DNA of 64,000 nt from Aliivibrio sifiae (GTDB lineage Bacteria > Pseudomonadota > Gammaproteobacteria > Enterobacterales > Vibrionaceae), in assembly GCF_002954715.1 (NCBI RefSeq), contig NZ_MSCP01000001.1:1025453-1089452 (forward strand). Direction: 5' to 3'. Below are positions 1 through 64,000 of this stretch, one piece after another. Each line of letters opens with the position of its first letter. Position 1 is the first letter of the stretch. Under the pieces are notes generated by a model. That model did no database searches, was not told the origin of the DNA, and saw only the letters and a program-made list of their open reading frames with translations. The position numbers were made by a program, and so were the translations under genes.

Positions 1-1205
1 AGAACTTTCTTGTCGTCTTTCTGTTTTTTGAATAACAAAATTGCAGCAGGAATCCCCGTACCAAAGAACAGCTTTTCAGGCAGACCGATAACCGTATCTA
101 ATAGGTTTTCATCAATCAGTTGTTTACGGATTTTACCTTCTGAAGATGCACGGAATAGCACCCCGTGAGGCACAACCACACCCATGCGACCAGTGTGTGG
201 TTTTAACGTCTCAATCATGTGTGAGATAAACGCATAGTCACCTTTGGTTTTTGGTGGTACGCCTCGACGGAAACGACCAAAATGATCGCTTTCTGCATCT
301 TCATGACCCCATTTATCCAAAGAGAAGGGAGGGTTGGCTGTTACGACATCAAAGTGCAGTAGACCGCCTTCAGTATCCTGAAGCTTAGGGTTACGAATGG
401 TGTCACCCCATTCAATACGGTGGTTGTCTTCACCGTGTAGGAACATGTTCATTTTTGCCAATGACCATGTAGAGCCAATCGCTTCTTGGCCAAATAGGGC
501 GTATTGCTTAGAGCCGCCAAGGTTCTTTTGAATTTGCTTACCACATTTCATCAGTAGTGAGCCAGAGCCACACGCAGGATCACAAATGGTGTCACCTTGT
601 TGTGGCTCTAAGATGATAGAAAGTAAATCTGATACTTCTGGTGGAGTATAGAATTCACCTGCTGATTTACCACTGCCAGCCGCAAAGTGTTTGATTAGGT
701 ATTCGTAAGCGTTACCAATGACATCTAACGAACCAACACGGCTTGGGCGTAGGCTTAATGCTTCTTTACCAAAGTCTTCTAATAGGTGACGTAGAATGTC
801 ATTTTTTGATTTCTCATCGCCCAATTTATCAGTGTTAAAGCTAATATCTTGGAACACGCCTTTTAATTTAGTGCCGTTGGCTTCTTCAATGGCGTGTAGC
901 GCTTTATCAATACGTGAGCCGTTACCTGCTTCAAAGCGTGATTCATACAAGTCCCAAAACGTAGAGCCTGTTGGAATTTTGAATGATTGGCTTTCCATCA
1001 TTGCCGCAATCAGCTCTGGCTCACCACCATATTCTTTAGCTAATTCATCTACTTTGTCTTGGTGAACATCTGAAATGTATTTTAAGAACAGCATGGTTAA
1101 AATGAAATCTTTGTAGATAGATGGATCTACGGTGCCGCGGAAAGTATCACAAGCAGACCATACGGCTTTGTTGATGTCGTCTTGGTTGATTTGGGTATGT
1201 GGCAT
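1..1205 (-). CDS. hsdM: Type I restriction-modification DNA methyltransferase subunit M (partial, 3' end beyond window)
   Basis: Reading starts at an ATG at 1205 on the minus strand and stays open to the window edge, giving about 401 residues. The N-terminal helical domain is followed by the SAM-binding motif DPACGSGS (about residue 209) and the catalytic motif NPPF (residues 291-294, bases 335-324), the hallmark of N6-adenine methylases of the HsdM family. HsdM works with HsdS for sequence recognition and with HsdR for restriction; any such partners would lie to the left, outside the window. HsdM proteins are often about 500-800 residues, so roughly the last part is missing here. Family call is secure from the two motifs; the presence of an intact system cannot be judged. 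Confidence 0.95.
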   Translation of the reverse strand, partial: MPHTQINQDDINKAVWSACDTFRGTVDPSIYKDFILTMLFLKYISDVHQDKVDELAKEYGGEPELIAAMMESQSFKIPTGSTFWDLYESRFEAGNGSRIDKALHAIEEANGTKLKGVFQDISFNTDKLGDEKSKNDILRHLLEDFGKEALSLRPSRVGSLDVIGNAYEYLIKHFAAGSGKSAGEFYTPPEVSDLLSIILEPQQGDTICDPACGSGSLLMKCGKQIQKNLGGSKQYALFGQEAIGSTWSLAKMNMFLHGEDNHRIEWGDTIRNPKLQDTEGGLLHFDVVTANPPFSLDKWGHEDAESDHFGRFRRGVPPKTKGDYAFISHMIETLKPHTGRMGVVVPHGVLFRASSEGKIRKQLIDENLLDTVIGLPEKLFFGTGIPAAILLFKKQKDDKKV

Positions 1206-1237
1206 GGGTTACCTAGCTGTTATGTGTAACGCTTATT

Positions 1238-1420
1238 TATACCAATCTACATAAGTATTTGATCATTCTTGCTTGTTAAAATTGATTATATCTGCGTTAT
1301 ACCTTTTTATTGCAAAAATTAGGTGTAATTAGATCAACTAGTTACTGTAATTTATGCCTTGTTCTAATCAATTTTTCCTACGCAATTATCTGAACAACTA
1401 CTTATCCAGAATGGTATTAG
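1238..1420. repeat. Intergenic repeat copy A (MITE-like)
   Basis: The gap between hsdM and hcp begins with TATACCAAT and ends near AATGGTATTA, which are near-inverted ends. The interior shares the block TATTTGATCATT-C/A-TTGCT and a later ACTACTTAT with the stretch at 25570-25733, and shares the core with a fragment at 36465-36504. It carries an 80-codon open frame (1354-1596) that has no ribosome site or coding character and is not called. Interpretation as a non-autonomous mobile repeat is inference from copy number and ends. Confidence 0.5.
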
Positions 1421-1635
1421 TGCTAATTAAGCGAATGAAATATGGGGATATAATACGTGGTTATGGTGTTTTTTTACAGTTTTTTAAATCAAGATGGAGT
1501 AGGAGGGAGAGCCTAAGAAAAAAATACAACATGCTTGAAACAACTTATTGGATAATTATCCAATTTATTGTTTTTATTTATTGTTCTTGTAAATAGTGAA
1601 AGCTCTAACTTGTTGTATTCATTTGATTTTATTTT

Positions 1636-1651
1636 TGGCATTCTAATTGCT
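1636..1651 (+). promoter_or_regulatory. Sigma-54 (-24/-12) promoter of the hcp cluster
   Basis: TGGCATTCTAATTGCT has the invariant GG (1637-1638) and GC (1649-1650) exactly 12 bases apart as in -24/-12 promoters. Transcription would start near 1662, about 55 bases before the hcp ATG. Sigma-54 control of hcp operons, with the activator VasH, is established in Vibrio cholerae; here the assignment rests on the motif and its position. Confidence 0.75.
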
Positions 1652-1715
1652 CTATTGAATTTAACTCGTGAAGTTCACGACTCTAAATCGAATTCAATTA
1701 TTAAGGAATAAAGCC

Positions 1716-2234
1716 ATGCCAACTCCAGCATATATGTCAATTAAAGGTCAAACTCAAGGCGATATCACTAAAGATGCATACTCAGCAGACTCAGTAGGTA
1801 ACGTATGGCAGGAAGCTCACGTTGATGAATTTCTAGTTCAAGAACTTGATCACGTATTAACAGTTCCACGTGATCCACAAAGTGGTCAACCTACTGGTCA
1901 GCGTGTTCATCGTCCAGTGATCGTAACTAAACAACAAGACCGTTGTTCTCCACTACTATTTAACGCTTTAGTCTCTGGAGAGAAACTGCCTGAATGTAGC
2001 ATTAACTTCTACCGTACTTCTACGTCTGGTAAGCAAGAGCATTACTACACAATCAAATTGATTGATGCACTATTAGTTGATATGCAAACTCGTATGGCTC
2101 ATTGCCAAGATGCAGCAACGTCTGATCGTGTAACTGAAGAAGTGCTTAAGTTCACTTACCGTGCAATTGAAGTGACTCACGAAACGTGTGGTACGGCAGG
2201 TAATGATGACTGGCGTACACCACGCGAAGCGTAA
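1716..2234 (+). CDS. hcp: Type VI secretion system tube protein Hcp
   Basis: 172 residues, the usual Hcp length. The N-terminus MPTPAYMSIKGQTQGDIT, the VTVPRDPQSGQPTGQR stretch and the SGKQEHYYT strand are typical of Hcp of the V. cholerae type. Hcp hexamers stack into the inner tube that is propelled from the cell and also carries effectors. The frame opens at a GTG at 1668, but the ATG at 1716 is chosen because AAGGAA (1703-1708) sits seven bases upstream and homologues start with MPTP. It is the first gene of hcp-vgrG-DUF4123-effector. No structural T6SS genes lie in the window, so this is an auxiliary cluster that must use a sheath and baseplate encoded elsewhere. Confidence 0.96.
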   Translation: MPTPAYMSIKGQTQGDITKDAYSADSVGNVWQEAHVDEFLVQELDHVLTVPRDPQSGQPTGQRVHRPVIVTKQQDRCSPLLFNALVSGEKLPECSINFYRTSTSGKQEHYYTIKLIDALLVDMQTRMAHCQDAATSDRVTEEVLKFTYRAIEVTHETCGTAGNDDWRTPREA

Positions 2235-2260
2235 TCAATTCGCAAACTATTTATAAAAGC

Positions 2261-2281
2261 TAGGGCCTTATTTTGGCCCTA
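2261..2281 (+). terminator. Hairpin between hcp and vgrG (attenuator candidate)
   Basis: TAGGGCC (2261-2267) pairs with GGCCCTA (2275-2281) around a TTATTTT loop, followed by a weak T-run. Its place between hcp and vgrG would allow more hcp than vgrG mRNA, or protect the hcp 3' end. Function is inferred. Confidence 0.55.
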
Positions 2282-2310
2282 TTTGTCGTCATATCTATCA
2301 GGTGTACATA

Positions 2311-4575
2311 ATGAGTAAAGAGGTAGAGTTTAAGTTTGAAGTCCTCGGCACACAACATGAGTTTCGAGTTGAGAGTTTTAATGTGGTTGAAGAAGTCTCT
2401 CAACCATTTAAGGTAACCCTGTCGCTATTATCATTGAATCCTGATATAGAGTTTGACGTATTAAGTCGAAAGCCTGCATTGTTAACGGTGTTGGGGCAAG
2501 GAATGGATGTAGGACGTTTATTTCACGGTGTGGTTCATGAAGTCCGTTATTTAGGTGAAGGACGCCGCTTCTCTCGCTATCAAATAACACTTGTCCCTCA
2601 ATTATGGTTTTTGACTCAACGACAAGATTGCCGTATTTTTCAAGATAAATCGATTGTCGATATCTTAACTGAAGTGCTTGATAGCGCATCGGTAACTGAT
2701 TATCGCTTTGAGTTATTTAATTCCTATCCAAACCAAGATTACCTACTTCAATATCGAGAAACTGATAGTCATTTTGTTCAGCGTTTGTTGGCAGAGCATG
2801 GCCTATGGTATTACTTTGAGCACACCGCAAATAACCATACGATGGTGATTGTCGATAAAAATGACGCCATCCCAGAGTTAGTTAGTACTCCATTAAATGC
2901 TTCTTATGTTGGCCCATTGGTTTATCAATCGGATGGTGGCGGGAATTCTGATAGAGAGCATATCTTTGAATTAAGTGCTTATAATCGTGTACGTACTGGT
3001 CATGTCACTCAAACTGATTATAACTACGAGCAGCCTCGTATCCCACAACACGTTCAACAACAGGGTGAGCGCGATAGCGATTTAGCATTTTTTGATTATC
3101 CGGGACGCTACGGAGAAATTGAACAGGGCCAACAGCGCAGTAATTACTTGGTAGCCGAACATCAGGTTTATAATCATCAAATTGACGCTGAAAGTAATAT
3201 AATGCGTTTAATTGCAGGCTATAGCTTTAACCTAACAAAACACCCTAGAAGCACGATAAATAGAGATTATATATTAACCTCTGTAACGCACAGTGGGTAT
3301 GATCCTCGTGTGCATGAAGAAGAGTCAAGCGAGCTTCCAACAACGTATCAAAACCAGTTTACTTGTATTCCTCGTGATGTTGAATATAAAGCAAATAAAC
3401 TATCAGCCCCTGTGGTTGATGGTCCTCAAACCGCAGTGGTCGTAGGCCCAGCAGGCGAAGAAATATATACCGACCCAATGGGACGCATTAAGGTTCAATT
3501 TCACTGGGACCGATATGGTAACAATGATGAGCATTCAGGTTGTTGGTTACGAGTGAGTCAATCGATGGCAGCTCCTACATGGGGCGCGGTGTATTTACCA
3601 AGAATAGGGCATGAAGTGGTGGTTACGTTCTTAGAAGGTGACCCAGACAGACCTTTAGTGACGGGTGCTGTATATAACGGCCTGAACACGCCACCATACG
3701 CCTTGCCAGAGCATAAAACCAAAACGGTGTTTCGTACCCAAACCCATAAAGGAGAAGGTTATAACGAAATGTCGTTTGAAGACGAAGCCAATCAAGAAGA
3801 AGTCTACTTTCATGCTCAAAAAGACATGAGAACTAAGGTACTAAATAACCGATTCAGAACCATAGGCAATGATGAAGAGTTAGAAGTCGGACGCAATCAA
3901 ATTAATGAAATAAATCAAGACAGAAAAGAAACCATCGAAGGTCATAAAACATCAATAACAAATCAAACCTTTGAAGAAACGGTTGAACAAGATGTAAACG
4001 TTAAATACAACGCCAATATAGAAAAGAGCGTGGCCGTTGATCAAGTCTTAAAAATCTACGAAAACCGAAAAAGCTCAGTGGGTAAAAATGATGAGCTGAC
4101 GATTAAGGGTGAACAAAGCACGATAACTATGGGGTCAATGAGTCGTGATATTAGTGCCGACGATACATTAACTGTAGGTAAAAATCTCACGGTAGAAGTT
4201 GGAAGTAATGCTTCTATTAAATCTGATGGAGATCATACCATAATCAGTGCTGATGAAATTAGCGCTCAAGTTGGTAGCTCAGGTTTTATTCTGAAAAATA
4301 ACGGAACAATAACGCTATATGGCTCAGATATTATGGTTGATGGCGCCAGTTCGGTCGCTTTAGCTGGGGGCAATGTTGCGATTAACCCTAGCGCTGCTCA
4401 AGGTCAGAGTTCCAGTGTGAGTATAAATCCTCCTCGTGCCTTCTCAATGTCTCCATTAGCATCGACTAAGCCAGTGATGAACTCTGCGGCGTACAGTGAA
4501 ATGGTTGAAGAAGGTTCATTAATGAAAGAGTTATGCCAATGTGGTAAGGGGGGCGTATGTCAACTGCACAGCTAA
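2311..4575 (+). CDS. vgrG: Type VI secretion tip protein VgrG
   Basis: 754 residues. The N-terminal two-thirds resembles the phage gp27-like base (FKVTLSLLS, then LTQRQDCRIFQDKSI). An OB-fold gp5-like segment follows at about residues 380-460 (DPMGRIKVQFHWDRYG, then VVVTFLEGDPDRP). The rest, about 480-690, is the repetitive beta-needle. The C-terminus is a short Cys-rich tail (CQCGKGGVCQ) with no added effector domain, so this is a structural rather than an evolved VgrG. VgrG trimers cap the Hcp tube and load cargo. An upstream in-frame GTG at 2302 exists; ATG 2311 is preferred because AGG sits at 2300-2302. The end overlaps the adaptor gene by 19 bases. Confidence 0.96.
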   Translation: MSKEVEFKFEVLGTQHEFRVESFNVVEEVSQPFKVTLSLLSLNPDIEFDVLSRKPALLTVLGQGMDVGRLFHGVVHEVRYLGEGRRFSRYQITLVPQLWFLTQRQDCRIFQDKSIVDILTEVLDSASVTDYRFELFNSYPNQDYLLQYRETDSHFVQRLLAEHGLWYYFEHTANNHTMVIVDKNDAIPELVSTPLNASYVGPLVYQSDGGGNSDREHIFELSAYNRVRTGHVTQTDYNYEQPRIPQHVQQQGERDSDLAFFDYPGRYGEIEQGQQRSNYLVAEHQVYNHQIDAESNIMRLIAGYSFNLTKHPRSTINRDYILTSVTHSGYDPRVHEEESSELPTTYQNQFTCIPRDVEYKANKLSAPVVDGPQTAVVVGPAGEEIYTDPMGRIKVQFHWDRYGNNDEHSGCWLRVSQSMAAPTWGAVYLPRIGHEVVVTFLEGDPDRPLVTGAVYNGLNTPPYALPEHKTKTVFRTQTHKGEGYNEMSFEDEANQEEVYFHAQKDMRTKVLNNRFRTIGNDEELEVGRNQINEINQDRKETIEGHKTSITNQTFEETVEQDVNVKYNANIEKSVAVDQVLKIYENRKSSVGKNDELTIKGEQSTITMGSMSRDISADDTLTVGKNLTVEVGSNASIKSDGDHTIISADEISAQVGSSGFILKNNGTITLYGSDIMVDGASSVALAGGNVAINPSAAQGQSSSVSINPPRAFSMSPLASTKPVMNSAAYSEMVEEGSLMKELCQCGKGGVCQLHS

Positions 4576-5150
4576 ACAGTGAGTGGCGAATTGATACTGT
4601 TGAAACACCATTACTTAACTCATCAGAAAATATTTACGCATTAATTGAATCAGAGTTATGGCCTGAATGGCATGCGGAGCTGAGTCTATACGTTGAGGAA
4701 TTAAATACGTTTGAGCTATTTAAAGCGACGCAGTTTAATGCGATAAAAAATGGACCTATTGTTATTGATTTATCGCACTCTCAACCCTTATTAAATGCCT
4801 GTGTTGATAAAATGAGTTCAGCGCATTGTGGTGCGTTGCTTTATACAGAGAGCACAACTAGCAGCAGTGAATTAATGTATTCATTACGTAATGCGTTAGT
4901 AGTTAAAAAGGGCAATGGAGAGGTGTTTTTACGCTATTACGATCCAAGAGGATTATTGCCTTTAGTGGCATCTATGTCTGATACAGATCGTCGAGACTAT
5001 TTCGGTCCGGTGACTAAAATAACGTGGTTTAATAAATCATGGCTTACTGTTTCAGTACCTGTGGCTATAACCCCTCCGTTTTCTGATTATCAATGGACAA
5101 TGACTGAACAGCATTTTGCGTCCATGCAATCCATCTCAACTCAGTGGTAA
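4557..5150 (+). CDS. DUF4123 T6SS adaptor/chaperone (Tap/VasW-like)
   Basis: 197 residues. The block VFLRYYDPRGLLPLV and the preceding small helical domain fit the DUF4123 family. These adaptors sit next to vgrG and load one particular effector onto the VgrG tip without being secreted. It starts inside the end of vgrG (ATG 4557, with AAGGGGGG just upstream) and ends 15 bases before the LysM gene, so the three are translationally linked. The order vgrG-DUF4123-effector is the same as vgrG-2/vasW/vasX of V. cholerae, as I recall. The family call is from motif and context; specificity for the next gene is inferred. Confidence 0.85.
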   Translation: MSTAQLNSEWRIDTVETPLLNSSENIYALIESELWPEWHAELSLYVEELNTFELFKATQFNAIKNGPIVIDLSHSQPLLNACVDKMSSAHCGALLYTESTTSSSELMYSLRNALVVKKGNGEVFLRYYDPRGLLPLVASMSDTDRRDYFGPVTKITWFNKSWLTVSVPVAITPPFSDYQWTMTEQHFASMQSISTQW

Positions 5151-5165
5151 AGGAGTGTTAACACC

Positions 5166-7658
5166 ATGAGCCAATCTTATATTGTTCAAAGCGGTGACAC
5201 GCTGCTTAAAATTGCCATTGATAATGATGTCCCTTTTACCACGTTACTTGAATTGAACCCAAAATATCAACCTAACCCAGATTTAATTCATGTGGGTGAC
5301 AGTATTCATCTTCCTGAGGAAATTGAGGATGAAGAGGTAGAGCAAACCAACACAGTCGAACCTATTTCAAAAGTACGCCCCACAGCGGAAACATGCACAT
5401 TAATGGCTGCACCAGAATGTGAAGCCAAAGAAGTGCATGATGTTGTATTTGTTACTGGTGAAGCAATGACTGATTTCTATTGTTTAGATGAAAAATCTAT
5501 TCAATACATGGATGAAGAAGCGAAGTGTATGGACTCCTTGCTAGAAGGTTATGCAACACTTTTAAAAGAAACCCCTCAAGGCAAAAATGTTACTAAACAA
5601 CAAGTAGAGCAGCACGCGAAAAAGAGACAAGTGTGGCTAAATGACGCAAGTAATGCAGGTGCGATTTGTTTGGTTGAATCAACAGAAGCAAAGATAGGTC
5701 GGAAAGTAGCGTCAGCTTTTGGTGGCAGTACAGAAAAAAAGAATGATGAGAATATAAAACGAGTTGATGCGAGGTTAGAAGAGTTAAGGAAAAAGAAAAC
5801 ATTTGTTGAAGAATATAGTGATACTTTCTTTTTAGAAGAAGACTCTCTTATCGAGTTAAGAAGAAGAGTTTTAACTCGAATTCAATCTGAAATTGACGAT
5901 TTAACAGCGTTAAGTCATACCGTTGCAAGTAAAAAAAATAGTCCTGAAAAGCCAAACAATCAATCTGTAAATACAGATAATTTCAATTCTGAAGGAAAAA
6001 ATTTAGTTAGTCAAAAAAACAAAAGACATTTGGTTGAAGTGTATTCAGTAAAGCATGATAAATATGTTTATCTTCGTAGTGAGTTTGTAGAGCAAGAACA
6101 AAAACGCTGGAAACCAGTTTATAAGCGCAGTAACACAATGCAAGCTTTAGAGCAAAACGACAAAGCAGGTTTTGCTAAGGCAATAAAAGAAGATATTAAG
6201 AACAATATTAAAACGTCTTTAAAAGATGGCCCTGTAGCAATGAAATTGAATGAATGGAAAGCTGATGGTGGGCATTGGCGTGAATTTCAATCGAAGAAAC
6301 ACTTATATAATGATGATGGCAAACTTCAATTCGCTATTAGTAAAGAGGCTCAACTATTTCGTTGGGGGGCTCAAGCTGCTGCTACCGTTAAAAAGGCAGA
6401 TATTGGTATTGGTGCCGAGGCTAGTTTTTCATTAGCGGAAGCAACTGTAGCCATTAAAGCGTATATTCCATATCAATCTGGTTATCCTGTCACTCTTTCA
6501 TATATTGATGCAAAGGGTAAAGATGCAACATATTCATTCGGATGTTTCAGATTAAATAGCTCTATGCAATTAAGTGCATTTACTGGGGTTATGGCTAGTG
6601 TCATGGTTAAAGGAGAGGTTCCTAAAGGGGATGGCAGCATAGGTGTATTATTTTCTCCAAGAGTCGGTGTATCGACTTCTGCAAAAGGACAGGTTGGTTT
6701 TAAAGCTGAAGGTTTTGCAGGTGCACAAGCGGGCGGTGAATTGTGTGGTGGCGTAGAGTGGCAATCGCCACCGGAAGATGAACAGAAATTAAAACCTGAA
6801 TTTAAATCGCTAGCAGAAGTTAAGGGCGGTGGCAATATAGCTGCTGGTTTAGGATCAGGGGCTGATTTTCAATTGAGTTTGCGAGGGCAAAAATTTTATT
6901 TTGTATGTTCTGGTCGTCTTGTTTGGGGGGTTGGTGGTAGTGGCAGCTTTGGTGCTGTGATTGATGGTGGCGAAATATGGGAACTAGCTAAAATTATTTT
7001 GAAAGGTCTTCAATGTGTTGGTTATCGTCAATTGGGGAATATTGATAAGTTAGCTTATAGACATTTAGTACGTGCTAGTTATTTAGCGTTTGCTTCTGAT
7101 ATGGTTCAGTATTCCGATTGTGCTCTTCAGAAAGCGATTGAAAAAAGTGTAGAAAAAGTTAATGAATTTTGGGATGAAAGAGATAGACAAAAAGAAGCTG
7201 AATATTTAGCTCAACGAATTTTGGAACAATCTATATATAGTGAGACAGAACCTAATCAGTTATTGCCAGAAGTAATTGGTATAATGCTAGAAACCTTAGT
7301 TGAAGAGTTTTTGTTAAGCATGAACGAAAAACAAGAAATGGCAATTTGTGTTTTACTAAAACAAAGTACGTATAATTGGCGGAAATTTGAAGAGATTTTA
7401 TCGCGGATGAATAGCACGGGAGAGAAGCAAATAGGAGAGCAAGTTTTATTTACGAACTTATCTCGTATTAATGAAATTCTTGATGGAGGACAACAACGAG
7501 AATTTAATTCATGGGTCTGTTCTTTAGCGGAAGATAACGATCAAGTTATAAGTACAATTCTAACTCCATTTACTAGTCCTTTACCTAATGACCGTTTTGA
7601 AAAAAAACAAGAATTGATTGCAATGATTAAAGAAAGTAATGAAGGTATGTACGTATAG
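5166..7658 (+). CDS. LysM-domain T6SS effector candidate
   Basis: 830 residues. Residues 2-50 form a LysM module (YIVQSGDTLLKIAIDNDVPF, then PDLIHVGDSIHLPEE), a fold that can bind peptidoglycan or occurs as an N-terminal trafficking module in T6SS cargo. Residues of about 90-260 are charged and helical with coiled-coil character. About 390-620 is glycine- and alanine-rich with alternating hydrophobic residues (GIGAEASFSLAEATVAIKAY, GVGGSGSFGAVIDGG), and the last 200 are helical. I recognise no nuclease, lipase, amidase or NAD-hydrolase motif; a membrane-active toxin is possible because of the glycine-rich hydrophobic core. It is placed directly after vgrG and its adaptor, with AGGAG and ATG at 5166. 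No same-strand immunity gene follows; the next gene is convergent. The effector role is inferred from context. Confidence 0.7.
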   Translation: MSQSYIVQSGDTLLKIAIDNDVPFTTLLELNPKYQPNPDLIHVGDSIHLPEEIEDEEVEQTNTVEPISKVRPTAETCTLMAAPECEAKEVHDVVFVTGEAMTDFYCLDEKSIQYMDEEAKCMDSLLEGYATLLKETPQGKNVTKQQVEQHAKKRQVWLNDASNAGAICLVESTEAKIGRKVASAFGGSTEKKNDENIKRVDARLEELRKKKTFVEEYSDTFFLEEDSLIELRRRVLTRIQSEIDDLTALSHTVASKKNSPEKPNNQSVNTDNFNSEGKNLVSQKNKRHLVEVYSVKHDKYVYLRSEFVEQEQKRWKPVYKRSNTMQALEQNDKAGFAKAIKEDIKNNIKTSLKDGPVAMKLNEWKADGGHWREFQSKKHLYNDDGKLQFAISKEAQLFRWGAQAAATVKKADIGIGAEASFSLAEATVAIKAYIPYQSGYPVTLSYIDAKGKDATYSFGCFRLNSSMQLSAFTGVMASVMVKGEVPKGDGSIGVLFSPRVGVSTSAKGQVGFKAEGFAGAQAGGELCGGVEWQSPPEDEQKLKPEFKSLAEVKGGGNIAAGLGSGADFQLSLRGQKFYFVCSGRLVWGVGGSGSFGAVIDGGEIWELAKIILKGLQCVGYRQLGNIDKLAYRHLVRASYLAFASDMVQYSDCALQKAIEKSVEKVNEFWDERDRQKEAEYLAQRILEQSIYSETEPNQLLPEVIGIMLETLVEEFLLSMNEKQEMAICVLLKQSTYNWRKFEEILSRMNSTGEKQIGEQVLFTNLSRINEILDGGQQREFNSWVCSLAEDNDQVISTILTPFTSPLPNDRFEKKQELIAMIKESNEGMYV

Positions 7659-7666
7659 CTGAAATT

Positions 7667-7690
7667 AGCCCTTACGAGAGAGTAAGGGCT
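7667..7690. terminator. Shared terminator between convergent effector and SUMF1 genes
   Basis: AGCCCTTAC (7667-7675) and GTAAGGGCT (7682-7690) form a nine-pair stem around a six-base loop. It lies in the 42-base gap between two converging genes and could stop both transcripts; the flanking T-runs are weak. Confidence 0.65.
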
Positions 7691-7700
7691 TGTTGTATTA

Positions 7701-8765
7701 CTAAAGAGAAATAATAGGTTTATTTAATTGTAAAGAGCATCGGAAACTATTGGATGGATAATAACCATCTTGTATTGGTTTAGTTGGGAGGCGATCAAAG
7801 GTTGTTATATTTCCACCGTCACGCATTACTTTCATTGTTCCTGATTTTGGTCCTTTAGGATTATTTTTTAGAGACTCTTTATAATAAATTGGTGAATACC
7901 AATCATTAACCCATTCACTAATATTGTTGCTCATTCCGTAAATACCTAATGGGTTTGCTGGCAGTTGACCAACAAATCTTTCAAGATCTGTACTTGCATT
8001 AACTTCACTTTCAGTATAGTGAGTATAGAGACCGCTATTACTTAGATCTTTATATTGCCCATTTTTGTATTGTAAATAACCAGTATTTGTCGCGAAATAG
8101 AGTTTTTCACCACGATTACGGGCGGCATATTCCCATTGAGCTTCTGTTGGTAAATCAAAAGGTAAAGCCGTCATATCATTTAACCATTGGCAGTAATCTT
8201 TAGTTTCTTGCCAGCTTTTACTCCTAGCTGCGCTATATTTTTTACTTTCTATTAATTTTTTATATGCATTAGAGTCTCTTGTGATAATTGTTCTATCGTT
8301 AATATTATCTTCTGCAACTGGTAGGTCATTAATTTTTCGCATCCACTCCATATCAATAAAGGTTGTTTCATATTTGGATATAGAATAAGAATTAAGAGTT
8401 ACTTGATGAAGATGATCTGCTCCTGTTTCAACACTAGAGAATGATGTTAAACATTGTGCATCAGGAGACCAGTCTATTCTCTCTCTTGTACCACTTGGAA
8501 TTTCACAAGGAGCACCAAAATCCCCCATTTCAAAACTACCGCCTTTTACGAACACTAGATTCTCAATAGCACGAACCGCAGTGTTTAATGCGTTTTGTTT
8601 TAATTCGGTTGATGCATCGGGGTACAACTTATTGATGTTGGTAATAATGGTATCAATTTGTTGTTTTGATACCGTGTCACTTGATGCGCTAATAGAGGAG
8701 TGCGCATCATTACAGCCGCTTAGTAATGGTAGTAAGCAAGCAAATCCTAACCATTTGTTTTTCAT
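7701..8765 (-). CDS. SUMF1/FGE-fold lipoprotein
   Basis: 354 residues. The N-terminus is a lipoprotein signal with lipobox LLSGC (Cys18), so the protein should be anchored in an envelope membrane. The rest has the sulfatase-modifying-factor fold markers: FVKGGSFEMG, LPTEAQWEYAAR, GIYGMSNNISEWVNDW and a terminal FRC. The paired cysteines that make true formylglycine-generating enzymes active are not in the expected C-terminal place (RDGGNITTFDR instead), so catalysis of that reaction is doubtful. It converges on the LysM effector gene. SUMF1-fold proteins such as TagO occur in T6SS loci, and a role as periplasmic immunity protein is possible, but opposite orientation leaves this open. Confidence 0.85.
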   Translation of the reverse strand: MKNKWLGFACLLPLLSGCNDAHSSISASSDTVSKQQIDTIITNINKLYPDASTELKQNALNTAVRAIENLVFVKGGSFEMGDFGAPCEIPSGTRERIDWSPDAQCLTSFSSVETGADHLHQVTLNSYSISKYETTFIDMEWMRKINDLPVAEDNINDRTIITRDSNAYKKLIESKKYSAARSKSWQETKDYCQWLNDMTALPFDLPTEAQWEYAARNRGEKLYFATNTGYLQYKNGQYKDLSNSGLYTHYTESEVNASTDLERFVGQLPANPLGIYGMSNNISEWVNDWYSPIYYKESLKNNPKGPKSGTMKVMRDGGNITTFDRLPTKPIQDGYYPSNSFRCSLQLNKPIISL

Positions 8766-8923
8766 AATTCTTCCTTATAATTTATGCCTCTATTTTAAGC
8801 TATTTTACGTTCTCATTGAAGGTGTAACAGGAAGTAAAATGTGATATTTGTTCAGTGTTTACGGGGAGTGATAAGAGTGAAGTTTGTGCCATGCAGATAT
8901 TGTTTTTTTATGTAGCCTTATAA

Positions 8924-8948
8924 GAAAAAGCCCCACAAAAGTGAGGCT
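8924..8948 (-). terminator. Rho-independent terminator of the tup-mob-moe operon
   Basis: On the minus strand AGCCTCAC, loop TTTT, GTGGGGCT is followed directly by TTTTTCTT. One mismatch in the eight-pair stem. It lies 34 bases past the moeA stop. Confidence 0.8.
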
Positions 8949-8981
8949 AAGTTTAGCGTTATTTTAAGTTATTCAGGTGCT

Positions 8982-10763
8982 TTAAGCTCTTGTTCCTAAT
9001 GGAATGATCGTCACTTTCTGACCAATATCCACCGATTCGACTTCAGGTTGCACTTCAATTAAGCAGTTTGCTTCGCTCATTGAACGTAAAATACCAGAGC
9101 CTTGTTTACCTGTAGTTACTACTTCCATTTGACCATTTTGGTTAATCGAGTAAATACCACGGCTGTATTCAGTTCGGCCAGTGCGAGAGCGAATAAACTC
9201 TTTAGCAATTGCAGTAAAGGTTTCAGGTTGCCAATTGTCTTCGCCTTGAAGTTTACGTAATGCAGGCTCAACAAATTGTAAAAACGCCACCATTACCGCG
9301 ACAGGGTTGCCCGGTAAACCAAAGAAAGGCGTGTCACCAATATGACCAAAGGCAAGAGGGCGACCGGGACGCATATTAATACGCCAGAAATTAATATTGC
9401 CCAATTTATCTAAGATCGTTTTGATATAATCGGCATCACCAACCGACACACCACCAGAAGATAAGATCATATCTGCTTGTTGTGATGCTTGAGAAAGCGT
9501 TGACTCTAAAGCGGCTTCACTGTCTTCAATGATGCCAAAATCAATCACTTCACAACCGATCTTCTGCAATAATGCCGTCAACGTGAAACGGTTAGAATCA
9601 TAAATTGAATTGGCTTTTTGTGTTTCACCTGGAGCTTGAACTTCATCACCAGTAGAGAATATAGCGACTTTAATTTTATTGAATACAGGAAGAGAGGGGA
9701 TACCAAGTGAAGCAAGCATGCCGACTTCAGGAGCTGTGATACGTGAGCCTTTAGCTACACAGATTTGGTCGATAGCAATATCTTCACCAGCAAGACGAAC
9801 GTTTTGGCCTTTACGAATACCTGATTTACCAGTATCAAAGCGTACTTGGTTACCTTCTTGAATCGCTTGCTCACGCATGATCACCGCATTGCCATTCGCA
9901 GGGACTGGCGCACCTGTCATGATTTTTGCTGCTTCACCATGTTGAAGAGGGTGATCGTAACTGTGTCCTGCCATGATTTCGGCAACCACTGTGTAGTTAT
10001 CACGGTCTAAGTCATCACCACAAATCACATAGCCATCCATTGCTGAATTATTATGCTGAGGAACATTAATCGGCGATAAAATATCTTGAGCCGCTAATGC
10101 ATTAATGGATTCAACTAAAGAGACATTACTTTGTGATTTTAGAGGTGTAATAGCATCTAAAATCTTAGCTCTGCCTTGGCTAACTGATAAAAGCGCAGGA
10201 GATAATTCATCACAATTAGCAGATAAGTCACTTTGTTGTTTATGCTGATGCTGTTTCACGTATTCAACAATGAATGCGGTAATAATATCTGTATCATTGA
10301 TGTCCATTTGAGGTAGATCTGACTCTGCTTTTGAGTCTGACGCAATCGCAATAATGTTGTTATCTTCAGGGAAGATCCAAGGTTTACCCACTTCATCACG
10401 GTGTAATTCAATCTTGGTGTATGGCAGTTGCTTAAAGCCTTCAATAAGAATTAAATCAAGTTCAGTTTGATCCAACTTATTGATTAGCTGCTGACAGGTG
10501 GTTTCTTCATCTGGAGTTTCAGTGATTAATGCATTACGAAAACGAGAGCTAATTAGCATTTGGCTAGCACCGGCTTTACGCAAACGGTAGCTATCTTTGC
10601 CTTCTTGGTCGATATCAAAATTGTGATGAGCGTGTTTGATGACTGCGACTTTTAGTCCCATTTCATTCAGCTTTGGTAATAGCTTTTCTAGTAATGTCGT
10701 TTTACCTGTGCCGCTATAAGCAGCAAAACCCAATAAAGGGATAGACGCAGTCGTTAAGCTCAT
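8982..10763 (-). CDS. moeA: MobB-MoeA fusion: molybdopterin-guanine dinucleotide adaptor / molybdopterin molybdotransferase
   Basis: 593 residues. Residues 1 to about 175 are MobB with P-loop [13 protein letters not shown] and the [10 protein letters not shown] and LILIEGFKQ motifs. Residues from about 190 are MoeA, with [17 protein letters not shown]-like [23 protein letters not shown] and GLPGNPVA. MoeA inserts molybdate (or tungstate) into adenylylated molybdopterin; MobB is a GTP-binding partner of MobA. The fusion would channel cofactor to the bis-MGD stage needed by the formate dehydrogenase at 58291. Its ATG overlaps the mobA stop as ATGA. It is the last gene of the minus-strand operon. 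Such fusions are known in vibrios as I recall. Confidence 0.94.
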
Positions 10764-11344
10764 AATAAAGATCCAAATTGTTCGAGTTCTTGGGGGCTAT
10801 TCAAATTGATAAAAGCATTTGGGTAAGCAGAGAAATCAGCAAAGACGGTATTACACTCTTTGTATAATAGGATGATTTTTCTATCACCGCGCGCTAAGAA
10901 AGCATCAATTTTAGGAATGATACGTTTATGCATTAAAGTGACGACCGGTTGCATGTATTCGCCATCATGAGCGACCACAATATCAGTGTCTTCTTTTACT
11001 GCATCACACAATAAAGAGACAAGGTTGTCAGGTAGATTAGGGGAATCACAAGGAATAAAACCAACCCAATCAGAGTTCATATTGATTAAACCAGAATGCA
11101 TTCCTGCCAATGGGCCTGGGTAATCGTTAAATTGGTCAGAGAAGGTGACACCGTAACTTGAGTATTGTTCGATACTTCGATTAGCGTTGATGGCAATCTG
11201 ATCGGTTTGAGGTGTTAATATGTCTATTGCATGTTCGATAAGAGGTTTGTTTTGAAATGAAACAAAGCCTTTATCTTGGCCACCCATGCGACGGGCTTGT
11301 CCGCCCGCTAAAATTACCCAACTAGTTTGCTTTGGCTGGAGCAT
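10760..11344 (-). CDS. mobA: Molybdenum cofactor guanylyltransferase MobA
   Basis: 194 residues. The nucleotide-binding signature [17 protein letters not shown] opens the protein, and [10 protein letters not shown] contains the metal-binding Asp. MobA joins GMP to molybdopterin to make the guanine dinucleotide form of the cofactor. An upstream in-frame TTG exists at 11362; the ATG at 11344 is chosen because AAGGA lies five bases upstream. The start lies inside the end of tupC (23-base overlap), so it belongs to the same transcript as the tungstate importer. Confidence 0.93.
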
Positions 11345-12029
11345 ACTTATCCTTGCTAACAATCACTTTTAATGGGGTTGATTCTATCAGCTTTGCGTCT
11401 GAAATGGTCCATTGACGATGACAAATTTCAGTCAATGCATTGGTTTGGTGACTAGTAACGACAATGCTAGAACCGCGATCAAGGAGATCTTTGGCCATAA
11501 TTACCAATAAATCGATGGATTCTTGGTCAACACTGGCACTCGGTTCGTCCATTAGCAGTATAGAAGGTTTTAGCACCCAAGCTCTTGCCATAGCCACACG
11601 CTGTTTTTCTCCGCCAGATAAAACAGAAATATGTTCATCAGCTAAGGTTTCTAACCCAACCATACGTAGAGCATTAATCACCATATTACGTTTTTCAAGT
11701 TTATTCATGGTGGTGTATTTCATGCCATAAATAACATTATCGAAAACCGTGCCATCAAATAAAAATGGATTCTGATGTAAATATACGATTTGATTGTTTC
11801 CAGAGCGCCCAAATAAACGAGCCGTCCAGTGTGGTTGATTAAGGTTGAGCTTACCTGCCGTCGGGGTTTGTAAACCAGATAAAATCTTAAGCAGTGTTGT
11901 TTTTCCCACACCATTAGCGCCACGCAAATAGACCGATTCTTTTGGCCCTAATGACAAATGCGGGATGTGGAAAAGTACACGATCATTAAATCGCATCGAT
12001 AGATTATCGGCAGTAATTCTTATTGTCAT
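11322..12029 (-). CDS. tupC: Tungstate ABC transporter ATP-binding protein
   Basis: 235 residues with Walker [10 protein letters not shown], signature LSGGEKQR, Walker [10 protein letters not shown] and the H-loop TSHQ. It powers oxyanion uptake with the permease encoded 12 bases upstream. Assignment to tungstate rather than molybdate comes from the binding protein two genes upstream, which has the TupA-type motif. The 3' end overlaps mobA. C-terminal residues after about 210 are a short extension without the regulatory TOBE domain found in ModC, again fitting Tup. Confidence 0.9.
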
Positions 12030-12041
12030 TTTTTATGCCTA

Positions 12042-12740
12042 CTAAGTACGTAAATACCCTTTACCACGAGTGATAGAGAGTAAAAAATTTAACACTAGCG
12101 CTAAGATTAATAACACCATGCCAAGAGCAATCCCTTGAGCAAATGCGCCTTTTTGGCTTTCCATAGCAATTGCGGTTGGAATGTTTCGTGTAGCATTAAA
12201 GATGTTACCGCCGACCATCATAGAACAACCAACCTCGGTAATGATCCGAGAAAATCCAGCAATAACGGCGGCTAGGATAGGGAATCGAGTTTCCCAAATT
12301 AAGCTGCCAAAAGCACGAGGCAATGACGCACCTAAGGTAAATGCGGTTTCCCATACTCGGCGATCACTGTGTTGAAATGCACCATGCATCATAGCAACCA
12401 TGATAGGGAAGCAGATAAACATTTGGCCAATGACCATTGCTTCTTGCGTAAATAGTAACTGCCAATCTCCCAGAGGTCCTGAGCGAGAAAGCATCATATA
12501 CAACAATAAACCGATAACGACGGTAGGTACTGATTGTAATGTATTAATAATAGAGAGCAGTAGCCACCGCCCAGGAAACGAGCCATATGCAAGCGCAAAA
12601 GCCAGCAATAATGCAGGGAGTAATACAACCGCCATTGCAAACAATGATACTGAGAACGAAACACCTACGATGCTCCATAATGCTGTATCACCACTGAACA
12701 GTAATTGAATTGCTTCGTGAGAGGTGGCTAATATACTCAT
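12042..12740 (-). CDS. tupB: Tungstate ABC transporter permease
   Basis: 232 residues with five or six hydrophobic helices and the EAA-like loop (WETAFTLGASLPRAFGSLIW) that contacts the ATPase. The segment RIITEVGCSMMVGGNIFNAT is characteristic of TupB/WtpB-type permeases. Three bases separate it from tupA. It acts in the inner membrane as a homodimer with TupC. Confidence 0.92.
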   Translation of the reverse strand: MSILATSHEAIQLLFSGDTALWSIVGVSFSVSLFAMAVVLLPALLLAFALAYGSFPGRWLLLSIINTLQSVPTVVIGLLLYMMLSRSGPLGDWQLLFTQEAMVIGQMFICFPIMVAMMHGAFQHSDRRVWETAFTLGASLPRAFGSLIWETRFPILAAVIAGFSRIITEVGCSMMVGGNIFNATRNIPTAIAMESQKGAFAQGIALGMVLLILALVLNFLLSITRGKGYLRT

Positions 12741-12743
12741 GAA

Positions 12744-13565
12744 TTATTTAGCGTCCGCAGTAAATAGTTGTTTACCGCTTAGTTTAAAGCTATTGATCAT
12801 TGCTTGGCCTTTATCGCTAACTAACCAATCACTAAACACTTGCGCACCTTTGGTGTTTAAGTTGTTGTAACGTTCAGGGTTGATTAGGATTACTTGGTAT
12901 GGGTTAAATAGACGCTTATCGCCTTCAACCATTATCTCAAGATCCAATTTGTTTTGGTAAGCTAACCATGTACCACGGTCTGTTAGTGTGTAAGCTTGCA
13001 GTTCAGAGGTCATGTTTAGTGTTGGTCCCATGCCTTGACCTACCGCTTTGTAGCCACCGAAATTAGGTTCGATCTTAGTTTGAGCCCAAAGATTCAATTC
13101 TTTTTTGTTTGTGCCAGAGTCATCACCACGAGAAACGAAAGTCACATCGGTTTCTGCCATTTTTTTGAATGCAGCAGTAACATCTTTCATACCATGAATA
13201 TGTGCAGGATCAGCTTTAGGGCCAACAAGTACAAAGTCATTGTACATTAATGATTTTGGTTCAATACCATAACCTTTTTCAACAAAGTCAGCTTCGGCTT
13301 TAGGTGCGTGAGTCATTACTAAATCAACATCACCGTTTTCGCCCATTTTAAGAGCTTTACCAGTGCCTGCTGCAAGCACTTGAACTTCGTAACCTGAATC
13401 TTTTTTAAACTCAGGCAATAAATAATCTAATAAACCTGAGTGGTAAGTACTCGTTGTTGTTGCCAGACGGATGGTGCTTGCGTCATCTGCATATACGTTC
13501 GTAGCAGAAAAAGAACCAAGAGCCAGTGTAGCCATAACTGAAAATGTACTGATTTTATTGTTCAT
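12744..13565 (-). CDS. tupA: Tungstate-binding periplasmic protein
   Basis: 273 residues. A signal peptide ends near residue 26 (VYADDAS). The mature start has TTTS (residues 36-39), the oxyanion-binding motif conserved in TupA, and later SRGDDSGTNKKE, which also lines the ligand site in this family. It captures tungstate in the periplasm for TupBC. It is the first gene of tupABC-mobA-mobB/moeA. The leader carries a sigma-54 promoter on the minus strand at 13650-13635 and lies opposite the NtrC-type regulator gene. Confidence 0.93.
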   Translation of the reverse strand: MNNKISTFSVMATLALGSFSATNVYADDASTIRLATTTSTYHSGLLDYLLPEFKKDSGYEVQVLAAGTGKALKMGENGDVDLVMTHAPKAEADFVEKGYGIEPKSLMYNDFVLVGPKADPAHIHGMKDVTAAFKKMAETDVTFVSRGDDSGTNKKELNLWAQTKIEPNFGGYKAVGQGMGPTLNMTSELQAYTLTDRGTWLAYQNKLDLEIMVEGDKRLFNPYQVILINPERYNNLNTKGAQVFSDWLVSDKGQAMINSFKLSGKQLFTADAK

Positions 13566-13634
13566 GTTATATCCATGTAATGAAAGGTAATATCGTAAGT
13601 AAATGTCTCAAACGAATAGACTCATTGCCATTAA

Positions 13635-13650
13635 AGCAATCACTATGCCA
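13635..13650 (-). promoter_or_regulatory. Sigma-54 promoter of tupABC-mobA-moeA
   Basis: Read on the minus strand: TGGCATAGTGATTGCT, with GG at 13649-13648 and GC at 13637-13636, spacing 12. Predicted start near 13624, about 59 bases before tupA. The palindromes at 13743-13810 lie about 95-160 bases upstream, the usual distance for enhancer sites of NtrC-type activators. Confidence 0.7.
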
Positions 13651-13742
13651 AAATTTGTATTGATGCTTTTATCTATAAAGTAATGATATATAAGCAATTG
13701 AATGGCATTCTGACATAAAAACCTTACAAAAAATGTGACTAG

Positions 13743-13753
13743 GACAAAATGTC
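13743..13753. promoter_or_regulatory. Candidate activator site 1 (GACAAAATGTC)
   Basis: Palindromic GACA-AAA-TGTC, preceded by GG-like context (AGGACAAAATGTCT). The same 11-mer occurs at 55544-55554 upstream of the fdh promoter. Proposed binding site for the regulator encoded at 13849. Confidence 0.55.
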
Positions 13754-13766
13754 TCATGAGAAAGGA

Positions 13767-13777
13767 TACATTTTGTA
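13767..13777. promoter_or_regulatory. Candidate activator site 2 (TACATTTTGTA)
   Basis: Same ACATTTTGT core with changed outer bases, 24 bases after site 1. Weaker match than its neighbours. Confidence 0.4.
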
Positions 13778-13799
13778 GAATACAGGTTAGAATAATTAG

Positions 13800-13810
13800 G
13801 ACATTTTGAC
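13800..13810. promoter_or_regulatory. Candidate activator site 3 (GACATTTTGAC)
   Basis: GGACATTTTGACC is nearly identical to GGACATTTTGAACC at 55523-55536 in front of the fdh operon. It lies 39 bases before the regulator ATG, so it could also mediate autoregulation. Confidence 0.5.
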
Positions 13811-13848
13811 CCACAAATCCCTGTCAGTACTCTTAATTAGGAAACATT

Positions 13849-15267
13849 ATGGTCGCGAAATCAGATTGGCACGCATTTTCAGTTCTTGTTGTTGATGATG
13901 AAATAGGTATGCAAACCATACTTAAAAAAGCATTAAGTAAACAATTCGGTCAAGTTCATACCGCAGGAACAATTGAAGATGCAGAAGTGATCCGCCAATC
14001 TCATCATCTTGATCTTATTATTTTAGACATTAATTTACCGGGTCAAACAGGGTTAGAGTGGCAAGAAAGTATTGCTAGCGATTCTCGTAATTATGATGTG
14101 ATATTCATGACAGGGTACGCAGAATTAGATACTGCGATTCAAGCGCTTCGTTTAGGAGCTGCCGATTTTATACTAAAACCATTTAATTTAGAAAACATGC
14201 TACAAGCAGTAAGACGCTGTATGGATCGTCGTCTTGTTGAGCGAACCAATTTTGCGCTGCAAAGGGAAATCGAAAAAAATAATCCAATAGAAATCATTGG
14301 TAATGCAGATAAAACCTTACAACTAAAGCAAATGGTAGCTCAACTCGCGCCATCAAATGCCGCGGTTCTAATTGAAGGTGAATCTGGCACAGGTAAAGAA
14401 TTGGTTGCGCGTGGTTTACATCAATTAAGTAATCGAAATGGACCATTTGTGCCATTAAACTGTGGTGCTATTGCCCCAGATCTTTTAGAAAGTGAATTAT
14501 TTGGTCATACATCAGGGGCTTTTACTGGTGCGAAAAAAGGGCGAGAAGGGCTATTTAGAGTTGCAAATAATGGTACCTTATTTTTAGATGAAATTGGTGA
14601 AATGCCAATTGGGATGCAATCGTCGCTACTTCGAGCTTTAGAGCAAAAAGCCATTCGCCCTGTAGGTTCAGAAAAAGAGATCCCAGTGGATGTACGTATT
14701 GTTGCTGCAACAAATCGAAACTTGCTTGAAGAAGTTGAAAAAGGCAATTTTAGAAAAGATCTTTTTTACCGCTTAAATGTATTAACCGTTTCTTTGCCTG
14801 CATTGCGTGAACGTAAAGCCGATTTAGCGTGTTTAACCGAGCATTTCTCGCACATGATAGCCAAAGAAATGGGATTAAAACCTATTCACTGGGCACATGA
14901 AGATATAGTGGCTATGAGTCATTACGATTGGCCGGGTAATATTCGCGAACTCAAAAATATGATTGAGCGCTGTATTCTATTAGGAAAACCACCCGTTGAT
15001 CACTGGTCTGGATTGCAAGGTAACACTCCTCTGCATCAAGAAACCGCATTTGACGTTGCAATAGAGCAAAAAGAAACAGAGTGCAGCTGTATGCCTGAAA
15101 TGGATGTTTACCCAGAGCATTGGACATTAAAAGAAGTAGAAAAAAAGCACATTATCACGGTTGTTGATTTGCATGATGGCAATAAATCAGCAGCAGCAAG
15201 ACAGCTTGGCGTTGCTCGTAAAACGTTAGAGAGAAAGTTTAAAGAGTGGAGTGAAGAGAGCGCATGA
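13849..15267 (+). CDS. NtrC-family sigma-54-dependent response regulator
   Basis: 472 residues. The receiver domain (1-125) has the acidic pair VVDDE and phospho-acceptor Asp60 (ILDINLPGQTG). The AAA+ domain (about 150-390) has Walker A GESGTGKE (near 177), the sigma-54-contacting loop GAFTGA (near 223) and GTLFLDEIGEMP. A Fis-type helix-turn-helix closes the protein (NKSAAARQLGVARKTLERKF). It should activate -24/-12 promoters when phosphorylated by the kinase encoded next, whose start overlaps as ATGA. It diverges from the tup operon. I infer that its targets are tup, fdhD and the fdh operons, from shared sites. AGGAAA precedes the ATG. Confidence 0.95.
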   Translation: MVAKSDWHAFSVLVVDDEIGMQTILKKALSKQFGQVHTAGTIEDAEVIRQSHHLDLIILDINLPGQTGLEWQESIASDSRNYDVIFMTGYAELDTAIQALRLGAADFILKPFNLENMLQAVRRCMDRRLVERTNFALQREIEKNNPIEIIGNADKTLQLKQMVAQLAPSNAAVLIEGESGTGKELVARGLHQLSNRNGPFVPLNCGAIAPDLLESELFGHTSGAFTGAKKGREGLFRVANNGTLFLDEIGEMPIGMQSSLLRALEQKAIRPVGSEKEIPVDVRIVAATNRNLLEEVEKGNFRKDLFYRLNVLTVSLPALRERKADLACLTEHFSHMIAKEMGLKPIHWAHEDIVAMSHYDWPGNIRELKNMIERCILLGKPPVDHWSGLQGNTPLHQETAFDVAIEQKETECSCMPEMDVYPEHWTLKEVEKKHIITVVDLHDGNKSAAARQLGVARKTLERKFKEWSEESA

Positions 15268-17306
15268 TGTTATCTCCTCTTTTATGGAAACGCAGAATAA
15301 AAACCATGGTGAGATATCGTTTACTATGGTTAAACTCGGTTCCTTTATTTTTAACTTTACTTGCTCTAGTCATTATTACGGCATTTTGGTCTGTGCACTA
15401 TACGTGGCAAAACGCACTTAATGATGTCGGAAGTAAATTATCAGTAGCAGAAAATAGCATTGATTTTTTACAGCAAGAGCAAGGCGCAGAGCTTCGTAGC
15501 TTTGTTGAGTCATATCAGTTTCAAACAAGATTGAGAAATCATGATCCTGACCTTCAATATTGGGCTGAACATCAAGCTGACAACTATAATTCTGATTTTA
15601 TTGTTGTTCATCCGGTTGATTACAGTCATCACCTTCCTACCTCATTAGTTAAGGCCTTGTCATTAGGGATCTCTCGTACCTTTTTTCAAGTGATGACGAA
15701 CGAGGACTTAAAGAATATTAGTCCAGAATTAAGCACTCAAGTCCAAGTTATCAATAAAGAAGACGGCAGCATTGAAAAACGTGGTTTGGTCAGTAGAACA
15801 TTAATTCCAATTTTTGATAAAGAAGGGAATTTAGCTTGGATAGTTGATAGCGGTATTATTCTTAATAATAGTACTCTCTTGGTCGATAGGATCCGAGATC
15901 TTATTTACCCAGAAGGCGATTTACCCGCAGATAATTACGGTACCGTTACTCTGTTTTTAGATGATTTACGTATTAGTACTAATGTTCCGTTACATAATGA
16001 TTTTGCTAATAAATCTCTTAATCAAGGACGAGCAATAGGGACCATCGTTTCACCAGAAGTTAAAAAAATAGTGGTTGAAAATGGGGAGCGTTGGACTAAC
16101 CGAGCTTATGTTTACAACGATTGGTATATCTCTGCGTATCAGCCAATAAAAGACATGGATGATAAAGTCATAGGCATGTTGTATACCGGATATTTAGAGT
16201 GGCCGTTACTTAAGCAATACTTGCAGAATTTAGTGGAAGCAGGGGTAACAATACTCATCACTCTATTATTATCGACTATTTTTGTGCATCGTGGAGCAAG
16301 AGATCTTTTTCAACCAATTGAAAAAATTCATTATGTGGTTAAGTCAGTTCAGCTTGGAAAAGAAGGACGAATCGGTGATTTAGGATTAGATAACGGGCAC
16401 GAATTAGCAAGTCTTGCACAGCAATTTGATAATATGTTGGATCAATTGCAACAGCGAAACATAGAGATCCAAAGTGCTTCTAAAGAATTAGAGTCAAAAG
16501 TAGAGTCTCGAACTGCCAGTTTACATGAAAAAACGATTGAACTTGAGCAATACATTAAATTATTAAAACAAGCGCAAGATAAGCTTGTTATGAGTGAAAA
16601 GCTGGCGTCTTTGGGTGAGCTAACCGCAGGTATAGCCCACGAGATCAATAATCCAACCGCAGTAATACTCGGTAATGCAGAGCTAATTAAGTATGAATTA
16701 GGCGATGATGCTCATGCCATTTCTGAAGAACTCGATGCGATAATGGAGCAGATTGACCGCATTCGTAATATCACCCGCAGTTTATTGCAATACAGTCGAC
16801 AGGGTGGCATTCAAGATGAGGTGACGTGGCAATACATCAATCCGATTATTGAAGAGAGCGTCACTTTAGTTCGAACTGGTTCACATAAGCGTGATATTGA
16901 AGTGGAGTTTGATTTTGAGCAACCGCCAAAAGTTGAAGTAAATCGACATCATTTACTGCAAGTTTTAGTTAATTTACAAATGAATGGCATTCATGCAATG
17001 AGCAGCAAAGGTAAGTTAATTATTCGTAGTAGAACTTGGTATGAAGAAGAGATTGAGCTTGGTGCAATTATTGAGATTGAAGACTTTGGCACTGGAATAA
17101 ATGCAGAGCAATTGAATCGAATATTTGATCCGTTTTACACGACTAAGCGTGACGGAACAGGACTTGGACTTTCGGTGTCTCAAAGTTTGCTCAGTCAAAC
17201 GGGTGGGGAGATAAAAGCACGCTCACAGGTCGGAGAAGGGTCTACATTTATTATTTATTTACCGACAAAATCTGAACATCACCAGTACGATAATTTGGTT
17301 GGTTAA
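15264..17306 (+). CDS. Membrane sensor histidine kinase, partner of the NtrC-type regulator
   Basis: 680 residues. TM1 (about 20-43), a periplasmic Cache-like sensor of about 280 residues, TM2 (about 323-345), a HAMP-like linker, and a coiled coil. The HisKA domain carries GIAHEINNP with phospho-acceptor His459. The ATPase domain has DFGTGI, FYTTKRDGTGLGLS and GEGSTF. It begins within the stop of the regulator gene (ATGA), so the two form one unit. The ligand is not known; from the proposed regulon, candidates are formate, a respiratory signal, or an oxyanion. The class resembles other NtrB/DctB-like kinases that pair with sigma-54 activators. Confidence 0.93.
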   Translation: MMLSPLLWKRRIKTMVRYRLLWLNSVPLFLTLLALVIITAFWSVHYTWQNALNDVGSKLSVAENSIDFLQQEQGAELRSFVESYQFQTRLRNHDPDLQYWAEHQADNYNSDFIVVHPVDYSHHLPTSLVKALSLGISRTFFQVMTNEDLKNISPELSTQVQVINKEDGSIEKRGLVSRTLIPIFDKEGNLAWIVDSGIILNNSTLLVDRIRDLIYPEGDLPADNYGTVTLFLDDLRISTNVPLHNDFANKSLNQGRAIGTIVSPEVKKIVVENGERWTNRAYVYNDWYISAYQPIKDMDDKVIGMLYTGYLEWPLLKQYLQNLVEAGVTILITLLLSTIFVHRGARDLFQPIEKIHYVVKSVQLGKEGRIGDLGLDNGHELASLAQQFDNMLDQLQQRNIEIQSASKELESKVESRTASLHEKTIELEQYIKLLKQAQDKLVMSEKLASLGELTAGIAHEINNPTAVILGNAELIKYELGDDAHAISEELDAIMEQIDRIRNITRSLLQYSRQGGIQDEVTWQYINPIIEESVTLVRTGSHKRDIEVEFDFEQPPKVEVNRHHLLQVLVNLQMNGIHAMSSKGKLIIRSRTWYEEEIELGAIIEIEDFGTGINAEQLNRIFDPFYTTKRDGTGLGLSVSQSLLSQTGGEIKARSQVGEGSTFIIYLPTKSEHHQYDNLVG

Positions 17307-17363
17307 CCCATAGGTTATTTACGTTTAATAAATTAAAAGAGGGCGGAAATGTTACCCGCCTCA

Positions 17364-17400
17364 CAAAAATGCTGAATAGCATGATTTTTGTTTGTTTTTT
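17364..17400 (+). terminator. Terminator after the kinase gene
   Basis: CAAAAATGCT and AGCAT-G-ATTTTTG pair around GAAT, followed by TTTGTTTTTT. Placed 58 bases after the kinase stop. Confidence 0.75.
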
Positions 17401-17449
17401 AACCGTAATGTTATCGAAAAATGTTGAATTTTAGTCAGTGTTATTAGAT

Positions 17450-17523
17450 AGTTAGGTCGTCCGGTTATGACCCCGAACAGTACCAAATTAAGCCACATTC
17501 TGAGACGTGTGGCTTTCCTTTTT
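17450..17523 (+). ncRNA. Small RNA candidate
   Basis: After the kinase terminator there is no ORF until 17589, yet a second rho-independent terminator occurs at 17490-17523. A -35/-10-like pair (TTGAAT at 17424-17429, TAGATA at 17445-17450, spacing a little short) precedes it. Between them GGTC (17455-17458) and GACC (17469-17472) can form a hairpin. The layout fits a transcript of about 70-80 bases. No match to Qrr, Spot 42, RyhB or other RNAs that I know. The end is better supported than the start. Confidence 0.35.
17490..17523 (+). terminator. Second intergenic terminator
   Basis: AAGCCACA (17490-17497) pairs with TGTGGCTT (17508-17515), followed by TCCTTTTTCC. It has no plus-strand gene of its own, which suggests a short RNA ends here. 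Confidence 0.65.
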
Positions 17524-17588
17524 CCTCTATTTATCTTTTCTTTATTTACTCTTTTCTAAACCTCTAGCAAATTTCTTACATCATAATA

Positions 17589-17771
17589 TTAATCAATAAT
17601 TACAATGCTATCAGTTTGATCTGTATGTAATTGTGCTTTATTTTTTTCGATAAGTTGAGCGGCGTAAGAAGGGGTAACAGCATGAAGCTGACCTTTTAAA
17701 CGTACACTTGAAGCCTCCCAAGCATGATCCTTATAAACACCTGTTTGAATGTATTGAATGAGCACTTTCAT
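17589..17771 (-). CDS. Small hypothetical protein
   Basis: 60 residues, starting MKVLIQYIQTGVYKDHAWEA. It is preceded on the minus strand by a strong AAGGAGA five to seven bases before the ATG, which is why it is accepted despite its size. No signal peptide or membrane helix. The composition is mixed, with a predicted strand-helix-strand look. I do not recognise the family. It is a single gene, convergent with the kinase/sRNA region. Confidence 0.65.
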   Translation of the reverse strand: MKVLIQYIQTGVYKDHAWEASSVRLKGQLHAVTPSYAAQLIEKNKAQLHTDQTDSIVIID

Positions 17772-18055
17772 TTACTTTCTCCTTAGCTACAAATGACTTG
17801 ATGTCTCTTTAACCATAAATCTTACATTTAATATGTGCTACAGGTAAAAATGTAATATTAGATTTATAAAATAAAATGGCAGCTTAACGATATCTACACT
17901 AGTTCATTTCTTGTATAGAGAAAAATAAGAAGGTTAGAGTGGCAATGCTAGAACATCTGTTTATGAACCCAAAATGAATAATTTGCTCACTAATCATTAA
18001 GATACAAGACTGTATTCTTACTCCAAGCTAATTAAATCGTATATGGAGAAAGAAT

Positions 18056-18787
18056 ATGAAACCGTTAAGTATTGTTGTTATTACCTTAAATGAAGAGAAA
18101 AGAATTGCTCGTTTGCTTGAAGGTTTAAGTACTCAGACATATCAAAACTTTGAAGTAATCGTAGTTGACTCCAACAGCGATGATGCAACTTGTGAAGTAG
18201 CGCAGGCGTATCAAGCTTCTATTCCAGAGCTAACGATTCATAAAATGGAAAAGCGCGGGGTAAGTTTAGGTCGTAATATTGGGGCCTCTCTTGCAAAAAA
18301 TGAACGTCTATTGTTTCTAGATGCTGATGTATGTTTAAAACCAGATTTTATCTTTAATGCATTAACACAATTGGATGACAAGAAACTGGAAGTTGCAGGT
18401 GTTTATATGGGCTCAAAAGGCTTACCTATGGCACACCGTGTTGGGTATAGCTTGTTTAATTTTGGATTATTTTTAACTCAATATACTTTTCCAACAGCGG
18501 TAGGCGCTTGTATTTTCTCAACTAAACGTGCTCATAAAGAATTACAAGGTTTTGATGAAGCAATCACGCTTTGTGAAGATTGTGATTACGTAAAAAGAGC
18601 AAGTCAAACGTGGCGTTTTCGTTTCTTACCAATGACTTTTGAGTTTGATCCTCGTCGTTTGGATCAGGATGGGTTATTTAAAATGGGGGCAACTTATTTA
18701 AAAGCTAACGTACGTCGTTTTTTCTTTGGTGAAATGCGCAGTAATGAAATGGAATACAAATTCGGCCATTATTCAGAGCAGAAGTAA
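18056..18787 (+). CDS. Family 2 glycosyltransferase
   Basis: 243 residues. The GT-A fold begins at once: SIVVITLNEEKRIARLLEGL, VIVVDSNSDDATCEVA, the donor-binding LFLDADVCLKP, and a catalytic-like CEDCDYVKRA. No long C-terminal membrane helix pair. It probably transfers a sugar to a lipid or envelope acceptor. GGAGAAAG precedes the ATG. The DedA-LssY gene follows after 21 bases, so the two may share an envelope-lipid role. The exact substrate is unknown. Confidence 0.85.
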   Translation: MKPLSIVVITLNEEKRIARLLEGLSTQTYQNFEVIVVDSNSDDATCEVAQAYQASIPELTIHKMEKRGVSLGRNIGASLAKNERLLFLDADVCLKPDFIFNALTQLDDKKLEVAGVYMGSKGLPMAHRVGYSLFNFGLFLTQYTFPTAVGACIFSTKRAHKELQGFDEAITLCEDCDYVKRASQTWRFRFLPMTFEFDPRRLDQDGLFKMGATYLKANVRRFFFGEMRSNEMEYKFGHYSEQK

Positions 18788-18808
18788 TGTGAATCGGTAG
18801 GGAGAGTT

Positions 18809-20086
18809 ATGTACGATTCAATGACATTATTTATAGGCGCATTATTAGATGCGCTTATTGGACCTAACTTATTTGTTCCGGGTGAGCCTTTTTTAATTGC
18901 AGCAGGATTTCAGCTTCATCAAGGTATTTGGGTGGGGGTTGTAGCCGTCGTTATGGGAGGGCTTTTAGGTGATCAGCTGAGTTATTTTATTGGACGCCGG
19001 TTTGGTCGCAATGCTCAAAGACGTTTGATTAAATGGCAACCAAAAACACGACGTCCAATTGCTCGCTGCCGACTATCACTTCAAAAAAAAGGCAATGCAG
19101 TATTGATGTTTGCACGCTTATTGGGTCCAGTTGCATGGATTGTCCCTTTTATTGCGGGGGTTAATCAAATTTCGTGGCGTCGTTTCTCAGTGTTTGCGAC
19201 GATTGGTTTATTCCTTGGTGTTGGTCAATTTGTACTTTGGGGCTACCTGTTATCTTATGGTCTAGAGGCTTTTCCTTGGTTTAATGACGTTAAGTTTTTT
19301 GTCATAGAGCATAAGCAATTTATTATTACCTTCTTCACCGTTATTGTTATTTTAGCCACTGCATATAAATACCAATGGAAAAATAGTCGTCAAAAATCAA
19401 TAGTAGTGATCCTTTGCGCTGTTATTTATCTTAATTACAACCACTTTTTTTGGGTCGCTGATGATGTTACTGAAGATCCAATTACCGCCCCTTTATATTT
19501 TGATGAGCAGCAAGCATCATTTAAAGTATTTCCCGGTGTGTCATCTATTTTCGATGCTCAAGCCGTTAATATTACACTTATTGGTTATCATCCTAAAAGC
19601 GTAATGACCCAATTAGGTTGGATTGAAAACAAAACATTTTCTCGAGATGATATTGAATTTTTAGATTACCTTGCGTTATTAAAGAATAAGACACCACCAG
19701 TCTCGGATTTGTTTTGGAATGGGCGGATACAAGATATGGCATTTCAATTACCTGGTGATTTATTAAAACGTAGCCATGTTCGTTGGTGGGATGCGGGCAA
19801 AAATAAACATGGTGAACAAGTATGGTTAGGTGCGTTAAGTTATGATGATGGTCTGACTATTACCGCTTATCGTGGGATTGTTACGTTACTGCACAGTGTT
19901 GATCCAAATGTAGATGAAGAAAGAGAACGATTTAAGCAAAGTATTGATACTCAAGAATTATCATTGAAAACATCAAATATGTCTTATTTAGAACCGATAA
20001 TTAAAGACGAAGAGCATGATTACTATTCTGATGGGAAGGTATTAGTTATCAGGCCTTCAGAGTCATTGTTAGTGGCAAAGAACTAA
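18809..20086 (+). CDS. DedA-family membrane protein with LssY-like C-terminal domain
   Basis: 425 residues. Residues 1 to about 200 are a DedA/VTT membrane domain (LFVPGEPFLIAAGF, the FIGRRFGRNAQ loop, then FARLLGPVAWIVPFIAGV). DedA proteins move lipid carriers such as undecaprenyl phosphate across the inner membrane. After a further helix (about 190-215), residues of about 225-390 resemble the LssY C-terminal domain (VNITLIGYHPKSVMTQLGW, then RSHVRWWDAG). GGGAGAG lies before ATG 18809. A DedA plus LssY_C fusion next to a GT2 enzyme suggests work on a glycolipid or lipid-linked sugar; this is inference. Confidence 0.82.
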   Translation: MYDSMTLFIGALLDALIGPNLFVPGEPFLIAAGFQLHQGIWVGVVAVVMGGLLGDQLSYFIGRRFGRNAQRRLIKWQPKTRRPIARCRLSLQKKGNAVLMFARLLGPVAWIVPFIAGVNQISWRRFSVFATIGLFLGVGQFVLWGYLLSYGLEAFPWFNDVKFFVIEHKQFIITFFTVIVILATAYKYQWKNSRQKSIVVILCAVIYLNYNHFFWVADDVTEDPITAPLYFDEQQASFKVFPGVSSIFDAQAVNITLIGYHPKSVMTQLGWIENKTFSRDDIEFLDYLALLKNKTPPVSDLFWNGRIQDMAFQLPGDLLKRSHVRWWDAGKNKHGEQVWLGALSYDDGLTITAYRGIVTLLHSVDPNVDEERERFKQSIDTQELSLKTSNMSYLEPIIKDEEHDYYSDGKVLVIRPSESLLVAKN

Positions 20087-20127
20087 GGTTATTCATTTGC
20101 CTTAGCTCTTTGTGAGAAGTAAAAAAC

Positions 20128-21492
20128 CTAATTTTGTACTAGAGGGAAGGTCAACGTCGCTTTTAACCCACCCATTGGGCTTTTATCTAATGCTAATGAA
20201 CCTCGATAACTGTGTGCCATTTCATTCACTATGTGTAAGCCAAGCCCTGTACCTGGGGTCGATTCATCTAAACGAAAACCCCGCTTTAAAACATGTTCGA
20301 ATTTTTCTTTTGGAATTCCGCAGCCGTCATCTTCAATAATAATACTTATTTGATTATGAACAGGTATAGAGGAATGAACACGGATCATTGAGTTTGCCCA
20401 TTTGTAGCTATTCTCAAGTAAATTACCTAGCATTTCATCGAGATCGGTTTTATCGACGGTTATTTTTGATTCTATATCAAGCTCATTAATTAATAAAACC
20501 TCACGTTCTGCATAGACTTTATCGAATGCCATTGATATCGCATCGATACGCTCAGAAGGAGAGGTAGCAACGGAGAGGATATTCATTGAACCTGCCATTC
20601 GAGCACGACCAAGATGATAATCAATGTGTCCTTGTAATTGATCTATTGGAACAGAAAGGCGAGCTTTTTCTTCTTCTGTTAAATAAGATAGCTCGTTCTT
20701 TAATACCGATAATGGTGTTTTAAGTGAGTGAGATAAGTTTCCTGCATGATTACGAGCCCGCTCAAGTAGTTCTTGATAATGAAATAGCAATGCATTGAGG
20801 TCTGAAACTAAAGGGGAGATCTCTTGAGGATAGTGCTGACTTAAACTCTTTTGTTCGCCTTTACGTAACATCACTAACTCGGCTTGCATTCGTACTAAAG
20901 GACGCAGAGACCAACTGACCTGAATACCAATAAGAAACAACACGCCACTGAATAATAAGCCCAGAATTACCCAAAGTTGGCCTGTGAGTTGTTGTAATGT
21001 TTTTTCTAGAGGATCTTCATCCAGACCGATCGTAATTGTCACTGGATTTTTTATTTCAGGAAGGTAAATTTTCTTTTGAATATAAATAAGTTTTTCATCA
21101 TTAGCGCCTTTAACATTAGGGCTAATATCTAACGTATCTTCTTCGAATGTGAGTTTTTTATCCCATAAAGAACGAGATCGTAATTCTGTATTTTTGGTAC
21201 TGGCTGTCCAATAAAGTCCGCTGTAAGGTTGATTAAAGCGAGGATCAGATAAACGAGAGGGCATAGTAAGATTACCACTGTCATTTATTTCTATATTTGC
21301 CGTGATTTCATCCATAGAAAGAGAGAGCTGATCTTTCTCATCTTGAACTAAATAGTCATTGACTAATTTTGGAATACCAATACCTGCAGCTAAGATCATA
21401 GCAGATAGCCAAAAAGCCGCAGCAAGAAGCAAGCGGCTTTTTAAACTCAATTTTTTGAACGTACCTTTAAGGTGTCTAGGTGCTCTTTTCAC
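20128..21492 (-). CDS. PhoQ-like sensor histidine kinase
   Basis: 454 residues. TM1 near residues 20-45, a periplasmic domain of about 120 residues, TM2 near 170-190, HAMP, then HisKA with LSHSLKTPLSVLKNE (His255) and HATPase with IEDDGCGIP and GTGLGLHIV. The HisKA sequence is of the PhoQ type. It starts at GTG 21492 with AAGG upstream, 15 bases after the response regulator. Divalent cation or peptide sensing is typical for relatives (PhoQ, and V. cholerae CarS/VprB), but the ligand here is not visible in sequence. Confidence 0.9.
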   Translation of the reverse strand: MKRAPRHLKGTFKKLSLKSRLLLAAAFWLSAMILAAGIGIPKLVNDYLVQDEKDQLSLSMDEITANIEINDSGNLTMPSRLSDPRFNQPYSGLYWTASTKNTELRSRSLWDKKLTFEEDTLDISPNVKGANDEKLIYIQKKIYLPEIKNPVTITIGLDEDPLEKTLQQLTGQLWVILGLLFSGVLFLIGIQVSWSLRPLVRMQAELVMLRKGEQKSLSQHYPQEISPLVSDLNALLFHYQELLERARNHAGNLSHSLKTPLSVLKNELSYLTEEEKARLSVPIDQLQGHIDYHLGRARMAGSMNILSVATSPSERIDAISMAFDKVYAEREVLLINELDIESKITVDKTDLDEMLGNLLENSYKWANSMIRVHSSIPVHNQISIIIEDDGCGIPKEKFEHVLKRGFRLDESTPGTGLGLHIVNEMAHSYRGSLALDKSPMGGLKATLTFPLVQN

Positions 21493-21507
21493 AACAGACC
21501 TTTTATT

Positions 21508-22164
21508 TTAAGGGTTTAATTGATAACCAAGACCGCGAACTGTTTTTATTATATTAGGTGCAATTTTTTTACGAATACGACCAATAAAAACTTCAACGGT
21601 GTTTGAATCACGATCAAAATCTTGTTTATAAATATGCTCAACTAAGGTTGTTCTTGAGATTACCTTTTCTGGGTTGTGCATAAAATAGGCAATGACTTTA
21701 TATTCTAGAGCGGTAAGACTTACTGCTTGTTCTTGCCATAACACTTTTGAGCTTCTGGTATCTAAACTTAAGTCACCAATTTTGAGAATAGGAGAGGCGT
21801 TTCCTGATGCTCGACGTAACTGAGCACGAATACGGGCGATTAACTCGACCATTTCAAATGGTTTAGTTAAATAATCATCGGCACCGGCATTTAAGCCTTC
21901 AACGCGTTGAGATAGTGTATCGCGCGCACTTAAAATAATAACGGGTGTATTAATGTTTTCGTCACGGATGCTTTTTAAAACCGTTAAACCATTTAACTTT
22001 GGTAAACCAAGATCAAGAACAATGGCATCCCATTCTTCTGTAGTTGCTCGATATAAAGCGTCGATACCATCTTGAGATAACTCTGGAACCCAATCTGCAC
22101 TTTCTAGTGTTTCTATAATTTGTTCGCCTAAACGAGGTTCATCTTCTACAACTAAAATTTTCAT
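21508..22164 (-). CDS. OmpR/PhoP-type response regulator
   Basis: 218 residues. The receiver domain has VVEDEPRLGE, phospho-acceptor Asp51 (VLDLGLPKLNG) and KPFEMVEL; the winged-helix output domain ends VRGLGYQLNP. It is the cognate regulator of the kinase at 20128. The PepSY gene precedes it by 35 bases, probably in one transcript. Targets might include lipid A or envelope modification genes by analogy with PhoP and V. cholerae CarR/VprA. Confidence 0.93.
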   Translation of the reverse strand: MKILVVEDEPRLGEQIIETLESADWVPELSQDGIDALYRATTEEWDAIVLDLGLPKLNGLTVLKSIRDENINTPVIILSARDTLSQRVEGLNAGADDYLTKPFEMVELIARIRAQLRRASGNASPILKIGDLSLDTRSSKVLWQEQAVSLTALEYKVIAYFMHNPEKVISRTTLVEHIYKQDFDRDSNTVEVFIGRIRKKIAPNIIKTVRGLGYQLNP

Positions 22165-22199
22165 TATAATTCTTGTCTCTAGTGATTATGTAGGGATTA

Positions 22200-22589
22200 T
22201 TATTTCAAGGCTGAGCGTATGTCACGCCCCTTGATTTCAGTAATTGCTAAGGTTGTTGCGTTATACTCAACTTTGATAACGTTATTATTATGAACAAGTT
22301 TTAACTCATAGGTCCATTCATCGTCATCTTCTTCTAGCTCAACTTTAATGATGCGACCATGAAAGTCACTATCAACCATGGCATATAGTTCCGAGAATGG
22401 TTTAACTAATCCAGCCTGAACTGCGTCATAAACCTCATCTTGATCTTCTTCGATTTCGATTCGAGCTTCATTTTGAGGCACATCAAGAATTAATTTGTGT
22501 CCATTTTGATGTCCATCAGCAAAAGCATGTTGAGAAACTGAAAACAGAGCAAAAAGGGTGGCTAGGTATAAAGCTGATTTTCTAAGCAT
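22200..22589 (-). CDS. PepSY-domain periplasmic protein
   Basis: 129 residues after start choice at ATG 22589, which has AGGAAG upstream; the frame extends to a TTG at 22610. The signal peptide ends near HAFADG. A PepSY-like core follows, very acidic (IEIEEDQDEVYDAVQAGLV, then KVELEEDDDEWTYEL) and ending in ITEIKGRDIRSALK. The acidic stretches may bind divalent cations. Such proteins often lie upstream of PhoP/PhoQ-like pairs and are part of their response. The operon order PepSY-regulator-kinase supports a linked role. Confidence 0.82.
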   Translation of the reverse strand: MLRKSALYLATLFALFSVSQHAFADGHQNGHKLILDVPQNEARIEIEEDQDEVYDAVQAGLVKPFSELYAMVDSDFHGRIIKVELEEDDDEWTYELKLVHNNNVIKVEYNATTLAITEIKGRDIRSALK

Positions 22590-22894
22590 GATGCTTCCTA
22601 GTAGAGTCAATACATGATGCAGTATAAAACAACGAAGATGAATAGAACATGAATTTACTTTTTAAATGGCCTACCAATAATGAGTTATTTTGATAAATGT
22701 GTAAATTATTGTGAGCGATTGTGCTATTTGATAGTGTGTTTTATAACTTGTTGATTTAAATGATTAAGTGCTATTTTTTGTGATTGAAATCATAATTATT
22801 TGACTGTTTTTTTGCCATTTTTAAAAATATTTCACTGGTTTTACGTTTTTCAAGCTGCTAGAGTCCCATCCCTCACGCATCAAGTGGGATACCC
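22590..22894. other. Divergent intergenic region (PepSY / BCCT)
   Basis: About 305 bases, very AT-rich, holding the promoters of the PepSY operon (minus) and the transporter (plus). I see no clear hairpin, sigma-54 element or strong palindrome in it. Confidence 0.5.
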
Positions 22895-24454
22895 ATGTTT
22901 AAAAATAGCAATGAAAATAGCGATAAACTAGTTCCAACACTTACTATAGGATTTATCCTTTTATTTCTTCTCTTTGCTCTTGTTGATCTCTCAACATTTA
23001 CCGCAACGATTCAAACCATGTTCATGTCGGCATCGACAATGTTTGGCTTGTGGTGGCAGTGGTTAATGATCATCACGTTTGTTCTAGCCCTTATCATCGC
23101 GATGAGCAGTTATGGCAAAATCAAAATGGGTGGTGAAGAAAAACCAACGTTCGGTACGTTTAAATGGGTCGCAATGATCATGTGTACCTTACTTGCTGGC
23201 GGTGGCGTTTTCTGGTCAGCTGCTGAACCTATCTTTCACTTCATCACGCCTTCTCCAACTTTCTCAGACATTAAAAGTGGTACTCTTGCTGCGGTAACTC
23301 CAGCATTAAGTCAAAGCTTTTTGCATTGGGGCTTTCTTGCATGGGCGGTATTGGGCACATTAAGTACGATTGTACTAATGTATGCACATTATAACTGCGG
23401 TGTTAAATTACGTCCTCGTGCGTTGCTATACCCGATTTTAGGTACGAAACTTGAAAACCATTGGTTAGGTTCATTAATCGATGCTTGTTCAATTATTGCA
23501 GTTGCAGCAGGTACTATTGGTCCGATTGGCTTCTTGGCAACTCAGCTAAGCTATAGTTTAACTGTTCTAACAGGGCTTGAAAGCTCCCTGATGAGCCAAA
23601 TGGGTCTTTTATCTATAATTGTTGCCATTTATTCAGTTTCAGCCTTCACAGGGATGGACAAAGGCTTACAGTGGTTAAGCCGAATGAATGTTATTGCTGC
23701 TGTTACATTATTAGTGGCTATTTTAGTTCTAGGTCCAACAAGCTTTATCTTTACTGAGTTTGGTCTGGCATTTGGTAACTATATTCAACACCTTCCGGAA
23801 ATGAGCTTAAGCACTGCAGATCCTGCATGGAACTCGTGGTGGACATGGTTCTTCTGGGGTTGGTTTATTGGTTTTGCTCCAATGATGGCTATCTTTATTG
23901 CTCGTATTTCAAAAGGTCGCAGTATTCGTGAACTTGTGATTACAGTAGCAATTATTGCACCTATCGCAACAAACTTCTGGTTCTCTGCGTTAGGCGGTAC
24001 GGGTATTTTCCTTGAGTTACAAACGCCAGGTAGTATTTCTGGTCCGTTACAAGAAGCTGGATTACCTGCGGTACTATTAGCATCACTAGAGCAGTTACCG
24101 TTAAGTTGGTTGTTAATCCCTGCATTCTTAGTACTGACTACAACATTTGTTGCTACTACGGGGGATTCAATGGCGTATTCAATTGCAATGGCAGTTGAGG
24201 GGACTGATACTCCATCACGTTACCAACGTCTGTTTTGGGCAATAATGATGGGTGTGGTTGCAGGTGTATTATTGATTGCCGGAGACGGTGGATTAAATGC
24301 TCTACAATCTTTCATTGTGATCACAGCGGTTCCAGTATCAATCTTACTTGGCTTTACGTTTATTTCGGCACCGATTGCCGTATTACGAATGAAAAAAGTA
24401 GAGCAAGAAAGCAGCCAGTCTGAAGCGGTTAGTCAGAAAACAGCGACTGCATAA
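22895..24454 (+). CDS. BCCT-family (betaine/carnitine/choline) transporter
   Basis: 519 residues with about twelve hydrophobic helices. The family signature WWTWFFWGWFIGFAPMMAIF followed by IARISKGRSIRE lies near residues 310-350, with GGGVFWSAAEP near 107. These carriers take up quaternary amines or related compounds with sodium or protons, for osmoprotection or catabolism. No metabolic partner gene is adjacent, so the substrate cannot be stated. A terminator follows. Confidence 0.92.
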   Translation: MFKNSNENSDKLVPTLTIGFILLFLLFALVDLSTFTATIQTMFMSASTMFGLWWQWLMIITFVLALIIAMSSYGKIKMGGEEKPTFGTFKWVAMIMCTLLAGGGVFWSAAEPIFHFITPSPTFSDIKSGTLAAVTPALSQSFLHWGFLAWAVLGTLSTIVLMYAHYNCGVKLRPRALLYPILGTKLENHWLGSLIDACSIIAVAAGTIGPIGFLATQLSYSLTVLTGLESSLMSQMGLLSIIVAIYSVSAFTGMDKGLQWLSRMNVIAAVTLLVAILVLGPTSFIFTEFGLAFGNYIQHLPEMSLSTADPAWNSWWTWFFWGWFIGFAPMMAIFIARISKGRSIRELVITVAIIAPIATNFWFSALGGTGIFLELQTPGSISGPLQEAGLPAVLLASLEQLPLSWLLIPAFLVLTTTFVATTGDSMAYSIAMAVEGTDTPSRYQRLFWAIMMGVVAGVLLIAGDGGLNALQSFIVITAVPVSILLGFTFISAPIAVLRMKKVEQESSQSEAVSQKTATA

Positions 24455-24475
24455 CAGGTAAATTAATATTGAATG

Positions 24476-24512
24476 AAAGGCTTATCGCAGGATCTGTGGT
24501 AAGCCTTTTTTA
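24476..24512 (+). terminator. Terminator of the BCCT gene
   Basis: AAAGGCTTA (24476-24484) pairs with TAAGCCTTT (24500-24508), followed by TTTAA. Confidence 0.8.
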
Positions 24513-24606
24513 ATGCCTGTTATTTGTACTAAGTAGGTAGATGAAACATCATTAAGTGTGATACAACAATTATAAGTCCTGAATAAGCTTATATGATGAG
24601 GTAAGA

Positions 24607-25047
24607 ATGAAAAACAAAACCGCTATTTTACAGCAGTTATTTTTTAGAGAGACGCAAGGAAGACCAATCATAGAGCGAGGCAGTCAATCACTAACTGATA
24701 TACAAATCGAACAATATGATAAGTGGCTTTCTGAGAAACGTGATTTTTTAGTTGAAGAAATAGATGCATCTACTTGGATTAAATCATGTACTGCTGGCTA
24801 CATTACAGAGGTTATTTTTAAGGCGAGCGGGAGTTTAACTGAGTTTACGTTGTTTGATAGATTAAAAACAGTAGGACACTGGGAGTTAGATAATGGCTTA
24901 TTATACGTATCAATATTCAAAGGTGAAAACCAATACGATTTTGTTATTGTTGCGAATTCTCATATCAATATTCATTCCGCGATCGAATACAAAAATGATG
25001 AGCTTCATTCTTATCTCAAATTAGCTCAAACTAGGGTAGTAAGTTAA
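24607..25047 (+). CDS. Hypothetical protein
   Basis: 146 residues, soluble, no signal peptide. It begins MKNKTAILQQLFFRETQGRP and has a predicted helix-then-beta layout (WELDNGLLYVSIFKGENQYD). GAGGTAAG precedes the ATG. I do not recognise a family. It stands alone between two terminator/AT-rich gaps. Confidence 0.7.
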   Translation: MKNKTAILQQLFFRETQGRPIIERGSQSLTDIQIEQYDKWLSEKRDFLVEEIDASTWIKSCTAGYITEVIFKASGSLTEFTLFDRLKTVGHWELDNGLLYVSIFKGENQYDFVIVANSHINIHSAIEYKNDELHSYLKLAQTRVVS

Positions 25048-25154
25048 TTTTTTTGTTGTAATTTACGTAAATTGTTATTTATAAGGTGAAAACTGATACA
25101 CATCATAGAGTTTGTGTTTTCAGGCTGTTTTAATTACCGCTCGAATTTATTATT

Positions 25155-25559
25155 ATGATTTTTATGACTGCACTTATTTCAAATAGAGATAAAAAATTTA
25201 GAGCAAAGCTATTATTAGGCTTTGTTCTTTTAAGTGTGTTCATTTGTTTTAGTCAATTGGTCGGTGCAACTTCTAGTTGTAAAGATCATTTAATTGAAGC
25301 ACAAGCAAGAGCGCATCAACTTGATTCTGCTATTGATAGCGGGGCTCAGACGGTTGCTCAAAAATGTGATTTAGTTGAGCATTTACTGTCATTTGAAAAT
25401 AGCATGCACGATCTTTTGTTATGTGCATGGTTGCTGCTTGGTATTGCACTACTTGTTATCCCTCTCTTGCATGCACCCCCCTTATTTGTTGAACCAATAG
25501 AGCGACAAGTTCAAAAGGTTCGGCGTCGGCATCTTCGATTTTGTGTCTTTCTGGAATAA
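25155..25559 (+). CDS. Hypothetical membrane protein
   Basis: 134 residues. One hydrophobic segment at about 19-38 (LLLGFVLLSVFICFSQLVG), a short region with CKDHLIEAQARAHQ, a second helix near 85-107, and a basic C-terminus (KVRRRHLRFCVFLE). Two transmembrane helices are likely, with a periplasmic loop of about 45 residues. The start is uncertain between ATG 25155 and ATG 25164, and no clear ribosome site is seen. Family unknown to me. Confidence 0.6.
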   Translation: MIFMTALISNRDKKFRAKLLLGFVLLSVFICFSQLVGATSSCKDHLIEAQARAHQLDSAIDSGAQTVAQKCDLVEHLLSFENSMHDLLLCAWLLLGIALLVIPLLHAPPLFVEPIERQVQKVRRRHLRFCVFLE

Positions 25560-25569
25560 AAACTTAAGT

Positions 25570-25733
25570 AATACCAATTCCAATAATTATTTGATCATTA
25601 TTGCTGGTTAAATAACTTAATAGTTGCGTTAAAAATTATTATTGTAGAATAACTACTTATAAGAATTTTCGCCTTACTCTTAAGTAATTTCCTTGTGTAA
25701 TAAATAGGTCATCTAATTAATTACATTGGTATA
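25570..25733. repeat. Intergenic repeat copy B (MITE-like)
   Basis: Starts AATACCAAT and ends ATTGGTATA, inverted ends of about eight bases. The interior has TTATTTGATCATTATTGCTGG and, later, GAATAACTACTTATAAGA, both similar to the copy at 1238-1420. It lies in a gap with no gene. Confidence 0.55.
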
Positions 25734-25770
25734 AAAATGAATGAATTATTTTTATTTTACTTAGGAAATT

Positions 25771-26262
25771 ATGATGAAAAAATTAGAAAAAGCGATTGAT
25801 GTTATTAAATATTTACCATTCTACATGTTGTTTGCACCATTTTGGTTTTCAAATGGGGTAGTTGATAAGTTTTATGGCATTTTTTTTGGAACACGACACG
25901 GTGACAGTTGGGATGGTTGGAAGGAGTATATAGCAGGAACATGGTCGAAAAAGCCATTAACAGATACATTGTTGGTACCTATGTACGACTATTTATTTCC
26001 TGTATTAATTGTCCTACAGATTTTACCTGTTGTTCTTCTAATTGCTTCATTCTTGAAGTTAGAGATATTACCAAATAAACCTAAAACATTATTGAAAGCA
26101 GGTTTGTTGTCTTCTTTGTTTGTTACGGCATCAATGGCTGTTTCTCAAACATTAGCAGGGGCTTCAGATGTTCAATATTTATTCCAATTTTGGGCGGTGT
26201 CATTATTGGCATTTTGGTATGTAGAGACACAAGCTAAGTCGTTAACACCAGTTGCCGCTTAG
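25771..26262 (+). CDS. Hypothetical four-helix membrane protein
   Basis: 163 residues. Hydrophobic helices near residues 13-35, 72-92, 107-125 and 138-153, with a charged loop RHGDSWDGWKEYIAGTWSKK. The topology is DoxX-like but no diagnostic motif is seen. AGGAAAT precedes two adjacent ATG codons (25771, 25774). It is monocistronic with a good terminator after it. Confidence 0.7.
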   Translation: MMKKLEKAIDVIKYLPFYMLFAPFWFSNGVVDKFYGIFFGTRHGDSWDGWKEYIAGTWSKKPLTDTLLVPMYDYLFPVLIVLQILPVVLLIASFLKLEILPNKPKTLLKAGLLSSLFVTASMAVSQTLAGASDVQYLFQFWAVSLLAFWYVETQAKSLTPVAA

Positions 26263-26284
26263 TTTTAATATAGTTAAATACGAT

Positions 26285-26316
26285 AAAGCCCTTCAATAAA
26301 TACCGAAGGGCTTTTT
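26285..26316. terminator. Terminator between convergent genes
   Basis: AAAGCCCTTC (26285-26294) pairs with GAAGGGCTTT (26305-26314), followed by TT. Strong stem between the membrane protein gene and the converging chitinase gene; may serve both. Confidence 0.8.
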
Positions 26317-26347
26317 ACGTTCAGATTATCTATTTAATTAGATAGTA

Positions 26348-28045
26348 TTAAACTCTTTTCCAAACTCCCCATTCGCCAGAAGTCTCAGGGTTATTACCTT
26401 GAGTCCACCACTGAGCTTGATATGTTACGCCGTTAATTGTGACTTGGTCACCAGTATTATAAGTTGCTGTTGTATCCCAAGTTGAATTTGGATCGGCAGG
26501 TACCGTTGGAGGTGTTGGCTCAACAGGTGCAGGCTCTATTGGTGGTGTAGGTTCTACCGGTGTTGGTGGCGTAGGTTTAACAGGGTTTGTTGTTGGAGTT
26601 CCACTGATTACTTCCCAAACGCCAGTTGTTCCTGTTACTGGGTTTTCGCCTTGGTTCCACCATTTTGCTTGGTAAGTTACGCCATTTAAGACCACTTGAT
26701 CGCCAGTATTATAAACTTTACTAGCATCCCAAGTATTTGTTGGATCTGTCGGGTCGGTTGGCTCTGATGGGTCTGTTGGGAGTGTTTCAACAACACGAGT
26801 CGCAGGCCAGTTAGCGTGTGATTCATAGAAATTAGTCACACATTTTTCATAGTCGCCAGGGACAAGTGCAGAATACGCGGTTTGGAAACCAACTAATTCA
26901 CACTCAAATGAAGCGCCTTCTGGACGATCTGAGTAGTATTTCCAGTTGCCATCCCAGTTCGTGTAAAGCACATCGGTCGCACCATTTAGATTTAAACTAC
27001 CGTAAGGTGTTTGCTGCCAACAGGTATTCATTTCATCGGCTTCAGCTGGGATTTGGTAGTGTTTTGCTAATCCTTCCCAGTAACGAATACGGTTAACAGG
27101 TTGGCCTTTATCTTTATTTTGTTCGCCACACTCGATACCACCATTGATGACATTGATTGTAGTACCAAAACCATAACCGATACCTGCATCGGTTTCTCGC
27201 TGTGAAGGGCTCCAAGTTCGATCTATGACATGAAGCATGGCTGGTTTTGGTGCTTGGGGTGTTAAGAAGAACCAAATAGCTGAAGCAAGGTTTAACCAAG
27301 AATCAGCAACAAGAGCGGGGTTGTTAAGTAAGACAGTTGCATCGCCATCGTACATTACTTCAGAGAAAGCACCGTAGTTAAAGTGGTAAGACAGTTGTTT
27401 TGCACCACGCCCGAAGTAACCTTGGCCCGCAGCACATGGCCAACGTTTATTTTGCCAATCATTTTGACCACAACCTGTTGTGTAGCCTTCTTGACCTTCA
27501 GACCAGCCCATTTCACGAACATGGACTAGTGCTTGTTGCCACTCTTCAAGACCCAGTGGATTATCCCATGTATTATCTATTGCGATATGGCCGCCGGTTT
27601 CTTGAGAAAAGTGTGCAAATGCGGTAACGATAGATTTCTTACAGATAGCATCAGAATCACGGCCATCAGTATAATCACCACAGAAAGCTGGGAATTTACC
27701 AATTGCCTGTAAGAAGCGAGTATAAGAATATTCAGGGGCTGCCATCTGAGTTAAAAAGAACCATTCAGATGCAGGAAAAACACGTTCAACACGTTTTACG
27801 TTGGCAGGGTTTGTAGCTAAGCCTGTATCGATGGCGTCAACAATAGAGTTAGGTTGAGTTGCTAAAGCTTTTGCCCAAACATCATACATAGGATCTGCTG
27901 TCTTTGCGGCCTCAGCAGCATCAATTTCAGCTTGAGTAACAATATAGCCTGTCGGGTTTTCAGGATCAGGCTGGGGATTCATGGTAAAACTATTAGCTGC
28001 AAAACTGCATGCAAGCAATGTTGGCAGAACGGCCAGTTTAAACAT
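26348..28045 (-). CDS. Secreted GH19 chitinase with two chitin-binding modules
   Basis: 565 residues with a signal peptide (LLACSFAANS). The glycoside hydrolase 19 domain spans about residues 70-380, with the general acid in FAHFSQETGGH (Glu149), GQGYFGRGAKQLSYHFNYG and the GFGTTINVINGGIECG loop. Two near-identical type 5/12 chitin-binding modules follow (about 425-475 and 515-565), each with YNTGDQV, NGVTYQA and a WW pair, joined by Pro/Thr-rich linkers. It cleaves chitin outside the cell, in line with a marine vibrio. It is a single gene on the minus strand. Confidence 0.95.
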   Translation of the reverse strand: MFKLAVLPTLLACSFAANSFTMNPQPDPENPTGYIVTQAEIDAAEAAKTADPMYDVWAKALATQPNSIVDAIDTGLATNPANVKRVERVFPASEWFFLTQMAAPEYSYTRFLQAIGKFPAFCGDYTDGRDSDAICKKSIVTAFAHFSQETGGHIAIDNTWDNPLGLEEWQQALVHVREMGWSEGQEGYTTGCGQNDWQNKRWPCAAGQGYFGRGAKQLSYHFNYGAFSEVMYDGDATVLLNNPALVADSWLNLASAIWFFLTPQAPKPAMLHVIDRTWSPSQRETDAGIGYGFGTTINVINGGIECGEQNKDKGQPVNRIRYWEGLAKHYQIPAEADEMNTCWQQTPYGSLNLNGATDVLYTNWDGNWKYYSDRPEGASFECELVGFQTAYSALVPGDYEKCVTNFYESHANWPATRVVETLPTDPSEPTDPTDPTNTWDASKVYNTGDQVVLNGVTYQAKWWNQGENPVTGTTGVWEVISGTPTTNPVKPTPPTPVEPTPPIEPAPVEPTPPTVPADPNSTWDTTATYNTGDQVTINGVTYQAQWWTQGNNPETSGEWGVWKRV

Positions 28046-28231
28046 GGGTAACGCTCCTTGTAGTTAATTACAAAATAAAAATAAGTTGGAATAACTATAG
28101 AAGTTTTTATACAGTTTAGTTATCTAGATGTGTGAACCTGTTTTAACTATGCGAGTCGCATCAAAGAGTATAAATTATAAGAAAAATTACATTCATAGTG
28201 TGATTTATTGTCAGGTAAGGAAAGGATATTA

Positions 28232-28678
28232 ATGATAAGTATCGAGCCAGCGAACAAAGCAGATCTAAAGTGTATTTACAATGTAGAAACTGAGGCATTC
28301 GGCTCTCATGGCTATCCTGCTTTTTTTATTAGACAAGCATTTGATTGCTGGTCAAATGGATTATTAGTAGCCAAAGATAAAGCTCAAGTTCTTGGGTATG
28401 TACTTCAAGTACCATCAAGTCAATCTTTAGGGGACGCATGGGTATTATCTTTAGCGGTTTCTAAACATGCACAAGGAAAGGGGCTTGGTAAAAAATTACT
28501 AGAAACAGCGATTGAGAATGCTAAAGGATATAAGCGATTATTATTAACTGTTTGTCCTAAAAATACAGGATCGTATACCTTGTATCAATCGTATGGCTTT
28601 TACTTAGTTGAAGAAGAGCAAGACTATTTTGATATTGGTGAAGATCGTCTCGTTCTTGCTCTAGATATTGTTGAGTAA
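28232..28678 (+). CDS. GNAT acetyltransferase (RimI-like)
   Basis: 148 residues. The acetyl-CoA pyrophosphate loop HAQGKGLGKKLLETA lies mid-protein, with LAV on the strand before it and LYQSYGFYLVEEE near the end, the standard GNAT layout. An upstream TTG at 28208 exists in frame; ATG 28232 is chosen because of AAGGAAAGG just upstream. Substrate unknown. It is the first of a series of acetyltransferase genes here. Confidence 0.88.
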   Translation: MISIEPANKADLKCIYNVETEAFGSHGYPAFFIRQAFDCWSNGLLVAKDKAQVLGYVLQVPSSQSLGDAWVLSLAVSKHAQGKGLGKKLLETAIENAKGYKRLLLTVCPKNTGSYTLYQSYGFYLVEEEQDYFDIGEDRLVLALDIVE

Positions 28679-28735
28679 CTTGCTATTGTGTCTTATTGAA
28701 AATAAAAAATAGCTAGCATTACAGGTAGAGAGAGC

Positions 28736-29155
28736 ATGGAAATCGATTATAAAGTCAATGAACCTATTACAGCAGAGCAGTTTATTACTCTATTAAAGAA
28801 AACGTCTTTAGGTGTTCGTCGTCCCATTGATGATGTTGAAAAAATACAAGCGATGCTTGATAACTCAAATTTAATCGTAACAGCGTGGGGAGATGGCGAA
28901 CTCATCGGTATTGCTCGCTCTGTCACTGATTTTAATTTTTGTTGTTATCTATCAGATTTAGCTGTGGATGAAAGAATTCAATCAATGGGGGTTGGTAAGT
29001 ACCTTATTTTAGTGACGAAAGAAGAGGTCTCTCCTGAGTGTAAATTGATTTTGTTAGCCGCTCCACAAGCGGAAGGTTATTATCCGAAGATTGGTTTTGA
29101 AGCACATAACAGCGCATGGGTGTTATCCGATGCAAGTCAGTTAAAGCTATTTTAA
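28736..29155 (+). CDS. GNAT acetyltransferase
   Basis: 139 residues of compact GNAT type: IGIARSVTDF, the strand CCYLSDLAVDERIQSMGVGK, which includes a slightly altered acetyl-CoA loop, then YYPKIGFEAH. Substrate unknown. It lies nine bases before the SDR gene, so the two are probably co-transcribed. Confidence 0.86.
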   Translation: MEIDYKVNEPITAEQFITLLKKTSLGVRRPIDDVEKIQAMLDNSNLIVTAWGDGELIGIARSVTDFNFCCYLSDLAVDERIQSMGVGKYLILVTKEEVSPECKLILLAAPQAEGYYPKIGFEAHNSAWVLSDASQLKLF

Positions 29156-29164
29156 GGATAAGTC

Positions 29165-29953
29165 ATGACATCAATAAGTGTATTAGGGTGTGGTTGGTTA
29201 GGATTTCCATTGGCAAAACATTTAGTGAGCAATGGTTTTGCTGTTAAAGGCTCAGTTCGCAGCAAAGAAAAAATAGATTCCTTAGAAGCTATCTCTGTTA
29301 CTCCATTTGTGTTGGATATCGATGGTGAGATAATAGACCAATCATGGGGTTCATTTCTGGATTCAGATATTTTAATTATTGCGATCCCATCTAAGAATCA
29401 AACCGGCTTTACTTCCCTGATCTCTATTTTAGGATCTTCTCCTATTAAACATGTGATTTTTGTTAGTTCAACCTCGGTATATACGGATAATAATGCGGTG
29501 GTTACTGAAGATGTTGCTGCCTCTGAATCTTCTGTATTATTTCAAATTGAATCTCTATTCTCTCAATCATCAGCATTTACAACAACAGTGATCCGTTTTA
29601 GTGGTTTAGTGGGCTATCAAAGAAACCCTGGACGATTTTTTCAGAAAAGTGGTCGTTCGATCAGCAATCCGGACGCTCCTGTAAACATGATCCATCAAGA
29701 TGATTGTGTTGAGTTAATTACGCAGATTATAAAGCAAGAAAAGTGGGATGAAGTATTTAATGCATGTGCTGATAGTCATCCAAGTAAACGCGAGTTTTAT
29801 ACTAAAGCAACTCAACAAATTGGGGTTAAAACACCTGAGTTTATAGAATCAGAAACCCAAACCTTTAAAATTATTAGCAATGAAAAAATCAAAAAGTTAC
29901 TGGATTATGAGTTCATTTATCCAGATGTAATGCAAATTTCTTATGACATTTAA
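29165..29953 (+). CDS. NAD(P)-dependent epimerase/SDR protein (YeeZ-like)
   Basis: 262 residues. The N-terminal Rossmann motif is SVLGCGWLGFPLAKHL, followed by VRSKEKI, a VIFVSSTSVY strand and NMIHQDDCVELI, as in the extended SDR/YeeZ group. The usual Tyr-x3-Lys is not evident, so activity is uncertain. AAGGATAAG lies before the ATG. It sits between a GNAT and a sulfurtransferase gene. Physiological substrate unknown. Confidence 0.82.
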   Translation: MTSISVLGCGWLGFPLAKHLVSNGFAVKGSVRSKEKIDSLEAISVTPFVLDIDGEIIDQSWGSFLDSDILIIAIPSKNQTGFTSLISILGSSPIKHVIFVSSTSVYTDNNAVVTEDVAASESSVLFQIESLFSQSSAFTTTVIRFSGLVGYQRNPGRFFQKSGRSISNPDAPVNMIHQDDCVELITQIIKQEKWDEVFNACADSHPSKREFYTKATQQIGVKTPEFIESETQTFKIISNEKIKKLLDYEFIYPDVMQISYDI

Positions 29954-29977
29954 ACGCCATTAATTAAGGACAGAATA

Positions 29978-30823
29978 ATGAGTAATCCATTAGTAACTAA
30001 CCCACTCGTAACGACTGCATGGTTAGCGGAACATATTGCTGACGATAATCTTGTGATTGTTGATGCCTATATGGCGAATGTCGTCGGTAAAGAACCGTTA
30101 GTTTATGATGCATTTTCTTGTTTACCGACGGCGCGTAAGTTGGATGTCGAAGCTGATTTTTGTGACCATTCTTCTTCTCAAAGCCACGCACTACCTACTG
30201 AAAAACAGTTTACTCAAGCTGTTCAAGAATTAGGAATTAATAGCGATAGCACCGTTGTCATTTACGATAATCAGGGTATTTATTCGTCCCCGAGAGCGTG
30301 GTGGACATTTAAAATAATGGGGTTTGAAAATGTTTATGTGCTAGATGGTGGGCTGCCTCAATGGATAAAAGAAGGAAGAGAAACGGCTTCTGAATACACA
30401 ATAAATACATTTGTTGGTAATGCAAAAGGAAAAGAAGTAGTAGGATTGGCTTGTGGTTCTGATGAAGTGTTTAACGCCATAAATACTAATGTTGCCATTT
30501 TAGACGCTCGAGCTGAAATGCGATTTTTAGGTAAAGCACCAGAGCCAAGAGAAGGAGTCCGTAGTGGGCATATTCCCGCTTCAAAAAACCTCCCTTTTTC
30601 TATCTTGTTAGATGAATATACCTATCAAGATAAAGAGACGCTTACTTGTATTTTTTCTGAGCGCGTTTCATCTCTTGAGACGAAAACCTATTTTAGTTGT
30701 GGCTCAGGCATCACTGCATGTATTTTGATCTTAGCGGCCGTATCTATTGGTTATAAAGAGGTTACTTTATACGATGGGTCGTGGGCTGATTGGGGAACCA
30801 ATAATGCATTACCTATTGAATAA
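29978..30823 (+). CDS. Rhodanese/3-mercaptopyruvate sulfurtransferase
   Basis: 281 residues with two rhodanese domains. The first is inactive (DNQGIYSSPRAWWTFKIMG). The second carries the catalytic Cys241 in YFSCGSGITACILIL; the CGSGVT type of loop is typical of SseA-like 3-mercaptopyruvate enzymes. It also has the FSCLPTARKLDVEADFCD and GHIPASKNLPF landmarks. It moves sulfur from mercaptopyruvate or thiosulfate to an acceptor. The stop overlaps the ATG at 30823. Confidence 0.92.
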   Translation: MSNPLVTNPLVTTAWLAEHIADDNLVIVDAYMANVVGKEPLVYDAFSCLPTARKLDVEADFCDHSSSQSHALPTEKQFTQAVQELGINSDSTVVIYDNQGIYSSPRAWWTFKIMGFENVYVLDGGLPQWIKEGRETASEYTINTFVGNAKGKEVVGLACGSDEVFNAINTNVAILDARAEMRFLGKAPEPREGVRSGHIPASKNLPFSILLDEYTYQDKETLTCIFSERVSSLETKTYFSCGSGITACILILAAVSIGYKEVTLYDGSWADWGTNNALPIE

Positions 30824-30840
30824 TGAAAGAAGGATCACTC

Positions 30841-31059
30841 ATGCGAGACAGTTTACGAAAAAAAATTATTGAAGTCTGTGATAAAAAAGTAGTGCAGAAA
30901 GGAGACAATGTCGGTTTGTCTTTTTATGCCTTCTTTGCCAATAAAAATGATGATTCAGAATTACTAATGGAAGCTGCCACATGGTGGATCTTGACACATA
31001 AATTAGATCATTTTGAAAAAGCAGTAAAAATAAAAGACATGGTAAAAAACGGGCAATAA
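30841..31059 (+). CDS. Small conserved hypothetical protein (DUF6500-like)
   Basis: 72 residues, soluble, starting MRDSLRKKIIEVCDKKVVQK and containing NVGLSFYAFFANKNDDSELL. ATG 30841 is chosen over 30823 because GAAGGA lies seven bases before it. It lies between the sulfurtransferase and a GNAT gene that begins two bases after its stop. Family name is a tentative memory match; no function is known. Confidence 0.7.
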   Translation: MRDSLRKKIIEVCDKKVVQKGDNVGLSFYAFFANKNDDSELLMEAATWWILTHKLDHFEKAVKIKDMVKNGQ

Positions 31060-31060
31060 A

Positions 31061-31501
31061 ATGAAAGTAGAAATCCGCCAAGGCACAATTGACGATGTTA
31101 TTTATGTTGATCATCAAATCCCAGAGTTTGATGCTCGCAATACTAAAGAAAAACTAAGCAGTAAGTTGAATGGTCTTGAGCATTTAATTCTTATCGCTTT
31201 TGAAAATGAACAACCAGTGGCTTATAAGCTCGGCTATCAACGTTCAGTGACAGAGTTTTATAGTTGGCTTGGTGGCGTGATCCCAAATACTCGTAAAAAA
31301 GGCATAGCGACTCAACTTCGATTAACCCAAGAACAATGGGCGAAAGAAAAGGGGTATCAAAGCATTAGTGTTAAATCAATGAATCGATACCCAGCAATGC
31401 TACAACTGCTTATTTCAAGTGGTTATGCTATTTCAGGATATGAAGATACTGGCTCAGTAGAGAGCAGTAAAATTAAGTTCCAAAAAAGCATGATTGATTA
31501 G
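31061..31501 (+). CDS. GNAT acetyltransferase
   Basis: 146 residues. The acetyl-CoA loop NTRKKGIATQLRLTQEQWA follows a VTEFYSWLGGV strand, and a late LLISSGYAISGYE fits the GNAT end. Starts one base after the previous stop, so it is translated from the same mRNA. Substrate unknown. Confidence 0.85.
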   Translation: MKVEIRQGTIDDVIYVDHQIPEFDARNTKEKLSSKLNGLEHLILIAFENEQPVAYKLGYQRSVTEFYSWLGGVIPNTRKKGIATQLRLTQEQWAKEKGYQSISVKSMNRYPAMLQLLISSGYAISGYEDTGSVESSKIKFQKSMID

Positions 31502-31576
31502 TTATGGTCTACAATTTATATACAGCTAAACCAAGCAGTAGTTGACGGTATTTTTAAATAATAAATAGGATAATCT

Positions 31577-32041
31577 ATGGATAGAATCACTTTTCAAAAA
31601 GTTACTGCTTGTGAATATCCATCGTTATTTCCTATTTACAAAAAATACTTATATCCAGCAATAGAAAAAAGCTTCGGTTGGAATGAAGAACTTCAGATTC
31701 AGCGTTTTTCTAATTCATATAAGAAAGAATGGCTTGAGTGGATAATGTTTAATGGAGAGCGTCTAGGGTTAATCTGCACTAAACAAGAAGAAGCGAGTGT
31801 CCATATCTATCTGTTGATTATTTTCGAAAAATACCAGAAGAAAGGCGTAGGTTCTGCAGTAATGAAATATTACCAACGCTATTATAGTGACAGGGTAACT
31901 AAATGCTGTCTTTCTGCGTTTAAATCCAATCAACAAGTGATCGACTTTTACTTATCTTTAGGCTACCAAATTGTGAGTGAAGATAAGCATTTCGTCGATA
32001 TGGAGCGCTCTCTCTGTTTTAATGGTTATATGGGCTATTAA
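31577..32041 (+). CDS. GNAT acetyltransferase
   Basis: 154 residues. IYLLIIFEKYQKKGVGSAVM is the acetyl-CoA binding element and VIDFYLSLGYQIVSED the closing helix-strand. The last four bases overlap the end of the converging glutathione transferase-like gene, so no terminator separates them. AGGATAA lies before the ATG. Confidence 0.85.
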   Translation: MDRITFQKVTACEYPSLFPIYKKYLYPAIEKSFGWNEELQIQRFSNSYKKEWLEWIMFNGERLGLICTKQEEASVHIYLLIIFEKYQKKGVGSAVMKYYQRYYSDRVTKCCLSAFKSNQQVIDFYLSLGYQIVSEDKHFVDMERSLCFNGYMGY

Positions 32042-32685
32042 CCAAATAAGACAGGATCAGAATTTATTGACCACTTCGGATAACCCACCATTGCTTTTGA
32101 AAATGTAGGGTCATTGTAATGATTAACTAACCAGCCTCGTAAATAAGGAAAGGGCGCTTGTGCATACCATTTCTTATCCACTCGTGAGAATTGGCGAATA
32201 AACGGCAAGATGGCGTAATCAACTAAACTGGGTGTTTTTCCCATGATATAGGCGTGCTGAGATAAACGTTGTTCAATTTCTCTTAACCATTCGCAACACA
32301 TATCACGGCACTCTGTTTCATTATCATCATGATAACGAGAAGCAGCACGGTATTTTTGTAGTGCACCAACAAAGGTAATGTCATTATTTTCTATCAGCTC
32401 AAGCATCATTGGCAACTGATTTTGATCGTGAGAATAAAGTAAATTACTCGGGTCAGATTGAGTAAGGGCCCATACCATTATTTCAATACTTTCATCGATA
32501 ATGCTTCCCTTATTAAGTTCTAATACTGGAACTGTGCCTTTAGGTGAAATTGATAGCATTTCTTGTGGTTTATTATTCATATCAATATCACGTAATTCGA
32601 CAACTTGCTGAGCGTGCAGAATTCCAAGGCGAGCACGCATAGCATAAGGACATTGTCTTAAGGAATATAGAATAGGTGTTGTCAT
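32038..32685 (-). CDS. Glutathione S-transferase-like protein
   Basis: 215 residues from ATG 32685. The thioredoxin-fold N-domain has SLRQCPYAMRARLGIL, with a CPYA motif like glutaredoxin 2/omega-type transferases, then GTVPVLEL and a DESIEI site for glutathione. The C-domain is helical (PSLVDYAILPFIRQFSRVDKKW). It may reduce mixed disulfides or conjugate glutathione. The frame extends upstream to 32748; the first ATG that matches the family start (MTTPILYSLRQCPY) is preferred although its ribosome site is weak. Confidence 0.85.
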   Translation of the reverse strand: MTTPILYSLRQCPYAMRARLGILHAQQVVELRDIDMNNKPQEMLSISPKGTVPVLELNKGSIIDESIEIMVWALTQSDPSNLLYSHDQNQLPMMLELIENNDITFVGALQKYRAASRYHDDNETECRDMCCEWLREIEQRLSQHAYIMGKTPSLVDYAILPFIRQFSRVDKKWYAQAPFPYLRGWLVNHYNDPTFSKAMVGYPKWSINSDPVLFG

Positions 32686-32867
32686 CGGGTAAGTACCTAA
32701 AATTCGATTGCTTATTAACATCTTAGCGGATAGAAGCAAGAGATTCACGAAAAATTCATCATGATCTGGATCAATAAAAGCCTAATGAGTGGTAATGAAA
32801 GCGTGAGGCGAGTAGAATGCCTCCTCAAAAATATTATTACATAAAAACCGAAGCGAGCAATTTCATA

Positions 32868-35120
32868 ATGAGTAGAAAACTTGAATTATTGGCACCTGGT
32901 GGTGATGTTGAAGCGATCAAAGCAGCCATCGTTGCAGGGGCAAATGCCGTTTATTGTGGCTTAGATATTTTTAACGCCCGTAACCGAGCATCCAATCTTT
33001 CATTTGATGAGTTAAATGGCGTATTACGATTAGCTCATGAATACGGTTGTGAAGTATTTCTGACTTTAAATGTTGTTATTTTAGAGCATGAAATCAAATC
33101 ATTAGTCAAAGTATTGAATCAGTTAGTGAATACAACAGTTGATGGCATCATTGTTCAAGATTTAGGTGTTTTTAACCTGATCAAAAAACACTTCCCAACA
33201 TTAGATGTTCACGCTTCTACTCAGCTAACAACACATAATGAAGGCCAACTTAAGTTCTTATCTAAAGTGGGTGTTTCTCGCGTTAACTTGTCCCGTGAAT
33301 TGAACATTACTGAAATTAAAGAGATGACAGCGGTTGCTCATGAACATGACATGCTGACAGAAGTGTTTGTGCATGGTTCTTTGTGTATTGCTTTCTCTGG
33401 TCAATGTTACTCAAGCTCAGTAAGTGTCGGTAACTCAGGTAATCGTGGTCGTTGTAGCCAAGCCTGTCGTGATGAATACGAAGTAACAAACGTTGGCACT
33501 AAGTACCCATTAAACTTAAAAGATAACTCAGCGTATTTTGATCTTCCTGAATTAGTTGATGCAAAAGTCGATTCATTGAAAATCGAAGGTCGTATTAAAG
33601 GTGCTCACTACGTATATACTGTAGTTGAAAACTGGCGTAAAAATATTAATAAATTTGTTGAAACAGGTGAGCTATATGAAGATGACTCAAATCTACATAA
33701 AGTGTTTAACCGTGGTTTAACCAACAAGTTTTTAAAAGGCAATTTAACTAAAGACATGTTTATCGATAACCCTCGTGATAACAGTGTGAATTACGCTGTT
33801 GAAAAGAGTAATGCGATCGATGTGGTACAAATCCAAGATGTAAAACAAGATTTGTATACCGATAAGAATGCAATTGGCGCGACACTTGAAGAAAAAGTGA
33901 AATCACTAAGCATTGATAAGATTGCGGTTACCATTGCTTTCAAAGCAACATTAGGTGAACCACTAACGGTGGTAGTTACACCAAAAGATGAAGTACAAGA
34001 CACGTTTGAAGTGAAATCAACGTCTCTATTAAGCGAAGCGGGTCAAAAATCGATTACGTCAAAAGAGTTAGAAAAACGCTTCAAAGGTGTGATTAATCCT
34101 AATTATGAATTATTAGGTTATGATTTCTCTGAATTAGGAGAAAACTTAGCCGTTCCGTTCCGTGAGTTGACTGAAATTAAAGATCAAGTTGCTTTCTTAT
34201 TGAATGGGTCTAGAGATGTCATTAAATACGTAGAAGTAGCTGCATTACCACAACAACCTAAAGTAGAAGAAAAGCCTAAGTTATCTATGCTTATAGCTGA
34301 TGTTGCTGACTTAAATGTATGTGATGCTACGGATGCTGATATCTACTTTAAGTTACCAGAAAGCTTTAAAAAACGTGATCGTAAATACATCAATATCTTT
34401 TTAGAGAATCCACGTTTGATCCCATGGTTCCCTGCAGTTCTTATTGGTAAGGATTACGATGAAGCAGTAAAAGTACTTGAAGAAGTAAAACCGGCTCGTA
34501 TCGTAACCAATAACACGGGTATTGCTTACAAAGCCTTTGAGATGGGTATTGAATGGGTTGCTGGTCCATTCTTAAATACAACAAACTCACACGCGTTAGT
34601 GACAATGAAAGAAACGCTAAACTGTGCGGGTGCGTTTATTTCAAACGAGATCAATAAAGGTCAGATGAAACACATTCGTCGTCCTGAGAACTTCAAATTA
34701 GCCTACAGCATTTATCATCCAATTTTGATGATGACAAGCCGTCAGTGTTTCTTCCAACAAACCGTAGGTTGTAACAAGCCTGCGATTGAAGCGGGTTGTA
34801 TGCTGAAGTGTGAGAAAGCCACCACAATTACTAACGTGAAAGGCATTTCATTTGCGGTCGATAAGCAAAAAGGTGGTTACCCAAGTATCTATAACCACGA
34901 ACAATTCCTCAATATGGATATCGTGACAGACTTTTCAGACTTGTTTGATGAGTTCTTTATTGATTTAACTAACATTGGTGGTGGTTCTAAAGAGCAAGCC
35001 GATAAAGTTGAGTTAGTTAAGCATTTTGAGAAGCTAATTAATGGTGACATGAGTGTTCAAGAAGAGTTATTCACCATGGTTCCAATCAACACTAATGACC
35101 AATACCAACAAGGTCTGTAA
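32868..35120 (+). CDS. U32-family peptidase-like protein (RlhA/YdcP-like)
   Basis: 750 residues. The signature KLELLAPGGDVEAIKAAI opens the protein, followed by GANAVYCGL, VHASTQL, FVHGSLCIAFSGQCY and LKIEGRIKGAHYVYTVV. Cys clusters in GRCSQAC and, in the second half, in CFFQQTVGCNKP with CMLKCEKA, fit an iron-sulfur or metal site. U32 proteins of this kind hydroxylate 23S rRNA or tRNA bases; E. coli RlhA makes 5-hydroxycytidine 2501. The added C-terminal domain makes it longer than RlhA as I recall. ATG 32868 is chosen over an upstream frame start at 32817. Confidence 0.85.
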   Translation: MSRKLELLAPGGDVEAIKAAIVAGANAVYCGLDIFNARNRASNLSFDELNGVLRLAHEYGCEVFLTLNVVILEHEIKSLVKVLNQLVNTTVDGIIVQDLGVFNLIKKHFPTLDVHASTQLTTHNEGQLKFLSKVGVSRVNLSRELNITEIKEMTAVAHEHDMLTEVFVHGSLCIAFSGQCYSSSVSVGNSGNRGRCSQACRDEYEVTNVGTKYPLNLKDNSAYFDLPELVDAKVDSLKIEGRIKGAHYVYTVVENWRKNINKFVETGELYEDDSNLHKVFNRGLTNKFLKGNLTKDMFIDNPRDNSVNYAVEKSNAIDVVQIQDVKQDLYTDKNAIGATLEEKVKSLSIDKIAVTIAFKATLGEPLTVVVTPKDEVQDTFEVKSTSLLSEAGQKSITSKELEKRFKGVINPNYELLGYDFSELGENLAVPFRELTEIKDQVAFLLNGSRDVIKYVEVAALPQQPKVEEKPKLSMLIADVADLNVCDATDADIYFKLPESFKKRDRKYINIFLENPRLIPWFPAVLIGKDYDEAVKVLEEVKPARIVTNNTGIAYKAFEMGIEWVAGPFLNTTNSHALVTMKETLNCAGAFISNEINKGQMKHIRRPENFKLAYSIYHPILMMTSRQCFFQQTVGCNKPAIEAGCMLKCEKATTITNVKGISFAVDKQKGGYPSIYNHEQFLNMDIVTDFSDLFDEFFIDLTNIGGGSKEQADKVELVKHFEKLINGDMSVQEELFTMVPINTNDQYQQGL

Positions 35121-35152
35121 GATTAACGTTTAATTAATATTGCAGAAAATAT

Positions 35153-35184
35153 AAAGCCGTGATTACGTGTCACGGCTTTTTTTT
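35153..35184 (+). terminator. Terminator of the U32 gene
   Basis: AAAGCCGTGA (35153-35162) pairs with TCACGGCTTT (35170-35179), followed by TTTTT. Strong. Confidence 0.88.
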
Positions 35185-35254
35185 GTCTATAATTCAGTAA
35201 TAAATATGGATTGATAGAACGAAGTGCAATTATAAACAATTAGAGGGATTGGCT

Positions 35255-35785
35255 ATGGTGACACTACAACTACTTAAAACAGAAGATGCAGCCGCGTTAC
35301 TGGAGTTTGAATTAGTAAATCAAGAATGGTTTGAATCATTTGTTGAAGCGCGAGACGAAGACTTTTTCAGTGAAGAAGGGATCAAAGATCATATTGATTT
35401 TTATCTTTCTGAATATGACAAAGACAGAATTTATCCCATGATATTGAAGAATGCCCAAGGTACAATTTGTGGGCGTGCCAATCTCTATAACATTAACCGA
35501 GAAAAAGAATCCGGTTTTATTGGTTACCGAATTGGTGAGGAATTTATTTCTCAAGGACTCGCTACTTATGCAACTAAAGAGTTGATTGATGTCGCTAGAG
35601 ATACGCTCGCATTGAGCCAGTTAATTGCTACCGCTGCGACAGACAACTTAGCCTCACAAAGAGTGTTAAGTAAAAATGGCTTCAAACAAGTTGGGTTTAA
35701 GCCTGAATTTACCATTGTGGATGGTGAAATTATTGATTGTTATGAATATCGCTGTGTAATTAAGCAGTTGTCTACAGTGATATAA
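35255..35785 (+). CDS. GNAT acetyltransferase (RimJ/RimL type)
   Basis: 176 residues. SGFIGYRIGEEFISQGLATY is the RimJ/RimL-like acetyl-CoA region, and NLASQRVLSKNGFKQVG is the typical closing motif. It may acetylate a ribosomal protein or an amino sugar or antibiotic. ATG 35255 is chosen, with GAGGG nine bases upstream; the frame opens at TTG 35249. Confidence 0.88.
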   Translation: MVTLQLLKTEDAAALLEFELVNQEWFESFVEARDEDFFSEEGIKDHIDFYLSEYDKDRIYPMILKNAQGTICGRANLYNINREKESGFIGYRIGEEFISQGLATYATKELIDVARDTLALSQLIATAATDNLASQRVLSKNGFKQVGFKPEFTIVDGEIIDCYEYRCVIKQLSTVI

Positions 35786-35848
35786 AGTGAGATATAGCTC
35801 TAGAGCAGGGCTTGCTATATACTTTCTTGTTTCAAAGGAATTCCTATA

Positions 35849-36199
35849 ATGGAAATGATCATCGTCTCTTCTGAAAAACAGAAACGTCTAATAATGATCT
35901 TTGCTCGTATGAAAGCAAAAATGTCAGATAAAGCGTTACTGAAAAACTTAGACGCATACCAGATTAACTCAACGGCTTATCCTGCATTTAAGAAAGCACA
36001 GGATCTTCGTGTTGAGCGTATTCATTTACCTTTTGGTGATGATAAAACAGGTTCATTAGATGGTGGTGACTTCTTGTTCCGTTACCTTTCTAAAGGTTAC
36101 ATTTGTCTTGGTGACTTTGAAGGCCAACCAAAACCAGATTTAGGTCCATGGGGTGTGCGCTCTGTTCGTCGTCAACCTAAAATTGGCTTCGGGCTGTAA
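35849..36199 (+). CDS. Conserved hypothetical protein
   Basis: 116 residues, basic, no signal or membrane helix. Notable parts are RLIMIFARMKAKMSDKALL, LPFGDDKTGSLDGGDFLFRY and a Gly/Pro/Arg-rich tail (LGPWGVRSVRRQPKIGFGL). AAGGAA precedes the ATG. I do not recognise the family or a function. Confidence 0.72.
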   Translation: MEMIIVSSEKQKRLIMIFARMKAKMSDKALLKNLDAYQINSTAYPAFKKAQDLRVERIHLPFGDDKTGSLDGGDFLFRYLSKGYICLGDFEGQPKPDLGPWGVRSVRRQPKIGFGL

Positions 36200-36540
36200 T
36201 CGACTAAACCTATCAATGACATGATAGTCGTAGCTGCATCCTAATATTGATGAGCTAACCAGAATTAAATTGCAATGGGAGTATTCTATAAAATTCATAT
36301 TAATGAGTTTTGTAGAGGGCTTCCATGAATCATTTCAATGTAAATATCATCGCACTTCCTTTGTTATTTTAACCCTCCTCATTACATCCAAATGCATAAC
36401 TAGCCATATTTTAGAATCCCATCCATGAAACAAATCGTTCAACACTATATAATGCAGTCTAAATAAATTATTGATCATTCTTATATACTAAAATTATCTG
36501 ATCAATGACTTATCCAAATTGCTATAAAAAGGAAGTTAAA
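36200..36540. other. Intergenic region before the phosphatase-fold gene
   Basis: No gene. It contains an imperfect hairpin (CTATAAAATTCAT near 36288 against ATGAGTTTTGTAG near 36303) and the repeat fragment at 36465-36504. No clear promoter element could be assigned. Confidence 0.4.
36465..36504. repeat. Fragment of the intergenic repeat family
   Basis: ATTGATCATTCTT followed by ACTAAAATTATCTG resembles the core of the copy at 1238-1420 (TTTGATCATTCTT, then TTAAAATTGATTATATCTG). Inverted ends are not seen, so this is a remnant at most. Confidence 0.35.
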
Positions 36541-39432
36541 GTGAAAAACAGATCGTTTTCGTCAATACTTACGCTCAGTGTACTGTCTCTATCGATGTTG
36601 AGTGCCAACAGTTCAGCCAACGTCAGTGCCATTCCTGTAGTTGGTGGTGTGGTTAACTCAGCGGAAATACTAAAAAATCAGATAAACTCATCGGTCATTT
36701 ATACAACGAAAACGGTTCGTGATGCTGCGATTTTTACTATTGCAGGTATCACATTAGATGCTTACATTTTATCTCTTCCATTAGACAGCGATGTTAAGAA
36801 AAGTATCATTGCGAAGCTTTCTAACCCCTCATATGCGATCCCTTTAGGACATTTTCTTTATACCTTCGTTGATAAATATGGAGACATGGATAATAAAGAT
36901 GCCTTTAAAGCCTACTTGAAAACACAATACGATGAAGAAACACTTAATGGATTTAGTCATTCTCTGTTTACTCTAAATGATGGTAAAAAAGAAGAGAAAC
37001 CAGAGTTAGCTGATAGTCATCACCAAGGGCTAAACATTGATCGTAAATTCATTGCGAACATGGTGATTCTTTATGATGAATTGGTGCAAATTGGTGAGTG
37101 GAAGGATCTTGAGGTATTGCCCGAGCGCTATACTTATCTCTCAGATACCCCAGAAGACAGAAAAATAATAGATAAAATCCAACCGATTATTATTGCTGGA
37201 ATGACAAAAGCTGTTGCAAGTATGGATGAGGGAGAAATGCGAGGGGCGTTAGAACAAATCATTGAAGATGGTAAGCCTCAGCATAAAGGTTCAGTGAACA
37301 ACAAAGCAGAAGCGTTAACTATTACTCTTATTGATTTTGTCCGTCTTAATGTATTGAAATCGTACCGTCAGTTTATTTATCAAGAACAGCGACAAGAGGT
37401 GCTGAATGAATGGCTACAAGAAAGTTTTAAAGATAACCCAGAGACGGTTATTGCTTATTTAGAATCTCGTCAGCAACGTCGACTAGCAGTTCAAGTTACG
37501 GTAGATGGGTTGCAACAAGGGTTGCTTGAAGGTATTTTATCGCCACAGAAAAAACCATTCATCAAACAGGTATATCAAGACCATCTTAAACATAAAACTT
37601 ACAAGCCTCAGAATGAAATCACCATACAACCCGAGCACGAACAACAGTTATCATTCTTAAAAAGACTGACAGAGGAAGAGTATAACGACTCATCTTATCT
37701 GCCATTTTTTACTGAGTTATACCAAAAATACGATAAAAGTATTGTCGATGTGGGAATATCATCAACACCTACTATTAGTGTTCGTAATTTACCGATAATA
37801 AAAACAGGTGCGAAAGTGTCGGGTGAAGGAGGCACAGGAATACCGAACTTTCATTTTGTCGATAGAAAAGAAGATCGTGCTTATTACTTTTTCGGCAACG
37901 ATGCTTTGCAGCTTGATCGCCTAATGGATGCGAACAAAGTTCAAACCATGTTTGATCGTTTGGATTACTTAGTGACCTTAAATTGTAATGCGCAATACGA
38001 TTGGAATGCACACACGACTTATGATGGTTTAGTTAATCTAGGAGCTGGTGAAAGCTTACGAGATTTTGGTGAAAAACGCTGCTTGCGAGAGTTGACGCAA
38101 CGAGCCAAAGTAGAGAAAGCGATTGTTAAGATGCGCTCAGAGTTAATTGAAGAGATCCGTATTTATGATGATATCTTTGTTTTGGATATTTACAGTAAAT
38201 TAACGCAAAAATGGAAGATCCAACAAAACTTAGAATCCCTTGCGAAGTTAGAACAAAAAGGGATGCCAGATTACACCTTAATCTATAACCCATGGCCTGA
38301 CCATTTTGCTCATTTCGCCGGTCCGTTTAGTGATGAAATATTGATGCCGACAGGGGAGCTAAATAGATTAGATTATTGGTTAACGCAATTTACTAATACA
38401 TATAAAGAAGCGGGCGTATACGATAGAACACTTTGGGGAATGGCAGGAGATCACGGTTTATCTCCTGTGTATTATTCTCTTAATCCAGAAAAGCAGGTGT
38501 TCGATTCTCTTCAAGAAGAACTAGATTATCCGTTAGTGATTAAGAAGATCTCTTCGGATGAGGGTGAAGGCCCTAAAATTACTAACGCGCTTAATTATGA
38601 AAGTAATAAAGAAGTTGATGTGGTGGTTGCCTCTACCGCAGGCGGTAATTTTATGATGGATTTCTTTAATTCTACTCAAGGTTGGAAAGTGCAACCAACG
38701 TACGTAGAGCTAACAACGTGGACGCCAGTGAATGCGCCAAAAGGCAATTCTATCAATGTGATAAATGAAGTTGCTTCACGTTTAGAAGAATCGCTAGATT
38801 ATCTCGTTGTTAGAGAAACAAGTTGTTCGTTAGATGAATGCGAAGTTCGAATTATTGGTTTTAAAGACGATGTTAGAGTTGATGAATTAATCACTAAAAA
38901 AGGGGACCGATTACTTTATCAGCCTGTTATTGGTTCATCCCAGTTACTTGAACTCGATATTCTTAATCCATATAAATCGCAGCCAAATGAAGCTGAATTA
39001 GCATCATATCAAGAGTTATATCAACGATGCATGGTTTCTGCCATTAGTGATGATGTCAGTTCATGGTGTACAGAGCAAGAATGGCGAAGCTTAACCGCTT
39101 ACACTGCACGTCCTGATTCAGTGAATCAATTAGCTAAATTGTATGAAGAAGCGCGAGCTGGAACGATAAACTTATTTCCTAAATTTGGAATTGGGTTTAA
39201 TACTAAAGTACCCGGTAGGCACGCAGGTGAGCATTACTTAGAGAAAGATGCCTTTTTGGGCTTCTGGGGAACACCTGTTGGTCCTAATGTTACGCCATTA
39301 AAGAGTAACGCTAACGGCTCACTTGCTCCGACATTATATGAGTACCTTACTCAAGAAACTGTTATCGAGAATAACAACGGTTGGGGCTTTCCTTCTTTGC
39401 TCAGCGAGTTAGACATACAATTAAGTAAATAA
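36541..39432 (+). CDS. Large secreted alkaline-phosphatase-superfamily protein
   Basis: 963 residues from GTG 36541, which has AAGGAAG six bases upstream; an upstream in-frame ATG at 36505 lacks this. A signal peptide ends near residue 28 (SANSSANVSA). The N-terminal 400 residues are helical and unrecognised. From about 420 the protein looks like the phosphodiesterase/alkaline phosphatase fold: FHFVDRKEDRAYYFFGND, NPWPDHFAHFAGP with metal-binding Asp/His, WGMAGDHGLSP as the metal site, and VPGRHAGEHYLEKDAFLGF for the last His. It probably cleaves a phosphate ester or phosphodiester outside the cytoplasm. The substrate is unknown, and it stands alone. Confidence 0.75.
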   Translation: MKNRSFSSILTLSVLSLSMLSANSSANVSAIPVVGGVVNSAEILKNQINSSVIYTTKTVRDAAIFTIAGITLDAYILSLPLDSDVKKSIIAKLSNPSYAIPLGHFLYTFVDKYGDMDNKDAFKAYLKTQYDEETLNGFSHSLFTLNDGKKEEKPELADSHHQGLNIDRKFIANMVILYDELVQIGEWKDLEVLPERYTYLSDTPEDRKIIDKIQPIIIAGMTKAVASMDEGEMRGALEQIIEDGKPQHKGSVNNKAEALTITLIDFVRLNVLKSYRQFIYQEQRQEVLNEWLQESFKDNPETVIAYLESRQQRRLAVQVTVDGLQQGLLEGILSPQKKPFIKQVYQDHLKHKTYKPQNEITIQPEHEQQLSFLKRLTEEEYNDSSYLPFFTELYQKYDKSIVDVGISSTPTISVRNLPIIKTGAKVSGEGGTGIPNFHFVDRKEDRAYYFFGNDALQLDRLMDANKVQTMFDRLDYLVTLNCNAQYDWNAHTTYDGLVNLGAGESLRDFGEKRCLRELTQRAKVEKAIVKMRSELIEEIRIYDDIFVLDIYSKLTQKWKIQQNLESLAKLEQKGMPDYTLIYNPWPDHFAHFAGPFSDEILMPTGELNRLDYWLTQFTNTYKEAGVYDRTLWGMAGDHGLSPVYYSLNPEKQVFDSLQEELDYPLVIKKISSDEGEGPKITNALNYESNKEVDVVVASTAGGNFMMDFFNSTQGWKVQPTYVELTTWTPVNAPKGNSINVINEVASRLEESLDYLVVRETSCSLDECEVRIIGFKDDVRVDELITKKGDRLLYQPVIGSSQLLELDILNPYKSQPNEAELASYQELYQRCMVSAISDDVSSWCTEQEWRSLTAYTARPDSVNQLAKLYEEARAGTINLFPKFGIGFNTKVPGRHAGEHYLEKDAFLGFWGTPVGPNVTPLKSNANGSLAPTLYEYLTQETVIENNNGWGFPSLLSELDIQLSK

Positions 39433-39443
39433 CAAAAGAGAAT

Positions 39444-39475
39444 AGATTAATAGATTAATAGATTAATAGATTAAC
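39444..39475. repeat. Short tandem repeat, four copies of AGATTAAT
   Basis: Three exact AGATTAAT units and a fourth AGATTAAC, period eight, between two converging genes. The last unit overlaps the end of the LysR gene. Confidence 0.85.
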
Positions 39476-40364
39476 TTAACGTTTGATATTGCTCAGCTGC
39501 CTCAAAGGTAAGTTTTGCTGCTTCAATCGTCATTAAGTTAATCGGTGTATCGAGATAAGCGACAGAAAATTGCAATGGGCTTGGTATCCAGTCAGTTTTA
39601 ATTATCTTTAATGTTTTATTGTTAAGAGCGTCGTTAATTACTTCTTTAGGTAACATCGCAATACCGACTCCACTTTCGGCTAAGCGAATGCTGGCGGAGA
39701 GTGAGCTTGCAGAATAGAACCGTGTGGGTTGATTGTTATGCTTTGTAAAGTAGCGTTCAACCTCATGGTATGGCGTAGTATTTCGTGCATACGTAATGAT
39801 TGGCCAACGAGAAAAATGAGTGACGGTTTGCAATGCGGTGCTTGGTATCGTAGGGCTTGCCACCCAATGCAATGAATACTCGCAAATGCAATGACTAATC
39901 ACATTTGGTTCGATAACGTCTCCTAATAAAATCGCCACATCAATATTACGAGCTAATAGCTCTTTTCTAAGATTAATGGTTGCATCAACAATGAGCTCAA
40001 CTTCTAAGTGAGGTAGGTTTTGATGGATTAAAGAAAGGTAGTGAGGTAGCCATGTATGAACGACAGTCTCTGATACTCCAACGCGTAATATTCCCGAAAT
40101 AGCCTCTGAATTATTAGCCAGCGCATGAAATTGGTCTGCATTACTTAACAGTTTCTCAGCAAAGGGAAGCAGCTCTCGTCCTTTTGCGGTTAACGATATC
40201 GAACCTGTATCACGAAAAAACAGGGGTACATTCAATGTCTCTTCCAGATTTGCTATGCGTGTTGAAATCGCAGGTTGTGTTGTGCATAAATGCTTTGCAG
40301 CCTTTCGAAAACTGCCTAAATGTGCAATCCACACAAAGGTTTCAAGTTGTTTTAGATTAAGCAT
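39471..40364 (-). CDS. LysR-family regulator of the 5-oxoproline island
   Basis: 297 residues. The winged helix-turn-helix is at the N-terminus (LETFVWIAHLGSFRKAAKHL, then TTQPAISTRIANLEETL), followed by the periplasmic-binding-like effector domain (GILRVGVSETVVHTWLPHYL). It diverges from the DUF1445/pxp operon with a 147-base shared region holding a LysR-type palindrome at 40399-40417. It likely controls that operon in response to 5-oxoproline or a related acid; this is inferred from position only. Confidence 0.9.
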   Translation of the reverse strand: MLNLKQLETFVWIAHLGSFRKAAKHLCTTQPAISTRIANLEETLNVPLFFRDTGSISLTAKGRELLPFAEKLLSNADQFHALANNSEAISGILRVGVSETVVHTWLPHYLSLIHQNLPHLEVELIVDATINLRKELLARNIDVAILLGDVIEPNVISHCICEYSLHWVASPTIPSTALQTVTHFSRWPIITYARNTTPYHEVERYFTKHNNQPTRFYSASSLSASIRLAESGVGIAMLPKEVINDALNNKTLKIIKTDWIPSPLQFSVAYLDTPINLMTIEAAKLTFEAAEQYQTLS

Positions 40365-40398
40365 TCCATGCCTCTCTTAGATTAATTCCACTGCAAGG

Positions 40399-40417
40399 TG
40401 ATAAAAAATATTTATCA
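40399..40417. promoter_or_regulatory. Candidate LysR operator
   Basis: TGATAAA and TTTATCA are perfect inverted arms of seven bases with a five-base spacer, containing an AT-N11-AT LysR box. It lies 35 bases from the LysR start and about 95 bases before the DUF1445 gene. Confidence 0.6.
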
Positions 40418-40511
40418 AGAATAACAGAAAAATACGAATAGACATTATTAAAATAAGCAGTAGTGTAACTCCTAGTTAACGATAAAATTACAATCGTAAA
40501 GGGAGAGCGGG

Positions 40512-41297
40512 ATGGATAAGGATTTATCACTCGATAATCTACGTAAAAAAATCAGAAGCAATGAGTTCACAAAAACGACATCAGGTTATGCTCCGGGGTA
40601 TCTACAAGCGAATCTTGTTATTTTGCCTGCGCTTTGGGCTGCAGATTTTTTGCTTTTCTGTCAGAAGAATCCTGTTGCATGCCCATTAATTGATGTGACT
40701 CAACCAGGAGAGAGATATCTTCCTTCTATTGGGGCTGATATTGATTTGTCGACAGATGTTCCTGAATATCATGTGTTCTATGAAGGTAACTTTGAAACCT
40801 CAGTCTCTGATCTCAAAGATCTGTGGCAAGATGATTTAGTCACGTTTGTCTTAGGCTGCTCTTTCTCGTTTGAAGAAGCCTTAATTCAATCGGGTTTATC
40901 TATTCGAAATATTGATGAAGGCAAAAATGTCTCAATGTATGACACAAACATTGCTTGCCAGCCTGCAGGGAAATTTAATGGAAGTTTTGTAGTTTCGATG
41001 CGTCCATTTAGGGCAAAGGATACGATACGTGCCATTCAAATAACGACCCGATTCCCTAAATCTCACGGTGCACCAGTGCATTTTGGTGACCCGAGTACGA
41101 TAGGTATTTCAGATATTGGGAAGCCTAATTATGGAGACGCGGTTCACATCAATTCAGATGAAATTCCTGTGTTTTGGGCGTGCGGAGTCACACCACAAAA
41201 TGTGATCCGTCAAAGTCGCCCTCCATTTTGTATTACTCATGCACCAGGAAAAATGTTGATCACCGATCGCTTAAGTTCTGAGTTCGCAGTGCTTTAG
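40512..41297 (+). CDS. DUF1445 putative hydro-lyase (D-glutamate cyclase family, YcsI-like)
   Basis: 261 residues. It has [43 protein letters not shown] and [12 protein letters not shown], which match the DUF1445 family. Relatives include D-glutamate cyclase, which turns D-glutamate into 5-oxo-D-proline, so a stereochemical or entry step into 5-oxoproline metabolism is plausible. Next to pxpABC and an NRAMP gene, as ycsI is in Bacillus subtilis. GGGAGAG precedes the ATG. Confidence 0.85.
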
Positions 41298-41360
41298 TTA
41301 TATTGAGTCATCACCGTATGGTAGCAACTAAATAGTGAGTAAATCATTAAGGAAAATGAA

Positions 41361-42101
41361 ATGAAAATTAATTGTGATATGGGTGAAAGCTTTGGATTGT
41401 GGGTATTAGGTGAAGATGCTGTCGTTATGCCAGCATTAGACATGGCAAATATAGCTTGCGGCATGCATGCATCAGATCCTAGCGTAATGATGAAAACAGT
41501 CGCGTTAGCAAAAGCTAATGATGTGATGGTGGGAGCACACCCCGGTTACAACGATCTACAAGGGTTTGGACGACGCGATATTGTAATGAGTGCTGCAGAT
41601 TTGGCCGCATTGTTTATTTATCAACTGGGTGCATTACAGGGAATATGTCAAAGCCAAAATACAAGATTAAGTTACGTGAAGCCTCATGGTGCGTTATACA
41701 ACGCGATGATGAAAGACGATGCGATTCTTGAAACTTTATTGGATGCATTACAGCGTTACGATGTCACTTTACCCTTGGTTATTATGGCTGTTCCTGATCA
41801 CGCTCGCTACCAAACATTGGCCGATAAATTTGGCATTACATTATGGTTTGAAGCATTTGTAGATCGGGCTTACGACGAAGAAGGGCGATTAGTTCCGCGT
41901 AATGTGCCTAATTCAAGCCATCATACGAATGAAGCAATTCAGCGCCAAGCGGATCAATTGATTGATCAAGGTAGTGTTACAACGCTGACAGGAAAGAAAA
42001 TAAGGATCCATGCCGACACATTATGCATTCACGGCGATGGTCCTTTTGCTGTACCAACAGCCGCGTATTTACGTAATAAGTTACAGAAAAAGGCGGAATG
42101 A
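41361..42101 (+). CDS. pxpA: 5-oxoprolinase subunit PxpA
   Basis: 246 residues of the LamB/YcsF family: KINCDMGESFGLWVLG at the start, ANIACGMHASDPSVM, VGAHPGYNDLQGFGRR and LSYVKPHGALYN. PxpA supplies the catalytic beta/alpha-barrel that, with PxpBC and ATP, opens 5-oxoproline to glutamate. Its stop overlaps the pxpB start. Confidence 0.95.
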   Translation: MKINCDMGESFGLWVLGEDAVVMPALDMANIACGMHASDPSVMMKTVALAKANDVMVGAHPGYNDLQGFGRRDIVMSAADLAALFIYQLGALQGICQSQNTRLSYVKPHGALYNAMMKDDAILETLLDALQRYDVTLPLVIMAVPDHARYQTLADKFGITLWFEAFVDRAYDEEGRLVPRNVPNSSHHTNEAIQRQADQLIDQGSVTTLTGKKIRIHADTLCIHGDGPFAVPTAAYLRNKLQKKAE

Positions 42102-42823
42102 TGATGAAAATATCAGCCGTTAGTGAAGCAAGCGTTTTAGTCGTATTTTCAGATATGGTGAGTCCTGACACTGCAGATATGATTGCTCAATCGGTAGCTA
42201 TGATTGAGCAAGAATCAGATTTATTTGTGATTGATATGGTGCCATCGTACACATCCATTTTAATCACTTATGACTTAACACGTATAGAGTTACGTTCGTT
42301 TATGTCTCGCTTAAATCTGTGTCTTCAAAAAAGTAACGAATGTGGGCAATTATCATCATCTTCTGTTGTGATTGAATTACCAGTGTATTACGGAAAAGAA
42401 GTGTCGCTTGATGCTGAAGAAATAAGTCGTCATACCGGTTTATCTTTTGATGAGATTGTGTCTATTCATTCTTCTCAAGAATATAGAGTTTATGCTATTG
42501 GCTTTGCTCCGGGTTTTGCTTATTTAGGCAATACTGACCCGCGTATTCATATCCCTCGTAAAAGTACACCACGTCTGAGTGTTCCTGCTGGCAGTTTAGC
42601 TATCGCTGAACAACAAACCGCAATCTATCCCAAGTCGTCACCAGGTGGATGGCAAGTCATTGGACGAACACCGATTAACTTAATTGATTTTAATCGTGAG
42701 AACCTAACAGTCTTTGAGATGGGAGCAAAAGTGATATTCAAGCCTATCTCACGAGAAGAATACATAGCGATGGGAGGAGAAATTTCCGAGGCATTGTTAG
42801 AAGAAGGGGCGCATAACGTATGA
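42098..42823 (+). CDS. pxpB: 5-oxoprolinase subunit PxpB
   Basis: 241 residues of the KipI family: EIVSIHSSQEYRVYAIGFAP then GFAYLGNTDPRIHIPRK, PRLSVPAGSLAIAEQQTAIY and SSPGGWQVIGRTP. It forms a complex with PxpC that activates 5-oxoproline with ATP. The start overlaps pxpA by four bases (ATGA) and the end overlaps pxpC by four, so synthesis of the three is coupled. Confidence 0.94.
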   Translation: MMMKISAVSEASVLVVFSDMVSPDTADMIAQSVAMIEQESDLFVIDMVPSYTSILITYDLTRIELRSFMSRLNLCLQKSNECGQLSSSSVVIELPVYYGKEVSLDAEEISRHTGLSFDEIVSIHSSQEYRVYAIGFAPGFAYLGNTDPRIHIPRKSTPRLSVPAGSLAIAEQQTAIYPKSSPGGWQVIGRTPINLIDFNRENLTVFEMGAKVIFKPISREEYIAMGGEISEALLEEGAHNV

Positions 42824-43776
42824 CATTACGAGTTCACAGCACAGGGCCGTTAGCGTTACTTCAAGATAAAGGTCGATATGGTTATCAATCGGTTGGGGTC
42901 ACGCCTGGAGGGCCAATGGATGAGCATGCGTTTGATTGGGCTAATAAATTATTAGATAACGATCTGAATGCAACTCAAATTGAAATCACTTTAGGGCAGT
43001 TTAGCTGTACATTTTATGCTGCCACCTCAATTGCATTAACTGGGGCTGATATGGGGGCAAAGCTCAATGGGGAATCGATTTACCCTTGGCAAAGCTATGT
43101 AATTAATTCGGGCGATAAACTAGATATGGGTACTGCAAAGTCAGGTTTACGATCTTATCTAGCAGTGAGTGGTGGGTTTAAAGTTGACACCGTTTTAGGC
43201 AGTTCAGCGACGGTAAGTCGTGATGGATTAGGTGGGGATGATCGTAAAGGTAGCCCATTAACTGCAAATCGTTTAATTCGTTATTCGGTGGATGTTTCAC
43301 AATTATCAACGTCTTTTTCTGAGCCAAGATCTCGTAAGCAAGTTCCGAGTCGATTTATCCCTACATATGATCGCCATATTAATATTGGTGTCATCCCTAG
43401 CTATCAATATGATGATTTCTCGGTTGTGGATCGCGAACGATTTTTCTCATCTATTTATACGGTCACAACCAATATTGATCGTATGGGTTATCGCTTATCC
43501 GGTGAGGCTATTCATTGTCAGCGTAATAACTTAATTTCTGAAGGTATTGCACTTGGAGCGATTCAAATTCCGAGTGACGGCCAACCGATAGTGCTAATGC
43601 GAGATCGTCAAACCATTGGAGGATACCCAAAAATAGGGTGCGTAGTACATGCCGATATTAATCGTTTAGCACAATGCTTACCGGGTTCAACTGTTCAATT
43701 TTATGAAAAAGAGCTTTACAGTGCGGAAGCTGAATTGATGATACAACGTCAATTTTTTACGTCGTATTGTTCTTAA
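42820..43776 (+). CDS. pxpC: 5-oxoprolinase subunit PxpC
   Basis: 318 residues of the KipA/biotin-dependent carboxylase-like family: GPLALLQDKGRYGYQSVGVT, GGPMDEHAFDWANKLL, GADMGAKLNGE, then TNIDRMGYRLSGEAI and ISEGIALGAIQIPSDGQPI. With PxpA and PxpB it makes the prokaryotic 5-oxoprolinase. It is followed after 93 bases by the NRAMP gene. Confidence 0.94.
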   Translation: MTLRVHSTGPLALLQDKGRYGYQSVGVTPGGPMDEHAFDWANKLLDNDLNATQIEITLGQFSCTFYAATSIALTGADMGAKLNGESIYPWQSYVINSGDKLDMGTAKSGLRSYLAVSGGFKVDTVLGSSATVSRDGLGGDDRKGSPLTANRLIRYSVDVSQLSTSFSEPRSRKQVPSRFIPTYDRHINIGVIPSYQYDDFSVVDRERFFSSIYTVTTNIDRMGYRLSGEAIHCQRNNLISEGIALGAIQIPSDGQPIVLMRDRQTIGGYPKIGCVVHADINRLAQCLPGSTVQFYEKELYSAEAELMIQRQFFTSYCS

Positions 43777-43869
43777 ATGAGTTTATTACGACATCAATAA
43801 CCAGAATCAAAATATTAATACAATAATCTCGATTAACGAGAAGAACGCTGCACATTAAAGTGCAACACT

Positions 43870-45135
43870 GTGACCACAAAAGGAAATCGTATGTCATCAG
43901 AAAAAACAGAACCTCAGTCGTCTTATGTGACGCAAAATGAAGGAGCATCAACAACGCGTTCGGGCTTTAGTTGGTCGTTAATTATGGGCGCCGCATTTTT
44001 GATGGCGACCTCAGCCGTTGGGCCTGGTTTTTTAACTCAAACAACTGTATTTACTCAAACATTAGGTGCAAGTTTTGCATTTGTTATCCTTATTTCTATC
44101 ATTTTAGATATTGGTGCTCAGCTTAATATTTGGCGAATCATTGTTGTGTCTAAAAAACGAGCGCAAGATATTGCGAATGATATTTTCCCCGGTCTTGGTT
44201 ATGTGATTGCAGGTATGGTTGCCATCGGTGGTTTAGCTTTTAATATTGGTAATATCGGTGGTGCAGGGATGGGGATGAACGTTTTATTTCCAGATATCAC
44301 ACCAATCGTCGGGGCTGCAATTAGTGCTGTAGTTGCCGTTGCGATATTTATGTTAAAAGATGCAGCTAAAATGATGGACCGTTTTACTATCGTAATGGGC
44401 GCAGCGTTAATTGCCATGACATTGTATGTTCTGTTTTCAACCTCTCCACCTGTTGGTGAGGCCTTATATCGAGCAGTATGGCCAGAGAAGCTTAATGTAC
44501 TTGCGATTATTACATTGGTTGGTGGAACCGTTGGTGGTTACATTACTTTTGCGGGGGCGCACCGTTTGATTGATGCGGGTGTAACGGGTCAAGAAGCACT
44601 ACCACAAGTTAACCGAGGTTCTGTCTCTGCAATCAGTTTAGCTTCAGTGGTTCGTGTTATTTTATTTTTAGCAGCATTGGGGGTGATTAGTTCTGGGGTC
44701 ACGTTAGATCCAACAAATCCTCCTGCATCGATGTTTAAGCATGCCGCAGGTAATGTAGGTTATAAGATCTTTGGCTTAGTTCTTTGGGCCGCCGCGATCA
44801 CCTCTGTTATTGGTGCAGCATATACGTCAGTATCATTCTTAAAAACATTACACCCAACGATTGAGTTGCATTCACGTCGATTTATCATTGGCTTTATTGT
44901 GGTATCCACATTTATATTTTGCTTTATTGGTAAGCCTGTCATGTTATTGATTGTAGCAGGTGCTTTAAATGGATTTATCTTACCAGTAACGTTAGGGCTT
45001 ATGCTTATTGCTGCAACAAAATCATCGATTGTTGGTGATTATAAACACCCAGTTTGGATGTCTGTCTTTGGTTGGTTAATTACAGGAATGATGGCACTCA
45101 TGAGCATATACACCTTGTATGTGATGGTTTTTTAA
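43870..45135 (+). CDS. NRAMP-family transporter (YcsG-like)
   Basis: 421 residues with about eleven hydrophobic helices. MATSAVGPGFLTQTTVF is the start of the NRAMP helix 1, though its usual metal-binding DPGN is not present in that form (GPGFLTQT). Later comes AHRLIDAGVTG. The lack of DPGN suggests a non-metal or altered substrate, maybe 5-oxoproline or another acid. In Bacillus the ycsG product has the same setting beside pxpA/ycsI. It follows the pxp genes in the same direction. Confidence 0.85.
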   Translation: MTTKGNRMSSEKTEPQSSYVTQNEGASTTRSGFSWSLIMGAAFLMATSAVGPGFLTQTTVFTQTLGASFAFVILISIILDIGAQLNIWRIIVVSKKRAQDIANDIFPGLGYVIAGMVAIGGLAFNIGNIGGAGMGMNVLFPDITPIVGAAISAVVAVAIFMLKDAAKMMDRFTIVMGAALIAMTLYVLFSTSPPVGEALYRAVWPEKLNVLAIITLVGGTVGGYITFAGAHRLIDAGVTGQEALPQVNRGSVSAISLASVVRVILFLAALGVISSGVTLDPTNPPASMFKHAAGNVGYKIFGLVLWAAAITSVIGAAYTSVSFLKTLHPTIELHSRRFIIGFIVVSTFIFCFIGKPVMLLIVAGALNGFILPVTLGLMLIAATKSSIVGDYKHPVWMSVFGWLITGMMALMSIYTLYVMVF

Positions 45136-45231
45136 ACAAACTGACCGGTGATATTAAGAATATAGTTATATTTTAGAATTATTATTCAGGTAATGGTTTT
45201 TATCTTTTTGATTTTAAATATACTAAATTGT

Positions 45232-45265
45232 AGGCCCTAATGCGTTTACCTGCGTGTTAGGGCCT
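45232..45265 (+). terminator. Hairpin between NRAMP and DUF969 genes
   Basis: AGGCCCTAA (45232-45240) pairs with TTAGGGCCT (45257-45265). The stem is strong but the T-run that follows is weak, so it may be a terminator or a transcript-stabilising stem. Confidence 0.55.
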
Positions 45266-45342
45266 CATAGGTTTTAACACAATGTAAATTATAAGTATCA
45301 GTCTGGCATGATGTAAGGCTGAGATAAAACAAATAAGGATAT

Positions 45343-46035
45343 ATGATGATAGATTTCTGGCCATTGATTGGAGTAGTGATAATTACTCTTGGGCTTGCTT
45401 TACGTTTAAATACGTTATTGGTTATTTTAACTGCAGGGATAGTGACAGGTTTAGTTGCTGATATTGATTTTATTGAGATCTTATCTATTTTAGGAGCGTC
45501 ATTTACTCAAAATCGCTATATGTCTTTATTCATACTTGTACTCCCTATGATTGGAGTATTAGAACGCTTTGGTTTAAGAGAGCGAGCTGAAACGTTAATT
45601 GGTTCCATTAAGCAAGCCTCTGCTGGTCGAGTTATGTTTACGTATTTATTACTACGTAAAGTAACGAATGCATTAGGTTTAAACTTGGGAGGGCATCCAT
45701 CCATGATCCGTCCTTTAGTTGCTCCAATGGCAGAAGCTGCTGCTGAGAAAAATAGAAAACCATTAACGAATAAAGAAAGACAACATCTACGAGCATTAGC
45801 CGCGATGAGTGAAAACTTTGCTAATTTCTTTAGCCAATTAATTTTTATTGGTGCGGGCGGTTTGTTATTAATTAAAGGTGTTCTTGAAGAGCATGGTTAC
45901 AGTGTCGCCTTAAATGACATGTTCATGTGGGCAATTCCTACAGCTTTGGCTTCGTGTGTCGTATTTTATGTTCGAGCATGGGTGGAAGATTCACGCTTAG
46001 CAAAAGCTGGTAAGCAGGAGCAAGAAGAATGTTAG
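45343..46035 (+). CDS. DUF969 membrane protein
   Basis: 230 residues with six or so hydrophobic helices and the family markers LFILVLPMIGVLERFGLRER, ALGLNLGGHPSMIRPLVAPM and SENFANFFSQLIFIGAGG. DUF969 and DUF979 proteins are encoded together and form a two-part permease-like unit. Coupled to the next gene by a seven-base overlap and to pcp after that, it may carry 5-oxoproline or pyroglutamyl peptides; this is inferred from context. AAGGATAT precedes the ATG. Confidence 0.85.
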   Translation: MMIDFWPLIGVVIITLGLALRLNTLLVILTAGIVTGLVADIDFIEILSILGASFTQNRYMSLFILVLPMIGVLERFGLRERAETLIGSIKQASAGRVMFTYLLLRKVTNALGLNLGGHPSMIRPLVAPMAEAAAEKNRKPLTNKERQHLRALAAMSENFANFFSQLIFIGAGGLLLIKGVLEEHGYSVALNDMFMWAIPTALASCVVFYVRAWVEDSRLAKAGKQEQEEC

Positions 46036-46934
46036 AGTATATTTATCAAGCGACAGGCTTACTTCTTATTGCGTTTTCTCTTCAAAGTTTTATGGATAAA
46101 AAGAATCCGAAAGCAATAGGGACAGGGCTTTTCTGGCTAGCCTATGGTGTTTCTTTCTGTTTTGGTAGCGTATTACCTGATTGGGTTGTTGGCGTATTAG
46201 TACTTATTATGACGTTAATTGCTTCAGTGGGTTTAATGGGTACTGGGTCATATAACTCAAGTGAGAATGAGTTTAGAAAAAGCAGTGCTAAGTCTTTACA
46301 GAATATGCTGTTTCTTCCCGCGATTATTGTCCCTGTTGGTACGATTTTATGGAGCCAAGTAACCGGTGAAAGTGCACTTATTGGCTTAGGGATAAGCTCT
46401 GTTCTTTCATTGTTTGTCGCTAATTGGTTGACGAAGTGTAAGCCTGTTCAAAGTATTCATGAAGGGCGTAGATTAATTGATACCATTGGCTGGGCAGCGA
46501 TTTTATCGCAATTCTTGGCAGCATTAGGCTATTTATTTGGTCAGGCTGGTGTTGGTGATACGGTTTCACAAATAGTAAAAGAAATAGTGCCACACGGTAG
46601 TATATTAGCCTATGTGGTTGCATATACGTTTGGTATGGCTATTTTTACAATTGTAATGGGTAATGCATTTGCCGCTTTTGCTGTTATTACCGCAGGTATT
46701 GGTATCCCACTATTAATTGTTGAAATGGGGGGAGATCCTATCGTTGTGGGGGTGCTAGGTATGATCTCTGGCTATTGTGGAACCTTAATGACACCAATGG
46801 CAGCCAATTTTAACGTTGTACCTGCGGCATTATTGGAGTTAGATAATAAAAACCAAGTGATTATTACCCAATTCATTCCCGGTTTTATTATGTTGCTGAT
46901 TAACACTTCTTTTATGTACTTTTTTGCTTTTTAG
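46029..46934 (+). CDS. DUF979 membrane protein
   Basis: 301 residues, about nine or ten hydrophobic helices. [32 protein letters not shown]-like [18 protein letters not shown] and [20 protein letters not shown] are typical. It pairs with DUF969 just upstream. The pcp start lies nine bases after its stop. Confidence 0.85.
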
Positions 46935-46942
46935 GATTAACG

Positions 46943-47581
46943 ATGAAAAAGATATTAATTACAGGTTTTGAACCTTTTGGTAATGATAAAATTAATCCTG
47001 CGCTAGAAGCTGTAAGGCTAATTGCAGGCCGTAAACTTAATGGTGGTGAAATCAGTATTTGCCAAGTACCGGTTGTGCGTTATAAATCGATAGCAGTAGT
47101 AAAACAAGCCATTGAAGAGCAAAAACCGTATGCAGTAATTACCGTTGGTCAGGCTTCAGGCAGAAGTGCAATAACGCCTGAGCGCATAGCCATTAATGTG
47201 GATGACTTTCGAATTCCTGATAATGAAGGTATTCAAGTTATTGATGAACCAGTTATCGAGGGGGGGCCTGATGCTTATTTCACTACTTTGCCAATAAAAG
47301 CAATCGTGAATGCAATTCAAAGTAAAGGAATACCTGCGATGCTATCAAACACTGCTGGTACATTTGTATGTAATCATTTATTTTATGGGATTCAGCATTA
47401 CCTAAAAGACACGAATATTCGCCATGGTTTTGTTCATATACCGTTATTGCCAGAACAATCTGTTGATGGTTCTCAACCAACCATGAAGTTAGAGCAAATA
47501 GCTGAAGGCTTAGCTATTGCAGCTCAAGCTATCATTGATAATAACGAAGACATTCAAGAAGGGGCAGGTACTATTTGTTGA
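46943..47581 (+). CDS. pcp: Pyroglutamyl-peptidase I (pyrrolidone-carboxylate peptidase)
   Basis: 212 residues. The opening [20 protein letters not shown], the Glu-bearing [18 protein letters not shown] and the catalytic Cys143 in [14 protein letters not shown], with His in [12 protein letters not shown], are diagnostic of the C15 peptidase family. It removes N-terminal pyroglutamate from peptides, giving 5-oxoproline for PxpABC. Its place after DUF969/DUF979 supports one pathway from peptide to glutamate. Confidence 0.96.
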
Positions 47582-47613
47582 TTTAAAAATAGATAATCCC
47601 ATCTTTATTTTTG

Positions 47614-47647
47614 AACCCAACAATTATTTATATTGTTGGGTTTTTTA
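47614..47647 (+). terminator. Terminator of the DUF969-DUF979-pcp operon
   Basis: AACCCAACAA (47614-47623) pairs with TTGTTGGGTT (47633-47642), followed by TTTTT. Confidence 0.88.
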
Positions 47648-47858
47648 ATGATAGCTCTATAAATAATCATTATATTTCAGTGGCTTGTAAATGCCGTGTT
47701 AAGTGTGTGTGTTTATGATGCTAAGTGTTTTCTTTATCCAAAAATTAAGAGTAAATTTGCGCTTATTTTTGGGTTTTATTTGTGAAAAAGAACACGTTTT
47801 AAAATGTAAATACTGTTAGTATGAATCATAATGTAAACATTTGTGTCATTAATGAGTT

Positions 47859-47906
47859 GGGCAATATAGAAGCCAGTGTAGGCTCCACTGTTTATTCTTT
47901 ATTGCC
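47859..47906 (+). promoter_or_regulatory. Structured leader hairpin before the chemoreceptor gene
   Basis: The GGGCAATATAGAA side (from 47859) faces TTCTTTATTGCC (to 47906), with inner pairs CAGTG/CACTG. The stem lies about 45 bases before the ATG of the receptor gene. It could be an mRNA leader element or an isolated inverted repeat; no known riboswitch fits. The rest of the gap 47648-47949 is AT-rich with no gene. Confidence 0.45.
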
Positions 47907-47949
47907 TTCTTATTTACTTTAAATAATAAACAAATAGAAGTAGAAAAAT

Positions 47950-49842
47950 ATGCATTTAACCTTAAAAATGAAGCTTGTTTTAACAAGTGTTGCACTTATC
48001 GTATTAACGATTATATCGCTAGGAACTTTTTCATATCAAACAATGAAAACACAAGCGTGGGATGGCATTCGCAGCGAGAGTGGAAATACGGCTAAAGCAT
48101 ACAGTTTAGGTATTGGTGATTGGTTTAAAGGTCGTCAAGATGCTATTACCGCAATGAAAGAAGCGATTGAACGAGACCCAAATTTAGATGTGGTCGCTCA
48201 TCTCAAACAAACGTTAACCTCTGGTGGTTTTGGTCTTAGTTACTATGGTGATGCTGAGGGTGTAATGCAGCGCCAAGATCCATCACTAAACACCGAAGGT
48301 TATGATCCACGTACACGAGGTTGGTATAAGGAAACATTGGCTGCGAATAAAGGCATAACCACAAAACCTTATGTCAGCCATACTATGCAAGCACTAGTTG
48401 TGACGCTAACAGAGCCTGTTCGTGAAAATGGCCGAATTGTGGGTGTAACAGCATCAAACTTAGCTTTGGGTGCTTTAATCGAAGATGTTCTTGATATTTC
48501 AGTTCCTGGTAATGGTTATGCGATGTTGTTAGATGTAACTAACCGAATTGTTGTAGCACATCCAAATGAAAAAATGGCACTAAAACCAATTTCAGAATTA
48601 GGACAAGGTTTTGATGCTAATAATTTAAGTAATGAGATTGCATCAGACGGCTTCTTTTTTACCAAACAAGGTGATCAAGAAAAAGCGGTAATGGTGACGG
48701 CAGTACCTAATACTAACTGGGCAATTGCGTTAGTGATGGATCAAGAAACTCTAGAAGCACCATTGAATGCAATGCTCGTTAAATTATTACTTATTGGCGG
48801 TTTGATTTTATTGTTTGTTTCGTTATTTACTGGCTGGTTAGTGACACGTCAGCTACGTGAACTAGGCACAGTATCAGAAGCACTTGCAGATATTGCAAAC
48901 GGTGAAGGTGATTTAACCGTTCGAATTAATGTTAAGTCAGATGATGAAGTGGGTAAACTAGCTGAAAACTTTAATCAGTTTGTGTCTCGTTTGCATACTA
49001 TGGCTTCTAACTTACGCGAGATCACGTTAGAGCTTAATCGTTCAGCGGCAGACTCGGCAGATTCAGCAGTTCAGCGAAGTGAAAATATTCGTCAACAACA
49101 AGATGAAATCACAATGGTTGCCACTGCGGTAACAGAAATGGCAAGTGCAACACAAGAAATTGCAGGTAATGCTGAAAATACGGCGAAATCAGCATCACAA
49201 GCAGTAGATTTAACCCAAGAAGGTCATCAACAAGTTAACCAAAGTCAATCGTCTATTGGTAACTTAGCGCGAGAAGTAAATAGCGCAGTAGAGATCATCG
49301 AAGATCTGAACGGTCATGCACAAAAGATCAGTTCAATTCTTGCCACAATTCGTTCTATTGCAGAGCAAACTAATTTATTAGCCTTAAACGCAGCAATTGA
49401 AGCGGCGCGTGCAGGTGAACAAGGCCGTGGTTTTGCGGTTGTTGCTGATGAGGTTCGTGTATTATCGCAACGAACTCATACCTCAACTGAAGAAATTCAA
49501 TCAATGATCGAAACGTTGCAATCAACAACACAAGAAGCGGTGTCTGTGATGTCTGATAGCCATCACCTTGCTGAAACTAGCGTAAAAGACGTTGATGAGG
49601 CAGGTGGAAGCATTGAAAATATCGCAGCTCAAATTAATGTCATTAGCGATATGGCAACGCAAATAGCATCAGCAGCAGAAGAGCAATCAAGCGTAACCGC
49701 TGAGATCAGTCGCAATACAGAAGGTGTGCAAGAAGTGGCAAACCAAATGGCAAGCGAAGCTGAAACGGCAGCACAACAAGCTGAAGCATTAAAATCATTA
49801 GCAGATTCGTTAGAAGAAGAAATTAAACGCTATAAGCTATAA
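47950..49842 (+). CDS. Methyl-accepting chemotaxis protein with dCache sensor
   Basis: 630 residues. TM1 at about 9-29, a periplasmic dCache_1 domain ([32 protein letters not shown]), TM2 near 277-299, HAMP, then the coiled-coil signalling domain with [20 protein letters not shown] and [20 protein letters not shown]. dCache receptors often bind amino acids or carboxylates; here the ligand is unknown. No C-terminal CheR pentapeptide (ends EEEIKRYKL). A good terminator follows. Confidence 0.96.
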
Positions 49843-49862
49843 AATACAAAAAATCATATCTA

Positions 49863-49888
49863 AACCGTCATTTTTTGACGGTTTTTTT
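49863..49888 (+). terminator. Terminator of the chemoreceptor gene
   Basis: AACCGTCA (49863-49870), loop TTTTT, TGACGGTT (49876-49883), then TTTTT. Confidence 0.85.
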
Positions 49889-50083
49889 ATGTCAAAAAAT
49901 TGTGATTCTTGTTCCATTGTGAGCTTGGCTTCTTATTCTATGAAAATATTGAAAAACTTCTTTCAGTCTCTATTCCCAAAATTAAAACAAAGTGTAGAAT
50001 ACGCCTCCTTATCGGCTAACACGCTACGTGTAATTTATCCCAGTGTATTGAAAATTAAAGTCAATATGCTATTTAGGACATAA

Positions 50084-51232
50084 ATGAAAAACTATTGGCT
50101 TTCTCTTCTGATTTGCTTATCTACCGTTTCTTGCACACCTATTTTTTCAGGTACACACCCATCTCAAAGACCGGGAAGCACACCTTGTAACTGCAGTAGT
50201 GATAATGGAAATAATACGACAGTAACTGATCCTACATCCTCTAAGCCAAACCAATCGATTGAAGATCAATTAGCGAATCTAGCTAATCAAGTTCACAATA
50301 AATGGGGAGATAAAGAATTCCTTGAAGCGGGTAAACACCGTTATGTAAAGTACCTTGATGGCTATCGTACTCGTGCACATATTGATTTCGATAAAGGTAA
50401 AATTTACGTCTCAACAATCTCTCAGTATCAGCCTAAAGAAACACTTAAAAAAGCAATCATTGGGACCGTTTTAATGCCAGCGGATCCATCGCATGTTGAT
50501 TTATTTAGTGATAAATCGATCCCTCTACGTGGTCGCCCGTTTCTACTTGGCCAAATTAAAGATCAAGAAAATAAAGACATAGAATGGCCTTGGAGAGCAG
50601 GGAAGTACGCAGATTACTTAATTGAAAACAAACTCCAATCAAAAACCATTAAAAACGGGAAAGCGTATTACGTTGAGATCTCAATGGTAGATGATCATCT
50701 TGAACAGCGTGAATTCCAGTATGCAGACTTGATCAAAAAAGCATCGAAAGAATACGATATATCAATTGATTTAATCTATGCCATTATTCAAACGGAAAGC
50801 AGCTTTAACCCTTATGCTGTAAGTCATGCTGGCGCGTATGGACTAATGCAAGTGATCCCCAAAACGGCAGGAGCAGACGTTTTTAAGTTAGTAAAAAACA
50901 AACCAGGCATACCAACGAAAGAATATTTATTTAATCCAGCACATAATATAGATACAGGAACTGCGTATTTCTATATCTTAAAAAATCGTTATTTACGAGA
51001 TATCACACACGCAACGAATAAACATTACAGCATGATCTCTGCTTATAACGGTGGCTCTGGTGGTGTATTCACCACTTTTGATCCGAGTAAAACCAAAGCA
51101 ATTAATGAAATAAATAGCTTACAGCCTAGCCAACTGTACTGGGCATTAACCAATAAACACCCTAAAGCAGAAGCTCGTCGATATTTAGAAAAAGTATTGA
51201 AATTCCAGAAAGAGTTTAATGAAAAAGCATAA
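50084..51232 (+). CDS. MltC-like membrane-bound lytic murein transglycosylase
   Basis: 382 residues. The lipoprotein signal has Cys17 (STVSC). The middle region (about 60-200) resembles the MltC N-terminal domain (DGYRTRAHIDFDKGKIYVST). The SLT domain follows, with catalytic Glu238 in YAIIQTESSFNPYAVSHAGA, then GLMQVIPKTAGAD and a closing MISAYNGGSGGV. It cuts glycan strands of peptidoglycan from the outer membrane. A Ser/Asn/Thr-rich linker after the lipid anchor is a bit longer than usual. ATG 50084 is the only sensible start. Confidence 0.92.
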   Translation: MKNYWLSLLICLSTVSCTPIFSGTHPSQRPGSTPCNCSSDNGNNTTVTDPTSSKPNQSIEDQLANLANQVHNKWGDKEFLEAGKHRYVKYLDGYRTRAHIDFDKGKIYVSTISQYQPKETLKKAIIGTVLMPADPSHVDLFSDKSIPLRGRPFLLGQIKDQENKDIEWPWRAGKYADYLIENKLQSKTIKNGKAYYVEISMVDDHLEQREFQYADLIKKASKEYDISIDLIYAIIQTESSFNPYAVSHAGAYGLMQVIPKTAGADVFKLVKNKPGIPTKEYLFNPAHNIDTGTAYFYILKNRYLRDITHATNKHYSMISAYNGGSGGVFTTFDPSKTKAINEINSLQPSQLYWALTNKHPKAEARRYLEKVLKFQKEFNEKA

Positions 51233-51274
51233 TGCAAAGCCTTCGTTACTATTGATAATTAGTGGTGTATATAA

Positions 51275-53392
51275 GTGAAACTGTTTTGGTTTTTATTGGT
51301 GTGTTTGTGTTCTTCTTTTTCATGTGCGTTTGAGCTAACAGATGAAGAACAAGAGTGGATAAATCATAATCAGAATTTTATGTTTTATAATGATGATTAT
51401 GATTCAAGATTGTTCTTTATTGAAGGCGAGGAAAAAAAAGGGCTTTATAACTATTTAATCAAAGACATAAACAAAAAATTAAACACGGAATTTACGATAG
51501 AAGTTAAAGATGTTGATGTGTTACATGAACAATTTAATAACTTAGAAACCGGTGCTTACTTTGATTTTGCCAACACAAAAGAAAGACGTGCAAACTACTT
51601 TTTTGTCCCGACATTATATAGAGTTAGCACCAAGGTGTATTTTAAAGATACCTTGAATATTGAAGATCTGGTTAGTTTAAATAATAAAAAACTAGGCCTT
51701 ATTGAAGCCTGGTATTCGACGACTAACTTTGTGAATAAATATTCAGGTAAAATAGCGTATATTCCGGTTAAGTTTAATTCGTTAAATGAACTCGTAACAG
51801 CGCTGAACGCAGGAGAAATTGATGCATTTGTCGCTGATACACAAGTTATTACCGACAAAGCTTACCCAACGCTAGATTTACCTCGGTTAGAGAATCTGTA
51901 TACATCGTTTGCGATATCAAAGGATCAGGTTGAGTTACACAGTATTTTAATTAAATATTTTACAGAGTTAAAATCAGCTGAAGTAAAAGAGATGGTTAAA
52001 AAATCTCGCGAAGACTATTTCATCTATTTATTTAAAAAAAGCAAAGAACTCAATGGACTAAAAGTCAGCGCGGGCTATGGGTTTAATGATTTTCCAACCA
52101 GTTACCTCGTAAATAATGAATACCATGGAATAGCACCAACACTGTTCGATAGTATTAAATTAATTTTTAAAGATGTCGTTACCTTTACAGAGCCAACAAC
52201 AGGTGAATGTATTGAGTTCGATATTTTGCTTTCAACCTTTAAAAGTCAATGTGTTACAGAAAAATATTTTTTAACTAAGCCTTATTATAGTTTTGAGCTT
52301 TCTGTGTTTAATAAACTGGAAGGTAATTTTATTTCTCGAATCGCAGACGTGAATTACTCGACGGTCGGAATGCTAAAAAATGCGTATTACTATGATTATG
52401 TAAAAAATAATACCTTAAATGTGAAAATGGTCTTTTTTGATACATTTGAAGAGATCATTAAAGCGATCAATGACGGTAGAGTGGACTATGCGTTTGGTGA
52501 CCAAAGGTTGCTGCTGAATCATACTATCAACCATGATATGTACGATTTAAAAACGGCTGGGATATTGACAGAAAAAGTCTCCGTGTATATCGCAGTAAAA
52601 AAAGAATATAAGGCATTGTTTGATGCCATCAACCTGATTTCGATCAGTTCAGACAATGAACGACTGATTAAAAATATTTATATTAATGAGAATAAGAAAT
52701 ACAAAAGAAATGACTTATGGTTGTTAATTGGTATTTTGAGTACTTGCTTATTAATTATCGCTCTCTTACTTATTCGTGATTACGTTGCTAAAAAGACGAA
52801 AGATCGCCTCTTAACCATGAATGAATCTTTGATTGGTTCGTTAGAAATGGCTTCGTTATACAGTGATGAAGAAACAAGTGAGCACAACAAACGCATTAAC
52901 ATATACTCAGGATATTTATCTAATCTACTGGGTATGCCAAAAGCATTTGTTCAAGACATTCAAATGATTGCGTCTTTGCATGATATAGGCAAAATTGGTA
53001 TTCCTCATTATATTTTAAAGAAACCGGGTAAGCTCGATCCTGATGAATTTGACGTGATGAAGCAACACGTTAACATTGGTTATGAGATAATTAAAAACAC
53101 AGAACTTAGTGTAATCACTAAAAATATTGTGCTTTATCATCATGAGAAGTGGAATGGAAAAGGGTATTTAAACTTAATTGGTGAGGAGATCCCAATTGAA
53201 GCGAGAATCGTCAGTATTGTAGATGTGTATGATGCTTTAAGGCAAAAACGTATTTATAAAGAAGGGTTTACTCATGAAGTGTCGATTAAGATCATAGAGG
53301 AAGAACGAGGAGTATCGTTTGACCCAGTAATTACAGATTTATTTTTACATTACCATGAAGAGTTCAGAGCGATCTTTGAGAACAATCAGTAG
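51275..53392 (+). CDS. HD-GYP c-di-GMP phosphodiesterase with tandem periplasmic binding domains
   Basis: 705 residues from GTG 51275. A signal peptide (to about residue 19) precedes two extracytoplasmic SBP_bac_3-like domains (about 25-250 and 260-470), then one TM (LWLLIGILSTCLLIIALLLI, near 486-507). The HD-GYP domain follows, with His569-Asp570 in ASLHDIGKIGIPHYILKKPG, HHEKWNGKGYL and RIVSIVDVYDALR. The GYP tripeptide reads GYL here. The layout is that of BvgS-like ligand sensors wired to c-di-GMP breakdown. The ligand may be an amino acid or similar; unknown. Confidence 0.9.
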   Translation: MKLFWFLLVCLCSSFSCAFELTDEEQEWINHNQNFMFYNDDYDSRLFFIEGEEKKGLYNYLIKDINKKLNTEFTIEVKDVDVLHEQFNNLETGAYFDFANTKERRANYFFVPTLYRVSTKVYFKDTLNIEDLVSLNNKKLGLIEAWYSTTNFVNKYSGKIAYIPVKFNSLNELVTALNAGEIDAFVADTQVITDKAYPTLDLPRLENLYTSFAISKDQVELHSILIKYFTELKSAEVKEMVKKSREDYFIYLFKKSKELNGLKVSAGYGFNDFPTSYLVNNEYHGIAPTLFDSIKLIFKDVVTFTEPTTGECIEFDILLSTFKSQCVTEKYFLTKPYYSFELSVFNKLEGNFISRIADVNYSTVGMLKNAYYYDYVKNNTLNVKMVFFDTFEEIIKAINDGRVDYAFGDQRLLLNHTINHDMYDLKTAGILTEKVSVYIAVKKEYKALFDAINLISISSDNERLIKNIYINENKKYKRNDLWLLIGILSTCLLIIALLLIRDYVAKKTKDRLLTMNESLIGSLEMASLYSDEETSEHNKRINIYSGYLSNLLGMPKAFVQDIQMIASLHDIGKIGIPHYILKKPGKLDPDEFDVMKQHVNIGYEIIKNTELSVITKNIVLYHHEKWNGKGYLNLIGEEIPIEARIVSIVDVYDALRQKRIYKEGFTHEVSIKIIEEERGVSFDPVITDLFLHYHEEFRAIFENNQ

Positions 53393-53412
53393 GTAGGAGT
53401 AGAGGCTAGATT

Positions 53413-53526
53413 TTAGGGACTAGGAACGAGTAAAAGATTTTCTTAAGAGCTAGCTCTAAGCTATAGGGATGAGTAATTGCTTTTCGCTCTTACTCGTCCC
53501 TGTTTTTCTTAGGACCTAGTCCCTAA
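53413..53526. repeat. Palindromic intergenic element
   Basis: TTAGGGACTAGG (53413-53424) and CCTAGTCCCTAA (53515-53526) are perfect 12-base inverted ends; the right end runs into the 3' end of fdhD. Inside are a perfect palindrome AGAGCTAGCTCT (53446-53457) and the terminator hairpin at 53466-53507. The nested symmetry suggests a mobile palindromic unit that now serves as a terminator. Confidence 0.55.
53466..53507 (+). terminator. Terminator of the HD-GYP gene
   Basis: GGGATGAGTAA (53466-53476) pairs with TTACTCGTCCC (53490-53500), one mismatch, followed by TGTTTTTC. Confidence 0.7.
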
Positions 53527-54355
53527 GAACTGTTTCACCTTTCACATCAAAATTGATTTTTTCATGGCCAGCAAACACTTGGAAACGCTTACCTTTAGCG
53601 CGAGCAATAATAGTAATACCAAATTTCTGAGCTAAGTCTAAGCCCATTTGCGTTACGCCAGAGCGAGAAAGCAGAACAGGAATCCCCATTTGAGCAACTT
53701 TAATAACCATCTCAGAGGTTAAACGACCTGTCGTATAAAACAGTTTATTGTCGCCCGTACCACGGTTTAGCCATAACTCACCCGCAAGCGTATCAACCGC
53801 ATTATGGCGACCTACATCTTCCACAAAAGAAAGCACTTGGTTGTTTTCACAAATGGCACAACCATGAACTGCACCAGCTGCTTTATAGGTGTCGTTATGG
53901 TAGGTCAGTGCTTCTAGTGATTCATAGAGATCAGATTGATTAATTGTAATTTGAGGTACTTGGTAATTCTCAAGTTGCTTCATTACGTTGCCATACATGG
54001 TGCCTTGACCACAGCCAGAGGTTACTGTTTTTTTCTTCAAGTTCTCTTTTACGTGTTCCGTCGTTTCTTTAGTGTTAACGGCTGCTGTTTTTGTTTCCCA
54101 ATCAATCATGATTGATTCTAATAGTGTTACATCGCTAATAAAATGTTGGTTTTTTAAATATCCTAATACTAACTCAGCGGGACGAGCACCTAGCGTCATT
54201 AGAGTGACCACTTCTTGCCAATTCAACATCACCGTTAATGGTTGTTCGCAGGCGACTTCTTTTGTTAGCTTCTCACCGTATTCATCATAAACATCCACAG
54301 TAAGGGTTTGTTTAGGTACAGCGCCAGTAGTTATTATTCTTGGTGATTGGCTCAA
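53516..54355 (-). CDS. fdhD: Formate dehydrogenase sulfurtransferase FdhD
   Basis: 279 residues. FdhD moves sulfur from a cysteine desulfurase to the molybdenum/tungsten cofactor, needed for formate dehydrogenase activity. Markers: AAVHGCAICENNQVLSFVED then VGRHNAVDTLAGE, YTTGRLTSEMV and SRSGVTQMGLDLA. A Cys lies in TVTSGCGQG. A longer frame starts at TTG 54367; TTG 54355 is preferred because GGAG lies six bases upstream. It diverges from the DUF3305 gene, and a sigma-54 promoter lies at 54416-54401. Confidence 0.92.
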   Translation of the reverse strand: MSQSPRIITTGAVPKQTLTVDVYDEYGEKLTKEVACEQPLTVMLNWQEVVTLMTLGARPAELVLGYLKNQHFISDVTLLESIMIDWETKTAAVNTKETTEHVKENLKKKTVTSGCGQGTMYGNVMKQLENYQVPQITINQSDLYESLEALTYHNDTYKAAGAVHGCAICENNQVLSFVEDVGRHNAVDTLAGELWLNRGTGDNKLFYTTGRLTSEMVIKVAQMGIPVLLSRSGVTQMGLDLAQKFGITIIARAKGKRFQVFAGHEKINFDVKGETVLRD

Positions 54356-54400
54356 AGTAAGCTCCAAATTAATGAGATTTAAGGTAATTAATTATATACA

Positions 54401-54416
54401 CGCAAATTTTATACCA
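54401..54416 (-). promoter_or_regulatory. Sigma-54 promoter of fdhD
   Basis: On the minus strand TGGTATAAAATTTGCG, GG at 54415-54414 and GC at 54403-54402, spacing 12. Predicted start near 54390, about 35 bases before the preferred fdhD start. Confidence 0.6.
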
Positions 54417-54444
54417 TAGAGATAAATGAAAAAGAAAGTGCTGT

Positions 54445-54460
54445 TGGTATAAGGATTGCT
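54445..54460 (+). promoter_or_regulatory. Sigma-54 promoter of the DUF3305-DUF3306 genes
   Basis: TGGTATAAGGATTGCT, GG at 54446-54447 and GC at 54458-54459, spacing 12. Back to back with the fdhD element, 28 bases apart. Predicted start near 54471, about 39 bases before the gene. No GACATTTTGTC-type site was found close by. Confidence 0.65.
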
Positions 54461-54509
54461 TTATATTGCGCATAGAGATAAAAAAGCCTAATAAAAAGAA
54501 GGGTGACTT

Positions 54510-54971
54510 GTGGATCAAAAAACAGAAAATCAATGGCCGCTTCAGTTTGAAGTGATTGAAGAAACCAAGCAAGTAGGTCGCTGGAGTGCTCCTTCATGGC
54601 ATATTGGTGATATTCATTTATATGAAAAAATATCAGAAACCGCACAAAGTAATGCTATTTTATTTGAACGTGAGTTAGAGATTTTCCGTGATGAACGAAC
54701 CGATTATCGTTTCAATTTAAGCTCTCAAGATCCTAAGTTATTTTTTGCATTTGAAAATGACAACGATGTTCTAACGCCAGTCATGATTACAGCGTCTCAA
54801 AGTGTAATTGGACAATATATGGATGGAGACTACGTTGTATTGTCTATTGGAATGCCATTGCCAATGCAAGCATGGTTAGAAGCCTATATTGGTAAACACG
54901 GTGAACTGATTGAAGTTCGTAGAAAGAAACGCAAAGGTGCGGGGCGCGCAAGTGAGCAACTTCCTAAGTAG
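54510..54971 (+). CDS. DUF3305 formate dehydrogenase-cluster protein
   Basis: 153 residues from GTG 54510 with GAAGGG upstream. Sequence such as FEVIEETKQVGRWSAPSWHI, FERELEIFRDERTDYRFNLS and the final KRKGAGRASEQL fits DUF3305, whose genes occur in fdh clusters of proteobacteria. No signal peptide or cofactor motif. An accessory part in assembly or redox of formate dehydrogenase is inferred. Its end overlaps the next gene by 20 bases. Confidence 0.85.
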   Translation: MDQKTENQWPLQFEVIEETKQVGRWSAPSWHIGDIHLYEKISETAQSNAILFERELEIFRDERTDYRFNLSSQDPKLFFAFENDNDVLTPVMITASQSVIGQYMDGDYVVLSIGMPLPMQAWLEAYIGKHGELIEVRRKKRKGAGRASEQLPK

Positions 54972-55515
54972 ATGGTCATTAAGAAAAAGAAAAGTTCAAC
55001 AAGGTGAAGAAGTTAGTGATGAGAAAACCGTAGAACCTATTGAGAGCGGTGAGTACCTCGACGATCTGACAGACGTTAATGATTCTGTTGAACATTCTGG
55101 TGAAACTTCTACAGAAGCAGTAGAGGCGTTAGAAGAGCGTGTTGAGCTTCCCACCGAAGATGATCTTGGTGATATTACAGGTACAAGTAATGTGAGCCAA
55201 TTTATGGCAGTAGGCGTAGATAAAAATCTGAAAAAAGCCGCATTAAGAAAGATGTTTTTAAATCCAGAATTTGCGATGGAAGATGAACCTAACTACTCAA
55301 CACCACCAAAGTTAGATTCAGAAACCGCAGCTAAATTAAGAGATTGGATGGTTGAGCCAGTAGAAGAAGATGAGAGTGAATTAGAGCCTGAATTATCAAC
55401 GGAAGACCCCATCATAAATATAGACAATAATAGCGCACTTAATGGGAATGATAATGAATATCAATGCGTTACGGGCGATAAAGAACAAGAAAGTGAGACA
55501 AAAAAGACCATCTAA
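54952..55515 (+). CDS. DUF3306 formate dehydrogenase-cluster protein
   Basis: 187 residues from GTG 54952 (GGGG upstream; family start NFLSRWSLRKRK). The frame itself extends to 54910. After the basic N-terminus the protein is very acidic (VEPVEEDESELEPELS), with a short helix AALRKMFLNPEFAMEDE that is conserved in DUF3306. It is probably largely unstructured and may bridge partners. Coupled with DUF3305 by overlap. Confidence 0.85.
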   Translation: MSNFLSRWSLRKRKVQQGEEVSDEKTVEPIESGEYLDDLTDVNDSVEHSGETSTEAVEALEERVELPTEDDLGDITGTSNVSQFMAVGVDKNLKKAALRKMFLNPEFAMEDEPNYSTPPKLDSETAAKLRDWMVEPVEEDESELEPELSTEDPIINIDNNSALNGNDNEYQCVTGDKEQESETKKTI

Positions 55516-55521
55516 CCAATA

Positions 55522-55556
55522 GGGACATTTTGAACCAATTTGAGACAAAATGTCCC
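55522..55556. promoter_or_regulatory. Candidate enhancer: inverted repeat upstream of the fdh operon
   Basis: GGGACATTTTG (55522-55532) and CAAAATGTCCC (55546-55556) are perfect 11-base arms with a 13-base spacer. No T-run follows, so it is not a usual terminator. The same core occurs three times between tupA and the NtrC-type regulator gene (13743-13810). It lies about 100 bases before the -24 element at 55638. Confidence 0.65.
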
Positions 55557-55636
55557 GTCATTAAATAAAAGACAAAAAATAGTGTAAAAATACAGCGATT
55601 CTGGCTATTAATATAAATATTTATTATCCATTAAGT

Positions 55637-55652
55637 TGGTACGGTTATTGCG
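55637..55652 (+). promoter_or_regulatory. Sigma-54 promoter of the ferredoxin-fdh operon
   Basis: TGGTACGGTTATTGCG, GG at 55638-55639 and GC at 55650-55651, spacing 12. Transcription would start near 55663, about 56 bases before the preferred gene start. Confidence 0.72.
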
Positions 55653-55718
55653 ATATAACACCTAGAAACCAGTCATAGAACTGAATAGGCCCGAATGGGG
55701 TTAAGAATAGGTGAAGCA

Positions 55719-57383
55719 ATGTTATCTCAATTTTTAGCACAATCTGAAACAACAAATGCCAAAGCGCGTCAGTTTGCTATTACGCAAACCGTAGAGCTGA
55801 ACAACTTGATCCCACCAACAGTAAGCTATGAAAGCCGTGGCAACCTCGTTATTATTGGACCTACTCGCATCATTGTTGATGTTGCTGAACAATTTACTGA
55901 TTTAAACAGCATCACGCTTGTCTCTACCGAATCAGAAAACCAAGCTCATGAGTCAGCTCGTACGGTCTACTTTGCCAAAGAGTTATCTGTAAAAGGCTTT
56001 TTAGGTGCATTTGATATCGAATGTGTTGTGAATGGCGAAAAAGTAAACCTAGCGAAAGTCACCATTGGTGCAACAGCATTCGATTTAGTGCTGGATATGA
56101 AGCTAGACAGTGTAATGACAGAGCAAGTACCAGTCCCTGGTTATTACCCAGTCGGTCGTGGCTATCCTACGCTTGCACAAGTGCTTGATGAGTTACCCGA
56201 TCTTGTTGGTACGTTTGATAAACCAAAATATTTCCGTTTAAACCCTGATTTATGTGCCCATAGTTCTCGTGGCGTAAAAGGGTGTGAACGTTGTGTTGAT
56301 GCTTGTCCTGCTGGTGCATTAACCAGTGAAGGCACTGCAGAAAGCGGTCATCATATTCAAATTAACCCCTACCTTTGTCAAGGTGTTGGTACATGTTCAA
56401 CGGCTTGTCCAACAGAAGCCATCAGCTATGCATTGCCAGAAGCCGAAAAAACACAAAATTTTGCAGCTCGTTTACTAACAAACTATAGAAAAGAAGGTGG
56501 CGAGACTCCAATTATCGCTTTCTGTAGTGATCGTCATGAAAATTTCAATGTTATGGCGCTAAAAACGATGCCTGATCATGTTATTCCTGTCGTACTTGAT
56601 GAAATTTTATCTGTTGGTATCGACACATGGTTCTCTACATTAGTGAATGGTGCTGCTCAGGTTTTGTTTATCGCAAGCCGCAGAATGCCAGAAACGATTC
56701 AACGAGTATTAACTCAAGAAGTTGAAATCGCACAGGCGTTCTTAACGCAACTTGGTCTTGAACCGGAACGTGTGCAAGTTGTGTACATGGAAGCCCTAAA
56801 TGAAATGACGTTAATTGATACGCCATTATCAATTATTGATGGTCAATTAACAGGTAACAAGCGCGAACGCTTAATGGGCGCATTGGATCATTTAGCTGCA
56901 AACAACATTGAAATCACTGAAATTCAAACTATGCCATCTCACGCACCTTACGGCACTATTGATTGCGAAACTAAAGATTGTACGTTGTGCATGGGTTGTG
57001 TCGCAGTATGTCCAACGCGTGCATTACACAGTGATCCAGATTCACCTACATTGAAATTTATCGAGCAAGATTGTGTTCAATGTGGCTTGTGTGTGAATGC
57101 GTGTCCAGAAAAAGCATTAAGCATGAAAGTGCAGATGAACTGGAACCAAGAACAACGCCAAGAAACACAAATAATGCATAAAGAAGACGCAGCATGCTGT
57201 CTAACGTGCGGCAAACCATTTGCCCCTGCATCAATGATTGAAATGCTAAGAACGAAGTTACAAGGTAACCCTCACTTTAGCGATGAAGCCTCAATTAACC
57301 GCTTATACATGTGTGAAGACTGTCGTGTAAAAGACATCTTTGTCGACTTATCAGCAAACCCAGAAAAACAATTAAAGGTCTAA
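55719..57383 (+). CDS. Multi-cluster 4Fe-4S ferredoxin-like protein of the fdh cluster
   Basis: 554 residues from ATG 55719 (AGGTGA upstream; another ATG at 55695 lacks a good site). Four ferredoxin-like Cys motifs occur: CERCVDACPAGAL, CQGVGTCSTACPTEAI, CTLCMGCVAVCPTRAL and CVQCGLCVNACPEKAL. Extra Cys pairs lie near the C-terminus (CCLTCGKPF, CEDCRV). It is soluble and cytoplasmic, probably moving electrons to or from the formate dehydrogenase or helping its assembly. It is the first gene of the long operon with torD, TAT, fdhA, fdhB and fdhC. Confidence 0.9.
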   Translation: MLSQFLAQSETTNAKARQFAITQTVELNNLIPPTVSYESRGNLVIIGPTRIIVDVAEQFTDLNSITLVSTESENQAHESARTVYFAKELSVKGFLGAFDIECVVNGEKVNLAKVTIGATAFDLVLDMKLDSVMTEQVPVPGYYPVGRGYPTLAQVLDELPDLVGTFDKPKYFRLNPDLCAHSSRGVKGCERCVDACPAGALTSEGTAESGHHIQINPYLCQGVGTCSTACPTEAISYALPEAEKTQNFAARLLTNYRKEGGETPIIAFCSDRHENFNVMALKTMPDHVIPVVLDEILSVGIDTWFSTLVNGAAQVLFIASRRMPETIQRVLTQEVEIAQAFLTQLGLEPERVQVVYMEALNEMTLIDTPLSIIDGQLTGNKRERLMGALDHLAANNIEITEIQTMPSHAPYGTIDCETKDCTLCMGCVAVCPTRALHSDPDSPTLKFIEQDCVQCGLCVNACPEKALSMKVQMNWNQEQRQETQIMHKEDAACCLTCGKPFAPASMIEMLRTKLQGNPHFSDEASINRLYMCEDCRVKDIFVDLSANPEKQLKV

Positions 57384-57387
57384 TACC

Positions 57388-57999
57388 ATGAATGAACAAC
57401 ATCAGATCCGACAAGAAATTTATGGCTTATTAGCACATTTATTCCGTTCAGCACCAGAGCAAGCATTGGTTGACTGGCTAATTACTATTGAAACGGAAGA
57501 GAGTGACACTCATGGCATGAGCCAAGCGTGGAACCAATTGGTTAAAGCGGCTGAGAAATCAAGCACAGAAGCAACATTAGAAAAATTAGAAGACGAATAC
57601 CAAAATTTATTTATTGGTATCGGCCGTGGTGAAGTCATGCCGTTTGGTTCATGGCATGTAGCTGGTGCTTTAATGGAAAAACCATTAGTCGCACTTCGCC
57701 AAGATCTAATGCAATTAGGTTTTGAGCGAGCAGAAGACGTAAAAGAACCAGAAGATCATATTTCAGCATTATGTGAAGTAATGGCTATGCTTATTGAGGC
57801 GGGTGATGCAGAAGTGCTGCAACAACGTTTCTTTAATCGTCACATTCAACCTTGGTATGTCTCACTGTGCGAGCAAATCAATAACGCAGAAAATGCAGAT
57901 TTCTACAAATCAGTGGCGTGCCTAGCCGAAGCGTTCTTTAGTGTAGAACAAACACGCTTTGCAAAAAATCCAAACGCAATTGAAGTCACAGAAGTATAA
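57388..57999 (+). CDS. TorD-family chaperone
   Basis: 203 residues, all helical, with the TorD-family motif EPEDHISALCEVM and FGSWHVAGALMEKP. Such chaperones bind the twin-arginine signal of molybdo- or tungsto-enzymes until the cofactor is in place. It most likely serves FdhA at 58291. It begins four bases after the ferredoxin gene. Confidence 0.92.
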   Translation: MNEQHQIRQEIYGLLAHLFRSAPEQALVDWLITIETEESDTHGMSQAWNQLVKAAEKSSTEATLEKLEDEYQNLFIGIGRGEVMPFGSWHVAGALMEKPLVALRQDLMQLGFERAEDVKEPEDHISALCEVMAMLIEAGDAEVLQQRFFNRHIQPWYVSLCEQINNAENADFYKSVACLAEAFFSVEQTRFAKNPNAIEVTEV

Positions 58000-58077
58000 A
58001 TGTCGTCGTGACAACCCGAATTAAAACCATAAAAACAGACGCCCATTCCAAGTGAATTGGAAGCAAAGGAGCATTGA

Positions 58078-58278
58078 ATGAGCAATAACAAAACGGACCT
58101 AAACCGCCGAAATATACTGAAGGGCCTTGCAACTGCTGCTGCCGCAGGAACAGTAGCTGCTGCGGTTTCAGGAACAGCAAACGCAACACCATCAGTAACT
58201 GCTGAAAAAAGCGTTGAGAAAAAAGGCGATGGATATCGTGAAACTCAACATATTCGTGATTATTACGACAGCCTATAA
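58078..58278 (+). CDS. Small twin-arginine signal protein of the fdh region
   Basis: 66 residues. The N-terminus LNRRNILKGLATAAAAGTVA has a twin-arginine signal, followed by a short charged tail ending TQHIRDYYDSL. It matches the small formate dehydrogenase region TAT proteins found just before fdhA. It is likely exported and may bind the periplasmic enzyme. AAAGGAG precedes the ATG, and fdhA starts 12 bases after the stop. Confidence 0.88.
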   Translation: MSNNKTDLNRRNILKGLATAAAAGTVAAAVSGTANATPSVTAEKSVEKKGDGYRETQHIRDYYDSL

Positions 58279-58290
58279 CGGAGCATAATA

Positions 58291-61146
58291 ATGAAACTGA
58301 CTAAACGTTCCGATTCGGTACAAAAACAAGAAAACCAACTGGGCATTACTCGTCGTATGTTCATGCGTACCTCAACTATTGCCGCTGGTGCAGTAGCAAG
58401 CGCAAGCATGTTTGTTCCAAGCATGATGAGAAAAGCACAAGCACAGGAAGTGCCAGTCGATGCGCCAACAGAAGTGAAACGTACTATTTGTTCACACTGT
58501 TCTGTAGGTTGTGGTATTTACGCTGAAGTTCAAAATGGTGTGTGGACAGGTCAAGAACCTGCATTTGATCACCCATTTAACGCAGGTGGTCACTGTGCAA
58601 AAGGCGCAGCACTGCGTGAGCACGGCCATGGCGAACGTCGTCTAAAATACCCAATGAAGCTTGAAAACGGTAAGTGGAAAAAACTGTCTTGGGATCAAGC
58701 GATCGAAGAGATTGGTAACAAAACACTTGAGATCCGTAAAGAGTCTGGACCTGATTCAGTGTACTGGCTAGGTTCTGCTAAGCACAATAACGAACAAGCG
58801 TATTTGTACCGTAAAATGGCCTCATTATGGGGCACAAATAACGTCGATCACCAAGCACGTATTTGTCACTCAACTACAGTAGCCGGTGTTGCAAACACAT
58901 GGGGTTACGGTGCGATGACCAACTCGTTCAATGATATGCATAACTGTAAATCTATGCTATTCATTGGTTCAAATCCAGCAGAAGCTCACCCAGTAGCAAT
59001 GCAACATATTCTGATCGCAAAAGAGAAGAATGGTTGTAAGATCGTTGTTGCCGACCCACGTCGTACGCGTACAGCAGCAAAAGCAGATCACTATGTTTCA
59101 TTGCGTCCGGGTTCAGACGTTGCCTTCATTTGGGGCGTATTGTTCCACGTTTTTGCTAACAAATGGGAAGATCAAGAATTCATTAACCAACGTGTGTTTG
59201 GTATGGATGAGATCCGCACAGAAGTTGCAAAATGGAACCCAGCAGAAGTTGAACGCGTAACAGGCGTTACAGAAGCTGAAGTATATGAAACTGCAAAACT
59301 GCTTTCAGAAAATCGTCCAGGTTGTGTTGTTTGGTGTATGGGGGGTACTCAACATACAACAGGTAACAACAACACACGTGCATACTGTGTATTAGAACTT
59401 GCTCTTGGCAACATGGGTAAATCTGGTGGTGGCGCAAACATCTTCCGTGGTCACGATAATGTACAAGGCGCAACGGATTTAGGTGTTCTTTCAGATACGC
59501 TTCCTGGTTACTACGGTGTTGGTGAAGGCGCATGGAAACACTGGTCAAAAGTGTGGGATCTTGATTACGGATGGGTTCAAAACCGATTCGACCAAGGTAA
59601 ATACAATGGCAAAACGCCAATGAATAACTTTGGTATTCCAGTATCTCGTTGGGTTGATGGTGTTTTAGAAGACAAAGCAAACATCGAGCAAAACGATAAT
59701 ATCCGTGCAATGTTTTACTGGGGTCATGCAGTAAACTCACAAACACGTGGTACTGAGATCAGAAAAGCAATGAGCAAGTTGGATATGATGGTAATCGTCG
59801 ACCCATACCCAACCGTTGCAGCAGTAATGAACGATCGTACCGATGGCGTATACCTTCTTCCTGCGACAACGCAGTTTGAAACGCACGGCTCTGTAACGGC
59901 ATCAAACCGTTCATTCCAATGGCGTGAGCAAGTAATTCAACCATTGTTTGAATCAAAACCAGATCACGAGATCATGTACCTATTGACTAAAAAGCTGGGT
60001 TACTCAGATCAATTGTTCAAAAACATCAAAATTGATGAGAACAACCAACCTGTCATTGAAGACATTACTCGTGAATTCAACAAAGGTATGTGGACAATTG
60101 GTTACACAGGTCAAAGCCCAGAGCGTATTAAAGCGCATACACAAAACTGGCACACGTTCCACAAAACAACGCTAGAAGCAGAAGGCGGCCCAGTTAATGG
60201 CGAAACCTATGGTCTTCCTTGGCCTTGTTGGGGCACGCCAGAAATGAAGCACCCAGGTACGCACATTCTTTATGATACGTCTAAACCTGTAGCGGAAGGT
60301 GGCGGTAACTTCCGTACTCGTTTTGGTGTGGAATTTGAAGGCGAAAGCTTACTTGCAGAAGACAGCTATCCAGTAGGCTGTGAAATTGAAGACGGTCATC
60401 CAGAATTTACAGACAAACTGCTTAAGCAACTTGGCTGGTGGGACGACCTGACTGCGGCTGAAAAAGTAGCAGCAGAAGGTAAAAACTGGAAAACTGACTT
60501 ATCTGGCGGTATTCAACGTGTTGCAATTAAACACGGTTGTATGCCATTTGGTAATGCAAAAGCACGTGCGATTGTATGGACGTTCCCTGACCGTGTTCCA
60601 CAACACCGTGAGCCGTTATACACACCACGTCGTGATTTAGTTGCTGATTATCCAACATGGGATGACCGCGCGGCTAACTTCCGTATTCCAACGTTGTACA
60701 AAACAATTCAAGACCAAGACAAGTCAAAAGAATACCCAATTATTCTGACTTCTGGTCGTCTGGTTGAGTATGAAGGTGGTGGTGAAGAAACGCGTTCAAA
60801 TCCATGGCTTGCAGAGCTTCAACAAGAAATGTTTGTCGAAGTTAACCCGAAAGACGCAAACGACATCGGCTTTAAAGACGGTGATATGGTTTGGGTTGAA
60901 GGCGCAGAGAAAGGGCGAATTCACGTTAAAGCAATGGTGACACGTCGTGTTAAACCGGGCTTAGCGTTCGTACCATTCCACTTTGGCGGTAAATTCCAAG
61001 GTGAAGACTTAACGACTAAGTACCCAGAAGGTACGGTTCCATACGTTATTGGCGAAGCAGCAAACACAGCAACCACTTATGGTTATGATCCTGTAACACA
61101 AATGCAGGAAACCAAAGTGACACTATGTAAAATCACGAAAGCGTAA
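58291..61146 (+). CDS. fdhA: Formate dehydrogenase catalytic subunit (Mo/W-bis-MGD)
   Basis: 951 residues. A TAT signal (TRRMFMRTSTIAAGAVASAS) is followed by the 4Fe-4S motif TICSHCSVGCG with a fourth Cys in GGHCAKGAAL. The metal ligand is Cys192 (QARICHSTTVAG, codon TGT), so this is the cysteine and not the selenocysteine form, followed by catalytic His193. The C-terminal dinucleotide-binding domain is present (ILTSGRLVEYEGGGEETRSN). It oxidises formate in the periplasm. Cotranscription with fdhB and a cytochrome b gene points to respiratory electron transfer. The tup link suggests tungsten use, unproven. Confidence 0.95.
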   Translation: MKLTKRSDSVQKQENQLGITRRMFMRTSTIAAGAVASASMFVPSMMRKAQAQEVPVDAPTEVKRTICSHCSVGCGIYAEVQNGVWTGQEPAFDHPFNAGGHCAKGAALREHGHGERRLKYPMKLENGKWKKLSWDQAIEEIGNKTLEIRKESGPDSVYWLGSAKHNNEQAYLYRKMASLWGTNNVDHQARICHSTTVAGVANTWGYGAMTNSFNDMHNCKSMLFIGSNPAEAHPVAMQHILIAKEKNGCKIVVADPRRTRTAAKADHYVSLRPGSDVAFIWGVLFHVFANKWEDQEFINQRVFGMDEIRTEVAKWNPAEVERVTGVTEAEVYETAKLLSENRPGCVVWCMGGTQHTTGNNNTRAYCVLELALGNMGKSGGGANIFRGHDNVQGATDLGVLSDTLPGYYGVGEGAWKHWSKVWDLDYGWVQNRFDQGKYNGKTPMNNFGIPVSRWVDGVLEDKANIEQNDNIRAMFYWGHAVNSQTRGTEIRKAMSKLDMMVIVDPYPTVAAVMNDRTDGVYLLPATTQFETHGSVTASNRSFQWREQVIQPLFESKPDHEIMYLLTKKLGYSDQLFKNIKIDENNQPVIEDITREFNKGMWTIGYTGQSPERIKAHTQNWHTFHKTTLEAEGGPVNGETYGLPWPCWGTPEMKHPGTHILYDTSKPVAEGGGNFRTRFGVEFEGESLLAEDSYPVGCEIEDGHPEFTDKLLKQLGWWDDLTAAEKVAAEGKNWKTDLSGGIQRVAIKHGCMPFGNAKARAIVWTFPDRVPQHREPLYTPRRDLVADYPTWDDRAANFRIPTLYKTIQDQDKSKEYPIILTSGRLVEYEGGGEETRSNPWLAELQQEMFVEVNPKDANDIGFKDGDMVWVEGAEKGRIHVKAMVTRRVKPGLAFVPFHFGGKFQGEDLTTKYPEGTVPYVIGEAANTATTYGYDPVTQMQETKVTLCKITKA

Positions 61147-61159
61147 GGGGTGATATAAA

Positions 61160-61768
61160 ATGGCTAGAATGAAATTCTTATGTGACACCAAGCGTTGTAT
61201 TGAATGTAACGGCTGTGTCACAGCATGTAAAAACGAAAATGATGATGCACTAGAGTGGGGCATCCAACGTCGTCGCGTAGTAACACTAAACGACGGTGAG
61301 CCGGGTGAAACGTCAATCTCTGTTGCATGTATGCACTGTACAGATGCGCCTTGTATGGCCGTTTGTCCTGCGGATTGTTTTGAACACACAGAAGATGGCA
61401 TCGTACGTCATAACAAAGATCTTTGTATCGGTTGTGGTTACTGTCTATTTGCTTGCCCATTTGGTGCGCCGCAGTTCCCTAAACAGGGTGCATTTGCTGA
61501 GCGTGGCAAAATGGACAAATGTACATTCTGTGCAGGTGGTCCGGGTGTAGAACCAGGTTCACAAGAAGAGCGTGATAAGTACGGTGCAAACCGTATCGCA
61601 GAAGGTAAGTTACCAATGTGTGCTTCATTATGTTCAACAAAAGCACTGCTTGCTGGTGATGCAGAGAAAGTATCTGACATCTTCCGTCAACGTGTTGTAG
61701 AACGTGGTGCAAAAGACGCAGGTTGGACAGATGGTGAAGACTTATCGTTTGATGCGACTAAGAGCTAA
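61160..61768 (+). CDS. fdhB: Formate dehydrogenase iron-sulfur subunit
   Basis: 202 residues with four ferredoxin-type Cys groups: CIECNGCVTACKNE, CMHCTDAPCMAVCPADC, CIGCGYCLFACPFGAP and C-x2-C of MDKCTFCAGG with a late CASLC. It carries electrons from FdhA to the cytochrome b subunit. No TM helix, so it depends on FdhC for the membrane. It follows fdhA after 13 bases. Confidence 0.94.
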   Translation: MARMKFLCDTKRCIECNGCVTACKNENDDALEWGIQRRRVVTLNDGEPGETSISVACMHCTDAPCMAVCPADCFEHTEDGIVRHNKDLCIGCGYCLFACPFGAPQFPKQGAFAERGKMDKCTFCAGGPGVEPGSQEERDKYGANRIAEGKLPMCASLCSTKALLAGDAEKVSDIFRQRVVERGAKDAGWTDGEDLSFDATKS

Positions 61769-61784
61769 TCCAGTGGAGAGAGTG

Positions 61785-62801
61785 ATGTTTACACAATTAA
61801 AACGTCTTTCTCTTTCGTTATTGCTGCCATTATTGGCAGCATTAACGCTTTCGTTTGCAATGCCTAGCATGGCAAACGAAGGCACAGCGAATAAGAGTGC
61901 AGAGAAAGAAATGACCCAGCTTGCGGGCGCTGATTTTTGGCGTGAAGTAAGATCTGGTCAAGAAGGTTACACAACCTCAAAGTCACCAGAGCACGGAGTA
62001 CTTATTAGTACAGCTGGTGGTACATGGTTTGTATTGAAAGAAAAATGGATGTCGCCTTTAGGTGCGCTTGCTATTTTTGGTAGTTTAGTAATGGTAACTC
62101 TGGCGTATTTTGTCGTGGGCCCATTAAAACTAAGTAAACCAAAAACAGGTCGTAAGATTAAACGCTGGTCTCGTATGGACCGTGCCTTACACTGGAGTAT
62201 GGCATTTAGCTTTTTAACTTTAGCGTTCAGTGGGTTATGCTTGGTTTATGGTAAGCACTTTTTAAAGCCAATCTTACCAACTGATCTTTGGGGCATGATT
62301 ATTTATGCTGCGAAGCAGTACCATAACTACATGGGACCAATCTTCTTTATTCTATTAATGTGTGTACTTCTGAAATGGTGGAGAAAATCAATCTTCAACA
62401 AAACAGACATGCAGTGGTTCATGAAAATGGGCGGCATGGTTGGTAAACACAAAGGATCGCACCCATCAGCAGGTTTCTCTAATGGTGGTGAAAAAGCGAT
62501 TTACTGGTTATTGATTGTTTTTGGTGTTGTTGTCGCGTTCAGTGGTTTCGTATTAGATTTCCCAATCTTCGGTCAATTACGCCGTGATATGGAGTTATCT
62601 AACCTTGTTCATATGTTATCAGCATTGGTCTTAATCTGTGGTTTCATCTTCCACATCTATATCGGTTTGTTCGGTATGGAAGCGGGTTTAGATGGCATGG
62701 TTACCGGTGATGTTGATGAAACATGGGCAAAAGAGCACCATGATTTATGGTATAATGAAGTTAAAGACTTACCAGAGAATCAACCACAAGATAAAAAGTA
62801 G
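61785..62801 (+). CDS. fdhC: Formate dehydrogenase cytochrome b subunit
   Basis: 338 residues from ATG 61785 (GGAGAG upstream); the frame extends to 61704. A signal-like helix (LSLSLLLPLLAALTLSF) precedes about five hydrophobic helices. Histidines for heme b lie in RMDRALHWSMAFSFLTLAFS, AKQYHNYMGPIFF, LVHMLSALVLICGF and FHIYIGLFGMEAG. It passes electrons from FdhB to quinone in the inner membrane. A strong terminator closes the operon. Confidence 0.93.
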   Translation: MFTQLKRLSLSLLLPLLAALTLSFAMPSMANEGTANKSAEKEMTQLAGADFWREVRSGQEGYTTSKSPEHGVLISTAGGTWFVLKEKWMSPLGALAIFGSLVMVTLAYFVVGPLKLSKPKTGRKIKRWSRMDRALHWSMAFSFLTLAFSGLCLVYGKHFLKPILPTDLWGMIIYAAKQYHNYMGPIFFILLMCVLLKWWRKSIFNKTDMQWFMKMGGMVGKHKGSHPSAGFSNGGEKAIYWLLIVFGVVVAFSGFVLDFPIFGQLRRDMELSNLVHMLSALVLICGFIFHIYIGLFGMEAGLDGMVTGDVDETWAKEHHDLWYNEVKDLPENQPQDKK

Positions 62802-62834
62802 TTAGTCCTTAGAATTTATCTGTAAAAATTTAAA

Positions 62835-62866
62835 AGCCGAGCAGGGTAACTTGCTCGGCTTTTTTG
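62835..62866 (+). terminator. Terminator of the fdh operon
   Basis: AGCCGAGCA (62835-62843) pairs with TGCTCGGCT (62852-62860), then TTTTTG. Confidence 0.9.
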
Positions 62867-63037
62867 TACCTAAGGATTGAGGAAAGAGAAAATGCACTGC
62901 TTATGGTTAATATTATCAATAGCTTGGGTTTTAATAAAAACTAGAACTTAAAGGCAAAACAAAAAGAAAGCACATGAAATCTACTTAAGAAAGGATATGA
63001 TGTACGCAAGATAAATAACCACTTCAAAGGATGACTT

Positions 63038-63565
63038 ATGTTTACAGTAGAGGTTGACAGTGAATTAAAATTGGCACTTATTGAGCCATCTTTTGCGAAA
63101 AAGTATTTTGAAATCGTATCGAAGGAAGATGCTTATTTGTCTCAATGGCTAGCTTGGCCACCACATGCAAAATCTGAGGATTTCTTTTTACGCTTTGTTC
63201 GTAAATCATTATTGGATTATGCCGAAGGCAAAGGAATGGTTTGCGCCATGATCTACCAAGGTGAGTTGGTTGGTAATGTTAGTTTTAATACGATTAACCA
63301 TCAGTTAAAAGTGGCAGAGATAGGTTATTGGCTTAGTGAGTCTTATCAAGGTAAGGGTATTATTACTCGTGCAGTGTCTAAGTTAATCGAGATTGCATTC
63401 ACAGATTTACAACTTGAGAAAATTCAAATAGCAGCAGGCGAGCATAACCTACCAAGCCGTAAAGTTTGTGAGCGTTTAGGAATGACATTAGAAGGCATTA
63501 TTTCTAATCGAGAAAACTTGAATGGCAGTATTATCAACCATGCTATTTATGGCTTATCGAAGTAG
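63038..63565 (+). CDS. GNAT acetyltransferase (RimJ/RimL type)
   Basis: 175 residues. VAEIGYWLSESYQGKGIITR is the acetyl-CoA loop and NLPSRKVCERLGMTLEGII the closing motif, as in RimL/RimJ and YdaF-like enzymes. It probably acetylates an N-terminus or small amine. AAAGGATG precedes the ATG. It is a single gene beyond the fdh terminator. Confidence 0.9.
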   Translation: MFTVEVDSELKLALIEPSFAKKYFEIVSKEDAYLSQWLAWPPHAKSEDFFLRFVRKSLLDYAEGKGMVCAMIYQGELVGNVSFNTINHQLKVAEIGYWLSESYQGKGIITRAVSKLIEIAFTDLQLEKIQIAAGEHNLPSRKVCERLGMTLEGIISNRENLNGSIINHAIYGLSK

Positions 63566-63633
63566 GGTTTGAGTTAACTGCATAAAGCGATACGTTGTCG
63601 TATAGCATGGAGTGTTAGCTATACGAGGTAAGT

Positions 63634-64000
63634 ATGTCGGAATATTAATTAACAGAAGAAATAATTAAGTTGTCTCAATCGCAACTATCGGATGTTACTA
63701 AATCTGAATGGACTTTGTACGAAATATACGAAGCTGATGAGCCAGAGCGTTGTTTGTGTGGGCATTTCCCTATCATTGAAATTTGTAATTTTAAGAACAA
63801 GTTAAATCCTAACTATGCGACTGTTGGAAACTGCTGTGTTAAGAGGTTCATTGGTTTACCTTAAGATAACATTTTCCAAGCAATAAAGCGGGTTAGAAAA
63901 AACGATGATAAATCGCTAAATGCAGAGGCAATATCTCACGCTTACGACAAAGGTTGGATTAATGATTGGGGAAAAAAACTTTTATTTCGACGTTATGCGA
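63634..64000 (+). pseudogene. Decayed gene for a small Cys-rich conserved protein (runs off window)
   Basis: From ATG 63634 the frame reads MSEY, stop TAA at 63646-63648, then LTEEIIKLSQSQLSDVTK and on to ADEPERCLCGHFPII and GNCCVKRFIGLP, stop TAA at 63862-63864, then NIFQAIKRVRKNDDKSLNAE in the same frame. Near 63969 the frame shifts by one base: after INDW the best reading is EKNFYFDVMR. The continued sense across two stops and a shift suggests one ancestral ORF that has decayed. The family resembles small proteins of phage or mobile regions with a CGH and NCC motif; function unknown. Confidence 0.6.

Follow-up and report, generated by a model that had tools for sequence, protein, structure and literature searches.

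The window (the whole stretch of DNA analyzed, 64,000 nucleotides from Aliivibrio sifiae) contains a five-gene operon for tungstate uptake and cofactor assembly, an adjacent regulator-kinase gene pair and, ~45 kb from the tup genes, a formate dehydrogenase (fdh) locus. Gene coordinates and strands confirmed that the pair is divergent from tupABC-mobA-mobB/moeA, as the earlier note had read it, and the features of this first locus are the following:

8982..10763, minus strand: MobB-MoeA fusion, metal insertion (NF011060, 998 bits, above cut-off)
10760..11362, minus strand: mobA (TIGR02665, above cut-off)
11322..12029, minus strand: tupC, ABC ATPase adjoining tupB and named from that position
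12042..12740, minus strand: tupB, permease (NCBIfam TupB, 164 bits, under the cut-off of 320; ABC_perm1 above cut-off)
13565-12744, minus strand: tupA, tungstate-binding protein (only NCBIfam match TupA, at 255 bits, under the equivalog cut-off of 400)
13636..13650, minus strand: sigma-54 -24/-12 element of the tup operon, TGGCATAGTGATTGC
13740..13756, plus strand: enhancer dyad 1 upstream of tupA, TAGGACAAAATGTCTCA (PWM 22.4)
13764..13780, plus strand: weak third dyad in the tupA-regulator gap (PWM 8.1)
13797..13813, plus strand: enhancer dyad 2, near the regulator start (PWM 19.9)
13849..15267, plus strand: NtrC-family response regulator with receiver, AAA+ and Fis-type HTH domains (Pfam Response_reg, Sigma54_activat, HTH_8)
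15264..17306, plus strand: sensor histidine kinase with a periplasmic Cache domain (sCache_3_3 at 200-319, HisKA, HATPase_c)

The PDB relatives of the tupA product were 3muq, 5my5 and 3lr1, the last of which is named tungstate-binding. The regulator and kinase genes are both intact and overlap (15264-15267) within the same operon. With regard to the hallmarks of an NtrC-family sigma-54 two-component system, the regulator combines the receiver, an AAA+ domain with GAFTGA and the Fis HTH, its operon includes a HisKA/HATPase kinase, and the proposed targets carry -24/-12 elements with upstream dyads, those of fdhD and DUF3305 in Vibrionaceae being mostly devoid of a dyad of their own. Reading of the sequences placed the receiver aspartate at D60, Walker A at 177, GAFTGA at 223 and Walker B at 244 in the regulator, and identified H459 in the kinase. 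At 377.6 bits, the regulator did not reach the cut-off of the NtrC (nitrogen) equivalog TIGR01818 (558.6), nor did it reach that of any of the best 25 of 113 NCBIfam models, the top one being AtoC (382 of 714 bits). A PDB sequence search with the sensor domain gave no match up to E = 1, and an Rfam scan of the whole window gave nothing at gathering scores.

The fdh locus comprises the following features:

53516..54367, minus strand: fdhD (PF02634)
54402..54416, minus strand: sigma-54 element of fdhD (strict-pattern match)
54445..54459, plus strand: sigma-54 element of DUF3305-DUF3306 (strict-pattern match)
54510..55515, plus strand: DUF3305 and DUF3306 genes (PF11749, PF11748)
55521-55537 and 55541-55557, plus strand: enhancer dyad pair upstream of the Fe-S/fdh operon (PWM 15.4 and 21.6)
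55637..55651, plus strand: sigma-54 element of the Fe-S/fdh operon, TGGTACGGTTATTGC
55695..57999, plus strand: polyferredoxin and TorD-like protein (domain matches)
58078..58278, plus strand: small Tat-type protein, read in the sequence
58291..61146, plus strand: FdhA, Cys-type formate dehydrogenase (PDB 9vap, 1585 bits over 1-951, full length)
61160..62801, plus strand: FdhB and cytochrome b subunit (NF038355 FDH3_beta above cut-off; PF01292)

The TorD-like protein is presumably the formate dehydrogenase chaperone, a role taken from knowledge of the family and from the naming of VP1511/VC1515, and the small Tat-type protein would correspond by position to VP1512. FdhA scored 480 bits against TIGR01591, under the cut-off of 666. 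Its full-length relation to 9VAP, the closest solved structure and a Cys-W enzyme, together with ICHSTT at 191, which provides the Cys ligand, is as in tungsten formate dehydrogenases of the SoFdhAB type. Since 9VAP contains W (PMC13397495), the Aliivibrio FdhA is, by analogy, likely to carry tungsten.

The earlier note had placed sigma-54-like elements before tup, fdhD, DUF3305 and the ferredoxin-fdh operon, and all four indeed matched the strict pattern TGGYAYRNNNNTTGC, which has 28 matches in the 4.74-Mb genome compared to 20 for the reversed control; the proposed promoters thus make up 4 of the 28. In relatives, these elements were conserved on the correct strand in 79/79 tupA regions, 40/42 DUF3305 regions, 33/42 fdhD regions and 30/34 Fe-S regions. 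The palindrome said to link both loci, TGNGACAAAATGTCNCA, does lie upstream of both tupA and the Fe-S/fdh operon, but the PWM found no dyad between fdhD and DUF3305 in the window, and the promoters of these two genes lie ~1.1 kb from the sole dyads found at the fdh locus. The core GACAAAATGTC occurs in exactly four copies in the genome, two of them at 13743 and 55544; of the other two, one falls within an ORF, and the 3.5 kb around the second contain no sigma-54 match. With up to one mismatch, the core had 77 sites in this genome versus 114 for the reversed control, i.e., no enrichment, and a window search for the 12-mer with two mismatches found 10 sites where 6.9 were expected, no clear excess. 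What goes beyond chance is the position and conservation of the dyad, as opposed to its copy number. From its location, dyad 2 (13797..13813) might be autoregulatory.

Among the 121 family genomes, the kinase was found in 89 (one match in each, at E up to 1e-60), fdhA in 90 and tupA in 92, with all three present in 88 and none in 29, although genome relatedness inflates these and all other conservation and co-occurrence counts given here. The dyad core with up to one mismatch was present in 78/79 tupA-regulator regions and 31/34 Fe-S regions, compared to 0 in both for the reversed core and 9/1580 and 4/680 for shuffles. In the genome-wide search of the same 121 genomes, the 17-mer (up to one mismatch) had 168 sites versus 31 for the reversed control, and was found in 88/89 genomes with the kinase versus 4/32 without it. 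The tupA dyads mostly lie 80-150 bp upstream of the -12 element. Of the fdhD/DUF3305 regions of Vibrionaceae, 5/42 had the core at one mismatch or fewer, and the PWM rose above the 99% shuffle level in 1/42; both promoters are probably served at a distance by the Fe-S/fdh dyads. The fdh-side dyad stands before the Fe-S gene in Vibrionaceae and before DUF3305 in Shewanella-like genomes, and related bacteria of several families share the same regulatory arrangement. Several genomes depart from it. G022 has lost the pair and the intergenic dyad, with the tupA element almost intact; G149 has the pair, tup and fdh, but its dyads are weak and neither tupA nor fdh has a clear sigma-54 element; in G041 and G067 the regulator and the dyad on the tup side remain, with a kinase devoid of the Cache domain and no tupA element found; and G003 has the kinase and no 17-mer within one mismatch.

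RpoN dependence and co-expression have been shown by others in relatives. In a V. parahaemolyticus rpoN mutant, VP1501, VP1508 and VP1510 were down (PMC9817140), and all three are flagged there as RpoN ChIP peaks of V. cholerae. The promoter elements printed in that paper match those of tupA, DUF3305 and the Fe-S gene of relatives to within one base. EMSA showed no shift of the VP1510 promoter with purified RpoN alone, and the authors concluded that the effect of RpoN on fdh is indirect (PMC9817140). In data sets from V. cholerae and S. oneidensis, tup and fdh expression change together, and SO_4718 is reported among nine regulators induced under anaerobic iron-reducing conditions (PMC2667191). 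The V. cholerae neighbourhood given in the earlier note, with fdh at VC1510-1518, the regulator at VC1522, the divergent VC1523 and the permease VC1524, agrees with tables in PMC5816637, PMC4441509 and PMC6855506.

Because of the co-occurrence, the specificity of the dyad, its loss together with the regulator and its persistence at separated loci, and because the published rpoN and co-expression data fit, the proposal that one regulon joins metal uptake, cofactor and enzyme was supported. With a probability of roughly 0.87, we consider the pair to be a sigma-54 two-component switch that governs tungstate uptake, cofactor assembly and the tungsten formate dehydrogenase together; gene identities, conserved elements, co-occurrence and joint loss are the contribution of the present analysis. 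In the proposed mechanism, the kinase would sense its cue through the periplasmic Cache domain and then phosphorylate the regulator, which, as predicted from sequence, would bind the GACAAAATGTC dyads ahead of tupA and the Fe-S/fdh operon and remodel the sigma-54 polymerase in an ATP-driven manner. The outputs would be tungstate uptake through tupABC, the late steps of cofactor assembly (mobA, mobB-moeA), sulfuration of the cofactor by fdhD, and the membrane-bound tungsten formate dehydrogenase along with its chaperone and its partners in electron transfer. More tentatively, at somewhat under even odds, the cue of the Cache sensor may be formate or something that formate respiration produces; one enhancer array would drive the fdh-locus promoters over as much as 1.1 kb and its twin would drive tungstate uptake, the fdh array having changed place between Vibrionaceae and Shewanella-like genomes while still acting on the same operons.

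Control of tungstate uptake alone, with another sigma-54 activator binding the fdh dyad, would accord with the listing of SO_4718 as a regulator for tungstate (molybdate) transport (PMC2667191) and of SO_4717 as a tungstate-responsive kinase (PMC5148205). We regard it as unlikely, since both loci carry the same dyad and its presence follows that of the kinase, not that of fdh: in G011 and G030, which keep tup and fdh, the pair, the dyad and the sigma-54 elements are all missing. Even less probable is a reading in which the dyad serves a general regulator (anaerobic, iron or metal), with the sigma-54 pair as a bystander, despite the joint response of fdh and tup to Fur/RyhB and riboflavin perturbations and an AphA ChIP peak at VC1522/VC1523. 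A general regulator would be expected to have many sites, whereas, of 150 dyad places among the matches listed, 133 fall upstream of tupA or at the expected fdh position; moreover, in the 27 Fe-S regions measured, the spacing from the dyad down to the -12 is 91-113 bp, and the dyad is absent from 28/32 kinase-less genomes. That tup and fdh are merely inherited as one linked block is the least probable reading: they lie <20 kb apart (tupA-fdhA) in 55/84 genomes with both on one contig, but dyad and elements persist across the wide separation in the window and in eight Shewanella-like genomes whose two loci lie at the two ends of a contig or on different contigs, where dyad and element were found at both tupA and DUF3305 in 8/8 and the Fe-S and fdhD elements in 4/8 each.

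The switch proposed here has domain order, GAFTGA, -24/-12 promoters and upstream dyads in common with NtrC, ZraSR and AtoSC (NtrB/NtrC-type), and differs from them in dyad, sensor and targets. Sigma-54 control of a formate dehydrogenase is exemplified by the FhlA/formate hydrogenlyase regulon of E. coli; FhlA is a one-component regulator that binds formate in the cytoplasm, whereas the present pair is a two-component system with a periplasmic Cache sensor and includes tungstate uptake. TunR/ModE-type proteins are one-component metal-binding factors that regulate tup or mod transport, and the five-gene tup operon of the window contains none of this type. The gene numbers of S. oneidensis SO_4717/SO_4718 and tupAB (SO_4719-4720) fit the Shewanella-like tup-regulator-kinase order, a likeness that draws on published names and gene numbers, known as annotation; in the excerpts of PMC2667191 and PMC5148205, fdh is not named as a target of SO_4718. 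In Methylorubrum extorquens, tungsten uptake and insertion genes are clustered (moeA1-mobB-tupBCA), and maturation of W-FDH1 needs mobB, moeA1 and fdhD; unlike here, no sigma-54 switch is mentioned in the accessible part of that report (PMC13197769). A literature search, with most subscription journals outside its scope, found among the matches listed no published description of a tup/fdh regulon and no DNA-binding or regulator-mutant data on the pair. With respect to the regulon, of which the earlier note knew no description, the shared enhancer, its assignment to the pair and the one joint regulon are new, whereas sigma-54 control of fdh and the annotation of the S. oneidensis regulator for tungstate transport are already known.

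The joint regulon would give an activator and an operator to vibrio fdh genes already known as RpoN-dependent, would explain why tungstate uptake moves together with fdh, and would make regulon members of VP1501 and VP1508, which the RpoN data label as hypothetical. A prediction from it is that marine vibrios and shewanellas produce, on demand, a formate dehydrogenase containing tungsten rather than molybdenum, and it offers a direct genetic test of the cue of the Cache sensor.

Some further dyad-like sites were set aside. Those ~3.3-3.8 kb into the tup operon (G008, G098, G037, G112, G075 and G020) were not counted as targets; they lie inside moeA in G008, G075, G112 and G020, where the sequence was read, and were placed by distance alone in G098 and G037. 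Single sites in the kinase-less G038, G073, G076 and G096 were taken as chance because the reversed control also yields sites (31). At L147, a second regulator pair near fdhA looks, by eye, like GlnL/GlnG beside glnA, and its dyad-like site was likewise taken as chance.

The genes proposed to form one regulon lie at two loci of the 4.74-Mb Aliivibrio sifiae genome, both within the window, which is part of contig 1:

13849-15267: NtrC-type response regulator with receiver, AAA+ and Fis domains; Walker A, GAFTGA and receiver aspartate all intact
15264-17306: histidine kinase with Cache sensor, HisKA and ATPase domains
tup operon, divergent from regulator and kinase: tupA-tupB-tupC-mobA-mobB/moeA, closely packed
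fdh locus, about 40 kb from the tup/regulator locus: fdhD on the minus strand, and DUF3305-DUF3306
fdh series, in order: polyferredoxin (the Fe-S gene), TorD, small Tat protein, FdhA, FdhB, cytochrome b

The closest kinase among the named loci (96% identity) was that of Aliivibrio sifiae. An NtrC-type pair combined with sigma-54 and upstream dyads is a well-known kind of system, and both sigma-54 control of fdh and a tungstate-transport annotation of the regulator are already published; the literature searched yielded no description of a joint regulon, of its operator or of which activator serves it.

The strict sigma-54 pattern TGGYAYRNNNNTTGC matched 28 times in the genome, compared with 20 matches for the reversed pattern, and four of the 28 are precisely the promoters for which the earlier note had proposed such elements. 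Related regions were then drawn from 80 loci retained out of 170 found, plus the window, a region being taken in only where both bounding genes were found; the tup set is without two loci (L041 and L109), and the fdh sets are without loci whose 10-kb flank fell short of fdh. Allowing at most one mismatch and keeping GG and GC fixed, an element was present on the correct strand before tupA in 79/79 regions, before DUF3305 in 40/42, before fdhD in 33/42 and before the Fe-S gene in 30/34.

With regard to the palindrome (consensus TGNGACAAAATGTCNCA) said to link the two loci, the claim held for the tupA-regulator and Fe-S regions but not for most fdhD-DUF3305 regions: its core GACAAAATGTC, at no more than one mismatch, occurred in 78/79, 31/34 and only 5/42 of them, respectively. 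The reversed core was found at this threshold in none of the regions of the three sets, and shuffled regions contained the core in 9/1580, 4/680 and 4/840 cases, in the same order. A position weight matrix (PWM) built from the tup sites alone placed 31/34 Fe-S regions above the 99.9% shuffle level, compared with 1/42 fdhD-DUF3305 regions (9/42 above the 95% level). At least two sites above the 99% PWM level were present in 50/79 tup and 24/34 Fe-S regions, with commonest spacings between neighbouring dyads of 45 bp at tup (35/59) and 34 bp at Fe-S (10/30). The centre of the best dyad lay 80-226 bp upstream of the tupA -12 (median 112; 79 regions) and 91-113 bp upstream of the Fe-S -12 (median 92; 27 regions with both features), distances that correspond to the usual sigma-54 enhancer geometry. 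Looser matches to the 11-base core were not enriched across the A. sifiae genome.

When 121 whole family genomes were searched with the 17-mer TGRGACAAAATGTCNCA at up to one mismatch, 168 sites were obtained in 92 genomes, compared with 31 sites for the reversed pattern; as these genomes are mutually related, the counts do not represent independent events. The 17-mer was present in 88 of the 89 kinase-bearing genomes (exactly twice in 66, once in 17 and three times in 5) and, as a single copy, in 4 of the 32 without the kinase. Among the 150 places listed, 133 fall at the tupA or fdh place: 71 precede tupA by 161-401 bp, and 62 precede fdhA by 2.7-3.6 kb, which is the Fe-S promoter position in the loci inspected. 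On closer look, 4 of the other 17 were of tup or fdh type: those of G041 and G067 with longer spacers, that of G086 at a contig end, and that of G078 upstream of the kinase with tupA on another contig (coordinates only). A further 7 lay elsewhere and 6 within the tup operon, 4 of which were seen inside moeA. In five genomes (L115-L119), one of which (L115) is without the regulator pair, dyad-like 17-mers (1-2 mismatches) fall within the coding part of moeA; they may reflect either coding constraint or a further site.

The components also co-occurred: among the 121 genomes, kinase, fdhA and tupA were found in 89, 90 and 92, respectively, all three in 88 and none in 29. G086 gave no fdhA match, which is probably an assembly gap because its contig stops just beyond an fdh-type dyad and fdhD and DUF3305 are present. 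Two genomes, G030 and G011 (L113, L114), have kept tup, fdhD and fdh and lost the regulator pair; at up to two mismatches, neither a dyad within the 19 kb examined nor a sigma-54 element upstream of tup, fdhD, DUF3305 or the Fe-S gene was found. In both, which are of two genera, fdhD directly precedes tupA on the same strand, an arrangement resembling a fused operon. In G022, where only tup is kept, the intergenic dyad is lost and the tupA element is nearly intact. Finally, G041 and G067 (L150, L151; genomes of 3.6-3.7 Mb) carry a kinase orthologue without the periplasmic Cache domain and retain the regulator, tup-side dyads, weaker fdh-side dyads and fdh elements, while a search for a tupA element found none; this system is possibly signal-blind.

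Across the order, the kinase (E up to 1e-100) was detected in 52/295 genomes, of which 19 belong to the window's family and the remaining 33 to three others. Ten of these 33 (family f2) are Moritella-like by comparison with named loci, and 12 of the remaining 23 were inspected closely. In the Shewanella-like genus g18, tup-regulator-kinase was separated from fdh in 8/8 genomes: at opposite contig ends in five single-contig genomes (approximately 0.2-0.4 Mb apart if circular) and on different contigs in three. Sigma-54 elements preceded tupA and DUF3305 in 8/8 each, and the Fe-S gene and fdhD in 4/8 each. The tup dyad was present in 8/8 within three mismatches of the 17-mer, and the fdh-side dyad stood before DUF3305, not before the Fe-S gene, in 6/8 by the 17-mer and 8/8 by a 14-mer, a shorter and looser search whose reversed control was nearly as frequent, such that position counts here rather than number. 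In three genomes of genus g47 both loci carried dyads, although one of the three is without an Fe-S element, and G149 (genus g40) fits the regulon model poorly. The 13 loci compared from Vibrionaceae, Moritella and g47 share the recognition-helix sequence LGVARKTLERK, differing by at most one residue outside the helix, and the 8 loci of g18 and g40 have LGVSRKTLDRK; alongside this, the g18 dyads mostly, though not always, differ in their centre (AAATT), a parallel that is suggestive only.

Published expression data bear on the same genes. Deletion of rpoN in V. parahaemolyticus lowered VP1510-VP1515 (log2 -3.2 to -4.8), VP1508 (-1.84) and VP1501 (-1.45), and VP1501, VP1508 and VP1510 are marked as V. 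cholerae RpoN ChIP peaks (PMC9817140). The element printed there for VP1501 matches exactly that of tupA in eight loci, and the one for VP1508 is the same as the V. diabolicus DUF3305 element; because of these matches we infer that the two genes are the tupA and DUF3305 orthologues. Between the printed VP1510 element and the Fe-S element of four loci there is a single base difference. On the other side, no shift of the VP1510 promoter was obtained with purified RpoN, and the effect on fdh was judged indirect in that study, although the holoenzyme may bind nonetheless. Two S. oneidensis data sets show fdh genes co-varying with tupA, and in one of them with tupB too (PMC5826389, PMC2535785). The solved FdhA closest to that of A. 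sifiae is 9VAP, the S. oneidensis Cys-W enzyme (PMC13397495), and the W-FDH of M. extorquens requires mobB, moeA1 and fdhD (PMC13197769); the tungstate link thus rests on more than a transporter name.

Under the proposed joint regulon, a periplasmic cue would activate the kinase, and the phosphorylated regulator would bind the dyads and fire sigma-54 polymerase at the tupA and fdh promoters. Tungstate would then enter, MobB/MoeA and MobA would produce W-bis-MGD, and its sulfuration by FdhD and the maturation of FdhA would follow. Formate or a fermentation/respiratory state seems a more likely cue than tungstate, because an uptake system switched on by its own metal would fail under metal scarcity. 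The reported induction of SO_4718 under anaerobic iron-reducing conditions (PMC2667191) fits a respiratory cue, whereas 'tungstate-responsive', a name printed for the kinase, points the other way.

A RyhB small RNA gene adjoins the kinase orthologue in S. oneidensis (SO_4716-SO_4717; PMC5826389); Rfam gave no match within the 64-kb window. V. cholerae VC1513, at the fdhA position, is tabulated as a pseudogene (PMC5816637). Elsewhere in the window, judged by appearance, 20128-22164 holds a second, unrelated two-component pair (PhoQ/PhoP-like), 1668-7658 a type VI secretion cluster in which Hcp/VgrG-like genes precede that of an 830-aa protein with LysM, and 51275-53392 solute-binding-like domains fused to an HD-GYP-like C-terminus.
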